64,000 nucleotides of DNA from Streptomyces endocoffeicus (GTDB lineage Bacteria > Actinomycetota > Actinomycetes > Streptomycetales > Streptomycetaceae). A program made the translations under genes and the position numbers. This document shows, piece by piece, positions 1-64,000 of this stretch (the first letter of the stretch is position 1; every line of letters starts with the position of its first letter). The stretch lies in the NCBI RefSeq assembly GCF_016741935.1, contig NZ_JAERRG010000001.1:1054001-1118000 (forward strand), written 5' to 3'. The notes under the pieces are model-generated. The model made no database searches and was not told where the DNA came from. It saw only the letters and a list, made by a program, of their open reading frames with translations.

Positions 1-1220
1 GCAACTGGCGGCGCGAGATCGAGCGGTTCGCGCCAGGCACCCCGGTGCGCCGCTACCACGGCTCCGCCCGCAGCCTGGACGGCCTTGACGACGGCGAGTT
101 CGTCCTCACCACCTACGGCACGATGCGGCTCGACGCCCAGCGGCTCGCCGAGGCCGGGCCGTGGGGCATGGTGGTCGCGGACGAGGCGCAGCACGTGAAG
201 AACCCGTTCTCGGCGACGGCGCGGCAGCTGCGCACCATCGGCGCGAAGGCCCGCGTGGCGCTCTCCGGAACCCCCATCGAGAACAACCTCTCCGAGCTGT
301 GGGCGATCCTCGACTGGACCACGCCGGGAGTGCTGGGCACCCATGGCGCGTTCCGCAGGCGCTACGCCCAGGCCGTGGAGAGCGGAAGCGACCCCGAGGC
401 GGCCGCGCGGCTGGCGAAACTGGTCCGCCCCTTCCTGCTCCGGCGCCGCAAGTCCGACCCCGGTATCGCCCCCGAGCTGCCGCCGAAGACCGAGACGGAC
501 CGGGCCGTAGCGCTCACCAAGGAGCAGGCCGGGCTCTACGAGGCGGTGGTTCGCGAGATCCTCGCCGAGATCTCCGGCACCGGCGGCCTCGTCCGGCGCG
601 GGCTCATCGTCAAGCTCCTCACCGGTCTGAAGCAGATCTGCAATCACCCGGCGCAGTATCTGAAGGAGGACCGGCCGGTGGTCCCCGGCCGCTCCGGCAA
701 GCTGGAGCTGCTCGACGAGCTGCTGGACACCATCCTGGCCGAGGGCGCGAGCGTCCTGGTCTTCACCCAGTACGTCCAGATGGCGCGCATCCTCGAGGGC
801 CACCTGGCCGCACGCGGGGTGCCGGCCCAGCTGCTGCACGGCGGTACGCCGGTGGCGCGGCGCGAGGAGATGGTGCGGCGCTTCCAGGACGGCGAGGTCC
901 CGGTGTTCCTGCTGTCGCTGAAGGCGGCGGGCACGGGGCTCAACCTCACCCGGGCCGGGCATGTCGTGCACTACGACCGCTGGTGGAACCCGGCCGTCGA
1001 GGCGCAGGCCACCGACCGCGCGTACCGCATCGGCCAGACCCAGCCGGTGCAGGTCCACCGCATCATCGCGGAGGGGACCGTGGAGGACCGCATCGCCGCG
1101 ATGCTGACGCGCAAGCGGGAGCTGGCGGACGCCGTGCTCGGCTCCGGCGAGGGCGCGCTGACCGAACTGACCGACTCCGAGCTGGCGGAGCTCGTGGAGC
1201 TGAGGGGGACCGAACGATGA
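1..1220 (+). CDS. SNF2/Swi2-family DEAD-like helicase, 5' partial
   Basis: The reading frame is open from base 3, so the N-terminal part lies outside the window; about 405 C-terminal residues are visible. They contain the SNF2 signature in order: the end of motif Ia (NWRRE), motif II DEAQ near base 182, motif III LSGTPIENNLSELW near base 265, QICNHP, motif IV VLVFTQY near base 755, and motifs V/VI (AAGTGLNL, then QATDRAYRIGQ near base 1010-1035). These are the ATP-binding and DNA-translocation elements of SNF2 ATPases. The stop overlaps the start of the next gene (ATGA), so the two are translationally coupled. In actinobacteria this SNF2-SWIM pair is a recurring two-gene unit of uncertain biological role; DNA remodelling or repair is an inference from family. 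Confidence 0.93.
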   Translation, partial: NWRREIERFAPGTPVRRYHGSARSLDGLDDGEFVLTTYGTMRLDAQRLAEAGPWGMVVADEAQHVKNPFSATARQLRTIGAKARVALSGTPIENNLSELWAILDWTTPGVLGTHGAFRRRYAQAVESGSDPEAAARLAKLVRPFLLRRRKSDPGIAPELPPKTETDRAVALTKEQAGLYEAVVREILAEISGTGGLVRRGLIVKLLTGLKQICNHPAQYLKEDRPVVPGRSGKLELLDELLDTILAEGASVLVFTQYVQMARILEGHLAARGVPAQLLHGGTPVARREEMVRRFQDGEVPVFLLSLKAAGTGLNLTRAGHVVHYDRWWNPAVEAQATDRAYRIGQTQPVQVHRIIAEGTVEDRIAAMLTRKRELADAVLGSGEGALTELTDSELAELVELRGTER

Positions 1221-2494
1221 GCCGTACCGAGTCCGAGCGCACCTTCGCCGCACTGCCGCCCGCCCGTGGCCGCGGCTTCGCCCGCACCTGGTGGGGCCAG
1301 GCGTGGCTGAAGGCCCTGGAGGACACGGCGCTGGACGGCGAGCAGCTGAAGCGCGGCCGCAAGCAGGCGCGCGAGGGAGCGGTGGGCGCGGTCTGCGTAC
1401 GCCCCGGCCGGGTCACCGCCGTGGTGCGGGACCGCGACCGCACGCCTTACCGGTCCGATGTGCTGCTGCGGGAGTTCACCGACGCGGAATGGGACCGGCT
1501 GCTGGAGGTGGTCGCGGACCGCTCCGGCCATATCGCCGCCCTGCTGGACCGCGACATGCCCCCGCAGCTGGCCGAGGACGCGGCGGCCGTGGGCGTCGAA
1601 CTGCTGCCGGGGATAGGCGATCTGGAGCCGGAGTGCGGCTGTGAGGCGTGGGACCACTGCCCGCACACCGCCGCGCTGTGCTACCAGCTCGCCCGGCTGC
1701 TGGACGAGGATCCGTATGTGCTGCTCCTGATGCGCGGACGCGGGGAGCGGGAGCTGCTGGACGAGCTCCAGGTGCGCAGCGCGGCGCGGGCCGCCCGGCA
1801 CCTGCCGCGGACGGCGGAGGACGCCGCTCCGCCGGCTCCGGAGGGCGTACCGGCCCGGGAGGCGTTCGCCGCGCCCGGTCCGCCCCCGCTGCCCGCGCCC
1901 CCGCCCGCCGTCGCCGCGCCCGGCCGTCCTCCGGCGCTGGCGGGCGGCACGGACCCGGCCGAGGGGCTGGACGTGGCCGCGCTGGAGTTCCTGGCGGCGG
2001 AGGCCGCGGTACGCGCCCAGCGGCTGTTGGCCGAGGCGCTCGCGCCCGGCCACGCCACCGCCCCGGTCCCGGCCGCGTTGACGGTCTGGCAGGACACGGT
2101 GCGGCTGACCGCTGCCGGTCCCCCGGCGCCGATCGCCGCCCGGCTCGCGACGGGCTGCGGGCGCGATCGCGCCGATCTGGCGCGGGCCGTCCGCGCCTGG
2201 GAGCACGGCGGGGCCGCCGCGCTCGCCGTGCTGGAGGAGGAGTGGACGCCGGACGTGGAGGCCCTCGCGCGGGCCCGCGCCCAGCTCGCGGCCGCCTGGG
2301 AGGGGGACGAGCGGGCGCCCCGGCTGCGCGCCACGGCGAACCGCTGGACGGTGGTGGGCGCGGATCTCCAGGTGCGCTATGGCCAGGACGGCCGCTGGTG
2401 GCCGTACCGCAGGGAACGCGGCCGCTGGTGGCCCTCGGGCCCGGCCGGACACGACCCGGCGGCGGCGCTGGCGATGCCCGGCTCCGACGGCTGA
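1217..2494 (+). CDS. SWIM zinc-finger domain protein
   Basis: A 425-residue protein starting at the ATG that overlaps the SNF2 stop codon. Around residues 139-150 it has the SWIM zinc motif CxC...CxH (CGCEAWDHCPH). The N-terminal 130 residues begin with the usual RGFARTWWGQAWL segment of SNF2-partner proteins. A proline/alanine-rich linker near residues 200-250 separates this from an alpha-helical C-terminal domain ending in two YRRERGRWWP-like tryptophan motifs. SWIM domains bind DNA or protein, and the constant pairing with an SNF2 ATPase suggests it is that enzyme's partner subunit. No catalytic motif is visible. Confidence 0.88.
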   Translation: MSRTESERTFAALPPARGRGFARTWWGQAWLKALEDTALDGEQLKRGRKQAREGAVGAVCVRPGRVTAVVRDRDRTPYRSDVLLREFTDAEWDRLLEVVADRSGHIAALLDRDMPPQLAEDAAAVGVELLPGIGDLEPECGCEAWDHCPHTAALCYQLARLLDEDPYVLLLMRGRGERELLDELQVRSAARAARHLPRTAEDAAPPAPEGVPAREAFAAPGPPPLPAPPPAVAAPGRPPALAGGTDPAEGLDVAALEFLAAEAAVRAQRLLAEALAPGHATAPVPAALTVWQDTVRLTAAGPPAPIAARLATGCGRDRADLARAVRAWEHGGAAALAVLEEEWTPDVEALARARAQLAAAWEGDERAPRLRATANRWTVVGADLQVRYGQDGRWWPYRRERGRWWPSGPAGHDPAAALAMPGSDG

Positions 2495-2606
2495 CGCGGC
2501 GCACGGCCGGTGGCGGCATCCCGTCCGCCATCGGCCTCGGGCCAGGGCCAGGAAGGTCGCCCCATCCCGACGGCGCCGCGGTGCCCGCAGACGGGAGGGG
2601 ACGGGC

Positions 2607-2700
2607 GGAAGGTCCAGGCGGCCTGAGGATCCCTGTGAGGCGGAAGGTCCATGCGAGCCGAAGGTCCATGCGGGCCGAAGAACCAGCCATGCCGAAGGCA
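2607..2700. repeat. Degenerate ~17-bp tandem repeat in the gap before the pectinesterase
   Basis: The 298-bp gap 2495-2792 holds no credible gene. It contains about four imperfect copies of a ~17-bp unit of the type CGAAGGTCCATGCGRGC (R = A/G), two of them nearly identical and adjacent at about 2641-2676, and a weaker earlier copy near 2607. No hairpin is evident. It resembles the other short tandem repeats scattered through this window. Confidence 0.6.
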
Positions 2701-2792
2701 GCCGGGCGGCAGGCGGCAACCTTTGAGTGGGCCGTGGAGACCGTAAGGCGTCAACCCCCTCGGCACGCCTCCACGGGACGGAGTCACCGACC

Positions 2793-3881
2793 ATGACCCT
2801 CAGTCCACGGCGCCCCCGGCGCCGCCGCCCCGCTCCGCTCATCGGCTCCCTGGCGCTGGCCACCGGCGTCGGGCTAGCCGTCGCCCCGGCCCACGCCACC
2901 ACGCCCACAGCCGACACGCGCACGGCCGCGGCGGCCACCATCGTGGTGGCCAAGGATGGCAGCGGCACCTACACCACCGTGCAGGCGGCCGTCGACGCGG
3001 TGCCGGCGAACAACCCGTCCGCCGTCACCATCTCCATCAAGCCCGGTACGTACCGCGAGACGGTGAAGGTTCCCGCCAACAAGCCGCACATCCGGCTGGT
3101 GGGCACTACGAGCAGCAAGAACGACGTGACGATCGTCTACAACAACGCCTCCGGCACCCCCAAGCCCGGCGGTGGCACCTACGGCACCAGCGGCAGCGCG
3201 ACCGTGGCCATCGAGGCCGATGACTTCCAGGCCCGCAATCTGCAGTTCGTGAACGACTTCAACGAGGGCAACACCGGCATCACCGACAAGCAGGCGGTCG
3301 CGCTGCGCACCGCGGGCGACCAGATCGTCCTGGACAACATCGGCGCGGTCGGGGACCAGGACACCCTGCTGCTGGACTCCGCGAGCAAGGACAAGGTCGG
3401 CCGGGTGTATGTCAACAACGCCTGGATCCAGGGGAATGTCGACTTCATCTTCGGCCGGGCCTCCGCCGTGCTCAACAAGTCGGCGATCCGGCTCGTCAAG
3501 CGCTACGACGGCAGCTCCGGCGGCTTTGTCGCGGCGCCCTCGACGGCGGCCGGGAGGAAGGGCTTCCTGTTCATCAACAGCAACATCACCGGGGATGTCA
3601 GCTCCCGGTCGTTCTATCTCGGCCGTCCCTGGCACGCGGGCGGCGACGCCAGTCTCGATCCGCAGGCGATCGTTCGCAATACGGATCTGTCAGCGGCGAT
3701 CAAGACCACACCGTGGACGGACATGAGCGGCTTCTCCTGGAAGGACGACCGCTTCGCGGAGTACAAGAACACCGGCGCCGGTTCCGGTGCGGCGAGCACG
3801 GACCGTCCGCAGCTGACCGACGCCCAGGCCGCGGACTACGAGATCGCCGACTGGCTCGGCGGCTGGCAGCCGTCGTCCTGA
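2793..3881 (+). CDS. Secreted pectinesterase (pectin methylesterase)
   Basis: A 362-residue enzyme. The chosen ATG has a GGAG sequence about ten bases upstream. A Sec signal peptide is visible: an Arg-rich n-region, hydrophobic core LIGSLALATGVGLAVA and an AHA-like cleavage site near residue 34. The mature part is a right-handed beta-helix of carbohydrate esterase family 8 with all key motifs: GTYRE, QAVALR (oxyanion Gln), QDTLLL (first catalytic Asp), GNVDFIFG (second catalytic Asp) and LGRPW (Arg). It removes methyl groups from plant pectin outside the cell. No pectate lyase is adjacent. A strong hairpin follows at 3918-3957. Confidence 0.95.
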   Translation: MTLSPRRPRRRRPAPLIGSLALATGVGLAVAPAHATTPTADTRTAAAATIVVAKDGSGTYTTVQAAVDAVPANNPSAVTISIKPGTYRETVKVPANKPHIRLVGTTSSKNDVTIVYNNASGTPKPGGGTYGTSGSATVAIEADDFQARNLQFVNDFNEGNTGITDKQAVALRTAGDQIVLDNIGAVGDQDTLLLDSASKDKVGRVYVNNAWIQGNVDFIFGRASAVLNKSAIRLVKRYDGSSGGFVAAPSTAAGRKGFLFINSNITGDVSSRSFYLGRPWHAGGDASLDPQAIVRNTDLSAAIKTTPWTDMSGFSWKDDRFAEYKNTGAGSGAASTDRPQLTDAQAADYEIADWLGGWQPSS

Positions 3882-3909
3882 GCGGTCGGCAGCCGGAGTC
3901 CTGAGCCGG
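3865..3909. repeat. Tandem duplication of the pectinesterase 3' end including its stop codon
   Basis: The last codons and TGA (3865-3885, GGCAGCCGTCGTCCTGAGC) are followed directly by a second, slightly diverged copy (3888-3906, GGCAGCCGGAGTCCTGAGC), about 23 bp per unit. The second copy also carries a TGA. This is one of five gene ends in the window duplicated in this way. Confidence 0.75.
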
Positions 3910-3917
3910 TGAGAGCC

Positions 3918-3957
3918 CCGGCCGCCGGTCCCGTCGGGGGGCGGGACCGGCGGCCGG
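3918..3957 (+). terminator. GC-rich hairpin downstream of the pectinesterase
   Basis: Perfect inverted repeat of about 16 bp (left arm 3918-3933, right arm 3942-3957; core GGCCGCCGGTCCCG) with an eight-base G-rich loop. There is no T-run, as is common for Streptomyces terminators. It sits between the pectinesterase and the convergent xylA and may serve both. Confidence 0.7.
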
Positions 3958-3961
3958 ACAC

Positions 3962-5338
<1,377 letters not shown>

Positions 5339-6796
5339 ATGGCAGCAGCAGCCGTGCCCGTGCCGCAAGGACCGCTCGTCGTCGGCGTGGACAGCTCCAC
5401 GCAGTCGACCAAGGCGCTCGTCGTCGACTCCGCGACCGGTGCGGTCGTCGCCCGAGGACAGGCCCCGCACACCGTCGGCGGCGGCAGCGACGGCACCGGT
5501 AAGGAGTCCGTCCCCGAGCAGTGGTGGGAGGCGCTGACCGAGGCGCTGCGCCAGTGCGGGACCCCGGCCCGGGAGGCGGCCGCGATCTCCGTGGGCGGCC
5601 AGCAGCACGGCCTGGTCACCCTGGACGCCTCCGGCCGCTCGGTGCGGCCCGCCCTGCTGTGGAACGATGTGCGCTCCGCGCCGCAGCGCGACCGGCTCAT
5701 CGAGGAACTGGGCGGCCCCAAGGCGTGGGCCGAGCGGGTGGGCAGCGTGCCCGCGCCCGCCTTCACCATCACCAAGTGGGCCTGGCTCATGGAGAACGAA
5801 CCGGAGGCGGCCCGCGCCACCACGGCCGTCCGGCTCCCCCACGACTACCTCACCGAGCGGCTCACCGGCTACGGCACCACCGACCGCGGCGACGCCTCGG
5901 GCACCGGCTGGTGGGCCTCGGGCACCGAGTCCTACGACGAGGAGATCCTGGACCGGGTCGGGCTCACCCCCGAGCTGCTGCCGCGCGTGCTGCGCCACGG
6001 CGAGGCCGCCGGGACCGTACGGGAGCTGCCCGATCTGCCGCTGCCCACCGGCGCCCTGGTGGCCACCGGCACGGGCGACAACATGGCGGCCGCCCTGGGG
6101 CTCGGTCTGCGCCCCGGGCAGCCGGTGCTGAGCCTGGGCACCTCCGGCACCGTCTACGCGGTCTCGGCCCACCGGCCCGCCGACCCCACCGGGGTGGTCG
6201 CGGGGTTCGCCGACACGCGTGACGCCTGGCTGCCGCTGGCGTGCACGCTCAACTGCACCCTCGCGGTCGACCGGATCGCGGCGCTGCTGGGCCGCGACCG
6301 GGAGGCGGTGGAGCCGGGCGGCTCGGCCGTGCTGCTGCCGTTCCTCGACGGCGAGCGCACCCCTCATCTGCCGCACGCCTCGGGGCTGCTGCACGGTCTG
6401 CGCCACGACACCACACCGGGGCAGGTGCTCCAGGCCGCCTACGACGGGGCCGTCTTCGCCCTGCTCACCGCGCTGGACCAGGTGCTGGACGCGGACGCGG
6501 CGCCGGACGCCCCGCTGCTGCTCATCGGCGGCGGAGCCAAGGGCACCGCATGGCGGGAGACGGTCCGGCGGCTGAGCGGACGCCCGGTCCAGGTGCCCCG
6601 GGCCGAGGAGCTGGTCGCCCTCGGGGCCGCCGCGCAGGCCGCGGGGCTGGCGCTGGGCGAGGACCCGGCGGCGGTGGCGCGGCGCTGGTCGACCGCCGAG
6701 GGGCCGTCCTACGGTCCGGTGCCCCGCGACGAGGCGGCGCTGGACCGGCTCTCCCGGGTGCTGGCGGACGCGGACGGCCTGCTGCGCCACGCGTGA
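5339..6796 (+). CDS. xylB: Xylulokinase
   Basis: A 485-residue FGGY-family sugar kinase that phosphorylates D-xylulose to xylulose 5-phosphate for the pentose phosphate pathway. It shows the phosphate-1 loop VVGVDSSTQSTKALV near residue 14, GGQQHGLV, LLWNDVRS, GTGDNMAAALG (phosphate-2), LGTSGTVYAVS and LLIGGGAKGTAWRE (adenosine motif). The ATG follows AAGGGAGAG. It is divergent from xylA and followed, 99 bp on, by the ROK regulator. The N-terminus before the kinase fold is only about 12 residues, so it lacks the long disordered tail typical of Family 2 encapsulin cargo. Confidence 0.95.
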   Translation: MAAAAVPVPQGPLVVGVDSSTQSTKALVVDSATGAVVARGQAPHTVGGGSDGTGKESVPEQWWEALTEALRQCGTPAREAAAISVGGQQHGLVTLDASGRSVRPALLWNDVRSAPQRDRLIEELGGPKAWAERVGSVPAPAFTITKWAWLMENEPEAARATTAVRLPHDYLTERLTGYGTTDRGDASGTGWWASGTESYDEEILDRVGLTPELLPRVLRHGEAAGTVRELPDLPLPTGALVATGTGDNMAAALGLGLRPGQPVLSLGTSGTVYAVSAHRPADPTGVVAGFADTRDAWLPLACTLNCTLAVDRIAALLGRDREAVEPGGSAVLLPFLDGERTPHLPHASGLLHGLRHDTTPGQVLQAAYDGAVFALLTALDQVLDADAAPDAPLLLIGGGAKGTAWRETVRRLSGRPVQVPRAEELVALGAAAQAAGLALGEDPAAVARRWSTAEGPSYGPVPRDEAALDRLSRVLADADGLLRHA

Positions 6797-6895
6797 GCGC
6801 GCCGCGCGGGAACGCCGTACGGCGGCGGCCGGGCGCCCCGGTTGTCGTACCGGCCCGGCACAATGAGCGGATCGGCCGAGAGGAGACGGAATCAG

Positions 6896-8161
6896 GTGGC
6901 AGCGCCACTGCCCAACACCCAGCAGGCGATGCGCCGGCGCAATCTCTCCCTCGTGCTGCACGCCGTGGCCGCCCACGGCCCGCTGTCCCGTGCCGCGGTG
7001 GCGGCGCGGGTGGGGCTCACCCGGGCCGCCGTCTCCACGCTCGTCGACGAGCTGATCCGGGACGGGCTGCTGGTCGAGCTGGGCCCCTCCCGGCCCGGTA
7101 CGGTCGGCCGCCCCGGCAGCGCCCTCCAGCTCAACGAGCGCGGTCCGGCCGGGCTGGGCGCGGAGATCGGGGTGGACCACCTCGCGGTGTGCGCGATGGA
7201 CCTCGCCGGGCGGATACGGGCCCGTACGGAGCTCGCCTCGGCGAACCGCGACCGCCCACCGGCCCCGGTGCTCGCCCAGCTCGCCGGCCTGGTCCGGCAG
7301 GTCGCGGCGGAGGCGGAGCTGGGCGGGCTGCGGCCGGTGGGGCTCGCGGTGGCGGTGCCCGGCCTGGTGGCGCGGGACTCGTCGCTGGTCGTCCGCGCCC
7401 CCAACCTGGGCTGGGAGGGCGTGGACATCGGCCCCGAGCTGCGCGCGGCGCTGCCAGGTCTGCCGGTGACCGTGGACAACGAGGCGAATCTGGGGGCGCT
7501 CGCCGAGCTGTGGCGGGGCGGCCACGACCCGGCGCCCCGGGACTTCGTCCATGTCTCGGCCGAGATCGGCATCGGCGCCGCGGTCGTGCTCGACGGGCAA
7601 CTGCTGCGCGGCACCCACGGTTTCGCGGGCGAGCTGGGCCATGTGCCGGTGCGCCCCGAGGGGCCCGAGTGCGCCTGCGGAGGCCGCGGCTGTCTGGAGC
7701 AGTACGCGGGCGAGGAGGCGGTGCTGCGGGCGAGCGGCCTGTCCTCGGAGGAGGCCGCGGCCCAGCACCCGGGCCCCGGCGGCCGTATCGCCGTGCTGGC
7801 GGTGCGGGCGGCGAGCGGCGACCAGCGGGCGCGGCGTGCGCTGCGCGGCGCGGGCTCGGCGCTCGGAATCGCCCTCGCGGGCGCGGTGAACCTCCTGGAC
7901 CCGGAGAAGGTGGTGCTCGGCGGCGCGCTGACGCCGCTGGCGCCCTGGCTGCTGCCCGCCCTGGAGCGGGAGTTGGGACGGCGGCTCACCGACCCGGCCC
8001 GTCCGGGCAGCGGGGCGGTGACCGTCTCCCGGCTCGGCCCGGACGGTCCGCTGCTGGGCGCGGCCAGCTCGGTGGTGCAGGCGGTCCTCGACGATCCGGC
8101 GGGGTTCCGGGACCCCGCCGGGGCCGGTGAGCCGGCCGGGATCAGAGGAAGCGATGCATGA
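6896..8161 (+). CDS. ROK-family transcriptional regulator, probable xylose repressor
   Basis: A 421-residue protein. I chose GTG 6896 because AGGAGA lies about ten bases upstream; ATG 6863 and TTG 6842 are possible but lack such a site. Residues 15-75 form a winged helix-turn-helix (RNLSLVLHAVAAHGPLSRAAVAARVGL). The rest is a ROK sugar-sensor domain with HGFAGELGHVPV and the zinc motif CxCGxxGC (CACGGRGCLEQY). Being beside xylA/xylB, it probably represses them until xylose is bound. Its last 20 bases overlap the 3' end of the convergent GNAT gene. Confidence 0.9.
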   Translation: MAAPLPNTQQAMRRRNLSLVLHAVAAHGPLSRAAVAARVGLTRAAVSTLVDELIRDGLLVELGPSRPGTVGRPGSALQLNERGPAGLGAEIGVDHLAVCAMDLAGRIRARTELASANRDRPPAPVLAQLAGLVRQVAAEAELGGLRPVGLAVAVPGLVARDSSLVVRAPNLGWEGVDIGPELRAALPGLPVTVDNEANLGALAELWRGGHDPAPRDFVHVSAEIGIGAAVVLDGQLLRGTHGFAGELGHVPVRPEGPECACGGRGCLEQYAGEEAVLRASGLSSEEAAAQHPGPGGRIAVLAVRAASGDQRARRALRGAGSALGIALAGAVNLLDPEKVVLGGALTPLAPWLLPALERELGRRLTDPARPGSGAVTVSRLGPDGPLLGAASSVVQAVLDDPAGFRDPAGAGEPAGIRGSDA

Positions 8162-8630
8162 TGTGCAGCCCCACATAGCCGTTCGTGGGGTGGGCGAAAG
8201 CCTTGGGGACGGTGCCGATGACCTCGAAGCCGAGTGAGCGCCACAGCGCCACCGCCCGGGTGTTGCTCTCCACCACGGCGTTGAACTGCATCGCCTTGTA
8301 GCCCTCGGCGCGCGCCCAGTCCAGGACATGCTCGCCCAGGGCCCGGCCCACACCGCGTCCGCCGTGCTCGGGGGCCACCATGAAACTGGCCCCCGCGATA
8401 TGCGCGCCCGGCCCCATGTGGTTGGGGTTCATCTTGGCCGAGCCGAGGACCGTGCCGTCGGGGTCGGTGGCGACGGCGGTACGGCTCGGGGGCTCCACCA
8501 TCCAGATCTCGCGGGCCCGGTCCTCGTCCAGGTCGCGGGGGTAGGTGTAGGTCTCCCCCGCGGCGACGATACGGCGCAGGAAGGCCCAGATGGCGGGCCA
8601 GTCCCCGGCGGTGGCGGTCCTGATGAGCAT
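8142..8630 (-). CDS. GNAT-family N-acetyltransferase
   Basis: About 162 residues; a single GNAT domain from MLIRTATAGDW to the end, with the acetyl-CoA binding loop HGGRGVGRALGEHVL (motif A) and the motif B segment NTRAVALWRSLGFEVIGTVP. Such enzymes acetylate small molecules or protein amines; the substrate cannot be told. The start is uncertain: ATG 8630 begins the conserved fold, while ATG 8642 would add four residues; neither has a clear ribosome site. It converges on, and overlaps by 20 bp, the ROK gene. Confidence 0.85.
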   Translation of the reverse strand: MLIRTATAGDWPAIWAFLRRIVAAGETYTYPRDLDEDRAREIWMVEPPSRTAVATDPDGTVLGSAKMNPNHMGPGAHIAGASFMVAPEHGGRGVGRALGEHVLDWARAEGYKAMQFNAVVESNTRAVALWRSLGFEVIGTVPKAFAHPTNGYVGLHIMHRFL

Positions 8631-8700
8631 GAGTGCCAGCATGGCCGTGCGAGCGGCGGCACGCGAGTGGTTTTCTCCCCGGCCGCCGCCCCACGAGGCG

Positions 8701-9618
8701 TCAGCGGGCCGCGCGCAGGAACGCCTCCAGGCCCGCCAGGTCGTCGGTGTTGAGGTAGTCCACGTCAGCGGCCAGGAGCTCACGCCACAGGGCGTCGCGC
8801 TCCGGTCCTGCCACGTCCGGGGTGGCCCAGAAGCGCACGGTCTGCCGGGCGTCGTGCGCGGAGGCGACGAGTCGGCGCAGCGTCTCGCGCTCCGCCGCCG
8901 GTATCGGACCGGCTCCCGTCCAGGTGAAGGTCTTGGTCCAGTCGGTGCTGATCAGCGGGATGAAGGAGGCGGGCACGCCCGAGCCGAGGTCCTCCAGCCG
9001 TCCGTCGTAGAAGGCGTGGCGCACCTTCTCGGCCTCCATGGGGGCCCGGGCGCCGCGGTCGCCGGAGATGACGGCCGTCACCGCGCCACGGCGCACCCGG
9101 CCGCCGACCCCGCCGTAGGCGGCGCTGAACAGGTGGCCGTAGCGGCGCAGCCGCTTGGCCAGCTCCAGGTAGGTGGGCTCCCCGGCGGTCTTGATGTCGA
9201 TCAGCAGCTGCAGCGACAGGTCGTAACCCCGGTAGACCCGGCCGCCGTTGGCCTTCACCCGCTGGGCCAGCGGGTCGAGGTAGAGCGACTCCAGGGTGCG
9301 GGTGGGGTCGAGGTCCGTGGCGTCGTGTGCGACCAGCAGCTGGCCGTCGACCAGCCAGATGTCGGCCTCGACGCTGCCGAAGCCGTGGGAGAGCGCGTCG
9401 AGGAGCGGACGCGGGTGCTCGTAGTCGTTGTGGGCGTGGGCTCTGGCCAGCGGCCGCTTGCCCTTGGAGCGGTCCCTCGAGCCGTCTTTCGAGTTGTCCT
9501 TCGCGACGGCGGCGTCGTCGAACGAGGCGGACGTGCCCGCGAACGCGGGCGCGGCCGCGCCGCCCGCCAGAGCGGCTCCGAGGGTGACGACAAAGGCGCG
9601 GCGTGTACGGCGGTCCAT
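8701..9618 (-). CDS. Exported PI-PLC / glycerophosphodiester phosphodiesterase-like protein
   Basis: A 305-residue protein. The ATG at 9618 follows GGGAGG. The N-terminus MDRRTRRAFVVTLGAALAGG is a twin-arginine (Tat) signal with cleavage near AFAG (residue ~27). The mature part starts ARAHAHNDYEHPRPLLDAL and continues FGSVEADIWLVDGQLLVAHD, the histidine/acid arrangement of the PLC-like TIM-barrel phosphodiesterase superfamily, ending YLNTDDLAGLEAFL. It probably cleaves phosphodiester bonds of lipids or glycerophosphodiesters outside the membrane; the exact substrate is unknown. It is divergent from the encapsulin genes. Confidence 0.85.
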   Translation of the reverse strand: MDRRTRRAFVVTLGAALAGGAAAPAFAGTSASFDDAAVAKDNSKDGSRDRSKGKRPLARAHAHNDYEHPRPLLDALSHGFGSVEADIWLVDGQLLVAHDATDLDPTRTLESLYLDPLAQRVKANGGRVYRGYDLSLQLLIDIKTAGEPTYLELAKRLRRYGHLFSAAYGGVGGRVRRGAVTAVISGDRGARAPMEAEKVRHAFYDGRLEDLGSGVPASFIPLISTDWTKTFTWTGAGPIPAAERETLRRLVASAHDARQTVRFWATPDVAGPERDALWRELLAADVDYLNTDDLAGLEAFLRAAR

Positions 9619-10010
9619 GGGGCCTCCCGGCTCTCGTCCCGGCGCGGTGCCGGATACGCAGGCTCGACGCCAGTGAGTATCGGGCGGCCGTACACCCAAA
9701 GGGCAGTACTGAGCGAAGAGTTCCACCGGTGGTCCCCGGCCATTTCCTCACCGTTCCCGAGGTGCCGGGGCGGTTGCGGCGGTGGACGTGGGGGGCGCGG
9801 GGCGGATGCGCACGCCGGGTGAACGGGCGGGGCACGGCGGCCGCCGCCCACGACGCATTCGGGATGTTTACCCGTCGGCGACCACCGCCATAACCCCCAC
9901 CCGGGCACTCTTTTGAGTGAATGCAAAAGCCCAAAGTCCGCTGATAGCTTGGCAGTTGCTTGAGCGGAATTTCTCTTCAAGGTCCGTACAGGGATGGGTG
10001 AGCATTCACG
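9619..10010. promoter_or_regulatory. 392-bp divergent intergenic region upstream of the encapsulin pair
   Basis: I see no gene here. From about 9860 the DNA becomes AT-richer than its surroundings. At 9906-9919 lies a perfect small dyad CACTC-TTTT-GAGTG, followed by TGATAGCTT at 9942-9950 as a possible -10 region. The leader ends GGGATGGGTGAGCATTCACG before the ATG; a very similar GGGTGATGAGCACTT precedes the second encapsulin gene, so the leader was duplicated with the gene. No spaced -35/-10 pair is convincing. Confidence 0.4.
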
Positions 10011-11423
10011 ATGACGACGTCCGTTGAACCGGGTTCCGGTACCGACATTTCGCAGCCGCAGTTGAGCCTCGGCACGGCGGCCGCGCGGAATCTGGCGACG
10101 ACGACCAAATCCGTTCCGCAAATGCAGGGCCTCACCTCGCGGTGGCTGCTGCGCATGCTGCCGTGGGTGCAGGTTCCGGGTGGTTCCTACCGGGTGAACC
10201 GCCGGGCCTCCCATACGCTCGGGGACGGCCGGGTGGAGTTCACCACCACCGGATCACAGGTGCGGGTCATCCCGGTCGAGCTGCGCGAGCTGCCGCTGCT
10301 GCGCCGGTTCGAGGACACCGTGGTGCTCGGGGCCCTGGCGGACCGCTTCACCCAGCGGGAGTTCGCGCCCGGCGATGTGCTGGTGGAGGCCGGGCGCCCG
10401 GCCGATGAGCTCCTCCTCATCGCCCACGGCAAGGTCGACAAATTGACCGAGGGCGCGTTCGACGAGCCCTCGGTGGTCGGCTCGGCCGCCGGTGGCGACC
10501 ACATCGGGGAGCCGGAGCTGACCGCCGCCGAGGCGGGCACCTGGGGCATCACCGTGAAGGCCGTGACGTCCTGCACGGTGCTGACCCTGCCCCGGCAGGA
10601 GTTCGAGGAGCAGCTGGACCGCTCACCCGAACTGCGCGCGCATGTCGAGGAGGTGCGCTCGGCGCCGGAGACCGAGCGGAACGAGCACGGGGAGACGGCC
10701 ATCGCGCTGGCCTCGGGCCACTCGGGCGAGCCGATCCTGCCGGGCACCTTCGCGGAGTACGAGCTGGCGCCGCGGGAGTACGAGCTGAGCGTGGCCCAGA
10801 CCGTGCTGCGCGTCCACACCCGCGTCGCCGACCTCTACAACGAGCCCATGAACCAGGTCGAGCAGCAGCTCCGCCTCACCATCGAGGCCCTGCGCGAACG
10901 CCAGGAGCACGAGCTCATCAACAACCCCGAGATCGGTCTGCTGCACAACGCCGACCTGTCCCAGCGCATCCACACCCGCGGCGGACCGCCCACCCCGGAC
11001 GACCTCGACGCGCTGCTGGCCACCGTCTGGAAGGACCCGGGGCTGATCCTGGCGCATCCGCGCGCCATCGCGGCGATCGGCCGGCAGTTCAACAGCCGTG
11101 GCATCTCCCCGCAGCCCACGGAGGTGAACGGGCATGCGCTGCCGGCCTGGCGGGGCGTGCCCATCCTCCCGTGCAACAAGATTCCGGTCTCCCGGAGCGG
11201 GGTGAGCTCCATTCTCGTTCTGCGCACCGGGGAGGAGAACCAGGGGGTCATCGGACTGCACCGCACCGGTATTCCCGACGAATACCAGCCGAGCCTCTCG
11301 GTGCGGTTCATGGGAATCAGCGAGCAGGCCATCATCTCGTATCTCGTCAGCGCCTACTATTCCGCGGCCGTGCTCGTCCCGGACGCGCTCGGAATTCTGG
11401 AGAACGTGGAAGTCGGGCTCTGA
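10011..11423 (+). CDS. Family 2B encapsulin shell protein, copy 1
   Basis: A 470-residue protein, often misannotated as a Crp/cyclic-nucleotide-binding regulator. There is no helix-turn-helix. An extended N-arm ([21 protein letters not shown], residues 19-39) leads into the HK97-type shell fold. A cyclic-nucleotide-binding-like domain is inserted at about residues 100-215 ([25 protein letters not shown]). The shell fold resumes with [26 protein letters not shown] at about 260 and runs to the C-terminus ([40 protein letters not shown]). This matches known Family 2B encapsulins, which self-assemble into protein nanocompartments. A paralogue follows 91 bp downstream. Usual cargo genes (terpene cyclase, prenyltransferase) are not adjacent. 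Confidence 0.92.
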
Positions 11424-11514
11424 ATCCGCCCGACGGACTCTGACGTCCGCCCGACCGGGCCCGTGGCCTTCGCATACCTTCCCGAAGATCTACCGAAATG
11501 GGTGATGAGCACTT

Positions 11515-12903
11515 ATGACCACCTCCGTGGAGTCCGGTGAGCAGCCGCTGAGTCTGGGCACGGCCGCCGCGCGGAATCTGGCGACCACCACCAAGTCCGT
11601 TCCGCAGATGCAGGCCATCTCCTCCCGGTGGCTGCTGCGCGTCCTCCCCTGGGTCCAGGTGTCGGCCGGTACGTACCGGGTGAACCGCCGGCTGACCTAC
11701 ACGGTCGGGGACGGGCGGGTGGAGTTCATCACCACCGGATCACAGGTGCGGGTCATCCCGCCGGAGCTGGGCGAGCTGCCGACGCTGCGCGGCTTCGGGG
11801 TCACCTCCGTGCTGGAGTCGCTGGCCGACGGCTGTGTCCAGCGCGAGTACGCGCCGGGGGATGTGCTGGTGGAGGCGGGCCGCCCGGCCGACCAGGTGTT
11901 CCTGATCGCCCATGGCAAGGTCCGCCAGATCGCCCCCGGCGCGTATGACGAGGGCAGCACGCTGGCGGTGCTGGCCGACGGGGAGTACTTCGGCGACGCG
12001 GTGCTGACCGGTCCGGAGCACACCTGGGAGTTCACCGCCCGGGCCGTCACCCGGACCACGGTGCTCACCCTCCCCCGCCGCGTCGTCCAGGAGGCCGCCG
12101 ACCGCTCCGCGTCGCTGCGCGACCATCTCCAGGGGCTCGCCGAGCGGACCGCGCCCGCTCAGAACCGGCGCGGTGAGGCCGATATCGCCATCGCGTCCGG
12201 CCACTCGGGCGAGCCGGCCCTGCCGGGCACGTTCGTGGACTACGAGCTGGAGCCGCGGGAGTACGAGCTGAGCGTGGCCCAGACCGTGCTGCGGGTCCAC
12301 ACCCGCGTCGCCGACCTCTACAACGAGCCCATGAACCAGGTCGAGCAGCAGCTCCGGCTCACCATCGAGGCCCTGCGCGAACGCCAGGAGCACGAGCTCG
12401 TCAACAACCGGGAATTCGGTCTGTTGCACAACGCCGACCTGTCCCAGCGCATCCACACCCGCAGCGGTCCGCCCACCCCGGACGACCTCGACGCGCTGCT
12501 GGCCCGGCGCCGTAAGACCCAGTATCTGCTGGCGCATCCGCGCACCATCGCCGCCTTCGGGCGGGAGTGCAGCAACCGTGGTCTGTATCCGCAGGGCGTC
12601 GAGGTGGCCGGGGTCGCGGTGCGGGCGTGGCGCGGGGTTCCGCTGCTGCCCTGCAACAAGATCCCGGTCAGCGAGTCCGGCACCAGCTCGATCCTGGCGA
12701 TGCGCACCGGGGAGGAGAGCCAGGGGGTCATCGGACTGCATCAGACCGGTATCCCGGATGAGTACGAGCCCAGTCTGAACGTCCGGTTCATGGGCATCAG
12801 CGAGCAGGCCGTGACGTCCTATCTGGTCTCCGCCTACTACTCGGCGGCGATTCTGGTGCCCGATGCGGTCGGTGTGCTGGAGGACGTCGAGATCGGCCGC
12901 TGA
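11515..12903 (+). CDS. Family 2B encapsulin shell protein, copy 2
   Basis: A 462-residue paralogue of the preceding gene, near-identical in the N-arm and in the core block from [12 protein letters not shown] to SQRIHTR, but more diverged in the inserted cyclic-nucleotide-binding-like domain (residues ~92-207). Such tandem pairs are known in streptomycetes and are thought to build mixed two-component shells. The shared block is also highly conserved at DNA level (about 10790-10980 against 12265-12470), suggesting recent duplication or gene conversion. No cargo gene follows; the next gene is a small membrane protein on the other strand. Confidence 0.92.
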
Positions 12904-12939
12904 GCCCGGCCGTCAGAGACCGGTCGCCGCGGGCGTGGA

Positions 12940-13134
12940 TCAGGGACGGACGCTGCTGACCACATCCGCGGTGGCTGCCAGCCCCTCGGAGATGGTGGGC
13001 GCCACGCTGCTGCTCGCCAGGTAGAAGCCCAGCGTCACACAGACCAGCGCATGCGAGATGCGCAGTCCGCCGCTGCGGAGAAACACCACTGTGAGGATCA
13101 GAAGCAGCAGGACCACGGAGATGGAAATGGCCAT
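12940..13134 (-). CDS. Small two-helix membrane protein of unknown function
   Basis: A 64-residue protein with a very strong ribosome site (GAGGAGG six bases before the ATG), which supports it as real. Residues 3-20 (ISISVVLLLLILTVVFLR) and about 28-48 (SHALVCVTLGFYLASSSVAP) are hydrophobic segments separated by a short RSGGLR loop; the tail is soluble. I recognise it only as a type of small conserved streptomycete membrane protein. Its 3' end faces the encapsulin pair across 36 bp; a link to them is not shown. Confidence 0.75.
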   Translation of the reverse strand: MAISISVVLLLLILTVVFLRSGGLRISHALVCVTLGFYLASSSVAPTISEGLAATADVVSSVRP

Positions 13135-13277
13135 GGGGAGCCTCCTCGGCCACTACGGAGCATCGGAATCCGGCCGTCAGTGTGGCCCAGAATCACCCCT
13201 GGACCGCCGTCACCTGGTGCTCCATACGGGTGCCGATCTGCTGTGCGGTTACTCCCCGGCGGTCGCCCCCGCGCAGT

Positions 13278-13300
13278 GAGCGGGCGTGGCGAGCCCGCTC
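13278..13300. terminator. Hairpin overlapping the stop of the GMC oxidoreductase
   Basis: Perfect 8-bp arms GAGCGGGC (13278-13285) and GCCCGCTC (13293-13300) with a 7-base loop. The right arm reaches into the GMC stop codon at 13299-13301. It is a plausible terminator for the minus-strand operon. Confidence 0.55.
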
Positions 13301-14816
13301 AGGCGTCGCCGCGGATCAGCTCGGCGGCCATCTCGCCGATCATGACGCAGGCCGCGTTGGTGTTGGCCGAGACGATCGACGGCATGATCGATCCATCGGC
13401 GATCCGCAGCCCCTCGACGCCGCGGACGCGCAGCCGGGGGTCCACCACCGAATGCTCGTCCCCGCCCATCCGGCAGGTGCCGACGTGGTGGAAGTAGGTG
13501 CCGGTGTTCTCGCGGACGAAGTCGGCCAGTCCGTCCCGGCCGCTCACCCCGGGGCCGGGCAGCAGTTCACGCGGCTGCCACTCCCCGAACGCGTCGGTGG
13601 CGGCCAGCGACCGGGCCAGTTCGACTCCCTGGACCAGGGTGGCGAGGTCCCTTCCGTCGCTGAGATAGCCGGGGTCGATCAGCGGCCGGTCCTCGGGGTC
13701 CGCACCGGAGAGCCGGACGGTGCCCCGGCTGTGGGGCTGCATCGCGGCGGCCGTCAGGGTGAAGCTGTTCGGCGGGAACGGCAGCAGCCTCGGGTGGAAC
13801 GGGATGTGAAAGAGGAACACCTCGAGGTCGGGGCGGGGCAGCGCGGGGTCGGTCCGGGTGAACAGGGCCGCCTCGGCGGTGGTCAGCGGGGGCGGCGGCA
13901 GCGGGGTACCCGCCTCGTGGACCAGCCCGACCAGGGGGTGGTCCTGCAGATTGGCCCCCACCTCGGGGGCGTCCACCAGCACCGGGACGCCCACCTCGCG
14001 CAGATGGCCGGCCGGGCCGATTCCGGAGAGCATCAGCAGCTTGGGCGAGTCCACCGAGCCCGCGCACACGATGACCTCACGCGCCGCGCGCACCCGGCGT
14101 GCCACACCGCCGGAGCCCGCGTATTCGACGCCGACGCAGCGGGTGCCCTCGAAGAGCAGCCGCTGTGCGTGGGCCTCGGTACGCACGGTCAGGTTGGGGC
14201 GGTCCATCGCCGGGTCGAGGTAGGCGACCGCCGTGCTCTGGCGACGGCCTTCGTGGACGGTCCACTCATGGCGCCCGGCGCCGTCGCTCTCCGCGCCGTT
14301 GAAGTCGTCGTTGTAGGGATGGCCGAGTTCCTTGGCGGCGTCGAGGAAGGCGGTGCTCAGCGGGTTGGGCGTCTCGGCCCGGCTGAGCCGCAGCGGGCCG
14401 CCGGTGCCCCGGAAGCGCGGGTCACGGCCCTCGGCGTGCTCGAGGGCGCGGAAGGTCTCCAGCACCGAGGCGGCGTCCCAGCCGGTGCAGCCGTCGGCCG
14501 CCCAGGCGTCGAAGGTGCCGAGGTGGCCGCGGACGTAGGTCATCACATTGATGCTGCTGGAGCCGCCGAGCACCTTGCCGCGCGCGGCGGCCTGCGGATG
14601 CCCGGCCAGGCCCGGCTGCGGGACGGTGGTGTAGCCCCAGTCGTGCTCACCGCCGATGAGGGTGAACCACGCGGTGGGGTCGTGGATCTGCGCGGCCGCG
14701 TCGTCCTTCCCGGCCTCCAGCAGCAGCACCCGTACGTCCGGGGCTTCCGTCAGCCGGGCCGCCACCACGGCGCCCGCCGAGCCCGCCCCCACCACGATGT
14801 AGTCGAAGTCGCTCAT
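13299..14816 (-). CDS. GMC-family FAD oxidoreductase (choline dehydrogenase-like)
   Basis: About 505 residues. The N-terminus DYIVVGAGSAGAVVAARL is the FAD dinucleotide fold. GMC signature 1 (GKVLGGSSSINVMTYVRG) is at about residues 78-95, signature 2 (GSVDSPKLLMLSGIGP) near 250, and the catalytic-His region FHHVGTCRMG and SANTNAACVMIGE are near the C-terminus. These enzymes oxidise alcohols such as choline, other primary alcohols or polyethylene glycol; the substrate is not evident. Start 14816 is the second of two adjacent ATGs (the other is 14819), better spaced from GGGGG. It lies 166 bp behind the acyl-CoA dehydrogenase operon. Confidence 0.9.
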   Translation of the reverse strand: MSDFDYIVVGAGSAGAVVAARLTEAPDVRVLLLEAGKDDAAAQIHDPTAWFTLIGGEHDWGYTTVPQPGLAGHPQAAARGKVLGGSSSINVMTYVRGHLGTFDAWAADGCTGWDAASVLETFRALEHAEGRDPRFRGTGGPLRLSRAETPNPLSTAFLDAAKELGHPYNDDFNGAESDGAGRHEWTVHEGRRQSTAVAYLDPAMDRPNLTVRTEAHAQRLLFEGTRCVGVEYAGSGGVARRVRAAREVIVCAGSVDSPKLLMLSGIGPAGHLREVGVPVLVDAPEVGANLQDHPLVGLVHEAGTPLPPPPLTTAEAALFTRTDPALPRPDLEVFLFHIPFHPRLLPFPPNSFTLTAAAMQPHSRGTVRLSGADPEDRPLIDPGYLSDGRDLATLVQGVELARSLAATDAFGEWQPRELLPGPGVSGRDGLADFVRENTGTYFHHVGTCRMGGDEHSVVDPRLRVRGVEGLRIADGSIMPSIVSANTNAACVMIGEMAAELIRGDA

Positions 14817-14909
14817 CATGTGCCCCCGTTCCGGACTCACCCGATGTGCCGCACAGCTGTTCGGCACTCTAGTGGCGTGATCGCGGAGCGGGGGCGGGTT
14901 CGCCGGATC

Positions 14910-15000
14910 CGGCCGGTCGGCCGGTGGGGTCGCCGGCCGGTGGGGTCGCCGGCCGGTCAGCCGATGAGGGCCGCCGACCGGTCAGCCGGTGGGGGCCGGC
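14910..15000. repeat. Tandem repeats at the 3' end of the acyl-CoA dehydrogenase gene
   Basis: Two adjoining direct repeats. A 16-bp unit GGCCGGTGGGGTCGCC occurs twice in succession around 14919-14950. A 25-bp unit beginning CCGGTCAGCCG occurs at 14953 and 14978. The second 25-bp copy contains the minus-strand stop of the dehydrogenase (14982-14984), so the stop-bearing gene end has been duplicated just outside the gene. Confidence 0.75.
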
Positions 15001-16133
15001 AGATCCACCAGCCCGGCGAGCGCCTGCCGGTGGCGGCCGGGGGTGCCCAGCGCGATCTCGTCGCTCTTGGCCCGCTTGAGATACAGATGGGCCGGGTGCT
15101 CCCAGGTCATGCCGATGCCACCGTGCAGTTGGACGCACTCCTCGGCCGCGTGCACCGCCACCTCGGCGCAGTGCGCCTGGGCCACGGCCACCGCGACCGG
15201 TGTGTCCGGGCTGTCCGTGGCGAGTGCGTCGGCGGCGTACCGGGCGGTGGCGCGCGCCGAGACCAGCTCCAGCCACAGGGCGGCCATGCGGTGCTTGAGC
15301 GCCTGGAACGAGCCGATGGGGCGCCCGAACTGATGGCGCTCCTTGGTGTGGCGGACGGTCTCGGTCAGACACCATTCGGCCACGCCCAGTTGCTCGGAGG
15401 CGAGCAGCCCGGCCCCGGTCAGCAGCGCCCACCCGATCGCCGCCTCGGCCCGGTCGGGACCGGCCAGCCGGCGGGCGGGGGCGCCGGTGAGGGTCACCGC
15501 GGCGAGTGGGCGGGTGAGGTCGAGCGAGGTGAGGGGTTCGACGGTGACGCTGGTCTCGGCGGTCTCCACGGCGTAAAGACCGTGGCCGTCCGCGCCGGTG
15601 GCGGGGACGAGCAGCACATCGGCGCCCGCCGCGCCCGCGACTCCGGAGACCTGGCCGCTGAGCGTGGTGTCGCCGTCGGCCCGTACGGTCGCGGCGGGTG
15701 CGCCGGACCCGCCGCCGGTCACCACGGCCACGGTGGACAGCGGCACCGCGAGGGCGCCGACCGTACGGCCCTCGGCGACCGCGCCGAGCAGCCGGGCCAC
15801 TGCCTCCTGGTCGGTGTCGCAGCGGAGCAGTGCGGCGGCGGCGAGGACGGCGCTGGTGAGGTAGGGCACGGGGGCGACGGCGCGACCGAGCTCCTCCATC
15901 ACCACCGCCGCCTCCCGCGCGGTGGCGCCCTGGCCGCCGAGCTTGTCCGGCACCAGCAGCCCCGCGGTGCCCATCTCGGCGCCCAGCGCGCGCCACAGCG
16001 CCATGTCGTGGGCCCGGCCGCTCTCGGCCTCGGACATCACCGTGGCGGGCGGGCAGCGGTCGGTGAGCAGCGACCGTACGGCCGCGCGCAGATCGTCCTC
16101 CGCCTCGGAGTAGAGCAGGTCGGCGGTGCTCAT
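14982..16133 (-). CDS. Acyl-CoA dehydrogenase, small-subunit type
   Basis: A 383-residue flavoprotein of the acyl-CoA dehydrogenase fold. Visible are the helical N-domain, a divergent middle beta-domain, and the C-terminal FAD-binding helices with RHQFGRPIGSFQALKHRMA and QLHGGIGMTWEHPAHLYLKRA. It lacks the usual Glu-Y-R catalytic pattern of short-chain enzymes and resembles the FadE partners that form heteromers with a second dehydrogenase. It starts at the ATG that overlaps the stop of the upstream dehydrogenase (ATGA), so the two are probably made in equal amounts and work together on a bulky acyl-CoA, as sterol or branched-chain enzymes do (inference). Confidence 0.9.
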   Translation of the reverse strand: MSTADLLYSEAEDDLRAAVRSLLTDRCPPATVMSEAESGRAHDMALWRALGAEMGTAGLLVPDKLGGQGATAREAAVVMEELGRAVAPVPYLTSAVLAAAALLRCDTDQEAVARLLGAVAEGRTVGALAVPLSTVAVVTGGGSGAPAATVRADGDTTLSGQVSGVAGAAGADVLLVPATGADGHGLYAVETAETSVTVEPLTSLDLTRPLAAVTLTGAPARRLAGPDRAEAAIGWALLTGAGLLASEQLGVAEWCLTETVRHTKERHQFGRPIGSFQALKHRMAALWLELVSARATARYAADALATDSPDTPVAVAVAQAHCAEVAVHAAEECVQLHGGIGMTWEHPAHLYLKRAKSDEIALGTPGRHRQALAGLVDLPAPTG

Positions 16134-17335
16134 CGGGGCAGGTCCTTCCACGGGACGTCCTTGTCGGTCCGCGGCTCGGGCGGCAGGCCCAGGACGCGTT
16201 CGGCGATGATGTTGAGCAGCACCTCCGAGGTGCCGCCCTCGATGGAGTTGCCCTTGGCGCGCAGATAGCGGTAGCCGGCCTCGCGCCCGGTGAAGTCCAC
16301 GAGTTCGGGGCGGCGCAGCGTCCAGTCGTCGTAGAGCAGCCCCTCCTCCCCCAGCAGCTCGACCTCCAGCGCGCTGATCCGCTGGTTGAGGCGGGCGAAG
16401 GCGAGCTTCATGGCCGAGCCCTCGGGGCCGGGCTGGCCGACCGCGAGCTGCTGGCGCAGCCGCTCGCCCGCGAGCCGGGCCGCCTCGGAGTCCGCCCACA
16501 GCCGCAGCAGCCGCTGGTGGAGGTCGTGGGTGCGCAGTTCGGGCCGCTCCCGCCAGGTGTCGGCGACGAGGCCGATCATGCCGCCCTCGCGGGGGACGCG
16601 GCCGCCGCCGATGGCGACCCGCTCGTTCATCAGGGTGGTCTGGGCGACCCGCCAGCCCTCGCCGACCTCGCCGAGCCGCCGGCTGTCGGGGATCCGCACC
16701 CCGGTGAGGAAGACCTCGTTGAACTCCGCCTCGCCGGTGATCTGGCGCAGTGGCCGGACCTCGACCCCGGGGTCGGTCATATCGCAGATGAAGTAGCTGA
16801 TGCCGCTGTGTTTGGGCTGGTCGGGGTCGGTGCGGGCGATGAGGATGGCCCAGCGGGCGAGATGGGCGCTGGAGGTCCAGACCTTCTGTCCGTCGACCAC
16901 CCAGTCGTCGCCGTCGCGCACCGCCCGGGTGGCGAGCGCCGCGAGGTCGGATCCGGCGCCGGGCTCGCTGAACAGCTGGCACCACACCTCCTCGCCGGTC
17001 CACAGCGGGCGCAGCAGCCGCTGCCGCTGCTCGTCGGTGCCGAAGCCGAGGATGGTGGGGGCGGCCATGCCGAGGCCGATGCCGATGCGACGGGGGTCGT
17101 TGCCGGGCGCCTCCGCGGCCTCCAGCTCGGCGTCGACGACGGCCTGGAGGGAGCGCGGGGCGTCCAGGCCGCCGAGTCCGGCCGGGTAGTGCACCCAGGC
17201 GAGCCCGGCGTCGAAGCGGGCGCGCAGGAAGTCCAGGCGGTCGGTGGTGGCGGGCGGATGGGCGTCCAGGAGTTCACGGACGCGGCGGCGCAGCTCGTCG
17301 GCGTCCACGGCGGGGCGGTGCCGGGTGGTGCTCAT
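16130..17335 (-). CDS. Acyl-CoA dehydrogenase, large-subunit type
   Basis: A 401-residue dehydrogenase. The middle domain carries WCQLFSEPGAGSDLAALATRAVRDGDDWVVDGQKVWTS in segments, the classical FAD/substrate signature; the C-terminus carries GNSIEGGTSEVLLNIIAERVLGLP, the typical IxxGTxE motif. ATGA overlaps exist at both ends (with the quinone reductase upstream and the small dehydrogenase downstream), making a tight three-gene operon. Together they probably perform the alpha,beta-dehydrogenation of an acyl-CoA substrate. Confidence 0.93.
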   Translation of the reverse strand: MSTTRHRPAVDADELRRRVRELLDAHPPATTDRLDFLRARFDAGLAWVHYPAGLGGLDAPRSLQAVVDAELEAAEAPGNDPRRIGIGLGMAAPTILGFGTDEQRQRLLRPLWTGEEVWCQLFSEPGAGSDLAALATRAVRDGDDWVVDGQKVWTSSAHLARWAILIARTDPDQPKHSGISYFICDMTDPGVEVRPLRQITGEAEFNEVFLTGVRIPDSRRLGEVGEGWRVAQTTLMNERVAIGGGRVPREGGMIGLVADTWRERPELRTHDLHQRLLRLWADSEAARLAGERLRQQLAVGQPGPEGSAMKLAFARLNQRISALEVELLGEEGLLYDDWTLRRPELVDFTGREAGYRYLRAKGNSIEGGTSEVLLNIIAERVLGLPPEPRTDKDVPWKDLPR

Positions 17336-18333
17336 CGGCCCCCTCCGGCCTGCCCGGGGACGACGACCACGCGGCCGGTGGTCACGCCGTCGGCGACGCG
17401 CTGGACGGCGTCGGCCGCGCCCTTCAGCGGTACGCGCTCGCTGACCAGCGGTTTGACGGTGCCCTGTGCGGCGAGCTTGGTCAGCTCCTGGTGGCAGGCG
17501 CGGATCGCGGCCGGGTCGTGGGTGTTGTACAGGCCCCAGTGGAGGCCGAGGATGGCGTAGTTCTTGACCAGGGCGTGGTTGAGGGCGGCCTGGGGGACGA
17601 CGCCGCTGGCGAAGCCGACGACCACGATGCGGCCCTCGAAGGCGACGCATTTGACGGACTTGACGAAGGCGTCGCCGCCGACCGGGTCGTACACGACGTC
17701 CGCGCCGCGCCCGCCGGTGGCCTCCTTGACGGCCGCCACGATGTCGTCGGCACGCCGGTCCAGGACGAGGTCGCAGCCGAGCTCGCGGGCGACCCGCGCC
17801 TTGTCCTCGCCGCCGACGACACCGATCACGGTGGCTCCGGCCGCCTTGCCGAGCTGAACGGCGGCGCTGCCGACCCCGCCCGCGGCGGCGTGCACCAGGA
17901 GCGTCTCGCCGGACTGGATACGGGCCCTGCGGTGCAGGCCGAACCAGCCGGTCTGGTAGCCGATGTGCAGCGCCGCGGCCTCGGCGTCGTCCAGCGCGTC
18001 GGGCGCGGGCAGCGCGGCCGCCGCCGCCACGGGCACCAGCTCGGCGAAGCCGCCCGCGGGGAGCGTGGGCGTGGCCAGGACGCGGGAGCCGACCACACCC
18101 TCGGCGCCCTCGCCGACGGCGACGACCTCGCCGCACACCTCGACGCCGGGGGTGAACGGCAGGGGCGGCCGCACCTGGTACTGGCCGCGGCACAGCAGGG
18201 CGTCGGGGAAGTTGACGTTGACGGCCCGGACCCGCAGCAGCAGCTGTCCCGGTCCCGCCTGGGGGTCCGGCACCTCGTCGAGGCGCATGACCTCACCGGG
18301 CTCGCCATTGTCGTGCACTCGCCATGCCTGCAT
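17332..18333 (-). CDS. NADPH:quinone oxidoreductase / zinc-less MDR reductase
   Basis: A 333-residue medium-chain dehydrogenase/reductase of the quinone oxidoreductase type, without the zinc cysteines of alcohol dehydrogenases. The GroES-like domain contains NVNFPDALLCRGQYQ and PFTPGVEVCGEV. The Rossmann NADPH site is LVHAAAGGVGSAAVQLGKAAGATVIG near residue 140. The start ATG follows GGAGG. It is the first gene of the operon and overlaps the next gene by ATGA. It could reduce an enone or quinone, or an enoyl-CoA produced by the dehydrogenases; the last is inference from linkage. Confidence 0.92.
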   Translation of the reverse strand: MQAWRVHDNGEPGEVMRLDEVPDPQAGPGQLLLRVRAVNVNFPDALLCRGQYQVRPPLPFTPGVEVCGEVVAVGEGAEGVVGSRVLATPTLPAGGFAELVPVAAAAALPAPDALDDAEAAALHIGYQTGWFGLHRRARIQSGETLLVHAAAGGVGSAAVQLGKAAGATVIGVVGGEDKARVARELGCDLVLDRRADDIVAAVKEATGGRGADVVYDPVGGDAFVKSVKCVAFEGRIVVVGFASGVVPQAALNHALVKNYAILGLHWGLYNTHDPAAIRACHQELTKLAAQGTVKPLVSERVPLKGAADAVQRVADGVTTGRVVVVPGQAGGGR

Positions 18334-18387
18334 CCGGTGGCCTCCACAAACGGATCGTCGGAACGCGGTACCGCGCCGGGTCGAACA

Positions 18388-18403
18388 TACTAACCAGTCG
18401 GTA
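18388..18403. promoter_or_regulatory. TetR-type operator upstream of the acyl-CoA dehydrogenase operon
   Basis: The imperfect palindrome TACTAACCAGTCGGTA lies 55 bp upstream of the operon's first ATG, in the gap shared with egtA. It matches the ACCGACNNGTCGGT-like sites used by actinobacterial TetR-family regulators of fatty-acid and acyl-CoA catabolism. No TetR gene is in the window, so the cognate regulator would be elsewhere. Confidence 0.5.
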
Positions 18404-18574
18404 CGAGGAGCGGAACCGCCACCACCGTCAGCCATCCTGACCTGCCCACCCGGCGGCGGATGAACTCTTGTGCAACTCTGGAGGCACCCTTGAGCCCGGC
18501 GCCTCGGCAGTAAAGAGTGGACGGCGACATATCGGTTCGTTTCCCAGCGAGCCGTTGCCGGAACGGGACGGGAG

Positions 18575-19840
18575 ATGACGACTGTGCCCGACGACAAGGC
18601 GATCAGCGAGGCCGAGATGGAGGCCAGGCTGCACGGCATCTGTTTCAAGACCGGGCCGCCTCGCCGCATCGGAGTCGAACTCGAATGGCTCATATACGAC
18701 CCGCACGACCCCGCACGACCCATCGAGGCGACCCGGCTCGAAGCCGCGGTCACCGCCCTGCGCGGACTGCCACTGCGGTCCGCCGTCACCTTCGAACCCG
18801 GCGGTCAGGTGGAGCTCAGCTCCCTCCCGGCCGACTCCCTCACCGCGTGTGTGGAGTCCGCGGCCGCCGATCTGGTTCTCGTACGTTCCGTACTCACCGG
18901 CCTGGGCCTCGGGCTCGCCGGCCACGGACATGACCCCTGGCGCCCACCGAGACGCTTCCTCTCCACGCCCCGGTACGAGTGCATGGAGACCTACTTCGAC
19001 CGCCGGGGTCCGGCCGGGCGCTCCATGATGTGCAACACCGCCTCCGTGCAGGTCTGCGTGGACGCCGGGCACGAGGAGCCCGGACCGCTCGGCATGGCCC
19101 GGCGCTGGCGGCTCGCCCATCTGCTGGGCGCGGTGCTCACCGCCGCGTTCGCCAACTCGCCGCTGCGCCAGGGCCGCCCCACGGGCTACCGCTCCACCCG
19201 GCAGGCGCTGTGGACGGCGATGGAACCCGGGCGCACCCACGCCCCGGCCGACGGCCGGGATCCCCGCACGGCCTGGGCCCACTACGTGCTGGACGCGCCC
19301 GTGATGGCCATCCGGGACGAGCAGGCACCCTGGACGGTGCCGTCCGGGGTGACCTTCCGCCAGTGGGCCCGGACGGGGCTGCCCCGGCCACCCACCCACG
19401 ACGACCTCGACTTCCACATCTCCACGCTCTTTCCCCCCGTCCGCCCGCGCGGCCATCTGGAACTGCGCATGATCGACGCGCAGAGCGGTGCGGACGGATG
19501 GATCGTCCCCCTTGCCGTCACGGTGGCGCTCTTCGACGATCCCGAGGCTGCTGAAACGGTTTACCGGGTGGTGAAGCCGCTCGCCGAGACGGCCGGGGCG
19601 CGCCCCGCACCGGGCAATCCGCTGTGGCGCGCCGCGGCCCGCCACGGTCTGGCCGACCCCGAGCTGCGCACCGCCGCCGTCAGCTGCTTCACCACGGCGC
19701 TGGACGCGCTGCCGCGTATCGGCGCCTCCCCCGCCATCACCGCCGCCGTCGCCGCCTTCACCGACCGCTATGTGGTCCGCGGCCGATGTCCCGCCGACGA
19801 TCTGCTCGCTCCCCTCACCGGTAAGGAGGGACGGTCATGA
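18575..19840 (+). CDS. egtA: Ergothioneine biosynthesis glutamate-cysteine ligase EgtA
   Basis: A 421-residue enzyme that joins glutamate and cysteine to gamma-glutamylcysteine, the sulfur donor for ergothioneine. It belongs to the GCS2-type family: GVELEWLIYD near residue 33, EPGGQVELSS near 75, SMMCNTASVQVCVD near 150 and LELRMIDAQSGADGWIVP near 295 are the ATP/metal and substrate motifs. The ATG has GGGACGGGAG upstream. It heads egtABCD, with ATGA overlap to egtB. Confidence 0.96.
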   Translation: MTTVPDDKAISEAEMEARLHGICFKTGPPRRIGVELEWLIYDPHDPARPIEATRLEAAVTALRGLPLRSAVTFEPGGQVELSSLPADSLTACVESAAADLVLVRSVLTGLGLGLAGHGHDPWRPPRRFLSTPRYECMETYFDRRGPAGRSMMCNTASVQVCVDAGHEEPGPLGMARRWRLAHLLGAVLTAAFANSPLRQGRPTGYRSTRQALWTAMEPGRTHAPADGRDPRTAWAHYVLDAPVMAIRDEQAPWTVPSGVTFRQWARTGLPRPPTHDDLDFHISTLFPPVRPRGHLELRMIDAQSGADGWIVPLAVTVALFDDPEAAETVYRVVKPLAETAGARPAPGNPLWRAAARHGLADPELRTAAVSCFTTALDALPRIGASPAITAAVAAFTDRYVVRGRCPADDLLAPLTGKEGRS

Positions 19841-21165
19841 CCGCCCCCGATTCCGATCTCACCATCGATCCCGAGGCGCTGCGCCGGCGCGCCGAGAAGG
19901 CGCTGCGCACCGCGCGCGACCGCACCCACACCCTGACCACCTGCGTGGACGAGCCCGACCTCACCGCCCAGCACTCCCCTTTGATGTCCCCGCTGGTATG
20001 GGATCTGGCGCATATCGGCAACCAGGAGGAGCAGTGGCTGCTGCGCGCGGTCGGCGGACGTGACGCCCTGCGCCCCGAGATCGACTCGATCTACGACGCC
20101 TTCGAGCATCCGCGCGCCGAGCGGCCCACCCTGCCGCTGCTGGCACCCGCCGAGGCCCGCGGCTATGTCCACGAGGTGCGCGGCCGGGTGCTGGACATCC
20201 TGGAGCGGATCGAGCTGCGCGGCGCCCCGCTGGTGGACGCGGGCTTCGCCTTCGGCATGATCGCGCAGCATGAGCAGCAGCACGACGAGACGATGCTCAT
20301 CACCCACCAGCTGCGCCGCGGACCCGCCGCGCTCACCGCCCCACCGCCGCCCGGCGCGGGCGAAGGCGCGGCCCTGCCGCAGGAGGTGCTGGTCCCGGGC
20401 GGCCCGTTCACCATGGGCACCTCGGCCGAGCCCTGGGCCCTGGACAACGAGCGGCCCGCGCACCACCGGCTGGTCCCGGCCTTCCACATCGACACCACTC
20501 CGGTGACCAACGGCGCCTACGAGCGGTTCATCGCGGACGGCGGCTACACCGAGCGGCGCTGGTGGACGGCCGACGGCTGGGCGTACATCCAGGAGCACGG
20601 CCTCGCCGCACCGCTGTTCTGGCGGCGCGAGGGCGGGCAGTGGCTGCGCCGGCGGTTCGGGGTGACGGAGCCGGTGCCGCCGGAGGAGCCGGTGGTGCAT
20701 GTGAGCTGGTACGAGGCGGACGCCTACGCCCGCTGGGCGGGGCGGCGGCTGCCGACCGAGGAGGAGTGGGAGAAGGCCGCCCGCCACGACCCGGAGAGCG
20801 GCCGGTCCCGGCGCTATCCGTGGGGCGACGAGGATCCCACGCCCGACCACGCCAACCTGGGCCAGCGCCATCTGCGGCCCGCGGCGGCCGGCAGCTATCC
20901 GCGGGGCGCCTCCCCGCTGGGGGTGCGGCAGCTGATCGGCGATGTGTGGGAGTGGACCTCGAGCGACTTCCTGCCCTACCCGGGGTTCCGCGCCTTCCCG
21001 TACCGCGAGTACTCGGAAGTCTTCTTCGGCCCGTCGCACAAGGTGCTGCGCGGCGGTTCCTTCGCGGTGGACGAGGTCGCCTGCCGGGGCACGTTCCGCA
21101 ACTGGGACCTGCCGGTCCGCCGCCAGATCTTCTCCGGCTTCCGCACCGCGCGGGACGCGTCCTGA
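19837..21165 (+). CDS. egtB: Ergothioneine biosynthesis sulfoxide synthase EgtB
   Basis: A 442-residue non-haem iron enzyme that uses O2 to form the C-S bond between gamma-glutamylcysteine and hercynine. The N-terminal DinB-like domain has VWDLAHIGNQEEQWL and the HEQQHDET motif (iron histidines, residues ~50-150). The C-terminal half is a formylglycine-generating/C-lectin domain with VPGGPFTMGTS, VHVSWYEADAYARWAGRRLPTEEEWEKAAR and VLRGGSFAV. It overlaps egtA by ATGA and egtC by one base (TGATG). Confidence 0.97.
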   Translation: MTAPDSDLTIDPEALRRRAEKALRTARDRTHTLTTCVDEPDLTAQHSPLMSPLVWDLAHIGNQEEQWLLRAVGGRDALRPEIDSIYDAFEHPRAERPTLPLLAPAEARGYVHEVRGRVLDILERIELRGAPLVDAGFAFGMIAQHEQQHDETMLITHQLRRGPAALTAPPPPGAGEGAALPQEVLVPGGPFTMGTSAEPWALDNERPAHHRLVPAFHIDTTPVTNGAYERFIADGGYTERRWWTADGWAYIQEHGLAAPLFWRREGGQWLRRRFGVTEPVPPEEPVVHVSWYEADAYARWAGRRLPTEEEWEKAARHDPESGRSRRYPWGDEDPTPDHANLGQRHLRPAAAGSYPRGASPLGVRQLIGDVWEWTSSDFLPYPGFRAFPYREYSEVFFGPSHKVLRGGSFAVDEVACRGTFRNWDLPVRRQIFSGFRTARDAS

Positions 21166-21920
21166 TGTGCCGGCACCTGGCCTACCTCGGGCCGCGGACC
21201 TCCATCGGCGAGGTGGTGGTGGCGCCCGCGAGCAGCCTGTTCCGGCAGTCGTGGGCGCCGCGGCGGCAGGCGCACGGCACCGTCAACGCCGACGGGTTCG
21301 GCGTCGGCTGGTACGCGTCGGACGACCCGGTGCCCGCGCGCTACCGCCGCGCCGGGCCCATCTGGGGCGATCTGTCCTTCGCCGACCTGGCCCGCGTGGT
21401 ACGCACGGGGGCGCTGATGGCCGCCGTAAGGGATGCCACCGAGGCCAGCGCGGACGGCGAGGCGGGCGCCTCGCCGTTCGCCTCCGGGACCTGGCTGTTC
21501 AGCCACAACGGGGCGCTCCGCGACTGGCCGCACGCGGTCGCGGACCTCGCCGCCGCACTGCCACCGGCGGAGCTGCTCGGCCTGGAGGCGCGGTGCGACT
21601 CGGCGTTCGTCTGGGCGCTGGTGCTGCACCGGCTGCGGCTGGGCCACGCGCCGCCGGAGGCGCTGGCCGAGACCGTCGAGCAGCTCGCCGCCGCCTCCCC
21701 CGACTCACGGCTCAATCTGCTGCTCATGGACGGGGAGACCATCGCCGCCACCGCCTGGGGCGACACGCTGTGGTACCTGGCCGATCCGGACCGGGGCGTG
21801 GTGGTGGCCTCCGAGCCGTACGACCAGGACCCCGGCTGGACCGAGGTCCCCGACCGCACCCTGCTCACCGCCACCCGCACCGATGTACTGCTCACCGCAC
21901 TCAAGGAGGCTTCCCGTTGA
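21165..21920 (+). CDS. egtC: Ergothioneine biosynthesis amidohydrolase EgtC
   Basis: A 251-residue class II glutamine-amidotransferase-like (Ntn) hydrolase that removes the glutamyl group from the gamma-glutamyl hercynylcysteine sulfoxide. The catalytic Cys2 directly follows Met (MCRHLAYLG), and HGTVNADGFGVGWY and WLFSHNGALRDW are the expected active-site segments. It starts one base inside the egtB stop and its TGA overlaps the egtD TTG start. Confidence 0.95.
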   Translation: MCRHLAYLGPRTSIGEVVVAPASSLFRQSWAPRRQAHGTVNADGFGVGWYASDDPVPARYRRAGPIWGDLSFADLARVVRTGALMAAVRDATEASADGEAGASPFASGTWLFSHNGALRDWPHAVADLAAALPPAELLGLEARCDSAFVWALVLHRLRLGHAPPEALAETVEQLAAASPDSRLNLLLMDGETIAATAWGDTLWYLADPDRGVVVASEPYDQDPGWTEVPDRTLLTATRTDVLLTALKEASR

Positions 21921-22882
21921 GCCCCTTCACCGTCACCCGCACCCTGCCCGCCGATGCCACCACGGCCGCGCTGCGCGCCGATGTGGCCGACGGGCTGACC
22001 AGCACCCCCAAACAGCTTCCGCCCAAGTGGTTCTACGACGCCCGGGGAAGCGCGCTCTTCGAAGAGATCACCCGGCTGCCCGAGTACTACCCGACCCGCG
22101 CCGAACGGGAGATCCTCGTCGCCCGCGCGGCGGAGATCGCCGACGCCACCGGGGCCCGCACCCTCGTCGAACTCGGCTCCGGCTCCTCCGAGAAGACCCA
22201 CCACCTGATCCGGGCGCTGCCGGAGCTGCGCGTCTACGTCCCCGTCGACGTGAGCGAGAGCGCGCTGGAAATGGCCGGGGAGGCCCTGCTGGCCGAGCAT
22301 CCACGGCTGATGGTGCACGCGCTGGTGGCCGACTTCATGAACGGGCTCGCCCTGCCCGACGACACCCCGGGGCCGAGGCTGCTGGCCTTCCTCGGGGGCA
22401 CCATCGGCAATCTGCTGCCCGCGGAGCGGGCGGCCTTCTTCGCCTCGGTGAGCGAGCTGCTCGCGCCGGGCGACGCGCTGCTGCTCGGCACCGACCTGGT
22501 CAAGGACGAGGCCACGCTCGTCTCCGCCTACGACGACGCCCAAGGGGTCACCGCGGCGTTCAACAAGAACGTGCTGACGGTGCTCGACCGCGAACTGGGC
22601 GCCGACTTCGACCCCGCCGACTTCGACCACGTGGCGGCGTGGAACGCCGAGGAGGAGTGGATCGAGATGCGGCTGAGGGCCCGTAAGGAGCTCACCGCGA
22701 AGATCCCCGCCATGGATCTCGCGGTCCACTTCACGGCCGGGGAGGAGGTCCGCACCGAGGTGTCCGCCAAGTTCCGGGAGGAGAAGGTGCGGGCCGAACT
22801 GGCCGCCGCGGGGATGGAGTCGCGGCGCTGGTGGACCGACGCGGAGGGCCGCTTCGCGGTGTCGCTCGCCGTGCGCCGGTAA
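21917..22882 (+). CDS. egtD: Histidine N-alpha-trimethyltransferase EgtD (TTG start)
   Basis: A 321-residue SAM-dependent enzyme converting histidine to hercynine, the first step of ergothioneine synthesis. Seen are PPKWFYDARGSALFEEITRLPEYYPTRAERE in segments (substrate pocket), LVELGSGSSEKT (SAM motif I), YVPVDVSESAL and LLAFLGGTIGNLLP. Length equals mycobacterial EgtD. I chose TTG 21917 because AAGGAGG is perfectly spaced upstream and it overlaps the egtC stop. No egtE follows, as usual in Streptomyces; another PLP lyase must do the last step. Confidence 0.95.
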   Translation: MSPFTVTRTLPADATTAALRADVADGLTSTPKQLPPKWFYDARGSALFEEITRLPEYYPTRAEREILVARAAEIADATGARTLVELGSGSSEKTHHLIRALPELRVYVPVDVSESALEMAGEALLAEHPRLMVHALVADFMNGLALPDDTPGPRLLAFLGGTIGNLLPAERAAFFASVSELLAPGDALLLGTDLVKDEATLVSAYDDAQGVTAAFNKNVLTVLDRELGADFDPADFDHVAAWNAEEEWIEMRLRARKELTAKIPAMDLAVHFTAGEEVRTEVSAKFREEKVRAELAAAGMESRRWWTDAEGRFAVSLAVRR

Positions 22883-22903
22883 CTCCTCGACGGATCGCGG
22901 CAC

Positions 22904-22938
22904 GCCGCCGCCCGGGACCATCGGTCGCGGGCGGCGGC
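22904..22938 (+). terminator. Terminator-like hairpin after egtD
   Basis: Perfect 11-bp arms GCCGCCGCCCG (22904-22914) and CGGGCGGCGGC (22928-22938), with further GACC/GGTC pairing inside the loop. It lies 22 bp after the egtD stop and is the likely end of egtABCD. Confidence 0.7.
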
Positions 22939-22995
22939 TCGCTTCGCGGGGCGGCCGGTCACCCTGCGTCTCGCCCGAACCACCGACCGAATTCA

Positions 22996-24406
<1,411 letters not shown>

Positions 24407-24416
<10 letters not shown>

Positions 24417-26029
24417 GCCCGTCGCCCCGGTGAGAGCCGGGGCAGACGGGCGAAACGCGGCCCTCTGGTGAGCGTGGTGGCGACCATGTGCCCGGAGACG
24501 CCGCCCAGCCCCGCCCCCGGGTGAGTGGACGCGCCGATGTGCCAGAGCCCGTGCACATCGGTCGCGTGCCGTCCGGAGGCGGGCAGGGGGCGCCAGACAA
24601 AGCCCTGGTCGAGTTCGAGGGAACCGCCGTACGGGTCGCCGCCGACCGCGTTGGGGTTCCGGCGGGCGAGGTCCGGGGGCGCGATGACATCGACGGCGAG
24701 CACCTTGCCGGGCAGATCGGGCGCGTGCCGGGCGATCCGGTTCAGCACCCGGTCGGCGTAGCCCCGGGCCAGCTCCGGGGTCCAGCCCTGAGCGGTGTCC
24801 AGTTCACCGGCCGCGTCGCCGCGCGGGGTGGACGGCACCTCCTGCAACTGCAGCCATAGCGCGGCGGCCCCGGGCGGCACCCGGCCGGGGTCCAGGACGT
24901 ACTGCTGCCCGACGACCACCGTGGGCCGCCGGGGCAGCAGGCCCGCCTCGGCCTCGGCGCAGGCGATACCGGTGCTGCCCGAACCGTCGGTCAGGTGCAC
25001 CAGCGGGATCGTGTTCAGCCGTGCGTCGCGCCAGCCGAGCGGCTCGGACAGCGCGACATGGATCTGCATCGCGGCGCGGCCGTAGCGGAATCGCCACGCC
25101 TCGTCGCGCAGTTCACGGCGCACCGCGCCCTCCGGCAGGAGAGTGCCGTACAGGGCGGTGGGCGTCACCGAGGCGAGGACCGCGCGCCGGGCCCGGAAGA
25201 CCCGGCCGCCCGCCGCCACTCCCACGGCGCGGCCCCGCTCGACGAGGACGCGGTCGACCCGGGTGCCGTTCTCCACCCGTACGCCCGTCGTCGTCAGCAG
25301 CGACCTGAAGGCGTCGAGGAACCGGCCCGCGCCCCCGGCCACCACCGGCACCCCGGCGCCATGCAGGGTGGCGGCGAGCAGCGTCACCAGGAATCCGCCC
25401 GACGCATGGTCCGGCGACAGCCCCGCGTGCAGCAGCCACGGGGCGAAGAGATGGTCCACCTCGCCCCCGCGGAACTCCGCGCGCAGGTATCCACGGCCGC
25501 TGGTGGCCACCGAGCGCAGCCACCGCTCCACCCCCTGCCGCCCACCGCCGCGCAGCAGGGCGGCCACGTGGCGGAGGGCGGCCGGTGAACGGAGTTCGCC
25601 GCCCATCAGGCCGCCGATCGCCTCCATGTCGGCGCCCAGCCGGCCGAGCGCGGCCAGATACGCGGCCCGGTCCGCTGCGTGCGCGAAACCCTCGGCGGTG
25701 CGCTCCGGATCGCGGTGCGCGACCGTGACCCCGCCGTCGTCGGCCACGCTGGCGATGACCCACTCATCGGTGTTGCGGTACTCCAGCCCATGCCGCCGCA
25801 GGGGCTCCCCCAGACGCGCGAACGCCGGGCCGGAGACGAACAGCGGATGCCAGGAGGAGTAGGTGTCGTGGAGGTAGCCCGGCAGGGTGCGCTCCTCGGT
25901 GGCGATGAACCCGCCGATGTACGGTTCGCGCTCCACCAGGATGACGGACCATCCGGCCAGGGCCAGCTCCGCGGCGGCCACCAGGCCGTTGACACCGGAC
26001 CCGACGACGACGGCGTCTGCCTCGGCCAT
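24407..26029 (-). CDS. FAD-dependent oxidoreductase, phytoene desaturase-like
   Basis: A 540-residue protein; ATG preceded by GGAGGAACGCCGG. It has an N-terminal FAD dinucleotide fold VVVGSGVNGLVAAAELALAGWSVILVERE and a C-terminal flavin motif LWHIGASTHPGAGLGGVSGHMVA, the pattern of the CrtI-like/RetSat-like amine oxidase-desaturase superfamily. No carotenoid genes are near, so a carotenoid role should not be assumed. It converges on the Rpf gene, whose stop lies five bases from this one's, and a shared hairpin (24416-24452) falls inside its last codons. Confidence 0.85.
24416..24452. terminator. Long hairpin between the convergent Rpf and oxidoreductase genes
   Basis: CGCCCGTC-GCCCCGG at 24416-24430 pairs with CCGGGGC and GACGGGCG (24437-24452), with one unpaired A and a six-base loop. 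It begins 15 bp after the Rpf stop and lies within the last codons of the opposing gene. Confidence 0.6.
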
Positions 26030-26187
26030 CCGGCGTTCCTCCCACCATCGCGCGATGTGGCGCTTTTGTCTGATTTCAGCATGCTATGCGAAGGGTGCGG
26101 GGAAGATCCTGAATGACGGGCCGCCCTCCGCACTCGCACGATGCGCGTTTCCCTCGACTGTCCGAGGCGGGTGTCAGACTCCCGACC

Positions 26188-27056
26188 ATGCAGACCCGCC
26201 CCGCCAGCGCCTCGCTCGACATCGCTCACGACCATCCCCGGCTGCGCTACCGGGGCGCGGTGTCCCCGCAGCGGGGCCCCGGGTGGACCGCTCCCTGGCG
26301 CGATGCCGGCCGGGGTGCGGGTCACGCTGCGCACCGACAGCTCCTCGCTCGTCTGCCGCTATCAGGCCGACCCCGCGCCCACGCTGAACGGGCCCGGGGA
26401 GCGGGCTCGCATCGATGTGGTGTGCGACGGGCGACGGGCCGACACCGTGAAGCTGGAAACCCACGGCGGGGACGCCGGGTTCCGGTGCGAGGGGCTGCCG
26501 GGGCGGATGGCGGCGCCTGGACATTGACCCCGACGCAGAGGGTGAGGAGATCGGCCGGCAGATCCCGCATCAGCCGCGCCGTCATGGGCTCCAGACAGCT
26601 GGACCTGCCCAGGGCCAGCGAGGTGAGATCCCAGCCGGGTTCCGCCGGGCCACCAGGGCGGTCCAGGTCCGGCTGGGGGGGCGCAGCGCCGCGCCCCTGC
26701 GAGATGGAGCTGCCGCAGTGGACCCAGCGCGGTCGCGACCCGGGCTCGTCGTCCTCCACGGCCGCGCCCGCCTCCACGGACAGTCCGCGCAACCGGAACT
26801 GATGGTACAACGGCAGCCACAGCTCGACCGCTCGGCAGCCACAGCCGCGACGCGCTGGTCCCGGCGCTCATCGGCTTCGTCCGCACCGTGCGCGAGGGCC
26901 ACCCCACGACCCCGTTCGCCGTGATGTCCACGATCACCGCGTCCGAGCGGGAGGAGGTGCCGGGTCCTTCGGGGATGACGATGCGCGAGTCCCGGGCGCA
27001 CATACGCCGGGCCGTGACCCTGCTGCGCGCTGGCCGACTGTGTGCCCATACTGACG
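26188..27056 (+). pseudogene. SGNH/GDSL hydrolase pseudogene with an inverted internal segment
   Basis: Three blocks of one SGNH-hydrolase family are recognisable but cannot be read together. The N-terminal jelly-roll domain is on plus, beginning at ATG 26188 (RLRYRGAVSPQRGP), then in a shifted frame GVRVTLRTDSSSLVCRY to FRCEGLPGR near 26510. The central catalytic block is on minus, 26828 to 26517: VELWLPLYHQFRLRG, RWVHCGSSISQG (nucleophile region) and LEPMTARLMRDLPADLLTL, ending GVNVQ. The C-terminal block is on plus again from 26837: SHSRDALVPALIGFVRTVREGHPTTPF. So about 312 bp are inverted and at least one frameshift is present. The family normally deacylates sugars or lipids; this copy is dead. 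Confidence 0.75.
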
Positions 27057-27124
27057 GACGCGGCAGAGCAGCGGCCACGAACACCGGCCCCTTCAGCCCG
27101 TATCGCGCCTCGAGGAGAAGAGAA

Positions 27125-28117
27125 GTGACGGAGCAGTCCCAGCGCGGCCTCGACCGCCACCGGCTGATGAAGGTTCTCGCCGACCGGACGGAGGCGGGCA
27201 GCCGCCCCGGGGCGCGTGCGGACGGATACCGGGTGGCGCTGGCGATCGAGGGTGGCGGAATGCGGGGAACGGTCTCGGCCGGTATGGCGCTGGCCGTGCA
27301 CGAGCTGGGGCTGCTGAACGCGTTCGACGCGGTGTACGGGGCCTCGGCGGGGGCCATCTCGGCGGCCTGGCTGGTCAGTTCGCGGCCTGAGGGCCTGCGC
27401 GGCTGGGCCGACCCCCGTTTCGCCAGTGCTCTCATCCGGAAGCGCAATCTGCTGCGCGGACGCCCCATGGTCGATATCGAGACCCTGATCGAAGAGGTCT
27501 ACATCCGTCAATTCCCGCTGGACTACGCCTCGGTGCTGGCCGCGCCCCTCGCCTTGCATCCACTGGCCACGGACCTTGAGAGCGGCCAACCGGTCGACTT
27601 GCACGGCGAGTTGACGGACCAGGCCGCCCTCCGTCTGGCGCTGCGGGCCAGCGCCGCGCTGCCGATGCTGGCGGGCGGCCCCGTCACCATCGGCGGGCGC
27701 CGCTTCTACGACGCGGGCCTGGCCGAGTCGATCCCGTTCCGCCAGGCGCTGCGGGACGGCGCGACCCACGTCCTCGTCCTGCGCAGCAGGCCGCCGGTCC
27801 GGAACGCGGCGCTCCGGGCCAACCCGTCGGTGGGCTCCCGGCTGGTCGCCGCGGTCGCCTTCCGCCAGTACTCCCCCCAGTTCCGCGCCGCCTTCCTGAA
27901 CCGGCCCGCCCGGCTCGCCGACGACGACCGGCTGCTTGCGGTCTACGACACCGACACCGCGGAATCGCCCACGGATCCCGCGGTGCTGTCGGTCCGCCCC
28001 GATGCCGCGGCGCCGTCCATCAGCCGTCTGGAGACGGACAGCGCTCTGCTCGAGGAGGCTCTCGAGGCGGGGCGCCGGGCCGTCGTGGCCCAGTTCGCCC
28101 CGGCGGCCCGTTCCTGA
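27125..28117 (+). CDS. Patatin-like phospholipase
   Basis: A 330-residue protein; GTG 27125 chosen for the GGAGAAGAGAA just upstream. The patatin domain covers about residues 35-235: oxyanion loop IEGGGMRG, nucleophile elbow YGASAGAISA (Gly-x-Ser-x-Gly) and the catalytic Asp in FYDAGLAESIPF (a D-A-G variant of the usual D-G-G/A). The Ser-Asp dyad predicts phospholipase or acyl-ester hydrolase activity. No signal peptide is seen, so it is probably cytoplasmic or membrane-peripheral. The upstream region is the decayed SGNH gene. Confidence 0.9.
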   Translation: MTEQSQRGLDRHRLMKVLADRTEAGSRPGARADGYRVALAIEGGGMRGTVSAGMALAVHELGLLNAFDAVYGASAGAISAAWLVSSRPEGLRGWADPRFASALIRKRNLLRGRPMVDIETLIEEVYIRQFPLDYASVLAAPLALHPLATDLESGQPVDLHGELTDQAALRLALRASAALPMLAGGPVTIGGRRFYDAGLAESIPFRQALRDGATHVLVLRSRPPVRNAALRANPSVGSRLVAAVAFRQYSPQFRAAFLNRPARLADDDRLLAVYDTDTAESPTDPAVLSVRPDAAAPSISRLETDSALLEEALEAGRRAVVAQFAPAARS

Positions 28118-28138
28118 GCTCCTGGGGGAGGACGGGAC

Positions 28139-29326
28139 TCAGTCGCACAGGACCGCCGTCCGCGCCTTCGGCAGCCCCTCGCTCCGCGGTACGGGCGTCT
28201 CGCCCTTGAGCTCCGCGGCGAGGTCGTAGACGGTGGCGGCCAGGACCAGTTGGCGCCGGCCGTCGGCGGTGGTGAGGGAGACGCTGGTGTAGCCGGGGCC
28301 CGCGCCGTCGGTCTCCCAGGCGGTGAGCGGATCGGCCTGCTTCCCCTCGCCGGTGGCGCACGGCACCTCCATGCGCTGCACTCCGAGCCCGTACGCGGGC
28401 GCGTCGGGGAACTCCACCGGGGTCTTGAGCTCGCGCTGCTGGCCGGGGCGGAGCAGCTTGCCGCCGAAGAGCGCCCGCTCGAACCGCGCCAGGTCGTCCA
28501 CGGTCGAGATCATGGCTCCGGCGGTCCAGTCGTAGGAGGGGCTGAACCGCGTCATATCGCGGCCCTTCAGGTCGTAGCCGTGCAGATGGGAGCCGTGCAC
28601 CTCGGGGTCGGTCACCGGGAAGGAGGTGTCCTTCAGCCCCAGCGGGGCGAGGATCCTGCGGTCGATCTCGGCGGGCGCGGAGCGGTGGGTCACCGCCTCG
28701 ATCACCAGCCCGGCGAGCAGATAGTTGGTGTTGGAGTACGACCAGCCCGTCCCCGGGGCGAACTCCGGCTTGTGCCGGACCGAGCGGGCGATCACCTCGC
28801 GCGGGGTGATGACGTGGTCCCGGTCGCCGTCCTCCAGATAGGGGGCGAAGAACGAGGCTTCGGTGGTGGGGTCGTGGATCCCCGAGGTGTGGTTGAGCAG
28901 CTGACGGATGGTGATGGCCTTACCGTCGTTGCCGTTCCCCTGGACGACGCCGGGCAGCCACTTCTCCACGCTGTCGTCGAGTGAGAGCCGCCCCTCGCCC
29001 TCCAGTTGCAGCAGGACCGTGGAGACGAACGCCTTGGTGTTGCTGGCGATCCGGAACCGCTGCTCCGGCCGGGCCTTTTCGCCGGTGGCCCGGTCCGCGA
29101 CCCCGGCCGCCGTCCGCCACTCGTCGGCGCCGCGCCGCGCGTAGGCCACCGCGCCCGGGAATCCGTCCCGCACCGTCTGGCCGACGGCCTCCTCGAAGCC
29201 GGACGGCGCCGGCGGCCCGGCCGGCTCCCCCTGGGCGGTGGCGATGGTGACGGTCGCCGTCACCGCCAGCGCGCCGATCCCCGCCCACAGCGCCACGCGC
29301 GCCACGCCCCTTGCCCGAACTCCCAC
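28139..29326 (-). CDS. Exported serine hydrolase of the beta-lactamase / DD-peptidase fold
   Basis: About 395 residues from GTG 29326 (GAGGAGCGGGTTC upstream). An N-terminal membrane or signal segment (residues ~8-31, ALWAGIGALAVTATVTIATA) precedes a class C-type domain with FRIASNTKAFV (SxxK, nucleophile Ser), GWSYSNTNYLLAG (YxN) and LLNHTSGIHD. The third motif, normally HxG near the C-terminus, reads TDGAGPGY here, with Thr in place of His. Family members are D-alanyl-D-alanine carboxypeptidases or esterases; which one is not clear. It converges on the patatin gene across 21 bp. Confidence 0.88.
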   Translation of the reverse strand: MGVRARGVARVALWAGIGALAVTATVTIATAQGEPAGPPAPSGFEEAVGQTVRDGFPGAVAYARRGADEWRTAAGVADRATGEKARPEQRFRIASNTKAFVSTVLLQLEGEGRLSLDDSVEKWLPGVVQGNGNDGKAITIRQLLNHTSGIHDPTTEASFFAPYLEDGDRDHVITPREVIARSVRHKPEFAPGTGWSYSNTNYLLAGLVIEAVTHRSAPAEIDRRILAPLGLKDTSFPVTDPEVHGSHLHGYDLKGRDMTRFSPSYDWTAGAMISTVDDLARFERALFGGKLLRPGQQRELKTPVEFPDAPAYGLGVQRMEVPCATGEGKQADPLTAWETDGAGPGYTSVSLTTADGRRQLVLAATVYDLAAELKGETPVPRSEGLPKARTAVLCD

Positions 29327-29458
29327 GAACCCGCTCCTCGCCTTGTTCCCGTGTGCCGTTCGCGGATCATCGTGCCGTCGTGGCGCTCCGGGCTCCCATC
29401 CCGCTGCCGCCCTTCCCGTACGGGGGTTTTCCCCACCTCGTAGGGGCCGGACGACCGG

Positions 29459-30060
29459 TCAGGGTGCCCCGTACACCGGTCCCGGCGGTTCGGCCCCGGC
29501 GAGGAGTTTCCGCGCGGTCTCGCCCGCCTCCGCCGGTGTCCAGCGGGCGCCCTTGTCGGCGGTGGGGCCGGGCCGCCGGCCCGCCATGACGGTGATCCGC
29601 CCGGCCTCGGCCTCGAAGACCCGGCCCGTGACCCCGGCGCAGGCGGCCGAGCCGAGCCGGACGACGAACGGTGAGACATTCGCGGGGGCCATCGCGTCGA
29701 AGGCGGCGGGGTCGTCCGGCGCGGCCATGTCACCGGCGAACGTCGTCTCCGTCATCCGGGTGCGGGCCGCCGGGGCGATGGCGTTGACCTGGACGCCGTG
29801 GCGGCCGAGCTCGGCGGCGGCCATCGAGGTCAGGCCGAGGATCCCGGCCTTGGCCGCGGAGTAGTCGCCCTGTCCGACGCTGCCCAGCAGCCCGGCCCCG
29901 GAGCTGGTGTTGACCACCCGCGCGACCGGGGTGCGGCCCCGCCTTCGCCTCGGCCCGCCTTCGCCTCGGCGCGCCAGTGGGCGGCGGCGTGTCGCAGCGG
30001 CAGGAAGTGGCCCTTGAGGTGGACGCGGATCACCGCGTCCCACTCGTCCTCGCCGAGGTT
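29459..30060 (-). pseudogene. Short-chain dehydrogenase pseudogene, N-terminally deleted and frameshifted
   Basis: The C-terminal part is a clear SDR: VVNTSSGAGLLGSVGQGDYSAAKAGIL (catalytic Ser and YxxxK) and VQVNAIAPAARTRMTET. Upstream, in another frame, EDEWDAVIRVHLKGHFLPLRHAAAHWR is the preceding SDR segment. The two frames are separated by a 16-bp tandem duplication at 29940-29971 that shifts the frame by one. The whole N-terminal cofactor-binding half (about 90 residues) is missing, replaced at 30060 by a fragment of another gene. There is no usable start, so it is a remnant. Confidence 0.82.
29940..29971. repeat. 16-bp tandem duplication that frameshifts the SDR remnant
   Basis: CGCCTTCGCCTCGGCC (29940-29955) is followed at once by CGCCTTCGCCTCGGCG (29956-29971). 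Sixteen extra bases change the reading frame exactly where the SDR homology switches frame. Confidence 0.85.
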
Positions 30061-30068
30061 GCTCCCCC

Positions 30069-30406
30069 GAGCGCTCCGGCCGCACCGCCGCGCTCCTGCG
30101 CGCCGTCCGCCACGCCGCCGCGTTCCGGCGGCCGGCCGGGCTGAGCCGGCCGCGGACGGTGCGCGACGGGCCGGCGACGGGGCACGGCACGGACCTCACC
30201 CGGAGCCAGGTCCTGCTGTCGCCACCACCCCGATGCTGCTGAAGGCGTCGATAGTGGACGGCCGCACCGACACGGGGGTGATGGCCTCCGGTCAGGTGGC
30301 CGGGGTGATCGAGGATCTGCCCTCCTGCGCGGAGCTGGTGGACCGGATCATGGCCGAGACCGCGGCGACCCTGGACCGGCCGGCCGGCGGTCGTACAGTG
30401 GGGTGA
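30069..30406 (+). pseudogene. Nitronate monooxygenase remnant (C-terminal third)
   Basis: Reading plus from 30069, ERSGRTAALLRAVRHAAAFRR and GHGTDLTRSQVLL, then after a frame change near 30225 TPMLLKASIVDGRTDTGVM and SGQVAGVIEDLPSCAELVDRI, match the C-terminal end of nitronate monooxygenase (2-nitropropane dioxygenase)-like FMN enzymes. The N-terminal two thirds, including the FMN site, are absent. It abuts the truncated SDR at about 30060-30069, so both genes were cut by one deletion or rearrangement. It ends 38 bp before gltD. Confidence 0.72.
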
Positions 30407-30444
30407 AAGCGGCCAGACCATGAGACGGGTAATGGGAGATCGTC

Positions 30445-31928
<1,484 letters not shown>

Positions 31929-31947
<19 letters not shown>

Positions 31948-32022
31948 CGACCGGCCTGCCCATGACGGCCTGACGGAGCGGCCTGACGATGACGGCCTGC
32001 CGATGACGGCCTGACGGAGCGG
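31929..32022. repeat. Tandem repeats of the gltD 3' end, each with a stop-like core
   Basis: The gene ends CTGCCGATGACGGCCTGA. Similar units follow: CTGCCCATGACGGCCTGA, CTGACGATGACGGCCTG and again CTGCCGATGACGGCCTGA, spread over about 94 bp with short linkers such as CGGAGCGG. The core ATGACGGCCTG is conserved in all four. No other feature is seen in the gap 31948-32080. Confidence 0.8.
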
Positions 32023-32086
32023 TGGCCGGGTGGCCGGAAACCCGCGCGGGCGGGGCGGGCCGCCTGCCGCGGGGGTGCGGCGCGGG

Positions 32087-32092
32087 CATAGT
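32087..32092 (+). promoter_or_regulatory. Possible -10 box of a leaderless transcript for the MBL gene
   Basis: CATAGT lies eight bases before ATG 32101 and no ribosome-binding sequence is present, the layout expected if transcription starts at or next to the A of the ATG. No clear -35 is seen. Confidence 0.35.
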
Positions 32093-32100
32093 GTGCGTCC

Positions 32101-33099
32101 ATGATCTCGCAATCCCCCCTCCTCACCGTGGCCGACGGTGTGCACATCTGGTCCCCGACCCCGAGCGCCGGCTGGGGTCTGGCCAACTGCGGTCTGATCG
32201 TCTCGCCCGACGGCCACGCCGCCTGGATCGACAGCCCCTACGACCGCCGGATGGCCGGTGAGTTCCTCGAACACAGCCGTGCCCTGCTGCCCGACGGGGG
32301 CCGGATCGAGCGAGTGATCGTCACCCATGCCAACGGCGACCACCTGTGGGGCGCGGAGGTCGTACCGGACGCGGAGATCGTGGCCACCCGCGAGGCGCTC
32401 GGCCACATCGAGTACGAGCCCTCGCCGCAGCAGCTGCACGGCCTGGTGCACGGCAGCGATCCGGCGACCCCGCTCGGCTGGTACCTCCAGCGGCACTTCG
32501 GGCGGTTCGACTGGTCCGCCACCGAGGTGGTCGAGCCGACGCTCACCTTCGTGGGCGAACTCGACCTGCGCGTGGGCCAGGTGCCGGTGCGGCTGTTCAG
32601 CCTGGAGTCCGCGCACACCGCGGGCGATCTGGTGGCGTATCTGCCGCGGCAGAAGGTGGCGTTCACCGGCGATGTCATCTTCGCCTCCGGTCCGCGGGAC
32701 CCCGGCGACCACGCCGTGCACTGGGCGGGCCCGCTGGACAATGTGATCTCCGCGTGCGAGCGGGTGCTGGAGACCGGGGCCGAGGTGATCGTCCCCGGCC
32801 ATGGCCCGATCCTCGACCGGGAGGGGGTCCGCGGCCACATCGGCTATCTGGAGCATCTGCGGGACCGCACCCGACAGCTGCACACGGCCGGGGTGCCGGC
32901 TCTGGAGGCCGCCCGCACCCTGATCGCCGAGAACACCTATCCGTCGCTGGGCCTGCCCGAGCGGCTGGTGATCACGGTGGGCTCGGAGTACCGGCATCTG
33001 AACGGTACGGAGGAGGCGGCGGATCTCGTGGCCACCATGGCCGACCTGGCCCAGGTGGCATGGGAGCGGCGCGAGGACGCGCCGACGGCCTCGGCCTGA
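32101..33099 (+). CDS. MBL-fold metallo-hydrolase
   Basis: A 332-residue protein of the metallo-beta-lactamase fold. Metal-binding motifs are VIVTHANGDHLWG (a THxxGDH variant of HxHxDH, in which the first His of the pair sits three residues before Gly-Asp-His), HTAGDLV, FTGDVIF and VIVPGHGPI. The substrate is unknown; such proteins include thioesterases, lactonases and glyoxalase II-like enzymes. It has no ribosome site and may be leaderless. It converges on the SpoIIE-type gene with only 8 bp between stops. Confidence 0.88.
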   Translation: MISQSPLLTVADGVHIWSPTPSAGWGLANCGLIVSPDGHAAWIDSPYDRRMAGEFLEHSRALLPDGGRIERVIVTHANGDHLWGAEVVPDAEIVATREALGHIEYEPSPQQLHGLVHGSDPATPLGWYLQRHFGRFDWSATEVVEPTLTFVGELDLRVGQVPVRLFSLESAHTAGDLVAYLPRQKVAFTGDVIFASGPRDPGDHAVHWAGPLDNVISACERVLETGAEVIVPGHGPILDREGVRGHIGYLEHLRDRTRQLHTAGVPALEAARTLIAENTYPSLGLPERLVITVGSEYRHLNGTEEAADLVATMADLAQVAWERREDAPTASA

Positions 33100-33110
33100 C
33101 CAGTTGGTCA
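33097..33110. other. Palindrome shared by two convergent stop codons
   Basis: TGACCAGTTGGTCA: the first three bases are the TGA of the MBL gene and the last three, read on the minus strand, are the TGA of the sensor phosphatase. The 6-bp arms could form a small hairpin, too weak to be called a terminator. Confidence 0.5.
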
Positions 33111-35765
33111 CCGCGGGGCGCGCGCCGCGGCCGGGATGTCCTGCTCGGTCCAGATGATCTTGCCCTGGCTGGTGTAGCGGGTGCCCCAGCGCTGGACCAT
33201 CTGGGCGACCAGGAACAGCCCGCGTCCCCCCTCGTCGGTGATGGCGGCCCGGCGCAGATGGGGCGCGGTGGTGCTGCCGTCGGCGACCTCGCAGATCAGC
33301 GCCCGGTTGCGCAGCAGCCGCAGCCGTACGGGGCCCACCGCGTGCCGGACGGCGTTGCCGAGCAGCTCGCTGACCACCAGCTCGGTGGTGAAGGCGGCCT
33401 CCTCCAGGTTCCACTCGGCCAGGGTGCGGGCGACGGCCGCCCGCATCCCGGCCACGACCTCCGGGTCCGCCGGGAGGACCCACGAGGCCACCTGGCGCGC
33501 GTCCAGCGCGGTGGTACGGGCGATGAGCAGGCAGACGTCGTCGGTGCGGCGCGGCGAGAGCAGGGCGGCCAGCACGGTGTCGCAGGCCCGCTCCGGGTCG
33601 GGGTCGGCATCGGTGAGGGCGTCCCGCAGCTGGTCGAGCCCGGTCTCGATGTCCCGTTCGCGGTCCTGGACCAGCCCGTCGGTGTAGAGGACGAGGCGGC
33701 TGCCCTCGGGCAGCTCCGTCTCGGCCGCCTCGTAGAGCCGTCCGGCGAGCCCCAGCGGCGGGCCCGCGGGCAGGTCGAGGAAGGTCACCGAGCCGTCGGG
33801 GTGGACCAGGGCCGGGGGCGGATGGCCGGCCCGCGCCAGGGTGCAGTGCCGGGAGACCGGGTCGTAGACCGCGTACAGACAGGTGGCCCCGGCGGCCCCG
33901 GCGCCGCCGCCCGTGACGGTCTCCTCCCGGTCGAGCTGGTCGACCACGTCGTCGAGCCGGGCGAGCAGCTCGTCGGGGGGAAGGTCCACGACGGAGAAGT
34001 TGCGCACGGCGGTGCGCAGCCGGCCCATGGTCGCGGCGGCGTGCACTCCGTGGCCGACGACATCGCCGACGACGAGGGCGACCCGGGCCCCGGACAGCGG
34101 AATGACGTCGAACCAGTCGCCCCGCACCCCGCCGGGGGCGGGCAGATAGCGCTGGGCGGCCACGACGGCCTGCTGCTCGGGGCGGCCGCGCGGCAGCAGG
34201 CTCTCCTGGAGGGCCAGGGTGGTGGCGTGCTCGCGCGCGTAGCGGCGGGCGTTGTCGATGGCGACGGCCGCCTGACCGGCCAGCTCCTCGGCGAAGGTCC
34301 GGTCCTCCTCGTCGAACGGTGGAGTGTCCCCCGAGCGCCAGAACGCCGCCTGGCCCAGCCGGACGCCGCGCCCGCTGAGCGGCACGGTCAGCAGCGAGTG
34401 GATGCCGTACTCCAGCACCCACCCCAGCCGCTCCGGGTCCTGGGGCGTCCAGTCGGGGTGGGACGACAGCTCGCCGACGGCGAACACGCGCGCCCGGCCG
34501 GTGCCACCGGCCCGCTGGGTGACGGGGAAGGACGACACCCGCTCGCCGACCCGGCGCAGCGGGGGATCCTGCCGGATGCCGGTGAAGGCGGCCCGGCGCA
34601 GCGGCGAGTCCCGGCCGCCCGGCTCCCCGCCGCCCAGGACGGCCTCGTGCAGATCGACGGTGGCGTAGTCGGCGAAGCGCGGCACGGCGACCCGGGTCAG
34701 TTCCTGGGCGGTGCCTTCCATGTCGAGGCTGCTGCCCACGCGGACACCGGCCTCGTACAGCAGCCGGAGGCGTGCGTAGGCCCGGTCGGCCTTGTCCGTC
34801 AGGGCGCTCAGCTCGGTGGTGTCCCGCAGGGTGGCGACGCTGCCCCAGGGCTGTCCGCCCCGTTCCGCCGGGCGCTGGTTGACCGCCAGCAGCCGGTTCC
34901 CGACCTCGTACACCTCGTCGGTGGCCTCGCGGCCGGAGGCGAGCAGCCCGGCGAGCTCCGGGGGCAGGCCGACGTCGGTGATCCGCCGTCCGTGCGCGTC
35001 GGGTGCGAGGCCCAGCAGGAGCAGCGCCTCGTCATTGGCGAGCAGCAGCCGCCCCTCGTCGTCGACGATCAGCACCCCCTCCCGGACCGAGCGCAGCACG
35101 GCGTCATGGTGTTCGTACATCCTGGTGATCTCGGCGGGGCCGAGCCGGTGGGTCTGGCGCCGCAGCCGCCGGGCCACGAGCGCCGCGCCGCCCGCGCCCA
35201 GGAGGAGGGCGAAGGCCGTGGAGCCGTAGATCACGGGCAGTTGACGGCTGACCGTGCGGGCCACGGAGGGGATGGAGACCCCGGCGTTGACGATGCCGAT
35301 CACCCGGCCCCGGGCGTTGGTGACCGGCACGGCGGCCCGGATCGAGGGGGCCGGGCGGGTGATGCCCGGGGTCTTGTCGGTGAAGGCCCGGCCCACCGTG
35401 GCCGGGTAGAGGCCGCGGTCGACGCGCTTGCCGATCATCTTCGGGTTCGGATGGCTGCAGCGGATGCCCCGTGGGGTGGTCACCACGATGTAGTCGACAC
35501 CGGTTCGCCGACGGACCTTCTCGGCGTAGGGCTGGAGGGTCCTGGCGGGGTCGCGGGACTCCAGCGCCCGCTGGACGCCGGGGGCGACCGCGACGGTCTG
35601 TGCGACGGTCAGCGCACGGCCCCGGGCCTGCTTGTCCCGGCTGCCGCGCGCCTGGAGGGACAGCGTGGCCCCCGCGGCGAGCACCAGGAGCGTCACGATG
35701 ATCAGCATCAGGGCGAACACCTGCCCGCCGACACTGCGCGAGCCCAGCGCCGAGCGCACTCTCAC
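33108..35765 (-). CDS. Membrane sensor SpoIIE-type phosphatase with PAS, GAF and ATPase domains
   Basis: An 885-residue GTG-start protein. Order: transmembrane helix (~16-37), extracytoplasmic Cache-like sensor of the DcuS/CitA type (~40-170, CSHPNPKMIGKRVDRGLY), second helix (~178-198), PAS domain (~220-320, LRSVREGVLIVDDEGRLLLAN), GAF domain (~330-505), PP2C/SpoIIE phosphatase (~525-720, GDWFDVIPL, VVGDVVGHGVHAAATMGRLR, LVLYTDGLVQDR) and a C-terminal HATPase_c/RsbW-like kinase domain (~740-870, VVSELLGNAVRHA, DEGGRGLFLV). It should control an anti-sigma or anti-anti-sigma switch in response to an external ligand. No sigma-factor gene adjoins it, so the target is unknown. Confidence 0.92.
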   Translation of the reverse strand: MRVRSALGSRSVGGQVFALMLIIVTLLVLAAGATLSLQARGSRDKQARGRALTVAQTVAVAPGVQRALESRDPARTLQPYAEKVRRRTGVDYIVVTTPRGIRCSHPNPKMIGKRVDRGLYPATVGRAFTDKTPGITRPAPSIRAAVPVTNARGRVIGIVNAGVSIPSVARTVSRQLPVIYGSTAFALLLGAGGAALVARRLRRQTHRLGPAEITRMYEHHDAVLRSVREGVLIVDDEGRLLLANDEALLLLGLAPDAHGRRITDVGLPPELAGLLASGREATDEVYEVGNRLLAVNQRPAERGGQPWGSVATLRDTTELSALTDKADRAYARLRLLYEAGVRVGSSLDMEGTAQELTRVAVPRFADYATVDLHEAVLGGGEPGGRDSPLRRAAFTGIRQDPPLRRVGERVSSFPVTQRAGGTGRARVFAVGELSSHPDWTPQDPERLGWVLEYGIHSLLTVPLSGRGVRLGQAAFWRSGDTPPFDEEDRTFAEELAGQAAVAIDNARRYAREHATTLALQESLLPRGRPEQQAVVAAQRYLPAPGGVRGDWFDVIPLSGARVALVVGDVVGHGVHAAATMGRLRTAVRNFSVVDLPPDELLARLDDVVDQLDREETVTGGGAGAAGATCLYAVYDPVSRHCTLARAGHPPPALVHPDGSVTFLDLPAGPPLGLAGRLYEAAETELPEGSRLVLYTDGLVQDRERDIETGLDQLRDALTDADPDPERACDTVLAALLSPRRTDDVCLLIARTTALDARQVASWVLPADPEVVAGMRAAVARTLAEWNLEEAAFTTELVVSELLGNAVRHAVGPVRLRLLRNRALICEVADGSTTAPHLRRAAITDEGGRGLFLVAQMVQRWGTRYTSQGKIIWTEQDIPAAARAPR

Positions 35766-35831
35766 ATGCTCTGTCTAACGCACTTCCGCGGGTCTCACAC
35801 CTGGTGGCGGCCGGGGTGGGAGCATCCGCGG

Positions 35832-37232
35832 TCAGAAATTGATCATGTGTCCGGCGAGCCCGTGGACGGCCTCCTTCACCGCCTCGCTGAGGGTCGGATG
35901 GGCATGGACATTGCGGGCCACCTCGTGCACGGTGAGATCCCACTGCTGGGCGAGGGTGAGCTCGGGCAGCAGCTCGGTGACCTCGGGGCCGATGAGATGG
36001 CCGCCCAGCAGCTCGCCGTGGCGGCCGTCGCCGATGAGCTTCACGAAGCCGACGGGGTCGCCGAGCCCCTGGGCCTTCCCGTTGGCGGTGAACGGGAACT
36101 TCGCCACCCGGACGTCGAAGCCGCGCTCCCGCGCCTGGGCCTCGGTCCAGCCGAAGCTGGCGATCTGCGGCTGGCAGAAGGTGGCGCGCGGGATCATCAC
36201 ATAGTCGAGCTCCATGGACTCCGCCCCGGCGATGGTCTCCGCCGCGACGATGCCCATGGCCTCGGCGGCGTGCGCCAGCATCAGCTTGGCGGTGACGTCG
36301 CCGATGGCGAAGATATGCGGCACATTGGTGCGGCACCGGCCGTCGATGCCGATGGCGCCCCGCTCGGTCAGCCGGACGCCGGTGTGCTCCAGCCCGTATC
36401 CGTCCACCCGCGGCCGGAACCCGATGGCCTGGAGCACCCGGGCGGCCTGGAGGGTCTGCCGCTGGCCGCCGGTGGTCACCATGACCTTGACCGCGGGGCC
36501 CGCGTCGTTGATCGCCTCCACCCGGGTGGAGGTCAGGATGTTGATGCCGAGCCTGCGGAAGCGCCGGGTGAGCTCGGTGGAGACCTCCTCGTCCTCCAGG
36601 GGCACGATCCGGTCCATGAACTCCACCAGCGTCACCTGCACCCCGTAGCTGTGCATGATGTACGCGAACTCCACGCCGATGGCGCCCGCGCCCGCGATCA
36701 GGACGCTGCCGGGCAGGGTGGGCGAGAGGATCTGCTCCTCGTAGGTCACCACCCGCTCGCTCAGGGAGGTGCCGGGCAGCAGATTGGTGATCGAGCCCGC
36801 GGCGATGACGCAGTGGTCGAAGGTGAGCGCCTCCGTACCGCCGCCGGAACGGGTGATCGTCATGTCGTGCGGTCCGGTGAAGCTGCCCCGCCCCTCGAAC
36901 TGGGTGATCTTGTTCTTCTTCATCAGATAGTGGACGCCCTTGACCCGTCCGTCGGCCACCTTGCGGCTGCGCTCGAACGCGTCCCGGTAATCCACGGTGA
37001 CATCGCCGTTCACCCGGATGCCGAAGTCCTTGGCCTCGTGGATGAACAGATGGGCCAGCTCGGCGTTGCGCAGCAGGGCCTTGGACGGGATGCAGCCCAC
37101 GTTCAGGCAGACACCGCCCCAGTAGCGTTCCTCGACCACGGCCGTGGTCAGGCCCAACTGGGCGGCGCGGATCGCGGCGACATAGCCACCCGGTCCGGCT
37201 CCCAGGACCACCACGTCGAAATGTGCGCTCAT
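35832..37232 (-). CDS. lpdA: Dihydrolipoyl dehydrogenase
   Basis: A 466-residue flavoprotein disulfide reductase that reoxidises dihydrolipoamide in 2-oxoacid dehydrogenase complexes. FAD fold [21 protein letters not shown], redox-active disulfide [18 protein letters not shown] fold [17 protein letters not shown] and the C-terminal HAHPTLSE with the catalytic His are all present. I chose ATG 37232 (AAGG seven bases upstream); ATG 37250 would add MSKVRR. It is divergent from the S4 gene with 30 bp between starts. No E1/E2 genes are adjacent. Confidence 0.95.
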
Positions 37233-37250
37233 GCGTCGCACCTTAGACAT

Positions 37251-37256
37251 TAGAGT
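37251..37256 (+). promoter_or_regulatory. Possible -10 box of a leaderless transcript for the S4 gene
   Basis: TAGAGT (TAnnnT) ends six bases before ATG 37263, with no ribosome-binding sequence between, as for leaderless mRNAs. The region is only 30 bp long and also contains the lpdA start region. Confidence 0.35.
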
Positions 37257-37262
37257 CGGGGT

Positions 37263-37652
37263 ATGGCTTCAGACGAGGGGTCCGTACGGGTGGACAGCTG
37301 GATCTGGTCCGTGCGGCTGACGAAGACGCGCTCCATGGCGTCCTCGGCCTGCCGCGCGGGGCACGTCCGGGTCAACGGCGAGCGCGTCAAGCCCGCGCAC
37401 ACGGTGCGGTCCGGAGACGAGGTGCGGCTGCGCCATGCGGGGCGCGACCGGATCGTGGTCGTCTCGCGCATCGTGCGCAAGCGGGTCGGGGCGCCGGTGG
37501 CGGTGGAGTGCTACGTCGACAACAGCCCGCCGCCGCCTCCGCGCGAGCACACCGTGCCGATCGGGCTGCGCGACCGCGGGACGGGCCGCCCCACCAAGCG
37601 CGACCGGCGCGAGATGGAGCGGCTGCGCGGTACGCCCGGGGAGCCCGGCTGA
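37263..37652 (+). CDS. S4-domain RNA-binding protein (Hsp15-like)
   Basis: A 129-residue basic protein. Residues 8-60 form an S4 RNA-binding domain ([41 protein letters not shown], shown here as one conserved block of the Hsp15 type), followed by a proline stretch and a basic tail [13 protein letters not shown]. Hsp15 in other bacteria rescues stalled 50S subunits; the same role is inferred. It has no ribosome site, fitting a leaderless mRNA. Confidence 0.88.
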
Positions 37653-37659
37653 GGCCCGG

Positions 37660-38913
37660 TCAGTCCGCGGTGATGCGCACGGGGCCGCCGTGTGCGTCGG
37701 CCCCGGCGATCCAGCCGGCGGGCAGGTGGAACGGCCGGTTGGGCACCGCCGTGTGAGGAAGGCGCCCGCGGTGCAGCGTCCGGCCGTCCTGGCCGACGGT
37801 GAGCACCGGCCGGGTCAGGAACCGCGTGGTGCGCAGGGTGAACCGGCCGCGCGGCGGACGGGGCCCGTCCGGGGTGAGCCGGTTGGGTGAGATCCACAGC
37901 AGCGGCGCCTCGACCAGCACGGGCAGCGGTCCCGGGGTCCATGGCGCACCCGCGAGATGGCGCAGTACGGGCGCGGCGGCGAACCGGCCGTCGAGGGCGG
38001 CGATATCGGCGGTCTCGACCGGGTGCAGCAGATTGCCCACGGCGAAGACCCCGGGTTCGCCGGTGCGGAACTCGGCGTCGGTGGCCGGGCCCCGGGTGCC
38101 GGGGTCGAGGGCGATCCCGGCGCTTCTGGCGAGCTCGTGGTCGGGGATCCAGTCGCCGGTGAACACCACGGTGTCGCAGCCGATGGCCGCGGTCCTGCCG
38201 TCCCGGTGCCGCAGCCGTACGCTCTCCAGCCGCGTCCGGCCGGTCAGTTCGGCCACGGTGGCGTCGGTGACCAGCGGAACGCCCTGGCGCAGCCGGGTGC
38301 CGAGGTGGCGCGCCGGGTGGGTCTGGTGGCGGGGCTGGTCGGTGACCATGGCGGCGACCTCGGCCCCGGCCCGGCGCAGGGTGGCCACCGCGGAGTAGCT
38401 GACCCGTTCCGCGCCGACGATGACGGCGCGGCGGCCGACGCTCTGGTGGTGCACATGGACGGCCTGCTGCAACTGCCCGGTGGTGAAGACACCCGCCGGC
38501 CGGGTGCCGGGCACCAGCCGGGCACTGCGCGGGCGTTCCCGGGCACCGGTGGCCAGGACGACGGCCGTGGCGGTGATCCGCTCCAGGCCGGTCGGGCCGG
38601 TGATGTCCACGGTCCGCGGTGCCGCCCAGCCGGTGGCCGTGACTCCGGTGCGCAGCACGGCCCCGGCGCGGATGGCGGCGGCGATGTGGTGGCGGGCGTA
38701 GTCCGGTCCGGTCATCACCCGGCGCAGATCGCGCAGTCCGAATCCGGTGTGGTCGCAGTGGCGGGGGATGCCGCCCGCGCGCTGTTCGCGGTCGAGGACC
38801 TCGACCCGGTCCACCCCGGCGGCGGCCAGCCGCGCGGCGACCGCGAGTCCGGCCGGTCCGGCCCCGATGACCAGCACGTCGACGGTGCGGTGAGTACGGT
38901 CGGTGGGGGTCAT
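37660..38913 (-). CDS. FAD/NAD(P) pyridine nucleotide-disulfide oxidoreductase (GlpB-like partner)
   Basis: A 417-residue flavoprotein with an FAD fold (VLVIGAGPAGLAVAARLAAAG), a central NAD fold region (AVIVGAERVSYSAVATLRRAG, in which the usual GxGxxG is degenerate) and a C-terminal flavin motif GVFAVGNLLHPVETADIAALDG. It overlaps the upstream GlpA-like gene by ATGA and is the third gene after an FGGY kinase. In anaerobes, similar kinase-GlpA-flavoprotein groups oxidise glycerol 3-phosphate, so an electron-transfer subunit role is inferred. Confidence 0.85.
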   Translation of the reverse strand: MTPTDRTHRTVDVLVIGAGPAGLAVAARLAAAGVDRVEVLDREQRAGGIPRHCDHTGFGLRDLRRVMTGPDYARHHIAAAIRAGAVLRTGVTATGWAAPRTVDITGPTGLERITATAVVLATGARERPRSARLVPGTRPAGVFTTGQLQQAVHVHHQSVGRRAVIVGAERVSYSAVATLRRAGAEVAAMVTDQPRHQTHPARHLGTRLRQGVPLVTDATVAELTGRTRLESVRLRHRDGRTAAIGCDTVVFTGDWIPDHELARSAGIALDPGTRGPATDAEFRTGEPGVFAVGNLLHPVETADIAALDGRFAAAPVLRHLAGAPWTPGPLPVLVEAPLLWISPNRLTPDGPRPPRGRFTLRTTRFLTRPVLTVGQDGRTLHRGRLPHTAVPNRPFHLPAGWIAGADAHGGPVRITAD

Positions 38914-40337
38914 CGCCGGGCCTCCGTCCGGTCCTGGGCCGCGGTGGCCGCCTCGAACTGGGCGCGCACCGCGGCGCCGCAGAAGAATCCCTGGCAGCGC
39001 CCGGCCAGGGCCCGGGTGCGGCGCCGTAGACCGTCCAGCGAGGCCGGTGGCACGGTGGCGGTCAGCGCGTCGCGGATCTCGCCCCGGGTGACGCGTTCGC
39101 AGTGGCAGACCACAGTGCCGTAGGCGGGGTCGGCGGCGATGAGGTCGGCGCGCTGGTAGGGGCGCGGAAACGCCTCGCCGATGGTGGGCATCCGCACGGG
39201 CTCGATCTCCCGCTCGGGCCCGGGGTCCAGCCCGCAGTCGATGAGCAGTTCCGTCACCTGCGCGGCGATCGCCATGGAGGCGGTGAGCCCGGTGGAGCGG
39301 ATGCCGCCCACGGCGACATACCGCCGTCCGGGGTCGGCGCGGATCTGGTAGTCGCCGTGCTCGGTGGCGGCGCGCAGTCCGGCGTAGACGGCGGTGACCT
39401 CCTCCTCCAGCAGTTCGGGCAGGATCCGCGCGCCCTTCTCGCGGAGCGAGGCCAGTCCGTCGGCCGACGATCCGGTGGCGGTCTTGTCGTCGAGGTCCTC
39501 GGCGGTGGGGCCGAGCATCACATTGCCGTACACGGTCGGCGACACCAGTACGCCCTTGCCGAGCGCGGTGGGCACCGGCAGCAGGATGTGGTCGACCAGG
39601 CCGCGGGCGAACTTGTCGAAGACGATGAGCTGGCCGCGGCGTGGGGTCACGGTGAACTCCTCGTGGCCGAGCCGCCGGTTGATCTCGTCCGAGTGCAGCC
39701 CCGCGGCGTTCACCAGGTGACGGGTGCGCAGCACCCCGCGCGGGGTGGCGATCTCGTGGTGGTCCGGGCCGGTGGTGATGGCTCCGGCCGGGCAGTTCAG
39801 ATGCAGGGCGACGCCCGCGCGGACCGCCTGGGTGGCGTAGGCGAGCGTCGTCGTCCAGGGGCAGATGATGCTCTCGCCGGGGACTTCGAGCGCGCCGAGG
39901 GCGCCGGGTCCCAGGTGGGGTTCGCGGGCGTGGACCGCCTCGGCATCGAGGATGGCCGTCTCGTGGTAGCCGTTGCGGGCGGCCTTCTCGGCGAGTGCCG
40001 GCAGCGCGGCGAGCTGTTCCCCGTCCCAGGCGACGAGGAGCGCGCCGAGCGGTTCGAGCGGGATGCCGGTCTCGGCGGCGTAGGCGGTCAGCCGCTGGTA
40101 GCCCTCGCGCACCAGGCGGGCCTCCAGGGTGCCCGGGGTGGCGTCGAAGCCGGTGTGCAGGATCGCGGTGTTGGCCTTGGAGGTGCCGTTGCCGACGTCG
40201 TTCGACGCCTCGACCAGGGCGATCCGCAACGCGTACCGGGCCAGTTCGCGGGCGATGGCGGCGCCGACCGCCCCGGCGCCGATGATGGCCACGTCGTAGA
40301 CCTCGTCGGGGAGGTCACCCGTGGTCGTAACGGTCAT
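38910..40337 (-). CDS. GlpA-like FAD oxidoreductase with C-terminal [2Fe-2S] domain
   Basis: A 475-residue protein from ATG 40337 (AAGGGA upstream; GTG 40364 is badly spaced). The N-terminal DAO-type FAD domain has VAIIGAGAVGAAIARELARY, TSKANTAILHTGFDA and GIRSTGLTASMAIA, the pattern of glycerol-3-phosphate dehydrogenase. The C-terminal ~70 residues form a bacterioferritin-associated-ferredoxin-like [2Fe-2S] domain with VCHCERV and GRCQGFFCG supplying four Cys. This domain layout is that of anaerobic-type GlpA rather than GlpD. Substrate glycerol 3-phosphate is likely, given the adjacent kinase. Confidence 0.88.
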   Translation of the reverse strand: MTVTTTGDLPDEVYDVAIIGAGAVGAAIARELARYALRIALVEASNDVGNGTSKANTAILHTGFDATPGTLEARLVREGYQRLTAYAAETGIPLEPLGALLVAWDGEQLAALPALAEKAARNGYHETAILDAEAVHAREPHLGPGALGALEVPGESIICPWTTTLAYATQAVRAGVALHLNCPAGAITTGPDHHEIATPRGVLRTRHLVNAAGLHSDEINRRLGHEEFTVTPRRGQLIVFDKFARGLVDHILLPVPTALGKGVLVSPTVYGNVMLGPTAEDLDDKTATGSSADGLASLREKGARILPELLEEEVTAVYAGLRAATEHGDYQIRADPGRRYVAVGGIRSTGLTASMAIAAQVTELLIDCGLDPGPEREIEPVRMPTIGEAFPRPYQRADLIAADPAYGTVVCHCERVTRGEIRDALTATVPPASLDGLRRRTRALAGRCQGFFCGAAVRAQFEAATAAQDRTEARR

Positions 40338-40386
40338 GCTGGTCCCTTGCTCGGTGGTGGACACGGCTCCTGGTGCGCGGGCGGTC

Positions 40387-41883
40387 TCAGTCGTGGGTGG
40401 CGGCCGGCGGCGCTTGGTCCAGCAGCGCGGCCACGGCCGAGCGGAAGGCGGCCAGCCGCTCGGCGGCCCGCTCCGCGCCGATCCGCGGTTCGTAGACGGC
40501 GGCGGGCTCCCACGCGGGGACCGCCTCCTCGACCGTCAGGCCCGGGTCGAGCCCCATTCGCGCGGCGGCGCCCACGCCCAGCGCCGTGACATCCGGCAGC
40601 GCGGACACCTCCACCGGCCGCTGCAGCAGATCGGCCTGGGTCTGCATCAGCAGCGCCGAGCGGGTCAGTCCCCCGTCGACCCGCAGGACGGTCAGCGGCG
40701 CGCCCAGGTCGGAGGCGGCCGCCTCGGCGATCTCCACGACCTGGGCGGCGATGCCCTCGCACAGGGCGCGCACCAGATGTCCGGCGGTGGTGTCGAGGCC
40801 GAGCCCGGTCAGCGAGCCCTTGAGGTCGCCGCGCCACCACGGCGCGGCGAGTCCGGCGAGCGCCGGTACGAAGGTGACTCCCCCGGTGTCGGGCACGGTT
40901 CCCCCGACCGGGTCGAGGTCCTGGGGCCCCTGTATCACCCCCAGGTCGCTGAGCCAGCGCACCGCGGAGGCGGCGGTGTACACCTGCCCGTCCAGGCAGT
41001 AGCTGGTGCGCCCGCCGAACCGCCAGGCCACACAGGAGACCAGGCCGTGGGGGCCGCGCCGGGGCCGGTCGCCGGTCTGGGCGAGGAGGAAGGCGCCGGT
41101 GCCGTAGGTGCACTTGGCGGTGCCCGGTTCGGTCACCCGCTGCGCCAGCAGGGCGGCCTGCTGGTCGACGAGGAGTCCGGTGAGCGGGACCTCGCCGCCG
41201 AAGGCCGTGGTGGTGCCGACCGGCCCGGCGGCGTCGACGACGCGCGGCAGCCGTTCGGCGGTCAGCCCGTACAGGTCCAGCGCCTTCGGGGACCAGGCGA
41301 CCCGGTCGAGGTCGAGCAGCCCGGTGCGCCCGGCGGTGGCGGCGTCGGTGACGAACGCGCCGGTGAGCCGGTGGACCAGCCATACGTCGCTGGTGGTGAC
41401 CACGCCCTCGCCGGTCAGATGGCGCCGGATCCAGGCCATCTTGGGCGCCGCGAAGTACGGGTCGAGGGGCAGGCCGGTGAGTTCGCGCAGCGTCTCGGCG
41501 TGCGGCGCGAGCCGCTCGCACACCGTGTGGGCCCGCCGGTCCTGCCAGACCAGCGCGTCCGTCAGCGGCTCTCCCGTGACGGGGTCCCAGGCCAGTACGG
41601 TCTCGCCCTGGTTGGCCAGCCCGACCGCCATGACCGGCTCCCCCGCGGCCGCGAGGGCCTGGCGTCCGGCCTCGAGGACCGAGGTGAGCAGCGCGGCCGG
41701 ATCGACCTCGACCAGTCCGCCGGGCAGATGGCGGGGCCGTACGGGCACCTCGGCGGAGCCGATCACCCCGCGCTCCGGGCAGAGCACCAGCGCCTTGGTG
41801 CCCGAGGTGCCTTGGTCGATGGCGAGGACCGGGCCGGTCGCGGGGTCGGCCGGGGTGCGGTGGCGACGCTCTGCAGGCAGCAT
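40387..41883 (-). CDS. FGGY-family glycerol kinase-like enzyme
   Basis: A 498-residue kinase from ATG 41883 (a GAAGAA-type weak ribosome site). Motifs: GPVLAIDQGTSGTKALVL (phosphate-1), GLANQGETVLAWD, LVWQDRRAH, KCTYGTGAFLLAQTG (phosphate-2) and LRVDGGLTRSALLMQTQADLLQRPVEV (adenosine, typical of glycerol kinase). It phosphorylates glycerol or a related polyol. It begins a three-gene operon with the GlpA-like and GlpB-like flavoproteins, 49 bp upstream of the former. The frame stays open upstream to 42075 but that part is repeat-rich and not protein-like. Confidence 0.88.
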   Translation of the reverse strand: MLPAERRHRTPADPATGPVLAIDQGTSGTKALVLCPERGVIGSAEVPVRPRHLPGGLVEVDPAALLTSVLEAGRQALAAAGEPVMAVGLANQGETVLAWDPVTGEPLTDALVWQDRRAHTVCERLAPHAETLRELTGLPLDPYFAAPKMAWIRRHLTGEGVVTTSDVWLVHRLTGAFVTDAATAGRTGLLDLDRVAWSPKALDLYGLTAERLPRVVDAAGPVGTTTAFGGEVPLTGLLVDQQAALLAQRVTEPGTAKCTYGTGAFLLAQTGDRPRRGPHGLVSCVAWRFGGRTSYCLDGQVYTAASAVRWLSDLGVIQGPQDLDPVGGTVPDTGGVTFVPALAGLAAPWWRGDLKGSLTGLGLDTTAGHLVRALCEGIAAQVVEIAEAAASDLGAPLTVLRVDGGLTRSALLMQTQADLLQRPVEVSALPDVTALGVGAAARMGLDPGLTVEEAVPAWEPAAVYEPRIGAERAAERLAAFRSAVAALLDQAPPAATHD

Positions 41884-41904
41884 GTCCGGTTCTTCGCTCG
41901 GGGC

Positions 41905-41950
41905 GGGCGGATCGCTTCGGGTTCGGACGGGCGGATCGCTTCGGGTACGG
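41905..41950. repeat. 24-bp direct repeat upstream of the kinase gene
   Basis: GGGCGGATCGCTTCGGGT at 41905 recurs at 41929, giving two adjacent 24-bp units in the 5' untranslated region of the kinase gene. It is similar in style to the other short duplications in the window. Confidence 0.7.
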
Positions 41951-42068
41951 GGGGCGGTGCGCTCGCGGGACGGAGCGCGGAGATCTTGCCGGAAAGCCTG
42001 GTGCAGGCGCGGGGCGGGCGTCAAGACGGCCCGTTCGGGCATGGACCGGAGTCCCCCGTTCCCGAATC

Positions 42069-42098
42069 GTTGCACCAGGACTATAAGATCCCTGCAAC
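42069..42098. promoter_or_regulatory. Promoter/operator of the kinase operon
   Basis: On the minus strand, TATAGT (42080-42085) is a good -10 box. It is embedded in the interrupted palindrome GTTGCA-N18-TGCAAC, whose inner bases are also partly symmetrical (GGA/TCC). A repressor bound here would block the promoter; glycerol operons in Streptomyces are often controlled by IclR-type regulators, but no regulator gene is adjacent. A -35 was not found. Confidence 0.45.
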
Positions 42099-42159
42099 CA
42101 TCCCCCAGGCCCCTCGTTTTCCCACGTCCGGTACGTCAGCTCCGTACGAAAGTCATCCG

Positions 42160-43167
42160 ATGCCCGAGGAAGAGTTCCGCCCCGTGTACCACCCCGCGGG
42201 CTATGACGGCGGGCTGCGCGTGGCGCTGCAGGATCTGCGCACCGGACGCTGGATATCGATGCGCAATCTGCTCGCGGAGACCCCCACCTGGTCGCTGTGG
42301 ACCCAGCGCACCCAGGTGCTGGCCACGGCCGCCGCCGGCTCCAACGTGGTGGACGCGTGGCGGACCGAGGAGCCGCAGAGCGTGGCCGCTCTGGTGATGC
42401 ACACCCGGGTCGGGGTGGAGCGCGCGGTGCGCGCACACCGCGAGCGGCACCCCCGCACCCGGGAGCTGTGGCGGGAGGCGTGGCAGGCCTGCCAGCTGGC
42501 CGCGCACCACTCCCCGGCCGATCCGGTGCCCTGGGTGTGTCTGCTGGCCCTGGCCCAGTTGGACAAGGAGCAGCGGCAGGAGGAACACCGGGTGGCCCCG
42601 CCCGGTCCACTGCTGTTCCCGGGCCCCTGGGGACTGCTGGCGGAGGCCGACCGGCGCGATCCGCACAACCGCGAGGCGTACCACCGGATGCTGCAGTTCG
42701 TGTACGCCCGGCGGGCCGGGGGTTCGCTGGCCGAGGCGGTCAACTTCGTGCAGTGGGTGGTCTCGGGCGCGCCCAAGGGGTCCGCGCTGCAGGTGCTGCC
42801 GCTGTACGTCCATGTCGAGCGGTACCGCGAGGAGCGGGGCTACGAGAAGGCGCTCGACCTTCACTGGGCCACCGAGGACGCCACCCGGGACGCGAGGAAC
42901 GCGCTGCTCGGCTGGTTCGACCACGCGGATGTCACGACGAGTTCCCTGCTCGATCTCAACCATCTGGCACACGCCCTGTGGGGCGCGCTGCTGTTTCCCG
43001 ACGCGGCCCGCGTCTTCGAGACGCTGGGGCCGTACTTCACCCCGCTCCCCTGGGCCTACCGCACCCGCGACGCCGCCGACCGCGCCCTTGCTGAAGAAAT
43101 GTTTCTTCGCGCCCGGGTCCGCTCGCTGGCCGGCGCCCGTGGGCCAAGACCCGGGGCCGGCGGCTGA
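42160..43167 (+). CDS. Conserved streptomycete protein of unknown function
   Basis: A 335-residue soluble protein without signal or membrane segments. It begins MPEEEFRPVYHPAGYDGGLRVALQDLRTG in segments and is predicted to be mostly alpha-helical, rich in Trp and Arg, with spaced helices (ELWREAWQACQLAAHH, PWVCLLALAQLD) reminiscent of TPR-like repeats. I do not recognise a functional family. It is divergent from the kinase operon and 58 bp before the amino acid permease. The ribosome site is weak. Confidence 0.75.
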   Translation: MPEEEFRPVYHPAGYDGGLRVALQDLRTGRWISMRNLLAETPTWSLWTQRTQVLATAAAGSNVVDAWRTEEPQSVAALVMHTRVGVERAVRAHRERHPRTRELWREAWQACQLAAHHSPADPVPWVCLLALAQLDKEQRQEEHRVAPPGPLLFPGPWGLLAEADRRDPHNREAYHRMLQFVYARRAGGSLAEAVNFVQWVVSGAPKGSALQVLPLYVHVERYREERGYEKALDLHWATEDATRDARNALLGWFDHADVTTSSLLDLNHLAHALWGALLFPDAARVFETLGPYFTPLPWAYRTRDAADRALAEEMFLRARVRSLAGARGPRPGAGG

Positions 43168-43225
43168 GCCGAATTCCCCCCACCTGTACCACCCCTCGCC
43201 CGCCCCAGCATTCGGAGGTACATTC

Positions 43226-44746
43226 ATGTCCACGGCCTGGTCGAGTCCAAGTCCCGCCCCCCACCGGGACGATGAACAGCGGCTGCGTGAGCTCGGCTAT
43301 CAACCCGTCCTGGCCCGCCGGATGGGCGGCTTCGGCAATTTCGCCATCAGTTTCTCGGTCATCTCCATTCTCTCCGGATGCATGACGCTGTACGGCTTCG
43401 GGCTGGACACCGGAGGCCCCGCGGTGATGATGTGGGGCTGGGCCGGAGTGGGGCTCTTCGTCCTCTGCGTCGGGCTCGCTCTGGCGGAGGTGACCAGCGC
43501 GTACCCCACCTCGGGAGCGCTGTACTACATGGCCGACCGGCTGGGCGGACCGACCTGGGGCTGGTACACCGGCTGGCTCAATCTGCTGGGGCTGCTCGGG
43601 GCCATCGCCGGAATCGACTACGGCGCCGCCCTGTTCACCGGTGCGCTCTTCAACCTCCAGTGGGGATTCGATCCCACACCGGAATCGACCATGCTCATCT
43701 TCGTCTGCATTCTGCTGCTGCACGCGGCGCTGAATCTGTTCGGAGTGCGGCTGGTGAGCGTGCTCAACTCGGTCAGTGTGTGGTGGCATCTGGCGGGCGT
43801 GGCCATCATCGTCGGCGCACTGACGATCGTGCCCTCCCACCACCAGTCGCCCGAATTCGTCTTCACCGAATTCGTCAATAACACCGGCTGGTCGAATCCG
43901 CTGTATGTGACCGCGATCGGACTGCTGCTCGCCCAGTACACCTTCTCCGGCTACGACGCCTCGGCACATCTGTCCGAGGAGACCTCCAACGCCTCCGTCT
44001 ACGCCGCCCGGGGGATCGTCCGCTCCATCTGGGTGTCCTGGGTGGCCGGGTTCGTACTGCTGGCCGGGCTCACCTTCGCCATCCAGGACTACGCCGGTAC
44101 GCAGGGCAGCGCCACCGGGGTGCCGCCGGCGCAGATCCTGATCGACGCCCTGGGCACGGGCGGCGCCACCGCGATGCTGCTCATCGTCATCGTGGCACAG
44201 CTGTTCTGCGGGAACGCCGAGGTGGCGGCGGCCAGCCGGATGGTGTTCGCCTTCAGCCGGGACGGGGCGCTGCCGGGCTCGCGGCTGTGGCAGCGGGTCA
44301 GTTCGCGTACCCAGACGCCGGTGCACGCGGTCTGGCTGGCGGTGGCGGTGGCGGGTCTGCTGGCCCTGCCGTCCCTGTACTCCGAAACCGCCTACGGCGC
44401 GGTGACCGCCATCAACGTCATCGGGATCACGCCCGCCTACGCCATCCCCGTCTTCCTGCGGCTGCGCGCCGGGGACCGGTTCCAGCCGGGCCCGTGGAAC
44501 CTGGGCCGCTGGAGCAAGCCGGTGGGCTGGATCGCGGTGGTGTGGGTGGCGGTGGTGACGGTGCTGTTCTGTCTGCCGCAGTCCAGCCCGGTGACGGTGG
44601 ACTCGATGAACTACGCCTCGATCGCGCTGGCCGTGGTGCTGCTGCTGGCCACGATCTGGTGGTTCGTGGCCCGCCGCTCGTACAACACGCCGTCCGCGTA
44701 CGGCACGGCGCGTGAGCAGGCGGAGATCGCCGAAGGCATCGTCTGA
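43226..44746 (+). CDS. APC-family amino acid permease
   Basis: A 506-residue integral membrane transporter; ATG after GGAGGT. It has about twelve hydrophobic helices and the APC signature FGNFAISFSVISILSG in helix 1, AEVTSAYPTSGALYY in helix 3 and FSGYDASAHLSEETSNAS around helix 6-7, features of the GABA/choline/basic amino acid permease branch (BAT1/GabP-like). It probably imports an amino acid or amine by proton symport. The gab genes lie 4 kb away on the other strand, so a GABA substrate is possible but not shown. A strong hairpin follows. Confidence 0.92.
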   Translation: MSTAWSSPSPAPHRDDEQRLRELGYQPVLARRMGGFGNFAISFSVISILSGCMTLYGFGLDTGGPAVMMWGWAGVGLFVLCVGLALAEVTSAYPTSGALYYMADRLGGPTWGWYTGWLNLLGLLGAIAGIDYGAALFTGALFNLQWGFDPTPESTMLIFVCILLLHAALNLFGVRLVSVLNSVSVWWHLAGVAIIVGALTIVPSHHQSPEFVFTEFVNNTGWSNPLYVTAIGLLLAQYTFSGYDASAHLSEETSNASVYAARGIVRSIWVSWVAGFVLLAGLTFAIQDYAGTQGSATGVPPAQILIDALGTGGATAMLLIVIVAQLFCGNAEVAAASRMVFAFSRDGALPGSRLWQRVSSRTQTPVHAVWLAVAVAGLLALPSLYSETAYGAVTAINVIGITPAYAIPVFLRLRAGDRFQPGPWNLGRWSKPVGWIAVVWVAVVTVLFCLPQSSPVTVDSMNYASIALAVVLLLATIWWFVARRSYNTPSAYGTAREQAEIAEGIV

Positions 44747-44763
44747 AAGTTCTTCGTATGCGT

Positions 44764-44799
44764 GAAGCCGGGTGTGGAAGGGCTTCCGCACCCGGCTTC
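44764..44799. terminator. Bidirectional terminator between permease and monooxygenase genes
   Basis: Arms of 17 bp, GAAGCCGGGTGTGGAAG (44764-44780) and CTTCCGCACCCGGCTTC (44783-44799), with a single G-U type mismatch and a tight loop. It lies between two convergent genes. Confidence 0.85.
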
Positions 44800-44805
44800 A
44801 ACGGC

Positions 44806-46059
44806 TCATCCGGAACGGCGCAGCGACTCGGCCGGAGGCCTCTCGCGGCCCGCGCCGTAGGCGAGGAAGTACGCGGGCGCCCGCTTCAGCCAGGGCGCCT
44901 TGGTGAGCACCTCGGCCAGCCGCAGCGGCTCCCCTCCGGCGGCCGGTGAACGTCCCTGCAGCAGCGGCCCGATGACCCGTGCGTGGGCGATCCGCTGCAA
45001 CCCCTGCGTCGCGACGGTGGTCGGCCACCGGCGGCGCTGGACGGCGCGTACGTCGGCGAGGCCCACGGTGCCCTCGCGCAGTGGCCCGGCCAGATGGCGG
45101 GCGGCGGCGACCGCGTCCTCGACGGCGAGGTTGATGCCGATCCCGAACACGGGCGACATCGCGTGGGCCGCGTCCCCGATGCACAGCAGTCCGGGGCGGT
45201 GCCAGCGGCGGAGCCGGTCCATCCGTACGTCCAGCAGCTTCACCTCGTCCCAGGACCGCGGGCCCGGCGCACGGTCGGCCGATCCCCGCCGCATCCATGG
45301 GGTGGCCTCCGTGAACGCGGCGAGGAACCGGTCGAGGCCTTTGGCCCGGCATTCGGCGTCGGCCCCCTTGGGGATCAGGGCGGCGCACTGCCAGTAGTCA
45401 CCACGGTCGATCATCGCGGTGAGGAAGCGCTCCCCGACGTTGGCCACCAGCCCCTGGGGGTCGCTCTCCTCGCGCGGCAGCCGGAACCACCAGACGTCCA
45501 TCGGGCAGGCGAACTCCTGGAGTCCGAGCTCCGGCAGGTCGCGGGCGAGCGATCCCCGGCCGTCGCAGGCCACGGTGAGGGTGGCGCGCAGCTCGCCGGT
45601 GGAGCCGCTCGCGCGGTCGCGGTAGCGCACTCCGGTGACCCGTCCGCGCTCCATGAGGAAGGAGGTCACCTCGGTGTTCGTCCGCAGTCGGAAGGTGGGT
45701 TCCCGCTTGGCCTCGTCCGCCAGCAGATCGAGCAGATCCCACTGCGGCACCATCGCCACGTAGTTGTACTTCCCCGGCAGTGAGCCGATCTCGCCGACCG
45801 TGAACAGCTCGCCGCCCCGTCCTATGGGCAGCTGGACGGAGTGCACATGCCGCTGCGGCAGGGCCGCGAACCGGTCGGCGAGGCCCAGGTCGTCCAGGAG
45901 CCTGAGGGTACTGGGGTGCACCGTGTCGCCGCGGAAGTCGCGCAGGAAGTCCCCGTGCTTCTCCAGGACGGTGACCTCCACCCCGGCCCGGGCGAGCAGC
46001 AGCCCGAGGACCATCCCGGCCGGCCCGCCGCCCACCACACAGCATGTGGTCCGCTCCAT
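44806..46059 (-). CDS. FAD-dependent monooxygenase/oxidoreductase (PHBH fold)
   Basis: A 417-residue flavoprotein; ATG with GGGAG upstream. The PHBH/UbiH-type signatures are CCVVGGGPAGMVLGLLLARAG (FAD), CDGRGSLARDLPEL (the DG motif region) and LLCIGDAAHAMSPVFGIGINLAVEDAVAAARHL (second FAD motif GD). Such enzymes hydroxylate aromatic substrates or polyketides. It stands alone, with no pathway neighbours, so the substrate is unknown. Confidence 0.9.
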   Translation of the reverse strand: MERTTCCVVGGGPAGMVLGLLLARAGVEVTVLEKHGDFLRDFRGDTVHPSTLRLLDDLGLADRFAALPQRHVHSVQLPIGRGGELFTVGEIGSLPGKYNYVAMVPQWDLLDLLADEAKREPTFRLRTNTEVTSFLMERGRVTGVRYRDRASGSTGELRATLTVACDGRGSLARDLPELGLQEFACPMDVWWFRLPREESDPQGLVANVGERFLTAMIDRGDYWQCAALIPKGADAECRAKGLDRFLAAFTEATPWMRRGSADRAPGPRSWDEVKLLDVRMDRLRRWHRPGLLCIGDAAHAMSPVFGIGINLAVEDAVAAARHLAGPLREGTVGLADVRAVQRRRWPTTVATQGLQRIAHARVIGPLLQGRSPAAGGEPLRLAEVLTKAPWLKRAPAYFLAYGAGRERPPAESLRRSG

Positions 46060-46241
46060 CTCATGGCTCCCTTCGACATCCCCGAGGCCATGGGCACCCT
46101 CTCAGGACGGTTTACCCCGCGGCGCCACGCCACACCGGCGCCGCGGGGGCTCCGGGGCCTCCGGTTCACGATCGGCTTGAATCTTCCCGGGCCCGCGTCC
46201 GTATCCCCGCGTGATGGTGTGGGGCGTATAAGGAGGTCTGT

Positions 46242-46988
46242 ATGGCAGCCGAACCCGATCCGGACCGACCAGCCGGGCGTCAGGTGATCGAGCCGACCGC
46301 CATCTTCCCCGCGACGTCGGAGTACGACGATGCCCCGGAGGGGCCGGTCGAGGGGTGGATGGAGGAGCTCGACCTCTTCCGGCCGCCGGGCACCGAGCTG
46401 CCGCCCGAGGCGCCGCCCATGGCGGATGACGACACCCAGGAGATGGCGGGCGGCCCCTCCGCGGCCGACGCCTGGCCCCCGCAGGAGGCACCGCCCGCGC
46501 CAGAGCAACCGCCCGCGCCGCCCGCCCCGGCCGGGCGGCGCCGCCCCGGCGCCGCCCTGCTGGTGCTGGCCGGGCTCGGTGCGGGCGTCGCCCTCTCGCT
46601 GGTGGTGATGGTGGTGGACCGGGACTCGGCGTCCGGCGCGGCCGAGGGCGGCGCGTCCGCCAAGCCGACCGCGCCCACCGCGCCCGCGACCTCCGGCGCG
46701 CCGCAGACGCCGAGCGCCCCCGCCTCGCAGGGCCCGGACGACCAGTTGCCGCCGCCGGGCGACCCGGGCGATGTGCTGACCCTCGGGAGCACCGGCCCGG
46801 AGGTCACCGAGCTCCAGAAGCGGCTGCTGCGGATCCCGAACGTGTATCAGGACGGGCAGGTCAACGGCCAGTACGACCAGACGCTGGCCCAGGCCGTATC
46901 CCGGTTCCAGGTGTGGTACGGGATCCGGGGCGACGCGAACGGGGTGTACGGGAGCGCCACCCGGCGCGGTCTGGAGTCGCGCACCTGA
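46242..46988 (+). CDS. Membrane-anchored peptidoglycan-binding domain protein
   Basis: A 248-residue protein with an excellent ribosome site (AAGGAGGT, ATG 46242). Residues 1-102 are acidic and Pro-rich and lie in the cytoplasm; a single transmembrane helix is at ~104-124 (ALLVLAGLGAGVALSLVVMV); a Ser/Ala/Pro linker follows; residues ~178-247 form a PG_binding_1 domain (LGSTGPEVTELQKRLLRI, DGQVNGQYDQTLAQAVSRFQ). It probably anchors to the cell wall outside. It converges on the TerD-CAP gene with a G-rich gap between. Confidence 0.9.
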   Translation: MAAEPDPDRPAGRQVIEPTAIFPATSEYDDAPEGPVEGWMEELDLFRPPGTELPPEAPPMADDDTQEMAGGPSAADAWPPQEAPPAPEQPPAPPAPAGRRRPGAALLVLAGLGAGVALSLVVMVVDRDSASGAAEGGASAKPTAPTAPATSGAPQTPSAPASQGPDDQLPPPGDPGDVLTLGSTGPEVTELQKRLLRIPNVYQDGQVNGQYDQTLAQAVSRFQVWYGIRGDANGVYGSATRRGLESRT

Positions 46989-47009
46989 CGCCACGGCCGG
47001 AGGCGGACC

Positions 47010-47043
47010 GGGGCGGGGTGGGGCGGGACAGGGTGGGGCGGGG
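47010..47043 (+). other. Dense G-run tract (G-quadruplex-type) between convergent genes
   Basis: Within 34 bases the plus strand carries seven runs of three or four G separated by single bases (C, T) or ACA. Four or more closely spaced G-runs with one-base loops are the signature of very stable parallel G-quadruplexes. It occupies almost the whole 60-bp gap between the stops at 46988 and 47049, where a terminator would be expected. Confidence 0.7.
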
Positions 47044-47048
47044 TGCCA

Positions 47049-48461
47049 TCAGGTGGCGCCGAAGACCTGGGTCCAGTACGTGCCCGCGCGGCTGCCGGTG
47101 GCATGGCCGACGCCGATGTGGGTGAAGTCGGGCTTCAGGATGTTGGCGCGGTGGCCCGGGCTGTTCATCCAGCCGCGCACCACCTCCTCCGGGGAGCGCT
47201 GGCCGCACGCGATGTTCTCGCCGATGCCGCGGTGGGTGGCCCCGGCGGTCCGGGCCCGGTCCCAGGGCTGATGCCCTTCGGGACCGGTGTGGGAGTAGAA
47301 GTCGCGGGCCACCATGTTGTCGCTGTGCGCCTGCGCGGCGGCCGTCAGCCGCGGGTCCGGGGCGAGGGGCGCGAGCCGGGCTGCGGCGCGCTCCGCGTTG
47401 GTGAGGGCGATGACCTCGGAGGCCAGGCGCAGCAACCCGTCCGGGGTGAACGGCCGGGCCCATACCGCCGTCCAGTAGACGTCCCCGGTGGTGGGGCCGT
47501 CGGCCCGGCCGATGCCCAGGTGGACGAGGGCCGGATCGTGGAACGGGCCCCGGCGCTCGGCGCCTTCGAGGCAGTAGTCCACGAACTCCCGTGGAGTGCG
47601 CGGCCCGGAGACGATGTGCTCGGCGACGGTCAGCGGGCGGTATCCGTGCGCGGCGATCCGGTGGAAGAGCGAGGTCCCGTCCGGGCTCTCCAGCGCCAGC
47701 GCACCGTGGGCGGCCATGGCCCGGGCGTGCGCCTCGGCGGCCGCGGTCAGCCGTCCGTCGAGGGCCACGGGCGCGGCCCCGGCCCGCGCCCGCACCGCGT
47801 TCACCGCGTCGAGGGCCTGCCGCGAGGCCCCGTCGGCGGGGGCAGGGGCGGCGGTCGCCGGGGCGGGAGGCACGACCGGAGGCACGAGAGGCATGGGAGG
47901 CACGGGCGCAGGAGGCGCGGACGCGGGAGGCGCGAGTGCGGGGGACGCGGGTGCGAGGGACGCGGGGGCGGCGGCGGCTCCGTCGTCGGCGACGTCGACG
48001 CCGAAGTCCCGGGCCACACCGGCCAGCCCGTCGGCGTACCCCTGGCCGATCGCCCGAACCTTCCAGCCGCCGCCACGGCGGTAGACCTCGGCGAGCAGCA
48101 GCACCGTCTCCCGCGAGGGGCGCGGCGGGGCGAACCGGGCCAGCGGCGACCCCCGCTCGTCCAGGACGCTCAGCACGGGCGCCGGAAGCCGCCCCAGCGG
48201 GGTGCCCGGGTCGGCCGGGCTGATGACGAGGGTGACCCGGGCGGCGCCGGGCCGCAGCGCCCCCGGCCGCAGAGTGACGGTGTCGCCGTCCAGCCGGGCG
48301 CCGGGCGCGCTGGGCTGGTTGAAGAAGACGAAGTCGCCGTCGCCCGCGACCTTTCCGTCCTCGCCGGTGATCAGCGCGGACAGGTCGAACGGACCCGGCA
48401 CCCGGATGGTCAGGGCGCCGTCGGGCAGCGCCTGGTTCCCGCCGGGCACCAACTCGCCCAT
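47049..48461 (-). CDS. TerD-CAP-CAP fusion protein
   Basis: A 470-residue protein; ATG after GGAGCGGAC. Residues 1-160 form a TerD (tellurite/stress, calcium-binding) domain: LVPGGNQALPDGALTIRV, VFFNQPSAPGARLDGD and GGGWKVRAIGQGYADGLAGVARDFGV. A Pro/Ala-rich linker (~165-212) follows. Then come two CAP/SCP (PR-1-like) domains: ~213-335 (ALDAVNAVRARAGAAPVALD) and ~345-470 (VIALTNAERAAARLAPLAPD, GENIACGQRSPEEVVRGWMNSPGHRANIL). Only the second keeps the full HS.NM / GENI / GWMNSPGHR set; the first is degenerate. No signal peptide is seen, odd for CAP domains, which are usually secreted. Confidence 0.88.
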   Translation of the reverse strand: MGELVPGGNQALPDGALTIRVPGPFDLSALITGEDGKVAGDGDFVFFNQPSAPGARLDGDTVTLRPGALRPGAARVTLVISPADPGTPLGRLPAPVLSVLDERGSPLARFAPPRPSRETVLLLAEVYRRGGGWKVRAIGQGYADGLAGVARDFGVDVADDGAAAAPASLAPASPALAPPASAPPAPVPPMPLVPPVVPPAPATAAPAPADGASRQALDAVNAVRARAGAAPVALDGRLTAAAEAHARAMAAHGALALESPDGTSLFHRIAAHGYRPLTVAEHIVSGPRTPREFVDYCLEGAERRGPFHDPALVHLGIGRADGPTTGDVYWTAVWARPFTPDGLLRLASEVIALTNAERAAARLAPLAPDPRLTAAAQAHSDNMVARDFYSHTGPEGHQPWDRARTAGATHRGIGENIACGQRSPEEVVRGWMNSPGHRANILKPDFTHIGVGHATGSRAGTYWTQVFGAT

Positions 48462-48566
48462 GTCCGCTCCTCACCGCCGCCGCGTATCCGGAGGCAACGC
48501 GTCATGAGGGGCAACGCCCGGGCGCCCCCGGCGGTTCCGGCGGGCGCCCCGGCGGTGTGGCGGCGG

Positions 48567-50039
48567 TCAGACCGGCACCGCGACGTACTTGTACTCCAGG
48601 AACTCGTCGATGCCGACGCGGCCGCCCTCGCGTCCGAGCCCGGACTGTTTGACGCCGCCGAAGGGGGCCGCGGGGTTGGAGACCAGTCCGGTGTTGAGGC
48701 CGACCATGCCGACCTCGAGCCGCTCGCTCACCCGCAGCGAGCGGTTGAGGTCCTGGGTGAACACATAGCCCACCAGACCCCATTCGGTGTCGTTGGCGGT
48801 GGCGAGGGCCTCGTCCTCGTCGTCGAAGGTGAGCACGGCCGCGACCGGCCCGAAGATCTCGGTCTCCATCAGCCGGCTGGCCGGGGAGACACCGGTGAGC
48901 ACCGTGGGCGGGTAGAAGCAGCCGGGGCCCTCGGGGGTGCTGCCGCCGACCAGGACCTCGGCGCCGCGCGCCACGGCGTCCGCGACCAGCTCCTCGACCT
49001 TGGTACGCCCCGCCCGGTCGATGAGCGGCCCGACCTGGACACCGGGGCGGCTGCCGGGGCCGACCTCCAGCGCGCCCATGCGGCGGGCCAGCCGGTCGGC
49101 GAACTCGGCCGCCACGGAGGAGTGGACGAAGAAGCGGTTGGCCGCCGTGCACGCCTCGCCCATGTTGCGCATCTTGGCGGTCATGGCGCCCTCGACCGCG
49201 ACGTCGAGGTCGGCGTCCTCGAAGACGATGAAGGGGGCGTTGCCGCCGAGTTCCATGGAGGTGCGGACCACCGCGGACGCGCTCTGGGCGAGCAGGGTAC
49301 GGCCGACCTGGGTGGAGCCGGTGAAGGAGAGCTTGCGGATGTGTCCGCCGGTGAGCAGCGGCTCCACGACCTCTCCCGCGCGGGAGGTGGTGACCACGTT
49401 GAGCACCCCGGCCGGAAGCCCCGCCTCTTCCAGGATTCCGGCGAGCGCCAGGCTGGACAGCGGGGTCTGCGGGGCGGGCTTGAGCACCATGGTGCAGCCC
49501 GCGGCGATCGCCGGGCCGATCTTGCGGGTGCCCATGGCCAGCGGGAAGTTCCACGGCGTGATGAGCAGACAGGGGCCGACCGGGCGGCGCATCAGCAGCA
49601 TGCGGTTCTTGCCGTCCGGCAGCGTGGAGAACCCGCCCTCGACGCGCACCGCCTCCTCGGAGAACCAGCGGAAGAACTCCGCGGCGTAGGCCGCCTCTCC
49701 GCGCGCCTCGGCCAGCGGCTTGCCCATCTCGGCCGTCATCAGCGCGGCGAGCGCGTCGGCCCGCTCCATGATCAGCTCATAGGCGCGGCGCAGGATCTCG
49801 CTGCGTGCGCGGGGCGCGGTGGCCGCCCACTTCTCCTGGGCCTCCTCGGCCGCGGCCAGGGCGCGCTGCCCGTCGGCGGGGGCGGCGTCGGCGACGTCGC
49901 ACAGCACCTCACCGGTGGCCGGGTCGTCGACCGGCATGGTCTGGCCGCCCGCCGCGTCGGACCACGCCCCGGCGATGTAGAGCTGTTTGGGCACCGCGGC
50001 GAGGACCTCGGCGGCCGAAGGGTACGAGGGGGTGGACAT
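48567..50039 (-). CDS. gabD: NAD(P)-dependent succinate-semialdehyde dehydrogenase
   Basis: A 490-residue aldehyde dehydrogenase; AGGAGA eight bases before ATG 50039. Motifs: PWNFPLAMGTRKIGPAIAAGC (cofactor), LSFTGSTQVGRTL, SMELGGNAPFIVF (catalytic Glu) and MRNMGEACTAANRFFV (catalytic Cys). It oxidises succinate semialdehyde to succinate. It lies 88 bp downstream of the GABA aminotransferase, forming a gabT-gabD operon for GABA degradation. Confidence 0.93.
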   Translation of the reverse strand: MSTPSYPSAAEVLAAVPKQLYIAGAWSDAAGGQTMPVDDPATGEVLCDVADAAPADGQRALAAAEEAQEKWAATAPRARSEILRRAYELIMERADALAALMTAEMGKPLAEARGEAAYAAEFFRWFSEEAVRVEGGFSTLPDGKNRMLLMRRPVGPCLLITPWNFPLAMGTRKIGPAIAAGCTMVLKPAPQTPLSSLALAGILEEAGLPAGVLNVVTTSRAGEVVEPLLTGGHIRKLSFTGSTQVGRTLLAQSASAVVRTSMELGGNAPFIVFEDADLDVAVEGAMTAKMRNMGEACTAANRFFVHSSVAAEFADRLARRMGALEVGPGSRPGVQVGPLIDRAGRTKVEELVADAVARGAEVLVGGSTPEGPGCFYPPTVLTGVSPASRLMETEIFGPVAAVLTFDDEDEALATANDTEWGLVGYVFTQDLNRSLRVSERLEVGMVGLNTGLVSNPAAPFGGVKQSGLGREGGRVGIDEFLEYKYVAVPV

Positions 50040-50127
50040 AGGGGCAATCTCCTATCGGACCGCCGCCGGTCCGAGGGGTTCGGACCGGCGGGCGGATCGG
50101 GCTCCCGTGGGTGATGTGCGGTGCGCG

Positions 50128-51387
50128 TCAGGAGTCCGCTGTTCCGGCGCTGACGGCGGCGGACCAGGCGCGCAGACCCTCGTCGATCGCCGCTTCGTCG
50201 ACGACGAGGGCGGGGATCATCCGGACCACATGGTTCCAGGCGCCGCACAGGAGCAGCAACAGCCCTTCGTCCACGGCGGCGCGCTGCACCCGGGCCGCGG
50301 TCGCCGGGTCCGGCTCGCCGTCGGCGGTGACGAACTCGCTGGCCAGCATGAGGCCGAGGCCGCGCACATCGCCGATGGCGGGGGTCTTGGCGGCCACGTC
50401 CTCCAGACCGCTGCGCAGCCGCGCCCCCATGGCCTCGGCGTTGGCCACGAGGTTCTCCTCGCGGACCACGTCCAGGGTGGCGACGGCCGCCGCGCAGGCC
50501 ACGGCGTTGGCGCCGTAGGTGCCGCCCTGGGAGCCGGGCCAGGCCTTGTTCATCAGCTCCTCGGAGGCGGCGATGCCGGACAGTGGGAAGCCGCTGGCCA
50601 GCCCCTTGGCGGTGACCAGGATGTCGGGGCGGATGCCGAAGTGGTCATGCCCCCAGAACCGTCCGGTGCGGCCCACCCCGGTCTGCACCTCGTCCAGGAT
50701 CAGCAGGAAGCCATGGCGGTCGGCCCGCTCCCGCAGGCCCCGCAGGAACCCCTCGGTGGCGGGCACATAGCCGCCCTCGCCGAGCACCGGTTCGACGATG
50801 ATCGCGGCGGTGTCGTCGGGCGGGGAGATGGTCTGCAGGACGTAGTCCAGCTCCCGCAGGGCGAACCGGGTCGCGGTCTCCTCGTCCCAGCCGTAGCGGT
50901 AGGCCGTGGGGAACGGGGTCACCACGACGCCGCTCATCAGGGGGGAGAAACCGGACCGGAAGCGGGTTCCGGAGGTGGTCATGGAGGCGGCGGCCACGGT
51001 GCGGCCGTGGAATCCGCCGTGGCAGACCAGGACGTTGGGCCGGCCGGTGGCCTGGCGGGCCAGGCGCAGGGCCGACTCCACGGCCTCGCTGCCGGAGTTG
51101 CTGAAGAACAGACTGTCGAGGCCCGCGGGGAGCACCTCGCCCAGCTTTTCGACCAGCCGCCGCAGCGGCGGGTGCATCACGGTCGTGTACTGGCCGTGGA
51201 TGAGGGTGCCCACCTGCTCCTGGGCGGCGGCGACGACCCGCGGATGGCAGTGCCCGGTGCTGGTGACGCCGATGCCCGCGGTGAAGTCGAGGTATCGCCG
51301 ACCGTCCTCGCCGTCGACGTAGGCGCCCTCTCCGCGGACGGCGACCACCGGAGTGGCTTGACGGAGCTGCGGCGACAGATTGGTCAT
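50128..51387 (-). CDS. gabT: 4-aminobutyrate aminotransferase
   Basis: A 419-residue class III PLP aminotransferase from ATG 51387 (GGGAGAG upstream). Motifs: RYLDFTAGIGVTSTGHCHPRVV, FFSNSGSEAVESALRLAR (PLP phosphate), FLLILDEVQTGVGRTGRFW (Asp to PLP nitrogen) and PDILVTAKGLASGFPLSG (Schiff-base Lys). It moves the amino group of GABA to 2-oxoglutarate, feeding gabD. The PucR regulator is divergent. Confidence 0.92.
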   Translation of the reverse strand: MTNLSPQLRQATPVVAVRGEGAYVDGEDGRRYLDFTAGIGVTSTGHCHPRVVAAAQEQVGTLIHGQYTTVMHPPLRRLVEKLGEVLPAGLDSLFFSNSGSEAVESALRLARQATGRPNVLVCHGGFHGRTVAAASMTTSGTRFRSGFSPLMSGVVVTPFPTAYRYGWDEETATRFALRELDYVLQTISPPDDTAAIIVEPVLGEGGYVPATEGFLRGLRERADRHGFLLILDEVQTGVGRTGRFWGHDHFGIRPDILVTAKGLASGFPLSGIAASEELMNKAWPGSQGGTYGANAVACAAAVATLDVVREENLVANAEAMGARLRSGLEDVAAKTPAIGDVRGLGLMLASEFVTADGEPDPATAARVQRAAVDEGLLLLLCGAWNHVVRMIPALVVDEAAIDEGLRAWSAAVSAGTADS

Positions 51388-51589
51388 GTTCTCTCCCACA
51401 CCCACGGATCGACGATGCGCTCGGACACTTCGAGGGTGAGGGGGCGGACCCGGTCAGGACAATGATCACTGTGTCGCGGGGTGGTGATCGCTATGGACGA
51501 TCTGTCAACGACCCCGGGGACGGTCCCTGTCAAGAGGCCGGCCGGGATCGTGGTTGCGTTCGGCGTACGGGCTTGCCAGAGTGAGCCGC
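51388..51589. promoter_or_regulatory. Divergent gabT/pucR control region with palindromic operator
   Basis: At 51459-51472 lies ACAATGATCACTGT, a near-perfect palindrome (one mismatched pair) centred on TGATCA. It is 72 bp before gabT and 118 bp before the regulator start. PucR-type activators bind short palindromes in such shared regions. No clear -35/-10 pair was picked out. Confidence 0.5.
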
Positions 51590-53275
51590 ATGAACGGCTC
51601 GGGCGGCACCGCGTACGACGCTGCCGGACGGCCGCTGACCCGGCCCGCCGAACCCCCGCGGATCCCGGGGCGTCCGCCGCTCGGCCTCTCCGAGGTGCTG
51701 CGGCTTCCGGTGCTGGCCGCCGGGGCACCGGAGGTGGTCTCCGGCCATGGGCAGCTGGACCGGCCGGTCCGCTGGGTCCACATCACCGAGCTGCTGGACC
51801 CGGCGTCCTTCCTCAAGGGCGGGGAGCTGGTGCTGACCACCGGGATGCCGCTGCCCGAGGATCCGGCGCTGGTCCGCCGGTATGTCGACGAGCTCGCGGA
51901 CGTCGGCGCCGCCGGGCTGGTCATCGAGCTGGTGCGGCGCTACCACCGGCCGCCCTCGGAGCTGGTCCGGGCCTGTCTGGCGCGGGACTTCCCGCTCGTC
52001 CTGCTCTCGCGGACGGTGAACTTCGTGGAGGTCACCCAGGTGCTCCACTCCCTGATCGTCGGCAGTCAGGTGGAGAGCCTGCGCCGGGCCCAGGACGTCC
52101 ATGACACCTTCACCGCGCTGACCCTGCGCGGCGCCGGGCCGGAGGAGGTGGTGGACATGGCCGCCGAGATGAGCGGGCACCCCGTGGTGCTGGAGAACCT
52201 GGTGCACCAGGCCGTCATCTGCGGTTCACCGGGGCGCGGGGTGGAGGGGGCGCTGACCGGCTGGGAGCGGCGCTCGCGCGCCACGCCCTCACCCGACCGG
52301 ACCGGGCTGAGCGGTCCGGAGGACTGGCTGGTGACCGCGGTGGAGTACCGGGGCGAGCGATGGGGGCGGCTGCTGATGCTCCCGGACGGGGCCCGGGACC
52401 CGGCGGTCGGCCCCGAGGACGCGATGGTCCTGGAGCGCACCGCCACGGCCCTGACCATCGCCCGGCTCACCCATCACACCCGCTGGGAGCGGCGGGCCCA
52501 GCGCACACTGCTGCTGGACCTGGTGGAGCAGCGCTGCCGCTCCAGGGGCGAGGCCCGGGCCAGGGCCGAGGCGCTGGGCGTGCCGGTCGCGGGCCGCCGG
52601 CTGATGGTGGTGCTGGTCAGCCCCGGGCCCGGCGCCGGGGAGACGACCGAGCTGGAGGACCGGCTGACGGACGAGCTGGGGGCCGCCGGGGCCGCCGTAC
52701 TGGTCGGCGCGGTGCCCGGTGACCACATAGGGGTGCTGTTGGCCCTCACCGCCGCCACGCCCTGGCGGCCGCTGGTGGAGCGGCTGAGCCGGTCGGTGCG
52801 GGAGTTCCGGCCGGACGCCGTGATCAGCGTCGGCTCGGAGGTGTCGGACCTGTCGCAGACCGCCCGGTCGTTCCAGCAGGCGGCGCGGGTCGCGGACGCC
52901 GCCGTTCCGGGGACGCCGGACAAGGCGTTCCACGAGCTGTCCGACATCGGGCTGCGGCAGTTGCTGTACGCGCTGCGCGGCGATGTGCGGCTCCAGGAGT
53001 TCGTGGAGCGGCAGTTGGGACGGCTGGTGGACTACGACGAGCGGCATGGCACCGATCTGCTGCCGGTACTGCACACCTTCCTGGACGCGGCGGGCAACAA
53101 GACGGTGGCCGCCAAGCGCGCGAATCTGTCCCGGCAGGCGTTCTACCAGCGGCTGCACTCGGTGGAGCGGGTGCTGGGCTGCGATCTGGAGTCGGGTGAG
53201 CAGCGCACCCAGCTCCATGTGGCGCTCACCGCCTTCCGTCTGCTGCGGCTGTCCCGGGGCCCGGCCTCGTCCTGA
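51590..53275 (+). CDS. PucR-family transcriptional regulator of the gab operon
   Basis: A 561-residue protein. ATG 51590 is preferred; GTG 51581 and TTG 51554 are in frame. Residues ~30-150 are the PucR N-terminal purine-catabolism-type domain (LSEVLRLPVLAAGAPEV, RWVHITELLDPASFLKGGELVLTTG), followed by a central GGDEF-like CdaR region. The C-terminal ~70 residues hold the HTH_30 (LLPVLHTFLDAAGNKTVAAKRANLSRQAFYQRLHSVERVLG). Divergent placement next to gabT suggests it activates gabTD in response to GABA or a derivative. A 22-bp hairpin follows its stop. Confidence 0.92.
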   Translation: MNGSGGTAYDAAGRPLTRPAEPPRIPGRPPLGLSEVLRLPVLAAGAPEVVSGHGQLDRPVRWVHITELLDPASFLKGGELVLTTGMPLPEDPALVRRYVDELADVGAAGLVIELVRRYHRPPSELVRACLARDFPLVLLSRTVNFVEVTQVLHSLIVGSQVESLRRAQDVHDTFTALTLRGAGPEEVVDMAAEMSGHPVVLENLVHQAVICGSPGRGVEGALTGWERRSRATPSPDRTGLSGPEDWLVTAVEYRGERWGRLLMLPDGARDPAVGPEDAMVLERTATALTIARLTHHTRWERRAQRTLLLDLVEQRCRSRGEARARAEALGVPVAGRRLMVVLVSPGPGAGETTELEDRLTDELGAAGAAVLVGAVPGDHIGVLLALTAATPWRPLVERLSRSVREFRPDAVISVGSEVSDLSQTARSFQQAARVADAAVPGTPDKAFHELSDIGLRQLLYALRGDVRLQEFVERQLGRLVDYDERHGTDLLPVLHTFLDAAGNKTVAAKRANLSRQAFYQRLHSVERVLGCDLESGEQRTQLHVALTAFRLLRLSRGPASS

Positions 53276-53282
53276 GACGGCG

Positions 53283-53329
53283 ACGCGCCACGGCCGGCCC
53301 GGATCGAATCCGGGCCGGCCGTGGCGCGT
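53283..53329. terminator. Very strong bidirectional terminator between pucR and the PAS-LuxR gene
   Basis: Perfect 22-bp arms at 53283-53304 and 53308-53329 (core GCCACGGCCGGCCCGGAT) with a three-base CGA loop, between two convergent genes. It insulates the gab region from the regulator cluster. Confidence 0.88.
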
Positions 53330-53353
53330 TCGTGGACTTCCGCGGCGCGGGGG

Positions 53354-54040
53354 TCATTTGACGAAGTCGTCGACGACCTTCGGTGGCCAGCAGCCGACGT
53401 TGAGCACGCCGATGGAGTAGGCGCGGGAGACGAGGGCCGCGCGGTTGGGCACCCGCAGCTTCCGCAGCAGCCGAGTCACGTGGTACTCGACACCCTGCCG
53501 GCTGAGGTAGAGCCGGGAGGCCAGGGGGATGGTGGAGAGCCCGGCAGCGATGCCCTCCAGGATGCGCGCCTCGGTCTCGGTGAGGAGCTTCTTACGGTCG
53601 GTGACCATGTCCACCTCCTCGCCACCCGCCGTGGGACGCATCACCACGAGGATCGACGCCACATGGGCGGTGCCCTCGCGCACCGCCACGGCGGTGAGCC
53701 CGCTGGTGAAGGCGGCCCCCTCGGCCCCGATGGCCACCACATGGGTGGTGAACCGGTGGCGGGAGCCGTCGAGGAGCCGGGTGAACTGCCGCTTCAGCGC
53801 CTGTCGGACGCTGGGGTGGACAAGGTCACTGAAGTCACGGCCGCACACGTCCGAGGCGGCGTCGTCGAACTGCCGGAAGAATTCCCGGTTCGCCTGCTGG
53901 ACGATGAGCGACGGGTCGAGACAGACGACACACGCCCCTGGCTGATCGAACTGGCGCAATAGATCCGTGTACTCGGTCTGCTCGTGTCCAAGCTCGTGGG
54001 GGGTTGGCCGAGCCGAATCCGCTAGTAAAGGCAATGCCAA
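53354..54040 (-). CDS. PAS-LuxR transcriptional regulator (PimM/NysRIV type), TTA-containing
   Basis: A 228-residue regulator. A PAS domain is at about residues 30-130 (GACVVCLDPSLIVQQANREFF), and a LuxR helix-turn-helix at about 150-212 (LTETEARILEGIAAGLSTIPLASRLYLSRQGVEYHVTRLLRKLRVPNRAALV in segments). This architecture and HTH sequence are those of the polyene-cluster activators PimM, AmphRIV and NysRIV. The start is TTG 54040 (AAGGGA ten bases upstream; TTG 54034 also possible). Codon 5 is TTA and codon 6 CTA, so translation may depend on bldA. A 34-bp palindrome overlaps its promoter. Three LAL regulators follow on the same strand upstream. Confidence 0.88.
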   Translation of the reverse strand: MALPLLADSARPTPHELGHEQTEYTDLLRQFDQPGACVVCLDPSLIVQQANREFFRQFDDAASDVCGRDFSDLVHPSVRQALKRQFTRLLDGSRHRFTTHVVAIGAEGAAFTSGLTAVAVREGTAHVASILVVMRPTAGGEEVDMVTDRKKLLTETEARILEGIAAGLSTIPLASRLYLSRQGVEYHVTRLLRKLRVPNRAALVSRAYSIGVLNVGCWPPKVVDDFVK

Positions 54041-54069
54041 GGGACTGCCATCCCTTCCTAATTCTCAGT

Positions 54070-54103
54070 ATTCGGAATTGAATACCGATATTCAATTCCG
54101 AAT
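54070..54103. promoter_or_regulatory. 34-bp palindrome overlapping the PAS-LuxR promoter
   Basis: Perfect 15-bp arms ATTCGGAATTGAATA (54070-54084) and its complement (54089-54103) flank CCGA. It is strikingly AT-rich here. On the minus strand a -35 TTGAAT and a -10 AATACT, 17 bp apart, fall inside it, so a bound protein would cover the promoter. A second motif, CTAGGGA at 54123-54129, equals one half of the CTVGGGAWWTCCCBAG site of PimM, which hints at control by a PAS-LuxR protein. Confidence 0.65.
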
Positions 54104-54290
54104 GTTCATTTCAGAATTGAGACTAGGGATCTACGGGTACGGAAGTCAACGTCAACAGGGGTGTGGCCACCCAATCCCGTGGTGGGGTGCCCCGAAGGTT
54201 CGGTCCGCACCCCACCCCTTCGGTGGGCCGGTACGGTCGGTTCACGAATCCTCGTCAAACAGCGTCCAATTATCGCCGTTAACGCTCCGT

Positions 54291-57101
54291 TCACGAATGC
54301 ATGCGAGGCAGCAGCTCGATGAGCTCGCGCCGCCCGGAGACGCCCAGCTTGCGATAGGAACTCGTCAGATGCTTCTCGATGGCGCGGGAGCTCACCCCCA
54401 GCTCGGCCGCGACCTCCTGGTTGGTCAGGCCGCGTCCGACGAGGGAGGTCACGGTGCGTTCGGTACGGGTGAGGGTCGCCTCCGGCGGGGCGGCCGCCGC
54501 ACCGCTGCCGTCCGCCGCGCGGATCCGGTCGACCAGCCGTGGCACTCCGCACGCCGAGGCCAGGGCCGCGGCCTCGCGGAGTACCGCCGCCGCCTCGCCG
54601 CCGCCCGGCCTCAGCCGCTTGCCCAGCAGCACGAGCGTGCGGGCGAGTTCGAGTTCATTGGCCGAGGCGCGCAGTACGTCGACCGACTCGCGCAGCAGCC
54701 GCACCCCCTGGTCACCGTCGGTCAGCCGGGCCTTCACCCGCAGCGCGCGGCCGAGCGCCACGGGGGCGCCCCATTCCGTCGCCCGCAGCAGCTCCTCGTC
54801 GGCCAGTGCCCCGGCCGCGTGGGGGTCGCCGACCCGCCGGTGGAGGTCGGCCGCCCAGGGCCGCCAGGAGAAGAGCACGGGATTGCGCCAGCCCGACGCC
54901 TCCAGCTGCCGGCCGCAGGCCAGGAGGGTTTCGAGGGCGCCGGGCCAGCGGCCCTGCTCGGCGTCCTGCGCCGCCTTGACGAACTGCAGCGCCGCGGTCA
55001 GGGCCAGGCTCGAGGAGCGGCGCCGGCCGGGGCCGTCCAGAATCCGCTCGATCAGCGCGGAGTCCTGGAGGTCCAGGGCCACGCGGGTGAGGGCGAGGGT
55101 GGAGACGACCCCGGCCTCCTGCCAGTGCACCTCGGCCAGCCGCACGGCGCGCTCGGCGTATTCACGTGCCTGGGCGACGCGGCCGCGGGCGCTGAGCACC
55201 ATGGCCTGCTGGACGTTGACGAGCGCGTCCACGACCGTGCCGCCCCGCCGCCGCGTCTGCTGCTCCATGGCCAGCCAGGAGCTGATCCCCCGTACCGAAT
55301 CGGCGGCCACCAGCCCGATCACCACCAGCGGCAGCGGGGTGTGGACCTGGTCGGAGGTGGCCGGTTCGCGCTCCAGGATGCGGTTGGCCAGCCGGGTGAC
55401 CTCGGCCGCGGGCCATCGGGCGGTGAGCACCGCCGCGTTGAGCAGCACCGCCGTCAGCTCGCGCTCGGCGGAGGTGGTCAGTGGCGGCTCCTCCCCCAGC
55501 GCGGACAGCCGCTCGACCGCCGCGGCCAGCTCCGCCGGGTCCTCGTGTCCGGCGTGCCGCAGCCGCGCCTCGAGCCGCAGCGCCACATCGCGCGCCGTGC
55601 CCTCCAGCGAGGCGGCGGGCCCCAGGTCCTCGGCGACCTGGTGCAGCAGATCGATGACCGACGGGGGCCCCAGGCCCACGATGGTGGGCGAGATCCGCAG
55701 GGCCGCGGCGGCCCGGAGCCTGGGGGTGGTCAGCAGGGGGATCGCCTGGGAGATGTGGCGTTCGCAGGCGGCCGGGTCGAAGCCGCGCTCCGCGGTGGCC
55801 AGATCGATCAGCAGCCGGGCCCGGCCCTCCCCGGTCAGCGAGCCGTCCAGGAGGGCGCGGCGCAGATAGCGGGCGGCGGTGCGGGGCGCGCCGCGGCGCA
55901 GCGCGGTGTCCGCCGCGGCCCTCAGCACCTCCACCGCCCAGGGGTGGTCGGAGCTGGTGACGGCCAGGAGCTGGGCGGCGACGAGTTCGGCGGGGCGTCC
56001 GTTGTGGTACATCAGGGCCGCCGCGGCGTCGTGCAGCCGCTCCCGTTCGGCCACCGTCATCGAGGACTCGACCGCGTCCTGCACCACCCGGTGGAGGAAG
56101 CGCGGCTCCTGCTCGGCCGCGATCAGCCCCAGCTGGTGGAGGTCGCGCAGCGCGGCCAGGAAGCCGATCGGGTCCAGCCCGGCCAGCCGCCCCAGGAGGT
56201 CCGGGTCGGCCTGGTCGCCGAGGACCGCGATGGCGGCGGCCAGGTCGCGCGGGGGCCGGGGCTGGGCGCGCAGGGAACTGGCCAGCCGCTCGCGCAGCTG
56301 GGCGGGGCGCAGGGAGCGGGCCGTCTCGGCATGCTCGGCGGTGGGCCGGTGGCCGCGCATGGCCAGGTCCGCCAGCACCGACTTCAGGAACAGCGGGTTG
56401 CCCGCGGAGCTCTCGTGGCAGGCGCGGGCGAACTCCTCGTCCCCCGGCACGCCGAACTGCTCGAGGATCACTTCCTTGGTGGCGCCCAGCGACAGCGGTG
56501 CGGGGCGCAGCACCCGCCGCGCCGCCTCGACGATCTCCCGCAGCAGTGGGTCCCCGGGGCGCCGGTAGCCGTCCCGCAGCGCGCAGACGAGTACGGCGCG
56601 CAGCGCGTGCAGCCGCTTGACGAGGAAGGCGAGCCAGCGCAGCGAGGGGGTGTCGACCCACTGCAGATCGTCCACGAGGATGAGCAGCGGGCGCTCGGCA
56701 CTCGCGGTGGCCAGCACCGAGCGCAGGCCGTACAGCGCCTCCTCGGGGATGGTGACGGCCCCGTTCTCGTCGAGCGGCGGTGCGTCGTCGGAGAAGACCG
56801 TCCGGCAGAGGTCGACCTCTCCCTCGATGCGCTGCCCGCGGAGCTCTTCCGGGGCGCCGGTGAGCAGGCTGTCGAAGAGCTGGCGGACCACGCCGAAGTC
56901 GAAGTCCTGCTCCATCGGCGCGGCGTTGGCGCGCAGGACCCTGATCTTCTCGCCCTCGGCGAGCATCGGCAGCTGGTGCAGCAGCGCGGTCCGGCCGGTC
57001 CCCAGGGGGCCGGTGAGCAACACCAGTGACGAGTCCCCCGCCGCCGCGGCCCGCAGGGCCTCCGCGACCTGCGCCAGCTCGGCCTCCCGTTCAAGCAACA
57101 T
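54291..57101 (-). CDS. LAL-type (MalT-like) LuxR regulator 1
   Basis: A 936-residue regulator; ATG 57101 with GGGAGGCGGAATCG upstream. N-terminal AAA-type ATPase: Walker A GPLGTGRTALL (residues ~31-41, Arg in place of the usual Lys) and Walker B LLILVDDLQWVD (~140). A long TPR-like helical middle follows, and a C-terminal LuxR HTH at ~870-930 (LTRTERTVTSLVGRGLTNQEVAAELGVSSRAIEKHLTSSYRKLGV). It overlaps the next LAL by 11 bp, so it is coupled to it. Composition matches NysRI-III-type pathway regulators. I found no TTA codon in it by eye. Confidence 0.9.
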   Translation of the reverse strand: MLLEREAELAQVAEALRAAAAGDSSLVLLTGPLGTGRTALLHQLPMLAEGEKIRVLRANAAPMEQDFDFGVVRQLFDSLLTGAPEELRGQRIEGEVDLCRTVFSDDAPPLDENGAVTIPEEALYGLRSVLATASAERPLLILVDDLQWVDTPSLRWLAFLVKRLHALRAVLVCALRDGYRRPGDPLLREIVEAARRVLRPAPLSLGATKEVILEQFGVPGDEEFARACHESSAGNPLFLKSVLADLAMRGHRPTAEHAETARSLRPAQLRERLASSLRAQPRPPRDLAAAIAVLGDQADPDLLGRLAGLDPIGFLAALRDLHQLGLIAAEQEPRFLHRVVQDAVESSMTVAERERLHDAAAALMYHNGRPAELVAAQLLAVTSSDHPWAVEVLRAAADTALRRGAPRTAARYLRRALLDGSLTGEGRARLLIDLATAERGFDPAACERHISQAIPLLTTPRLRAAAALRISPTIVGLGPPSVIDLLHQVAEDLGPAASLEGTARDVALRLEARLRHAGHEDPAELAAAVERLSALGEEPPLTTSAERELTAVLLNAAVLTARWPAAEVTRLANRILEREPATSDQVHTPLPLVVIGLVAADSVRGISSWLAMEQQTRRRGGTVVDALVNVQQAMVLSARGRVAQAREYAERAVRLAEVHWQEAGVVSTLALTRVALDLQDSALIERILDGPGRRRSSSLALTAALQFVKAAQDAEQGRWPGALETLLACGRQLEASGWRNPVLFSWRPWAADLHRRVGDPHAAGALADEELLRATEWGAPVALGRALRVKARLTDGDQGVRLLRESVDVLRASANELELARTLVLLGKRLRPGGGEAAAVLREAAALASACGVPRLVDRIRAADGSGAAAAPPEATLTRTERTVTSLVGRGLTNQEVAAELGVSSRAIEKHLTSSYRKLGVSGRRELIELLPRMHS

Positions 57102-59847
57102 CGATTCCGCCTCCCTGCGCCGCCCGCAGTAACGCGATCAGCTCCGCGCGACCGCCGATCCCCAGCTTTCGGTACGCACCGCTGAGTCTGAGCTCCACGG
57201 TGCGTCTGCTAACGGAGAGGGTCTCGGCTATCTCCCGGTTGCCATGACCGAGTCCGGCGAGGGAGGCGGTGCGCTGCTCGGGCTCGGTCAGCGTCGCCCA
57301 CGCCGGATGCGGGACGCGTCCGCGGACGGCCGAGGGCCCGGTCCGCTCGGACAGCTCGCGCACCTTCGCGACCAGCTTGCTGGAGGGCCGGTGGGCGATG
57401 ACGAAGGTGAACAGCTCGGCCACCAGGGGGGCCGCGGCGCTCGGGTTCCCGGTGTCGAGTTCGGCCGTGGCCAGCTCCATCAGGGCCCCCGCGTAGGCGA
57501 GCCGGGCCGGGGTGCCGCGCAGGGTGGCCACCGCCTCGCGGAGCCGCTCGCCCCGCCCCTCGCGGGCCACCCGCCCGGCGCCCAGCTGGGCCCAGCCGAG
57601 CGTGTTGGGGGCGCCCCACGACCGGGCCAGCGCGAGTTCCTCGTCGGCGAGCCGCCGTGCCTCCTCGTGGTCGCCGAGGACATCGTGGACCCGGGCGGCC
57701 ATCGAACGCCACGGCATCAGGGCGGGGTTGATCCGCCCGCGGCCCAACTGCCATCTGCCGGTGGCCCGGAACAGCTCCACCGCCTCGGGCAGCCGGTCGT
57801 CCTTGACGGCCACCAGTGCCCGGGCGAAGAGCAGATAGCCCCAGGAGGCGCCCTCGCGCGACTCGGCGGGGGCGGAGGCGGCCGCGAGCACACCGGCCTG
57901 GCCGAGGTCGCCGTTCTCCAGGGCGATGAGGATCCGGACGGCCAGCAGATACGGAACGGTGTAGCGGTGCCAGAGGGAGCGGGGCAGCGACCGCTCGGCG
58001 GCGGCCACGTCCCGTTCGGCCATGTCGAGCCGGCCGCGCCGCAGATTCAGCTCGCCGCGGACGGCCAGGGCCTGGGCGGCGGCCGCGCGGGCGTGCCGCC
58101 GGCGCAGGTCGGTGTGGAGGACGTCCAGCCGGACCTCGGCCTCGTCCAGGTCGTCGGTCAGCAGCAGGGTCCGGACGGCGGTGAGCCGGGGCAGGATCAG
58201 GGCGCCCGCGCCGCCGTCCAGGGTGAAGACCCGATGGGCCAGCGCCCGGGCGGTGGGCAGGTCCGCCCCGCGCAGGGCCAGCCGCCAGGCGCGCGCCGCG
58301 GCCTGCACCGGGCAGGTGGGGTCGTCGGGCAGCGGCGGGATTCCGTCCGGGACCAGATCGGTGTCGTCCTGGCTGTCGGACTCGGTGAGCCAGAACAGCC
58401 CGGCCAGCGCCCCCCGTTCCTCGCCGTCGGTCGAGGGCAGCACGTCGACGATCGCGCGGCGCAGCGCCTTGTCGTCACCGCGGGAGAGTCCGAGGTCGGC
58501 GGCGCGCGCCCGGGTCCGGCCGGGCCCGCCGTCCCCGGTGCGGATGATCTCCGCCAGCCGGCGGCCCGCGGCCTCGGGGGCGGCGAGCACTTCGATGGCG
58601 GCGAGTTCGAGGCCCAGCTGGGCGCGTGGCGCCGGGTCCAGCGGCTCCTCCAGCGCCCGGGACAGACAGGCGATCGCCTGGGCGGTCCGGCCCGCGCGCA
58701 GTGCGGCGGCGCAGGTGCGGCGCAGCACGGGGATCACCCAGGGCTCGTCGACCGGGCGGGCGGCGAGCAGCAGCCGGGCGATGTCCTCGTCGGCCACGGC
58801 CGCCCGGTAGGCCAACTCGGCGGCGCGGGCGTGGAGTTCGGCCCGCTCGTCGCCGGGCATCTCGGCGAGGATCCAGCTGCGCGCCTCGGGCCGGCTCAGC
58901 CGGAGCCCGGTCCCGGAGGCGATGGCGAGCCCGCTCTCCTGGAGCACTTCGGGCAGTCCGGGCTCGCTCGCGGCGCGGGGGCCGGCGAGCGCGTACAGCA
59001 GGGGCAGATCCAGCAGATCGCCGCAGACGGCGAGCGCGCGGACGAGCGCGACGGCCGTGTCGGACAGCCCTCCGAGCACCCGGACGGTGTGGTCACCGCC
59101 CACGGCATCGCCGATGGTGGACAGTTCCGGCACCCGCCCGGCGACCGGCGCGTAGCCGTGTTTGGTGAAGCGGCGCAGTGCCTCGGACAGCACCTCGGGG
59201 TTGCCCGCGCTCGCCTCCAGGGCCGCGGAGATGAAGGCGTTGTCGCCGGGGCGGCCGCAGATCAGCGCGACCGTGGCGGCCACGTCGCGCGGGGCGAGCG
59301 GGGCCAGTTCGCATTCGAGGGTGATCACCTGCTGCGGCGCGGTGGACAGGGGGCACGCGCCGGGGCGGAGCCGGCCGGTGCCGCTCACCAGCAGCACGAT
59401 CAGGGCGTCGGGCAGCCGCCGTATCAGTGCCCCGAACCAGCGCAGCGAGGCCGGGTCCAGCCATTCCACATCGTCGACGGCCAGCAGGGTGGGCCGCTCC
59501 CGGGCGGTCCGCAGCAACTCGGTCAGGCCCGGTAAGCGGCTTTCGGGCCCCTGTCCGGTCAGGGCCTTCATCGAGCCCTCGGTGAGTCCGTCCATCGGGG
59601 CGAGCAGCTGTCCCACCACGCCGTAGCGCACATCCCGCTCGCCGGGGGTCGCCTTGGCGCGCAGCACGCGGAAGCCCTGGTCCTCGGCCAGCCGGGCGGC
59701 GAGGTTCAGCAGGCGGCTCTGTCCGTAACCGGGCCTGCCGATCAGTGTCACCACCGAGGAACGGCCCCGGCCGAGATCGGCGACGGTCTGGGCGAGCATG
59801 GCCTGCTCTCGTTCACGGCCGGGGAACGGGAGCCCGTTGAGCTGCAT
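57091..59847 (-). CDS. LAL-type LuxR regulator 2, two TTA codons
   Basis: A 918-residue LAL protein. Its Walker A region reads IGRPGYGQSRLLN, with Gln where Lys should be, so ATP binding may be weak or altered; Walker B is TLLAVDDVEWLD. The C-terminal HTH is LTEPEQRTASLAGLGHGNREIAETLSVSRRTVELRLSGAYRKLGIG, shown in segments. TTA codons lie at 59533-59535 and 57130-57132. ATG 59847 has no ribosome site and a TATAGT -10 six bases upstream (leaderless). Its 3' end overlaps LAL1. Confidence 0.9.
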   Translation of the reverse strand: MQLNGLPFPGREREQAMLAQTVADLGRGRSSVVTLIGRPGYGQSRLLNLAARLAEDQGFRVLRAKATPGERDVRYGVVGQLLAPMDGLTEGSMKALTGQGPESRLPGLTELLRTARERPTLLAVDDVEWLDPASLRWFGALIRRLPDALIVLLVSGTGRLRPGACPLSTAPQQVITLECELAPLAPRDVAATVALICGRPGDNAFISAALEASAGNPEVLSEALRRFTKHGYAPVAGRVPELSTIGDAVGGDHTVRVLGGLSDTAVALVRALAVCGDLLDLPLLYALAGPRAASEPGLPEVLQESGLAIASGTGLRLSRPEARSWILAEMPGDERAELHARAAELAYRAAVADEDIARLLLAARPVDEPWVIPVLRRTCAAALRAGRTAQAIACLSRALEEPLDPAPRAQLGLELAAIEVLAAPEAAGRRLAEIIRTGDGGPGRTRARAADLGLSRGDDKALRRAIVDVLPSTDGEERGALAGLFWLTESDSQDDTDLVPDGIPPLPDDPTCPVQAAARAWRLALRGADLPTARALAHRVFTLDGGAGALILPRLTAVRTLLLTDDLDEAEVRLDVLHTDLRRRHARAAAAQALAVRGELNLRRGRLDMAERDVAAAERSLPRSLWHRYTVPYLLAVRILIALENGDLGQAGVLAAASAPAESREGASWGYLLFARALVAVKDDRLPEAVELFRATGRWQLGRGRINPALMPWRSMAARVHDVLGDHEEARRLADEELALARSWGAPNTLGWAQLGAGRVAREGRGERLREAVATLRGTPARLAYAGALMELATAELDTGNPSAAAPLVAELFTFVIAHRPSSKLVAKVRELSERTGPSAVRGRVPHPAWATLTEPEQRTASLAGLGHGNREIAETLSVSRRTVELRLSGAYRKLGIGGRAELIALLRAAQGGGIDVA

Positions 59848-59853
59848 GGTGTG

Positions 59854-59859
59854 ACTATA
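59854..59859 (-). promoter_or_regulatory. -10 box of a probable leaderless LAL2-LAL1 transcript
   Basis: On the minus strand TATAGT is followed by CACACC and then ATG, so transcription should start at the initiation codon itself. A -35 is not obvious. The 58-bp gap from LAL3 to LAL2 contains this promoter, so LAL2-LAL1 can be expressed apart from LAL3. Confidence 0.5.
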
Positions 59860-59905
59860 TGCCTGGGGTGGGGCGTGAACCTGTCACCGAGCCGCCGTGC
59901 GCGCG

Positions 59906-62803
59906 TCAGCGTCGGCCGCGTGAGGCGAAGACCCACGCGGGGGCCTGTGGATCGGGAAGGCTCGGCGTCTTCAGCACCGAGGCGAGCTCCCCGCGCTGCC
60001 CGACACTCAGCTTCCGGTAGACGCTGGTGAGATGGGTCTCCACGGTGCGTACGGTGACGAAAAGCGACTCGGCGATCTCGCGGTTGCCCGCCCCGCGCGA
60101 GGCCATCTGGGCCACCTTGCGCTCGGTGCCGGTGAGCAGGTCGACCGGTGAGGCGGTGATCTCGCGCATCCGGCCGCCCGCGGCCACCAGCCGGCTGCGG
60201 GCGTCCCTGGCGAGCGCGAGCGCGCCGCAGCCCTGCGCGAGGTCGACGGCCGAGCGCAGCCGCTCCCGGGCCTCGCGCGGCCGCCCCGCGTCCAGCAGCG
60301 CCCCGCCGAGCAGGAACTCGGCCCGGGCGTGCTCGGAGCGGGCGGGCGACCCGGAGAAGTGCTCGACCGCCGCGGTGAGTTGGGCGATGCCCTCCTCGCC
60401 GGGAGTGGTCACCCCGCGGGCCAGGGCGGCGAGCCCGAAGGCGCGCGGGGTGCTCCAGCGGCGGGCCAGCTCGGCGCCGTGCTCGACCAGGTCCCGCGCC
60501 TCGTCCGCCCGCTTCTCCGCCGCGAGCAGACAGGCCGCCTCGCTCCACCAGGGCAGGAACACCGGGTTGGCGAAGCCGGACTCCTCCAGGGAGGCGCCGC
60601 AGTCGAGCAGCAGCCGCAGCGCGGTGGCGCTGTCGCCGAGCGCCCAGCGGGCCCGGGCGCGGGCCATGAGATACGAGTGGTACTCCATGACGAACCCGTC
60701 CAGGTTCGGCCGGGTGACGGCGGCCAGCAGCTCCTCGGCCCGCTCCGGTTCGCCCCGGTCGATCAGGATCGTCGCGAGCGCGGTCTGCGGCATGGTCACA
60801 TTGGCGCCCCAGCGCTCCTCGCTGATGATCTCGACGGCGGTCTGGGCGTCGGCGAGGGCGTCGGGGATGGCGCCGACACCGTGCAGCAGCTGGGCGCGGT
60901 AGGAGAGAGTGATCACATACGACCAGACCGCGGCGTTGTCCTGGCCGTGGCGCAGCGCGTGCTCCAGGGTCTCCATCGCCTCCTCGATCTCGTCGGCCAG
61001 GCCGAGGGTGAACGCCGAGAAGAGCAGCGACCAGTTGTCGAGCCGGTCCGGGGAGCTCAGCGCGCGGCGGGCCTGCCCCACCGCCCGCCGCACCGAGCGG
61101 CCCTCCATCGCGGACAGGACCGTCATCATGGCGAGCATCTGGCGCTGGGCGGGGGTGTCCCCGGCGGGTTCGGGAATCCGCGTGAAGCGCTCCCGGACCG
61201 TGTGGATCGTGGCCTTCTCGTCGGATCCACTGATCAGCAGTGTCGATTGGACGAGGGTGCGCAGCTCGCGGTCGCGCGGATCGGGGTCGGGCCCCAGCTC
61301 GGCCTCGAGCTCGTCGAGCACCTCGCTGAGCACCCGCACGGCGGCCGGTGACTGCTGGACGGTGAGGCAGGTGAGGCCGAACTGCACGGCGATGGGCGCC
61401 TTGGTGCGGATGTCGGTGGCCAGCGTGAGCGCCCGCTTGAGCAGGCGGATAGCCTCGGCGGGGTTGATCTCCGCGAGCGCCTTGGCGAGCGGGACATGCG
61501 CCGACAGGCTGTCCGGCTCCGCCTCCAGGACCCGGTAGAGATAGCGGGCGGCGGCCTCCGGGGCGCCGCGGTGCTCGGCCTGGGCGGCGGCCTCCCGGAG
61601 CACCCAGCCCATCCACGGCTGGGGGGTGCCGGGCACCAGCAGCACCTGGTTGGCGACCTCCTCGGCGGGCCGTCCGGCGTCGCTCAGCAGCAGGGCGGCC
61701 CTGGCGCGCAGCTCGGCCAGCCGCTCCGCCCCGGCGGCCTCCAGCACCGCGGAGCGCACCACGGCATGGGCCAGGTCCGCCCGGTCCGGTGCCATCACAT
61801 CGGCCTCGCGCAGCTGCTCCACGGCCTCCGCGACGCGGGCGGCGGGCACTCCGGCCAGCGCGCCGATGTGCTCCGCGTCCTCCTCGCCCAGCACCGCGAT
61901 GGCGGTGGCCACGTCCCGGACCCAGCCGGGGCGGGCGTCGAAGAGTGCGCGCACGGACAGGGCGACCACGTAACTCCCGACCTCGGCGATCTCGCGGATG
62001 CCGGTCTCGTCGGGCGCCACGCCCTTGGCCCGCAGCTCGCGCAGCAGCCGGGTGACGGTCAGCGGGTTGCCGCCGCAGATGGCGGCGGCGCGCTCGGCGA
62101 AGGAGGGCGCGACGGGGGCGGCGAAGACCTGGTGGGCCATTTCGGCCACTTCGGCGTCGGTCAGCGGGTCGAGACGGATCACCGCGGAGCGCGGCTGGGC
62201 GAGGATGTCCGCCAGGGCCGCGGGGGCGACCGGTTCCTCCTCGCTGCGCTGGGCGAGCACCACCAGCAGCGGCAGCTGGTCGGCCCGGCGCAGCAGGAAG
62301 TCGATCCAGCGCAGGGAGCGCTCGTCGCACCAGTGCACATCGTCCAGGACGAGCACGAGGGGGCCCTGGGTCATCAGGTTGGCGGCGAGCCAGTACAGGC
62401 CGTGCAGCACCGGGTAGACGCTGGCGGCCGTGGGCGGCCCCTCCTCGCCGGGGCGGGGGCTGAGCGCGGGGAGGGCGCGGCGGGCGCTGCCGCGCAGCAG
62501 CGGGGAGTCCTGGGCGTCCTCGGCCGAGAGTCCGAGGCTTCCGAAGAGGGCGCGTACGCCGCCGTATCCGGCGCCGGCCACCACTTCACCGCAGGCGCCG
62601 TACAGCACGGTCATCTTCCGGCAGGCGTCGCTGTCGAGGAAGGCGCGCAGCAGGCTGGTCTTGCCGATTCCGGCCGGACCGGACAGAACCACCAGACCGG
62701 AGCGGGCGCTGTGGGCGGCCTCCGCGTGGGCGGTCAGCGCGGCGAGTTCGGCGGCGCGTCCGACCAGCGCGCCGGGTAAACCGGAATCCGTTTTCCGGTC
62801 CAC
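59906..62803 (-). CDS. LAL-type LuxR regulator 3, canonical Walker A, one TTA codon
   Basis: A 965-residue LAL regulator. Start GTG 62803 chosen: AGGAGG seven bases upstream; GTG 62806 is adjacent. Walker A GPAGIGKTSLL (~residues 42-52) is intact, Walker B is LVLVLDDVHWCD (~140), the middle is TPR-like, and the HTH is at ~895-950 (LLTGTERKVAQMASRGAGNREIAESLFVTVRTVETHLTSVYRKLSV in segments). It is the only one of the three with the catalytic Lys. A TTA codon occurs about nine codons from the start (62777-62779). Confidence 0.9.
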   Translation of the reverse strand: MDRKTDSGLPGALVGRAAELAALTAHAEAAHSARSGLVVLSGPAGIGKTSLLRAFLDSDACRKMTVLYGACGEVVAGAGYGGVRALFGSLGLSAEDAQDSPLLRGSARRALPALSPRPGEEGPPTAASVYPVLHGLYWLAANLMTQGPLVLVLDDVHWCDERSLRWIDFLLRRADQLPLLVVLAQRSEEEPVAPAALADILAQPRSAVIRLDPLTDAEVAEMAHQVFAAPVAPSFAERAAAICGGNPLTVTRLLRELRAKGVAPDETGIREIAEVGSYVVALSVRALFDARPGWVRDVATAIAVLGEEDAEHIGALAGVPAARVAEAVEQLREADVMAPDRADLAHAVVRSAVLEAAGAERLAELRARAALLLSDAGRPAEEVANQVLLVPGTPQPWMGWVLREAAAQAEHRGAPEAAARYLYRVLEAEPDSLSAHVPLAKALAEINPAEAIRLLKRALTLATDIRTKAPIAVQFGLTCLTVQQSPAAVRVLSEVLDELEAELGPDPDPRDRELRTLVQSTLLISGSDEKATIHTVRERFTRIPEPAGDTPAQRQMLAMMTVLSAMEGRSVRRAVGQARRALSSPDRLDNWSLLFSAFTLGLADEIEEAMETLEHALRHGQDNAAVWSYVITLSYRAQLLHGVGAIPDALADAQTAVEIISEERWGANVTMPQTALATILIDRGEPERAEELLAAVTRPNLDGFVMEYHSYLMARARARWALGDSATALRLLLDCGASLEESGFANPVFLPWWSEAACLLAAEKRADEARDLVEHGAELARRWSTPRAFGLAALARGVTTPGEEGIAQLTAAVEHFSGSPARSEHARAEFLLGGALLDAGRPREARERLRSAVDLAQGCGALALARDARSRLVAAGGRMREITASPVDLLTGTERKVAQMASRGAGNREIAESLFVTVRTVETHLTSVYRKLSVGQRGELASVLKTPSLPDPQAPAWVFASRGRR

Positions 62804-63137
62804 CACGCAGCCTCCTCGAGCCACAAATGCGAAGAATTTCGGAAAGGTGTGCTGCTGACGCGATCAGCAGATTACACGAGCACAATGACGACGATCAATC
62901 CCGATCAGTCGTCAGGCAATCCCGATCGGTCATCCCGTCCGGAGTCCGATCGGTGAAGTCCGGAACCCGATCGGAAGTCCGGAACCCGATCGGCCGGGCC
63001 CGGAATGCGATCAGCGAAGCCCGGAGACGGAAGGCGTGGTGAGGGCGTTCACCTTCCTGTCTCCGGGCCGTTCGGTATCACTGTGTGGGTACGAGGCGTG
63101 AAGTCGTCTATTGGCATCTCCCTTCGTCGGCGAACGA
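62804..63137. repeat. Intergenic region with degenerate CCCGATCGG repeats
   Basis: This 334-bp gap upstream of LAL3 has no gene. From about 62893 to 63027 the core CCCGATCRG recurs roughly six times, including two adjacent copies of a ~19-bp unit GAAGTCCGGAACCCGATCGG near 62955-62992. AT-rich DNA at 62820-62890 is the likely promoter area of LAL3; no specific box was assigned. Confidence 0.6.
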
Positions 63138-63635
63138 TCACGGGGTCGTTCGGGCCGCTTCCAGGGCGGCCTCCAGGGCGATCGCAGGCGGGTGGAGCTC
63201 GAACCAGACGACCTTGCCCGCCGCCGTGCGGATGGAGCCCCAGCAGCAGGAGAGCAGATCCAGCAGGTGGAGTCCGCGCCCGCCCTCGTCATCGCCGCAC
63301 GCCCGGCGGACCCGGGGCTGCCCGGGGTCCTCGTCCGCCACCTCGCAGCGGAAGGCGCGGTCGACGGAGCACAGGGAGAGCGTCAGCCGGATCGGCCCGC
63401 CCGCGTGCCGCAGAGCATTGGTGACCAGCTCACTGACGAGCAGTTCCGCGTCGTCGGCGAAGTCGTGCAGCGTCCACGCCGACAGCTGGGCGAGCGCCAG
63501 CCGCCGGGCCGTCGGCACCGAGGACGGCTCGGAGGGGAGCAGCCAGGACGTCCCGCCGCTGGTGGCGGGAGGCGCCGCGTCGGGGCGGCGCGCGGTGCTC
63601 ATCGGGGATCCGTTCGCGAGGGTTGCGGCGTTCAT
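63138..63635 (-). CDS. RsbW-like ATP-binding protein (anti-sigma type)
   Basis: A 165-residue protein with one HATPase_c domain: VSELVTNALRHAGGPI (N box), FRCEVADEDPG (G1 region) and DDEGGRGLHLLDLLSCCWG (G2 loop). It belongs to the large streptomycete family of RsbW/SpoIIAB-type kinases that bind anti-sigma antagonists. I chose ATG 63635 because it overlaps the stop of the DUF5999 gene (ATGA); ATG 63602 is an internal alternative. No sigma factor is beside it. Confidence 0.85.
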   Translation of the reverse strand: MNAATLANGSPMSTARRPDAAPPATSGGTSWLLPSEPSSVPTARRLALAQLSAWTLHDFADDAELLVSELVTNALRHAGGPIRLTLSLCSVDRAFRCEVADEDPGQPRVRRACGDDEGGRGLHLLDLLSCCWGSIRTAAGKVVWFELHPPAIALEAALEAARTTP

Positions 63636-63826
63636 GGCGTGGGGTCGGGGCTGGTCCGGGGGGCGGGGATGGCGCGCCCGTCGGGAAGGATTTCACCCGT
63701 GTCCGCGAAGATCACCACTCCGTTGCAGAGCAGGCTCCATCCCTGCTCCGGGTGGGAGGCCACCGGGCGCGCCGAATCGTGATCCGGTGCGTCGGCGGGA
63801 GGACATTGGGGTTGGTGGAGGCACAT
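63632..63826 (-). CDS. DUF5999 family small protein
   Basis: A 64-residue protein, MCLHQPQCPPAD to the end, with CNGVVIFADTGEILPDGR at its centre, the pattern of DUF5999. It carries Cys/His residues (C2, H4, C8) that could bind a metal. ATG 63826 follows AAGG. Pairing with an RsbW-like ATPase, here coupled by ATGA, is typical of this family; function is unknown. Confidence 0.82.
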   Translation of the reverse strand: MCLHQPQCPPADAPDHDSARPVASHPEQGWSLLCNGVVIFADTGEILPDGRAIPAPRTSPDPTP

Positions 63827-64000
63827 GGTCCGAACCTTCGATCTTCCGCCATAGGGGGCGGCGGAACTCACCGAGACCACCATCCTGGCCGGGCGCGGCC
63901 GGACGCGGCGAGGGGAGATATCCCCGCATCGGTACCCGTCCCGCTCCCCTCCCCCGCCGGGGCGGTCACGGCCGGGCGACCGCCGCTCACCCTCGGTGAA

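What the first reader, a model, noticed from the sequence alone, without database searches (positions are those of the whole stretch)
10011..12903. Two-component Family 2B encapsulin locus without a cargo gene
Seen: two full-length paralogous shell genes with inserted cyclic-nucleotide-binding-like domains and near-identical core blocks. Established: Family 2B shells usually sit beside terpene cyclase or prenyltransferase cargo. Here the neighbours are a PI-PLC-like enzyme and a two-helix membrane protein. Either the cargo is encoded elsewhere or it is a new type.
Basis: partly seen in the sequence, partly recalled or inferred. Interest (0 to 1): 0.75.

Follow-up and report, generated by a model that had tools for sequence, protein, structure and literature searches.

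The report
Protein shell whose cargo lies elsewhere
This stretch of a Streptomyces genome encodes a known kind of two-part protein shell, and comparing genomes suggests that it packages earthy-odour enzymes encoded far away rather than the sugar kinase next door that gave the type its name.

Summary
Enc1 (10011-11423) and Enc2 (11515-12903) are full-length Family 2B encapsulin shells with the TVWK/RRRK residues that tell apart the two components of the Streptomyces lydicus shell. But "without a cargo gene" needs correcting: xylulokinase (XK), xylA and a ROK regulator lie upstream, so this is the published XK type, for which no native cargo has been shown.

XK looks like a neighbour. Eleven of 11 whorl-forming Streptomyces genomes keep the pair without an XK orthologue. 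The genome's only detected Family 2 shells are this pair, yet it encodes two unlinked, tagged enzymes: 2-methylisoborneol synthase (2-MIBS) and geosmin synthase. Its 2-MIBS operon lost its own shell gene in place; promoter and tag stayed. Such loss or decay appears in 10 of 17 pair-bearing genomes and 0 of 41 resolvable others, one of which has a truncated, fused shell. In the clade that lost it, the tag is as constrained as the catalytic part (dN/dS 0.17, 0.15; spacer 0.71).

Best reading: a two-component shell that takes tagged terpene cyclases encoded elsewhere; inferred, not shown biochemically.

The parts
10011..11423 (+). Enc1, Family 2B encapsulin shell protein, 470 aa; N-arm word LGTAAAR; diagnostic motif 1 = TVWK
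   Evidence: NF041163 753.5 bits; PF19307 + PF00027; TVWK read in the translation and compared with PMC12407261
11515..12903 (+). Enc2, Family 2B encapsulin shell protein, 462 aa; N-arm word LGTAAAR; diagnostic motif 1 = RRRK
   Evidence: NF041163 777.7 bits; PF19307 + PF00027; best solved chain 9bix, E 1.9e-204
5339..6796 (+). xylulokinase (XK), label gene of the published XK type; no tag seen; judged here a neighbour rather than the cargo (start uncertain; the gene caller prefers 5354)
   Evidence: TIGR01312 457.6 bits; no orthologue in 11 of 11 whorl-forming genomes that keep the pair
4048..5220 (-). xylose isomerase-like protein (xylA)
   Evidence: PF01261
6842..8161 (+). ROK-family regulator beside xylB (start uncertain; the gene caller prefers 6896)
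   Evidence: PF00480
8142..8783 (-). GNAT acetyltransferase between XK and the shells, opposite strand (start uncertain; the gene caller prefers 8642)
   Evidence: PF00583
8701..9726 (-). GDPD/PI-PLC-like protein with a signal-like N-terminus (start uncertain; the gene caller prefers 9618); conserved neighbour
   Evidence: PF13653; linked in 16 of 25 Streptomyces loci given, all 16 among the 18 of the window's kind
12940..13134 (-). 64-aa two-helix membrane protein (helices judged by eye), weakly DUF2304-like; most conserved neighbour
   Evidence: linked in 17 of 25 loci given, all 17 among the 18 of the window's kind
13299..14867 (-). GMC oxidoreductase, neighbour only in the closest loci
   Evidence: PF00732 + PF05199; beside the pair in L003-L006 but not in L007-L009

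Best explanation
Enc1 and Enc2 co-assemble into a mixed HK97-fold shell like the one shown for S. lydicus (inferred from homology). The shell's cargo is not encoded beside it. It packages tagged terpene cyclases made from unlinked genes: 2-MIBS where present, whose N-terminal extension carries ...RILRGPSGLGTAGLHLAR..., and probably geosmin synthase, which carries GPTGLGTSAAR at its C-terminus and a related SGLGTSAAS in its linker. XK is an ancestral chromosomal neighbour. Because the pair can accept 2-MIBS, the shell gene that normally heads the 2-MIBS operon became dispensable and was lost several times, while the operon promoter, both enzymes and the tag were kept. Shown here by computation: gene content, in-place deletion in the window's genome, tag constraint in its clade, association with the pair. 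Inferred: co-assembly, physical loading, benefit.
For: (1) The genome's only detected Family 2 shells are Enc1 and Enc2. (2) It encodes an unlinked 2-MIBS matching NF041167 'family 2 encapsulin nanocompartment cargo protein terpene cyclase' at 496.3 bits, cut-off 400, and a geosmin synthase with both motif copies. (3) In most relatives looked at the operon is shell-2MIBS-GPPMT. Here positions -190..-7 before 2-MIBS align at 80-85% with the stretch upstream of the shell gene in four of five shell-keeping relatives compared (not G219), and the alignment then resumes at 2-MIBS: in-place excision. Shell remnants lie beside 2-MIBS in G217, G218 and G083, and decayed pieces in G212 and G213. (4) Loss or decay: 10 of 17 pair-bearing genomes against 0 of 41 resolvable pair-less ones, Fisher p = 3.7e-7, not corrected for kinship. 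Both gene trees separate G218 from the other five close losers; with G204 and the lydicus-like group at least four separate losses are the simplest reading. (5) Among the six close losers the tag has dN/dS 0.165 and no indels; spacer 0.713 with 52% gaps; linker 0.435; catalytic part 0.153. (6) XK shows no tag and has no orthologue in 11 of 11 whorl-forming genomes. (7) 41 of 42 tandem pairs outside Streptomyces have a terpene cyclase or prenyltransferase relative within the locus, against 0 of 30 Streptomyces tandem pairs. (8) Geosmin synthase is present in 20 of 20 pair-bearing genomes examined, with LGTSAAR in the C-terminal segment in 18.
Against: No physical evidence of loading. PMC6428758 (passages read) says eshA is not required for 2-MIB biosynthesis, so shell loss could simply be tolerated. 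Seven of 17 pair-bearing genomes keep the linked shell. Nine of 10 whorl-forming genomes searched and SAJ15 have the pair but no match of 70% or more to 2-MIBS, so 2-MIBS cannot be the only cargo. G083, G204, G212 and G213 have other shells besides the pair, so only six genomes leave the pair as the sole option. Counting G000 and its relative G093 once, the first draw alone gives only p = 0.024. G204 shows no shell remnant, so its loss is inferred. The tag test rests on 17 codons in six related sequences; shell-keeping relatives give a tag dN/dS of 0.285, and in G212/G213/G083 the tag value (0.53) is above spacer (0.46), linker (0.33) and catalytic part (0.31). The geosmin-synthase tag has almost no synonymous change, so selection cannot be measured there. 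In the lydicus-like clade XK lies just upstream of Enc1 on the same strand, which favours XK there.
Confidence: 0.56

Rival explanations
1. XK is the cargo: the shell concentrates xylulokinase for xylose use, as the published operon label implies.
For: XK is within the locus of 11 of 30 Streptomyces tandem pairs; in the lydicus-like clade it is co-directional and just upstream of Enc1 (L072, L221); XK is under purifying selection (dN/dS 0.19).
Against: No tag seen; the pair persists in 11 of 11 whorl-forming genomes whose best XK matches are only 44-53% identical; in the window a ROK gene and two opposite-strand genes lie between; XK is the least conserved of the four neighbours counted, 8 loci against 17, 16 and 15.
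Confidence: 0.15
2. The 2-MIBS shell was lost because encapsulation is dispensable for 2-MIB; the tag persists for another reason or for lack of time, and the pair's cargo is something not identified here.
For: eshA is reported as not required for 2-MIB biosynthesis (PMC6428758, passages); losses cluster in related species; the tag is not measurably constrained in G212/G213/G083.
Against: No outright loss in 41 resolvable pair-less genomes, although all but one of the 44 pair-less genomes (G074) have two or more Family 2 matches; the tag is kept without indels while the spacer beside it is about 45 residues shorter in G093 and G216.
Confidence: 0.2
3. Geosmin synthase, not 2-MIBS, is the main cargo of the pair; losses of the 2-MIBS shell are secondary.
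For: Geosmin synthase is in 20 of 20 pair-bearing genomes examined, all with LGTSAAR in the C-terminal segment or the linker; two of three genomes without a detected shell have no match to it, and the third, fragmentary one lacks the C-terminal tag.
Against: It is also present in pair-less genomes with solo shells; only seven readable pair-less genomes were compared; no selection measure is possible.
Confidence: 0.25
4. The pair serves the locally conserved GDPD-like, NAGPA-like and two-helix membrane proteins.
For: Linkage in 16, 15 and 17 of the 18 loci of the window's kind, kept although gene order changes in the lydicus-like clade.
Against: The GDPD-like and NAGPA-like proteins begin with signal-like N-termini (judged by eye) and the third looks like a membrane protein, so none is an obvious lumen cargo; NAGPA is missing from the window locus; none is linked in the 7 other Streptomyces pair loci given.
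Confidence: 0.08

Closest known systems
Streptomyces lydicus two-component Family 2B encapsulin, XK type (PMC12407261)
   Same: Two adjacent Enc genes, CBD insert, TVWK (Enc1) and RRRK (Enc2) at diagnostic motif 1, xylB nearby; full-length matches to chains 9bix and 9bje (that these are the S. lydicus entries is a guess, the call does not say so)
   Different: Diagnostic motif 2 is similar but not identical by eye; in the window XK is separated from Enc1 by a ROK gene and two opposite-strand genes; shells 65-73% identical to the lydicus-like loci L044, L051 and L072 (S. lydicus itself was not compared)
Family 2B XK operon class (PMC8346489: 124 systems, Streptomyces only, always two shells)
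   Same: xylB, xylA and a ROK regulator near two Family 2B shells
   Different: Evidence here that XK is not needed: the whorl-forming clade keeps the pair without it
eshA-mibA-mibB operon (2-MIBS encapsulin)
   Same: 2-MIBS and GPPMT with the same promoter block and a GPSGLGT tag are in this genome
   Different: The shell gene is missing from the operon here; the only shells detected are the distant pair
Solo Family 2B shell next to a polyprenyl transferase (loci L148, L149, L152, L155; the enzyme of L148 matches f2_encap_cargo4)
   Same: Family 2B shell with a similar N-arm word
   Different: Single shell with a linked cargo-type gene; a different clade in the tree

Membership tests
Family 2B encapsulin shell | HK97-fold SrpI-like core with inserted cNMP-like domain | tested here: met
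   NF041163 over cut-off for both; PF19307 + PF00027 over cut-off for both
Family 2B encapsulin shell | Self-assembly into icosahedral shells | not testable with these tools
   Inferred from homology; Enc2 matches solved full-length chains
Two-component Family 2B system (Enc1/Enc2) | Two shell genes within 10 kb, with Enc1/Enc2 diagnostic residues | tested here: met
   91-base gap; TVWK and RRRK at motif 1; each gene groups with its own kind in the tree, the deeper forks being weak. Motif 2 only compared by eye: similar, not identical
XK-type two-component system | xylB near two Family 2B shells in Streptomyces | tested here: met
   TIGR01312 at 5339-6796; the XK-bearing related loci are all named Streptomyces
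XK-type two-component system | XK is the encapsulated cargo | tested here: inconclusive
   Comparative evidence against; co-directional linkage in the lydicus-like clade for; loading untested. PMC12407261 says no native cargo is determined
Cyclic-nucleotide-responsive shell | Functional cNMP binding | not testable with these tools
   PF00027 over cut-off, but the phosphate-binding Arg position looks replaced in both copies (motif recalled, no call); PMC12407261 says the domain was shown not to bind cyclic nucleotides in a Family 2B shell
Family 2B terpene-cyclase cargo (the unlinked 2-MIBS) | Disordered N-terminal domain with GPTGLGT-like tag; cargo HMM | tested here: met
   NF041167 496.3 bits, cut-off 400; GPSGLGT at residues 79-85. 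Disorder itself only weakly tested: a low-confidence model gave pLDDT 29-42 for residues 1-110, but much of the catalytic part is also low
Family 2B terpene-cyclase cargo (the unlinked geosmin synthase) | GPTGLGTSAAR in linker and C-terminus; cargo HMM | tested here: inconclusive
   C-terminal GPTGLGTSAAR and linker SGLGTSAAS, but NF041168 1185.3 bits, just below its cut-off of 1200

The most novel reading that the evidence does not exclude
Family 2B loading works by mimicry of the shell's own N-arm: the cargo tag (GPTGLGTSAAR) copies the N-terminal shell word (LGTAAAR, LGTSAAR). A tagged enzyme would dock in the shell's N-arm site, so any shell with that site can take any tagged enzyme, wherever its gene lies. 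This would explain how a two-component shell can replace the 2-MIBS operon's own shell. In 1278 proteins called from 79 shell-bearing loci and the first 24 kb of the window, LGT[SA]A[AS]R occurs in 48 of 152 shells, 11 of 33 terpene cyclases, 0 of 34 prenyltransferases and 0 of 1059 other proteins, with 0.10 occurrences expected from composition; a looser pattern gives 112, 14, 0 and 3.
Probability: 0.35. Interest if true: 0.78.

Novelty: new member of a known kind. Interest (0 to 1): 0.62.

Why it matters
PMC12407261 states that no native cargo is known for XK-type shells. These results give a concrete alternative to XK, name species in which the pair is the only Family 2 shell detected, and turn the question into one purification experiment. 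If right, cargo cannot be assigned from neighbouring genes alone, and earthy-odour enzymes encoded away from any shell gene (geosmin synthase, some 2-MIB synthases) may be compartmentalised too.

Tried and rejected
A linked unrecognised cargo gene was sought: the GNAT and GMC neighbours are not conserved with the pair, and the GDPD-like and two-helix neighbours look exported or membrane-bound. A shared promoter element was sought: an 18-base pattern from the stretch upstream of 2-MIBS has no match in the window with up to 3 mismatches. Structure prediction of 2-MIBS and Enc1 with shallow alignments gave mean pLDDT 52.5 and 50.2; not used beyond a weak remark on disorder, and no fold search was run. 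Prenyltransferases: of the eight in the genome six were scanned against NCBIfam; the best two (L089, L090) score 408.5 and 387.7 bits on the cargo model, below its cut-off of 450; not pursued. A wider 2-MIBS survey did not run, so the sample stays at the 199 genomes (52 with true 2-MIBS) plus 22 reached through loci. A class-wide test of geosmin synthase against shells and a genome scan for the tag were planned and not run.

Choices and rows dropped before counts: three pair-less 2-MIBS genomes whose 2-MIBS lies at a contig end (G070, G109, G096) were set aside as unresolved. G040 (truncated shell in frame with 2-MIBS) was counted as linked; counted as a loss it gives p = 3.6e-6. G215 = G177 and G221 = G147 were counted once. 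G147 was counted as pair-bearing by hand: the script found 7 tandem pairs among the 52, and G147's shells are split over contigs (L031), so its pair is likely, not certain. 'Pair-less' means no two shells in tandem on one strand; G052 and G131 have two shells about 5 kb apart in opposite directions and were counted as pair-less, both with a linked 2-MIBS shell. Matches to 2-MIBS under 70% identity were not counted as 2-MIBS. L004's genome was not held; L017's was left out. In the gene calls L021 (Nostoc) gave none. One search was given 25 of the Streptomyces loci, without the near-identical L003-L006 and without L017, L025 and L031.
Full report
WHAT IS THERE. Enc1 (10011-11423) and Enc2 (11515-12903) are intact, co-directional and 91 bases apart. 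Both match the Family 2B shell model NF041163 at 753.5 and 777.7 bits, cut-off 400, and PF19307 plus PF00027. They are 77% identical in the HK97 core and 54% in the inserted domain. Enc1 carries TVWK and Enc2 RRRK at diagnostic motif 1, which PMC12407261 uses to tell the two components of the S. lydicus shell apart (outline, sections 4, 6 and 11 and passages of that paper read); motif 2 is similar, not identical, by eye. The genome is taken to be Streptomyces from its relatives: the closest named loci are S. iranensis, S. sabulosicollis, S. antioxidans and S. rugosispiralis, 97-98% identical in Enc1. Clade names used below (violaceusniger-type, whorl-forming, lydicus-like) are recalled labels for groups of loci.

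THE KNOWN CLASS. A xylulokinase (5339-6796), xylA (4048-5220) and a ROK regulator (6842-8161) lie upstream; XK ends 3.2 kb before Enc1. PMC8346489 (passages read) describes 124 Family 2B systems with XK, only in Streptomyces and always with two shells, and notes that XK does not consistently have the disordered stretches of other Family 2 cargo. PMC12407261 states that no native cargo has been determined for XK systems. So the locus is an ordinary member of a published class, and the useful question is what goes inside.

IS XK THE CARGO? Seventeen genomes were searched for XK. The 11 whorl-forming ones (G199-G209) keep Enc1-Enc2 with the GDPD-like and two-helix neighbours, but their best XK matches are 44-53% identical, against 77% or more at the loci of the other six. 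One search compared gene content of 25 Streptomyces pair loci. In the 18 of the window's kind the two-helix protein is linked in 17, the GDPD-like protein in 16, an NAGPA-like protein in 15 and XK in 8; in the other seven none of the four is. Upstream helicase-like and SWIM-like genes (names recalled) are shared by violaceusniger-type, SAJ15 and whorl-forming loci, so this looks like conserved chromosome order from which XK dropped out. Against this, in L072 and L221 XK sits just upstream of Enc1 on the same strand. Of the 80 loci fetched, 72 have two shells. Of the 42 not named Streptomyces, 41 have a geosmin-synthase-like, 2-MIBS-like or prenyltransferase-like gene within the locus (the exception, L030, is a 5-kb contig); of the 30 Streptomyces ones none does (some loci are cut by contig ends).

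CARGO ELSEWHERE IN THE GENOME. The genome has exactly two matches to PF19307, namely Enc1 and Enc2. Terpene synthases were searched (five matches). One (C192) is 2-MIBS, beside a GPP methyltransferase-like gene (named from its sequence, recalled), with a roughly 110-residue N-terminal extension whose only invariant columns across 15 orthologues, apart from the start and the last few before the catalytic part, lie in RILRGPSGLGTAGL. It matches the NCBIfam cargo model NF041167 over its cut-off. Another (C134) is geosmin synthase with SGLGTSAAS in its linker and GPTGLGTSAAR at its C-terminus, the kind of word that PMC8346489 proposed as targeting sequence; it scores 1185.3 bits on NF041168, just under the cut-off of 1200.

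A NATURAL EXPERIMENT. In Streptomyces the 2-MIBS operon normally starts with its own shell gene: of 199 genomes 90 gave a match at 1e-60 and 52 a true 2-MIBS (71% identity or more); 46 of the 52 have a shell match within 768 bases. Three without one (G000, G093, G083) all carry the tandem pair; three others (G070, G109, G096) end at contig ends and stay unresolved. Genomes reached through pair loci add G214, G216, G217, G218 and G204 without a linked shell, G212 and G213 with decayed pieces, and G219 and G220 with intact ones. In all, 10 of 17 pair-bearing genomes have lost or decaying linked shells, against 0 of 41 resolvable pair-less genomes (p = 3.7e-7; 3.6e-6 if the truncated, fused shell of G040 counts as a loss). 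The first draw alone gives 3 of 8 against 0 of 41, p = 0.003, or p = 0.024 with 2 of 8. None of these values is corrected for kinship, and the pair of G147 is inferred from split contigs.

HOW IT WAS LOST. In the window's genome positions -190..-7 before 2-MIBS align at 80-85% with the stretch upstream of the shell gene in G162, G053, G067 and G220 (no such match in G219), and the alignment then resumes at 2-MIBS; a 17-base block, TCATCTTATCGAGTTAA, is the same in all eight sequences aligned. The flank aligns with G053 at 93% over 5 kb, about 2.2 kb further out there. So the shell gene was cut out in place. G217 keeps shell codons at both ends (the C-terminal piece at E 8e-7). G218 has the first 17 shell residues in frame with 2-MIBS; its protein match alone is weak, E 0.23, and the DNA alignment supports it. 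G083 keeps about 30 N-terminal residues, E 1e-4. In the window's genome, G093 and G204 no remnant was found. Trees of 15 of the 17 genomes (without G147 and G220): in the pair tree shell-keeping G162 and G053 are closer to the five core losers than G218 is (support 0.985), and the 2-MIBS/GPPMT tree also separates G218 from them, though it differs on G067. The core five, G218, G204 and the lydicus-like group make at least four separate losses on the simplest reading.

THE TAG SURVIVES. Among the six related losers the 17-residue tag has dN/dS 0.165 and no indels; the spacer before it 0.713 with half its columns gapped, the linker after it 0.435, the catalytic part 0.153. For comparison, seven shell-keeping relatives give 0.285, 0.604, 1.012 and 0.188. 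In the more distant G212, G213 and G083 the tag is present but its dN/dS is 0.534, above spacer (0.460), linker (0.334) and catalytic part (0.307), so constraint is not demonstrated there. G093 and G216 have spacers about 45 residues shorter but keep the tag. Within GPSGLGT itself five codons differ synonymously and none otherwise among the six. In the loser clade Enc1 and Enc2 remain under purifying selection (0.13 and 0.20).

GEOSMIN SYNTHASE. Thirty genomes were searched and 28 gave a match. It is found in 20 of 20 pair-bearing genomes examined (19 of them, plus the window's own), with LGTSAAR in the C-terminal segment in 18 and in the linker in the other two. Of three genomes in which no Family 2 shell was found, two have no match to it and the third, a fragmentary assembly, has a copy without the C-terminal tag. 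Of seven pair-less genomes with a readable gene (G063, G004, G118, G001, G042, G189, G099) one has the strict C-terminal word and two (G063, G004) differ by one residue. Suggestive, but the sample is small and related. Because most whorl-forming genomes (9 of 10 searched) and SAJ15 lack true 2-MIBS, a geosmin-synthase role, or another cargo, would be needed to explain why they keep the pair.

SHARED WORD. LGT[SA]A[AS]R occurs in 48 of 152 shells, 11 of 33 terpene cyclases, 0 of 34 prenyltransferases and 0 of 1059 other called proteins; 0.10 occurrences in all are expected from composition. A looser pattern gives 112, 14, 0 and 3. Many shell gene calls start late and lose the N-arm, so 48 is a lower bound. 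One search of the paper library for GPTGLGT found only PMC8346489, and the passages read there do not mention the resemblance to the N-arm; I did not find it in print, which is not proof that it is unpublished.

LITERATURE LIMITS. The paper on the 2-MIBS encapsulin that PMC12407261 cites was not found in the library and was not read. PMC6428758 (passages) reports that eshA, mibA and mibB form one operon activated by BldC and that eshA is not required for 2-MIB biosynthesis; this weakens the inference from shell loss but not the contrast between pair-bearing and pair-less genomes.

VERDICT. A new member of a known class, with a comparative case for correcting its likely cargo. Confidence that the pair loads unlinked tagged terpene cyclases: 0.56, lowered slightly on checking because G147's pair is not certain and the tag test has unfavourable controls.

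Noticed in passing
L122 (G040) 1783-3933: One 716-aa open frame joins the N-terminal part of a Family 2B shell to 2-MIBS: a natural shell-enzyme fusion or an assembly error.
   Followed up: partly
L159 (G218) 1498-2784, minus strand: The first 17 residues of the lost shell are in frame with the 2-MIBS N-terminal domain, so the shell's start codon may now start 2-MIBS.
   Followed up: partly
L010, L015, L044, L051, L072 near the pair: An NAGPA-like (phosphodiester glycosidase) gene travels with the shell pair in 15 of 18 loci of the window's kind but is missing from the window; with the GDPD-like gene it hints at an exported phosphodiester function.
   Followed up: partly
L022, L023, L024, L033, L055, L059, L080 upstream of Enc1: In seven Streptomyces pairs without XK a roughly 800-aa, apparently beta-helix-like protein (judged by eye) is encoded divergently beside Enc1 in 7 of 7.
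   Followed up: no
L222 (G083) and L225 (G177): Geosmin-synthase-like genes sit beside their own Family 2B shell, whose tree position is near Enc2 of the pair (support 88/88); the similar shell of L226 (G042) falls with the 2-MIBS shells instead.
   Followed up: partly
window 18584-22882: Four co-directional genes that look like an ergothioneine (egt) cluster downstream of the locus; the name is recalled, not tested.
   Followed up: no
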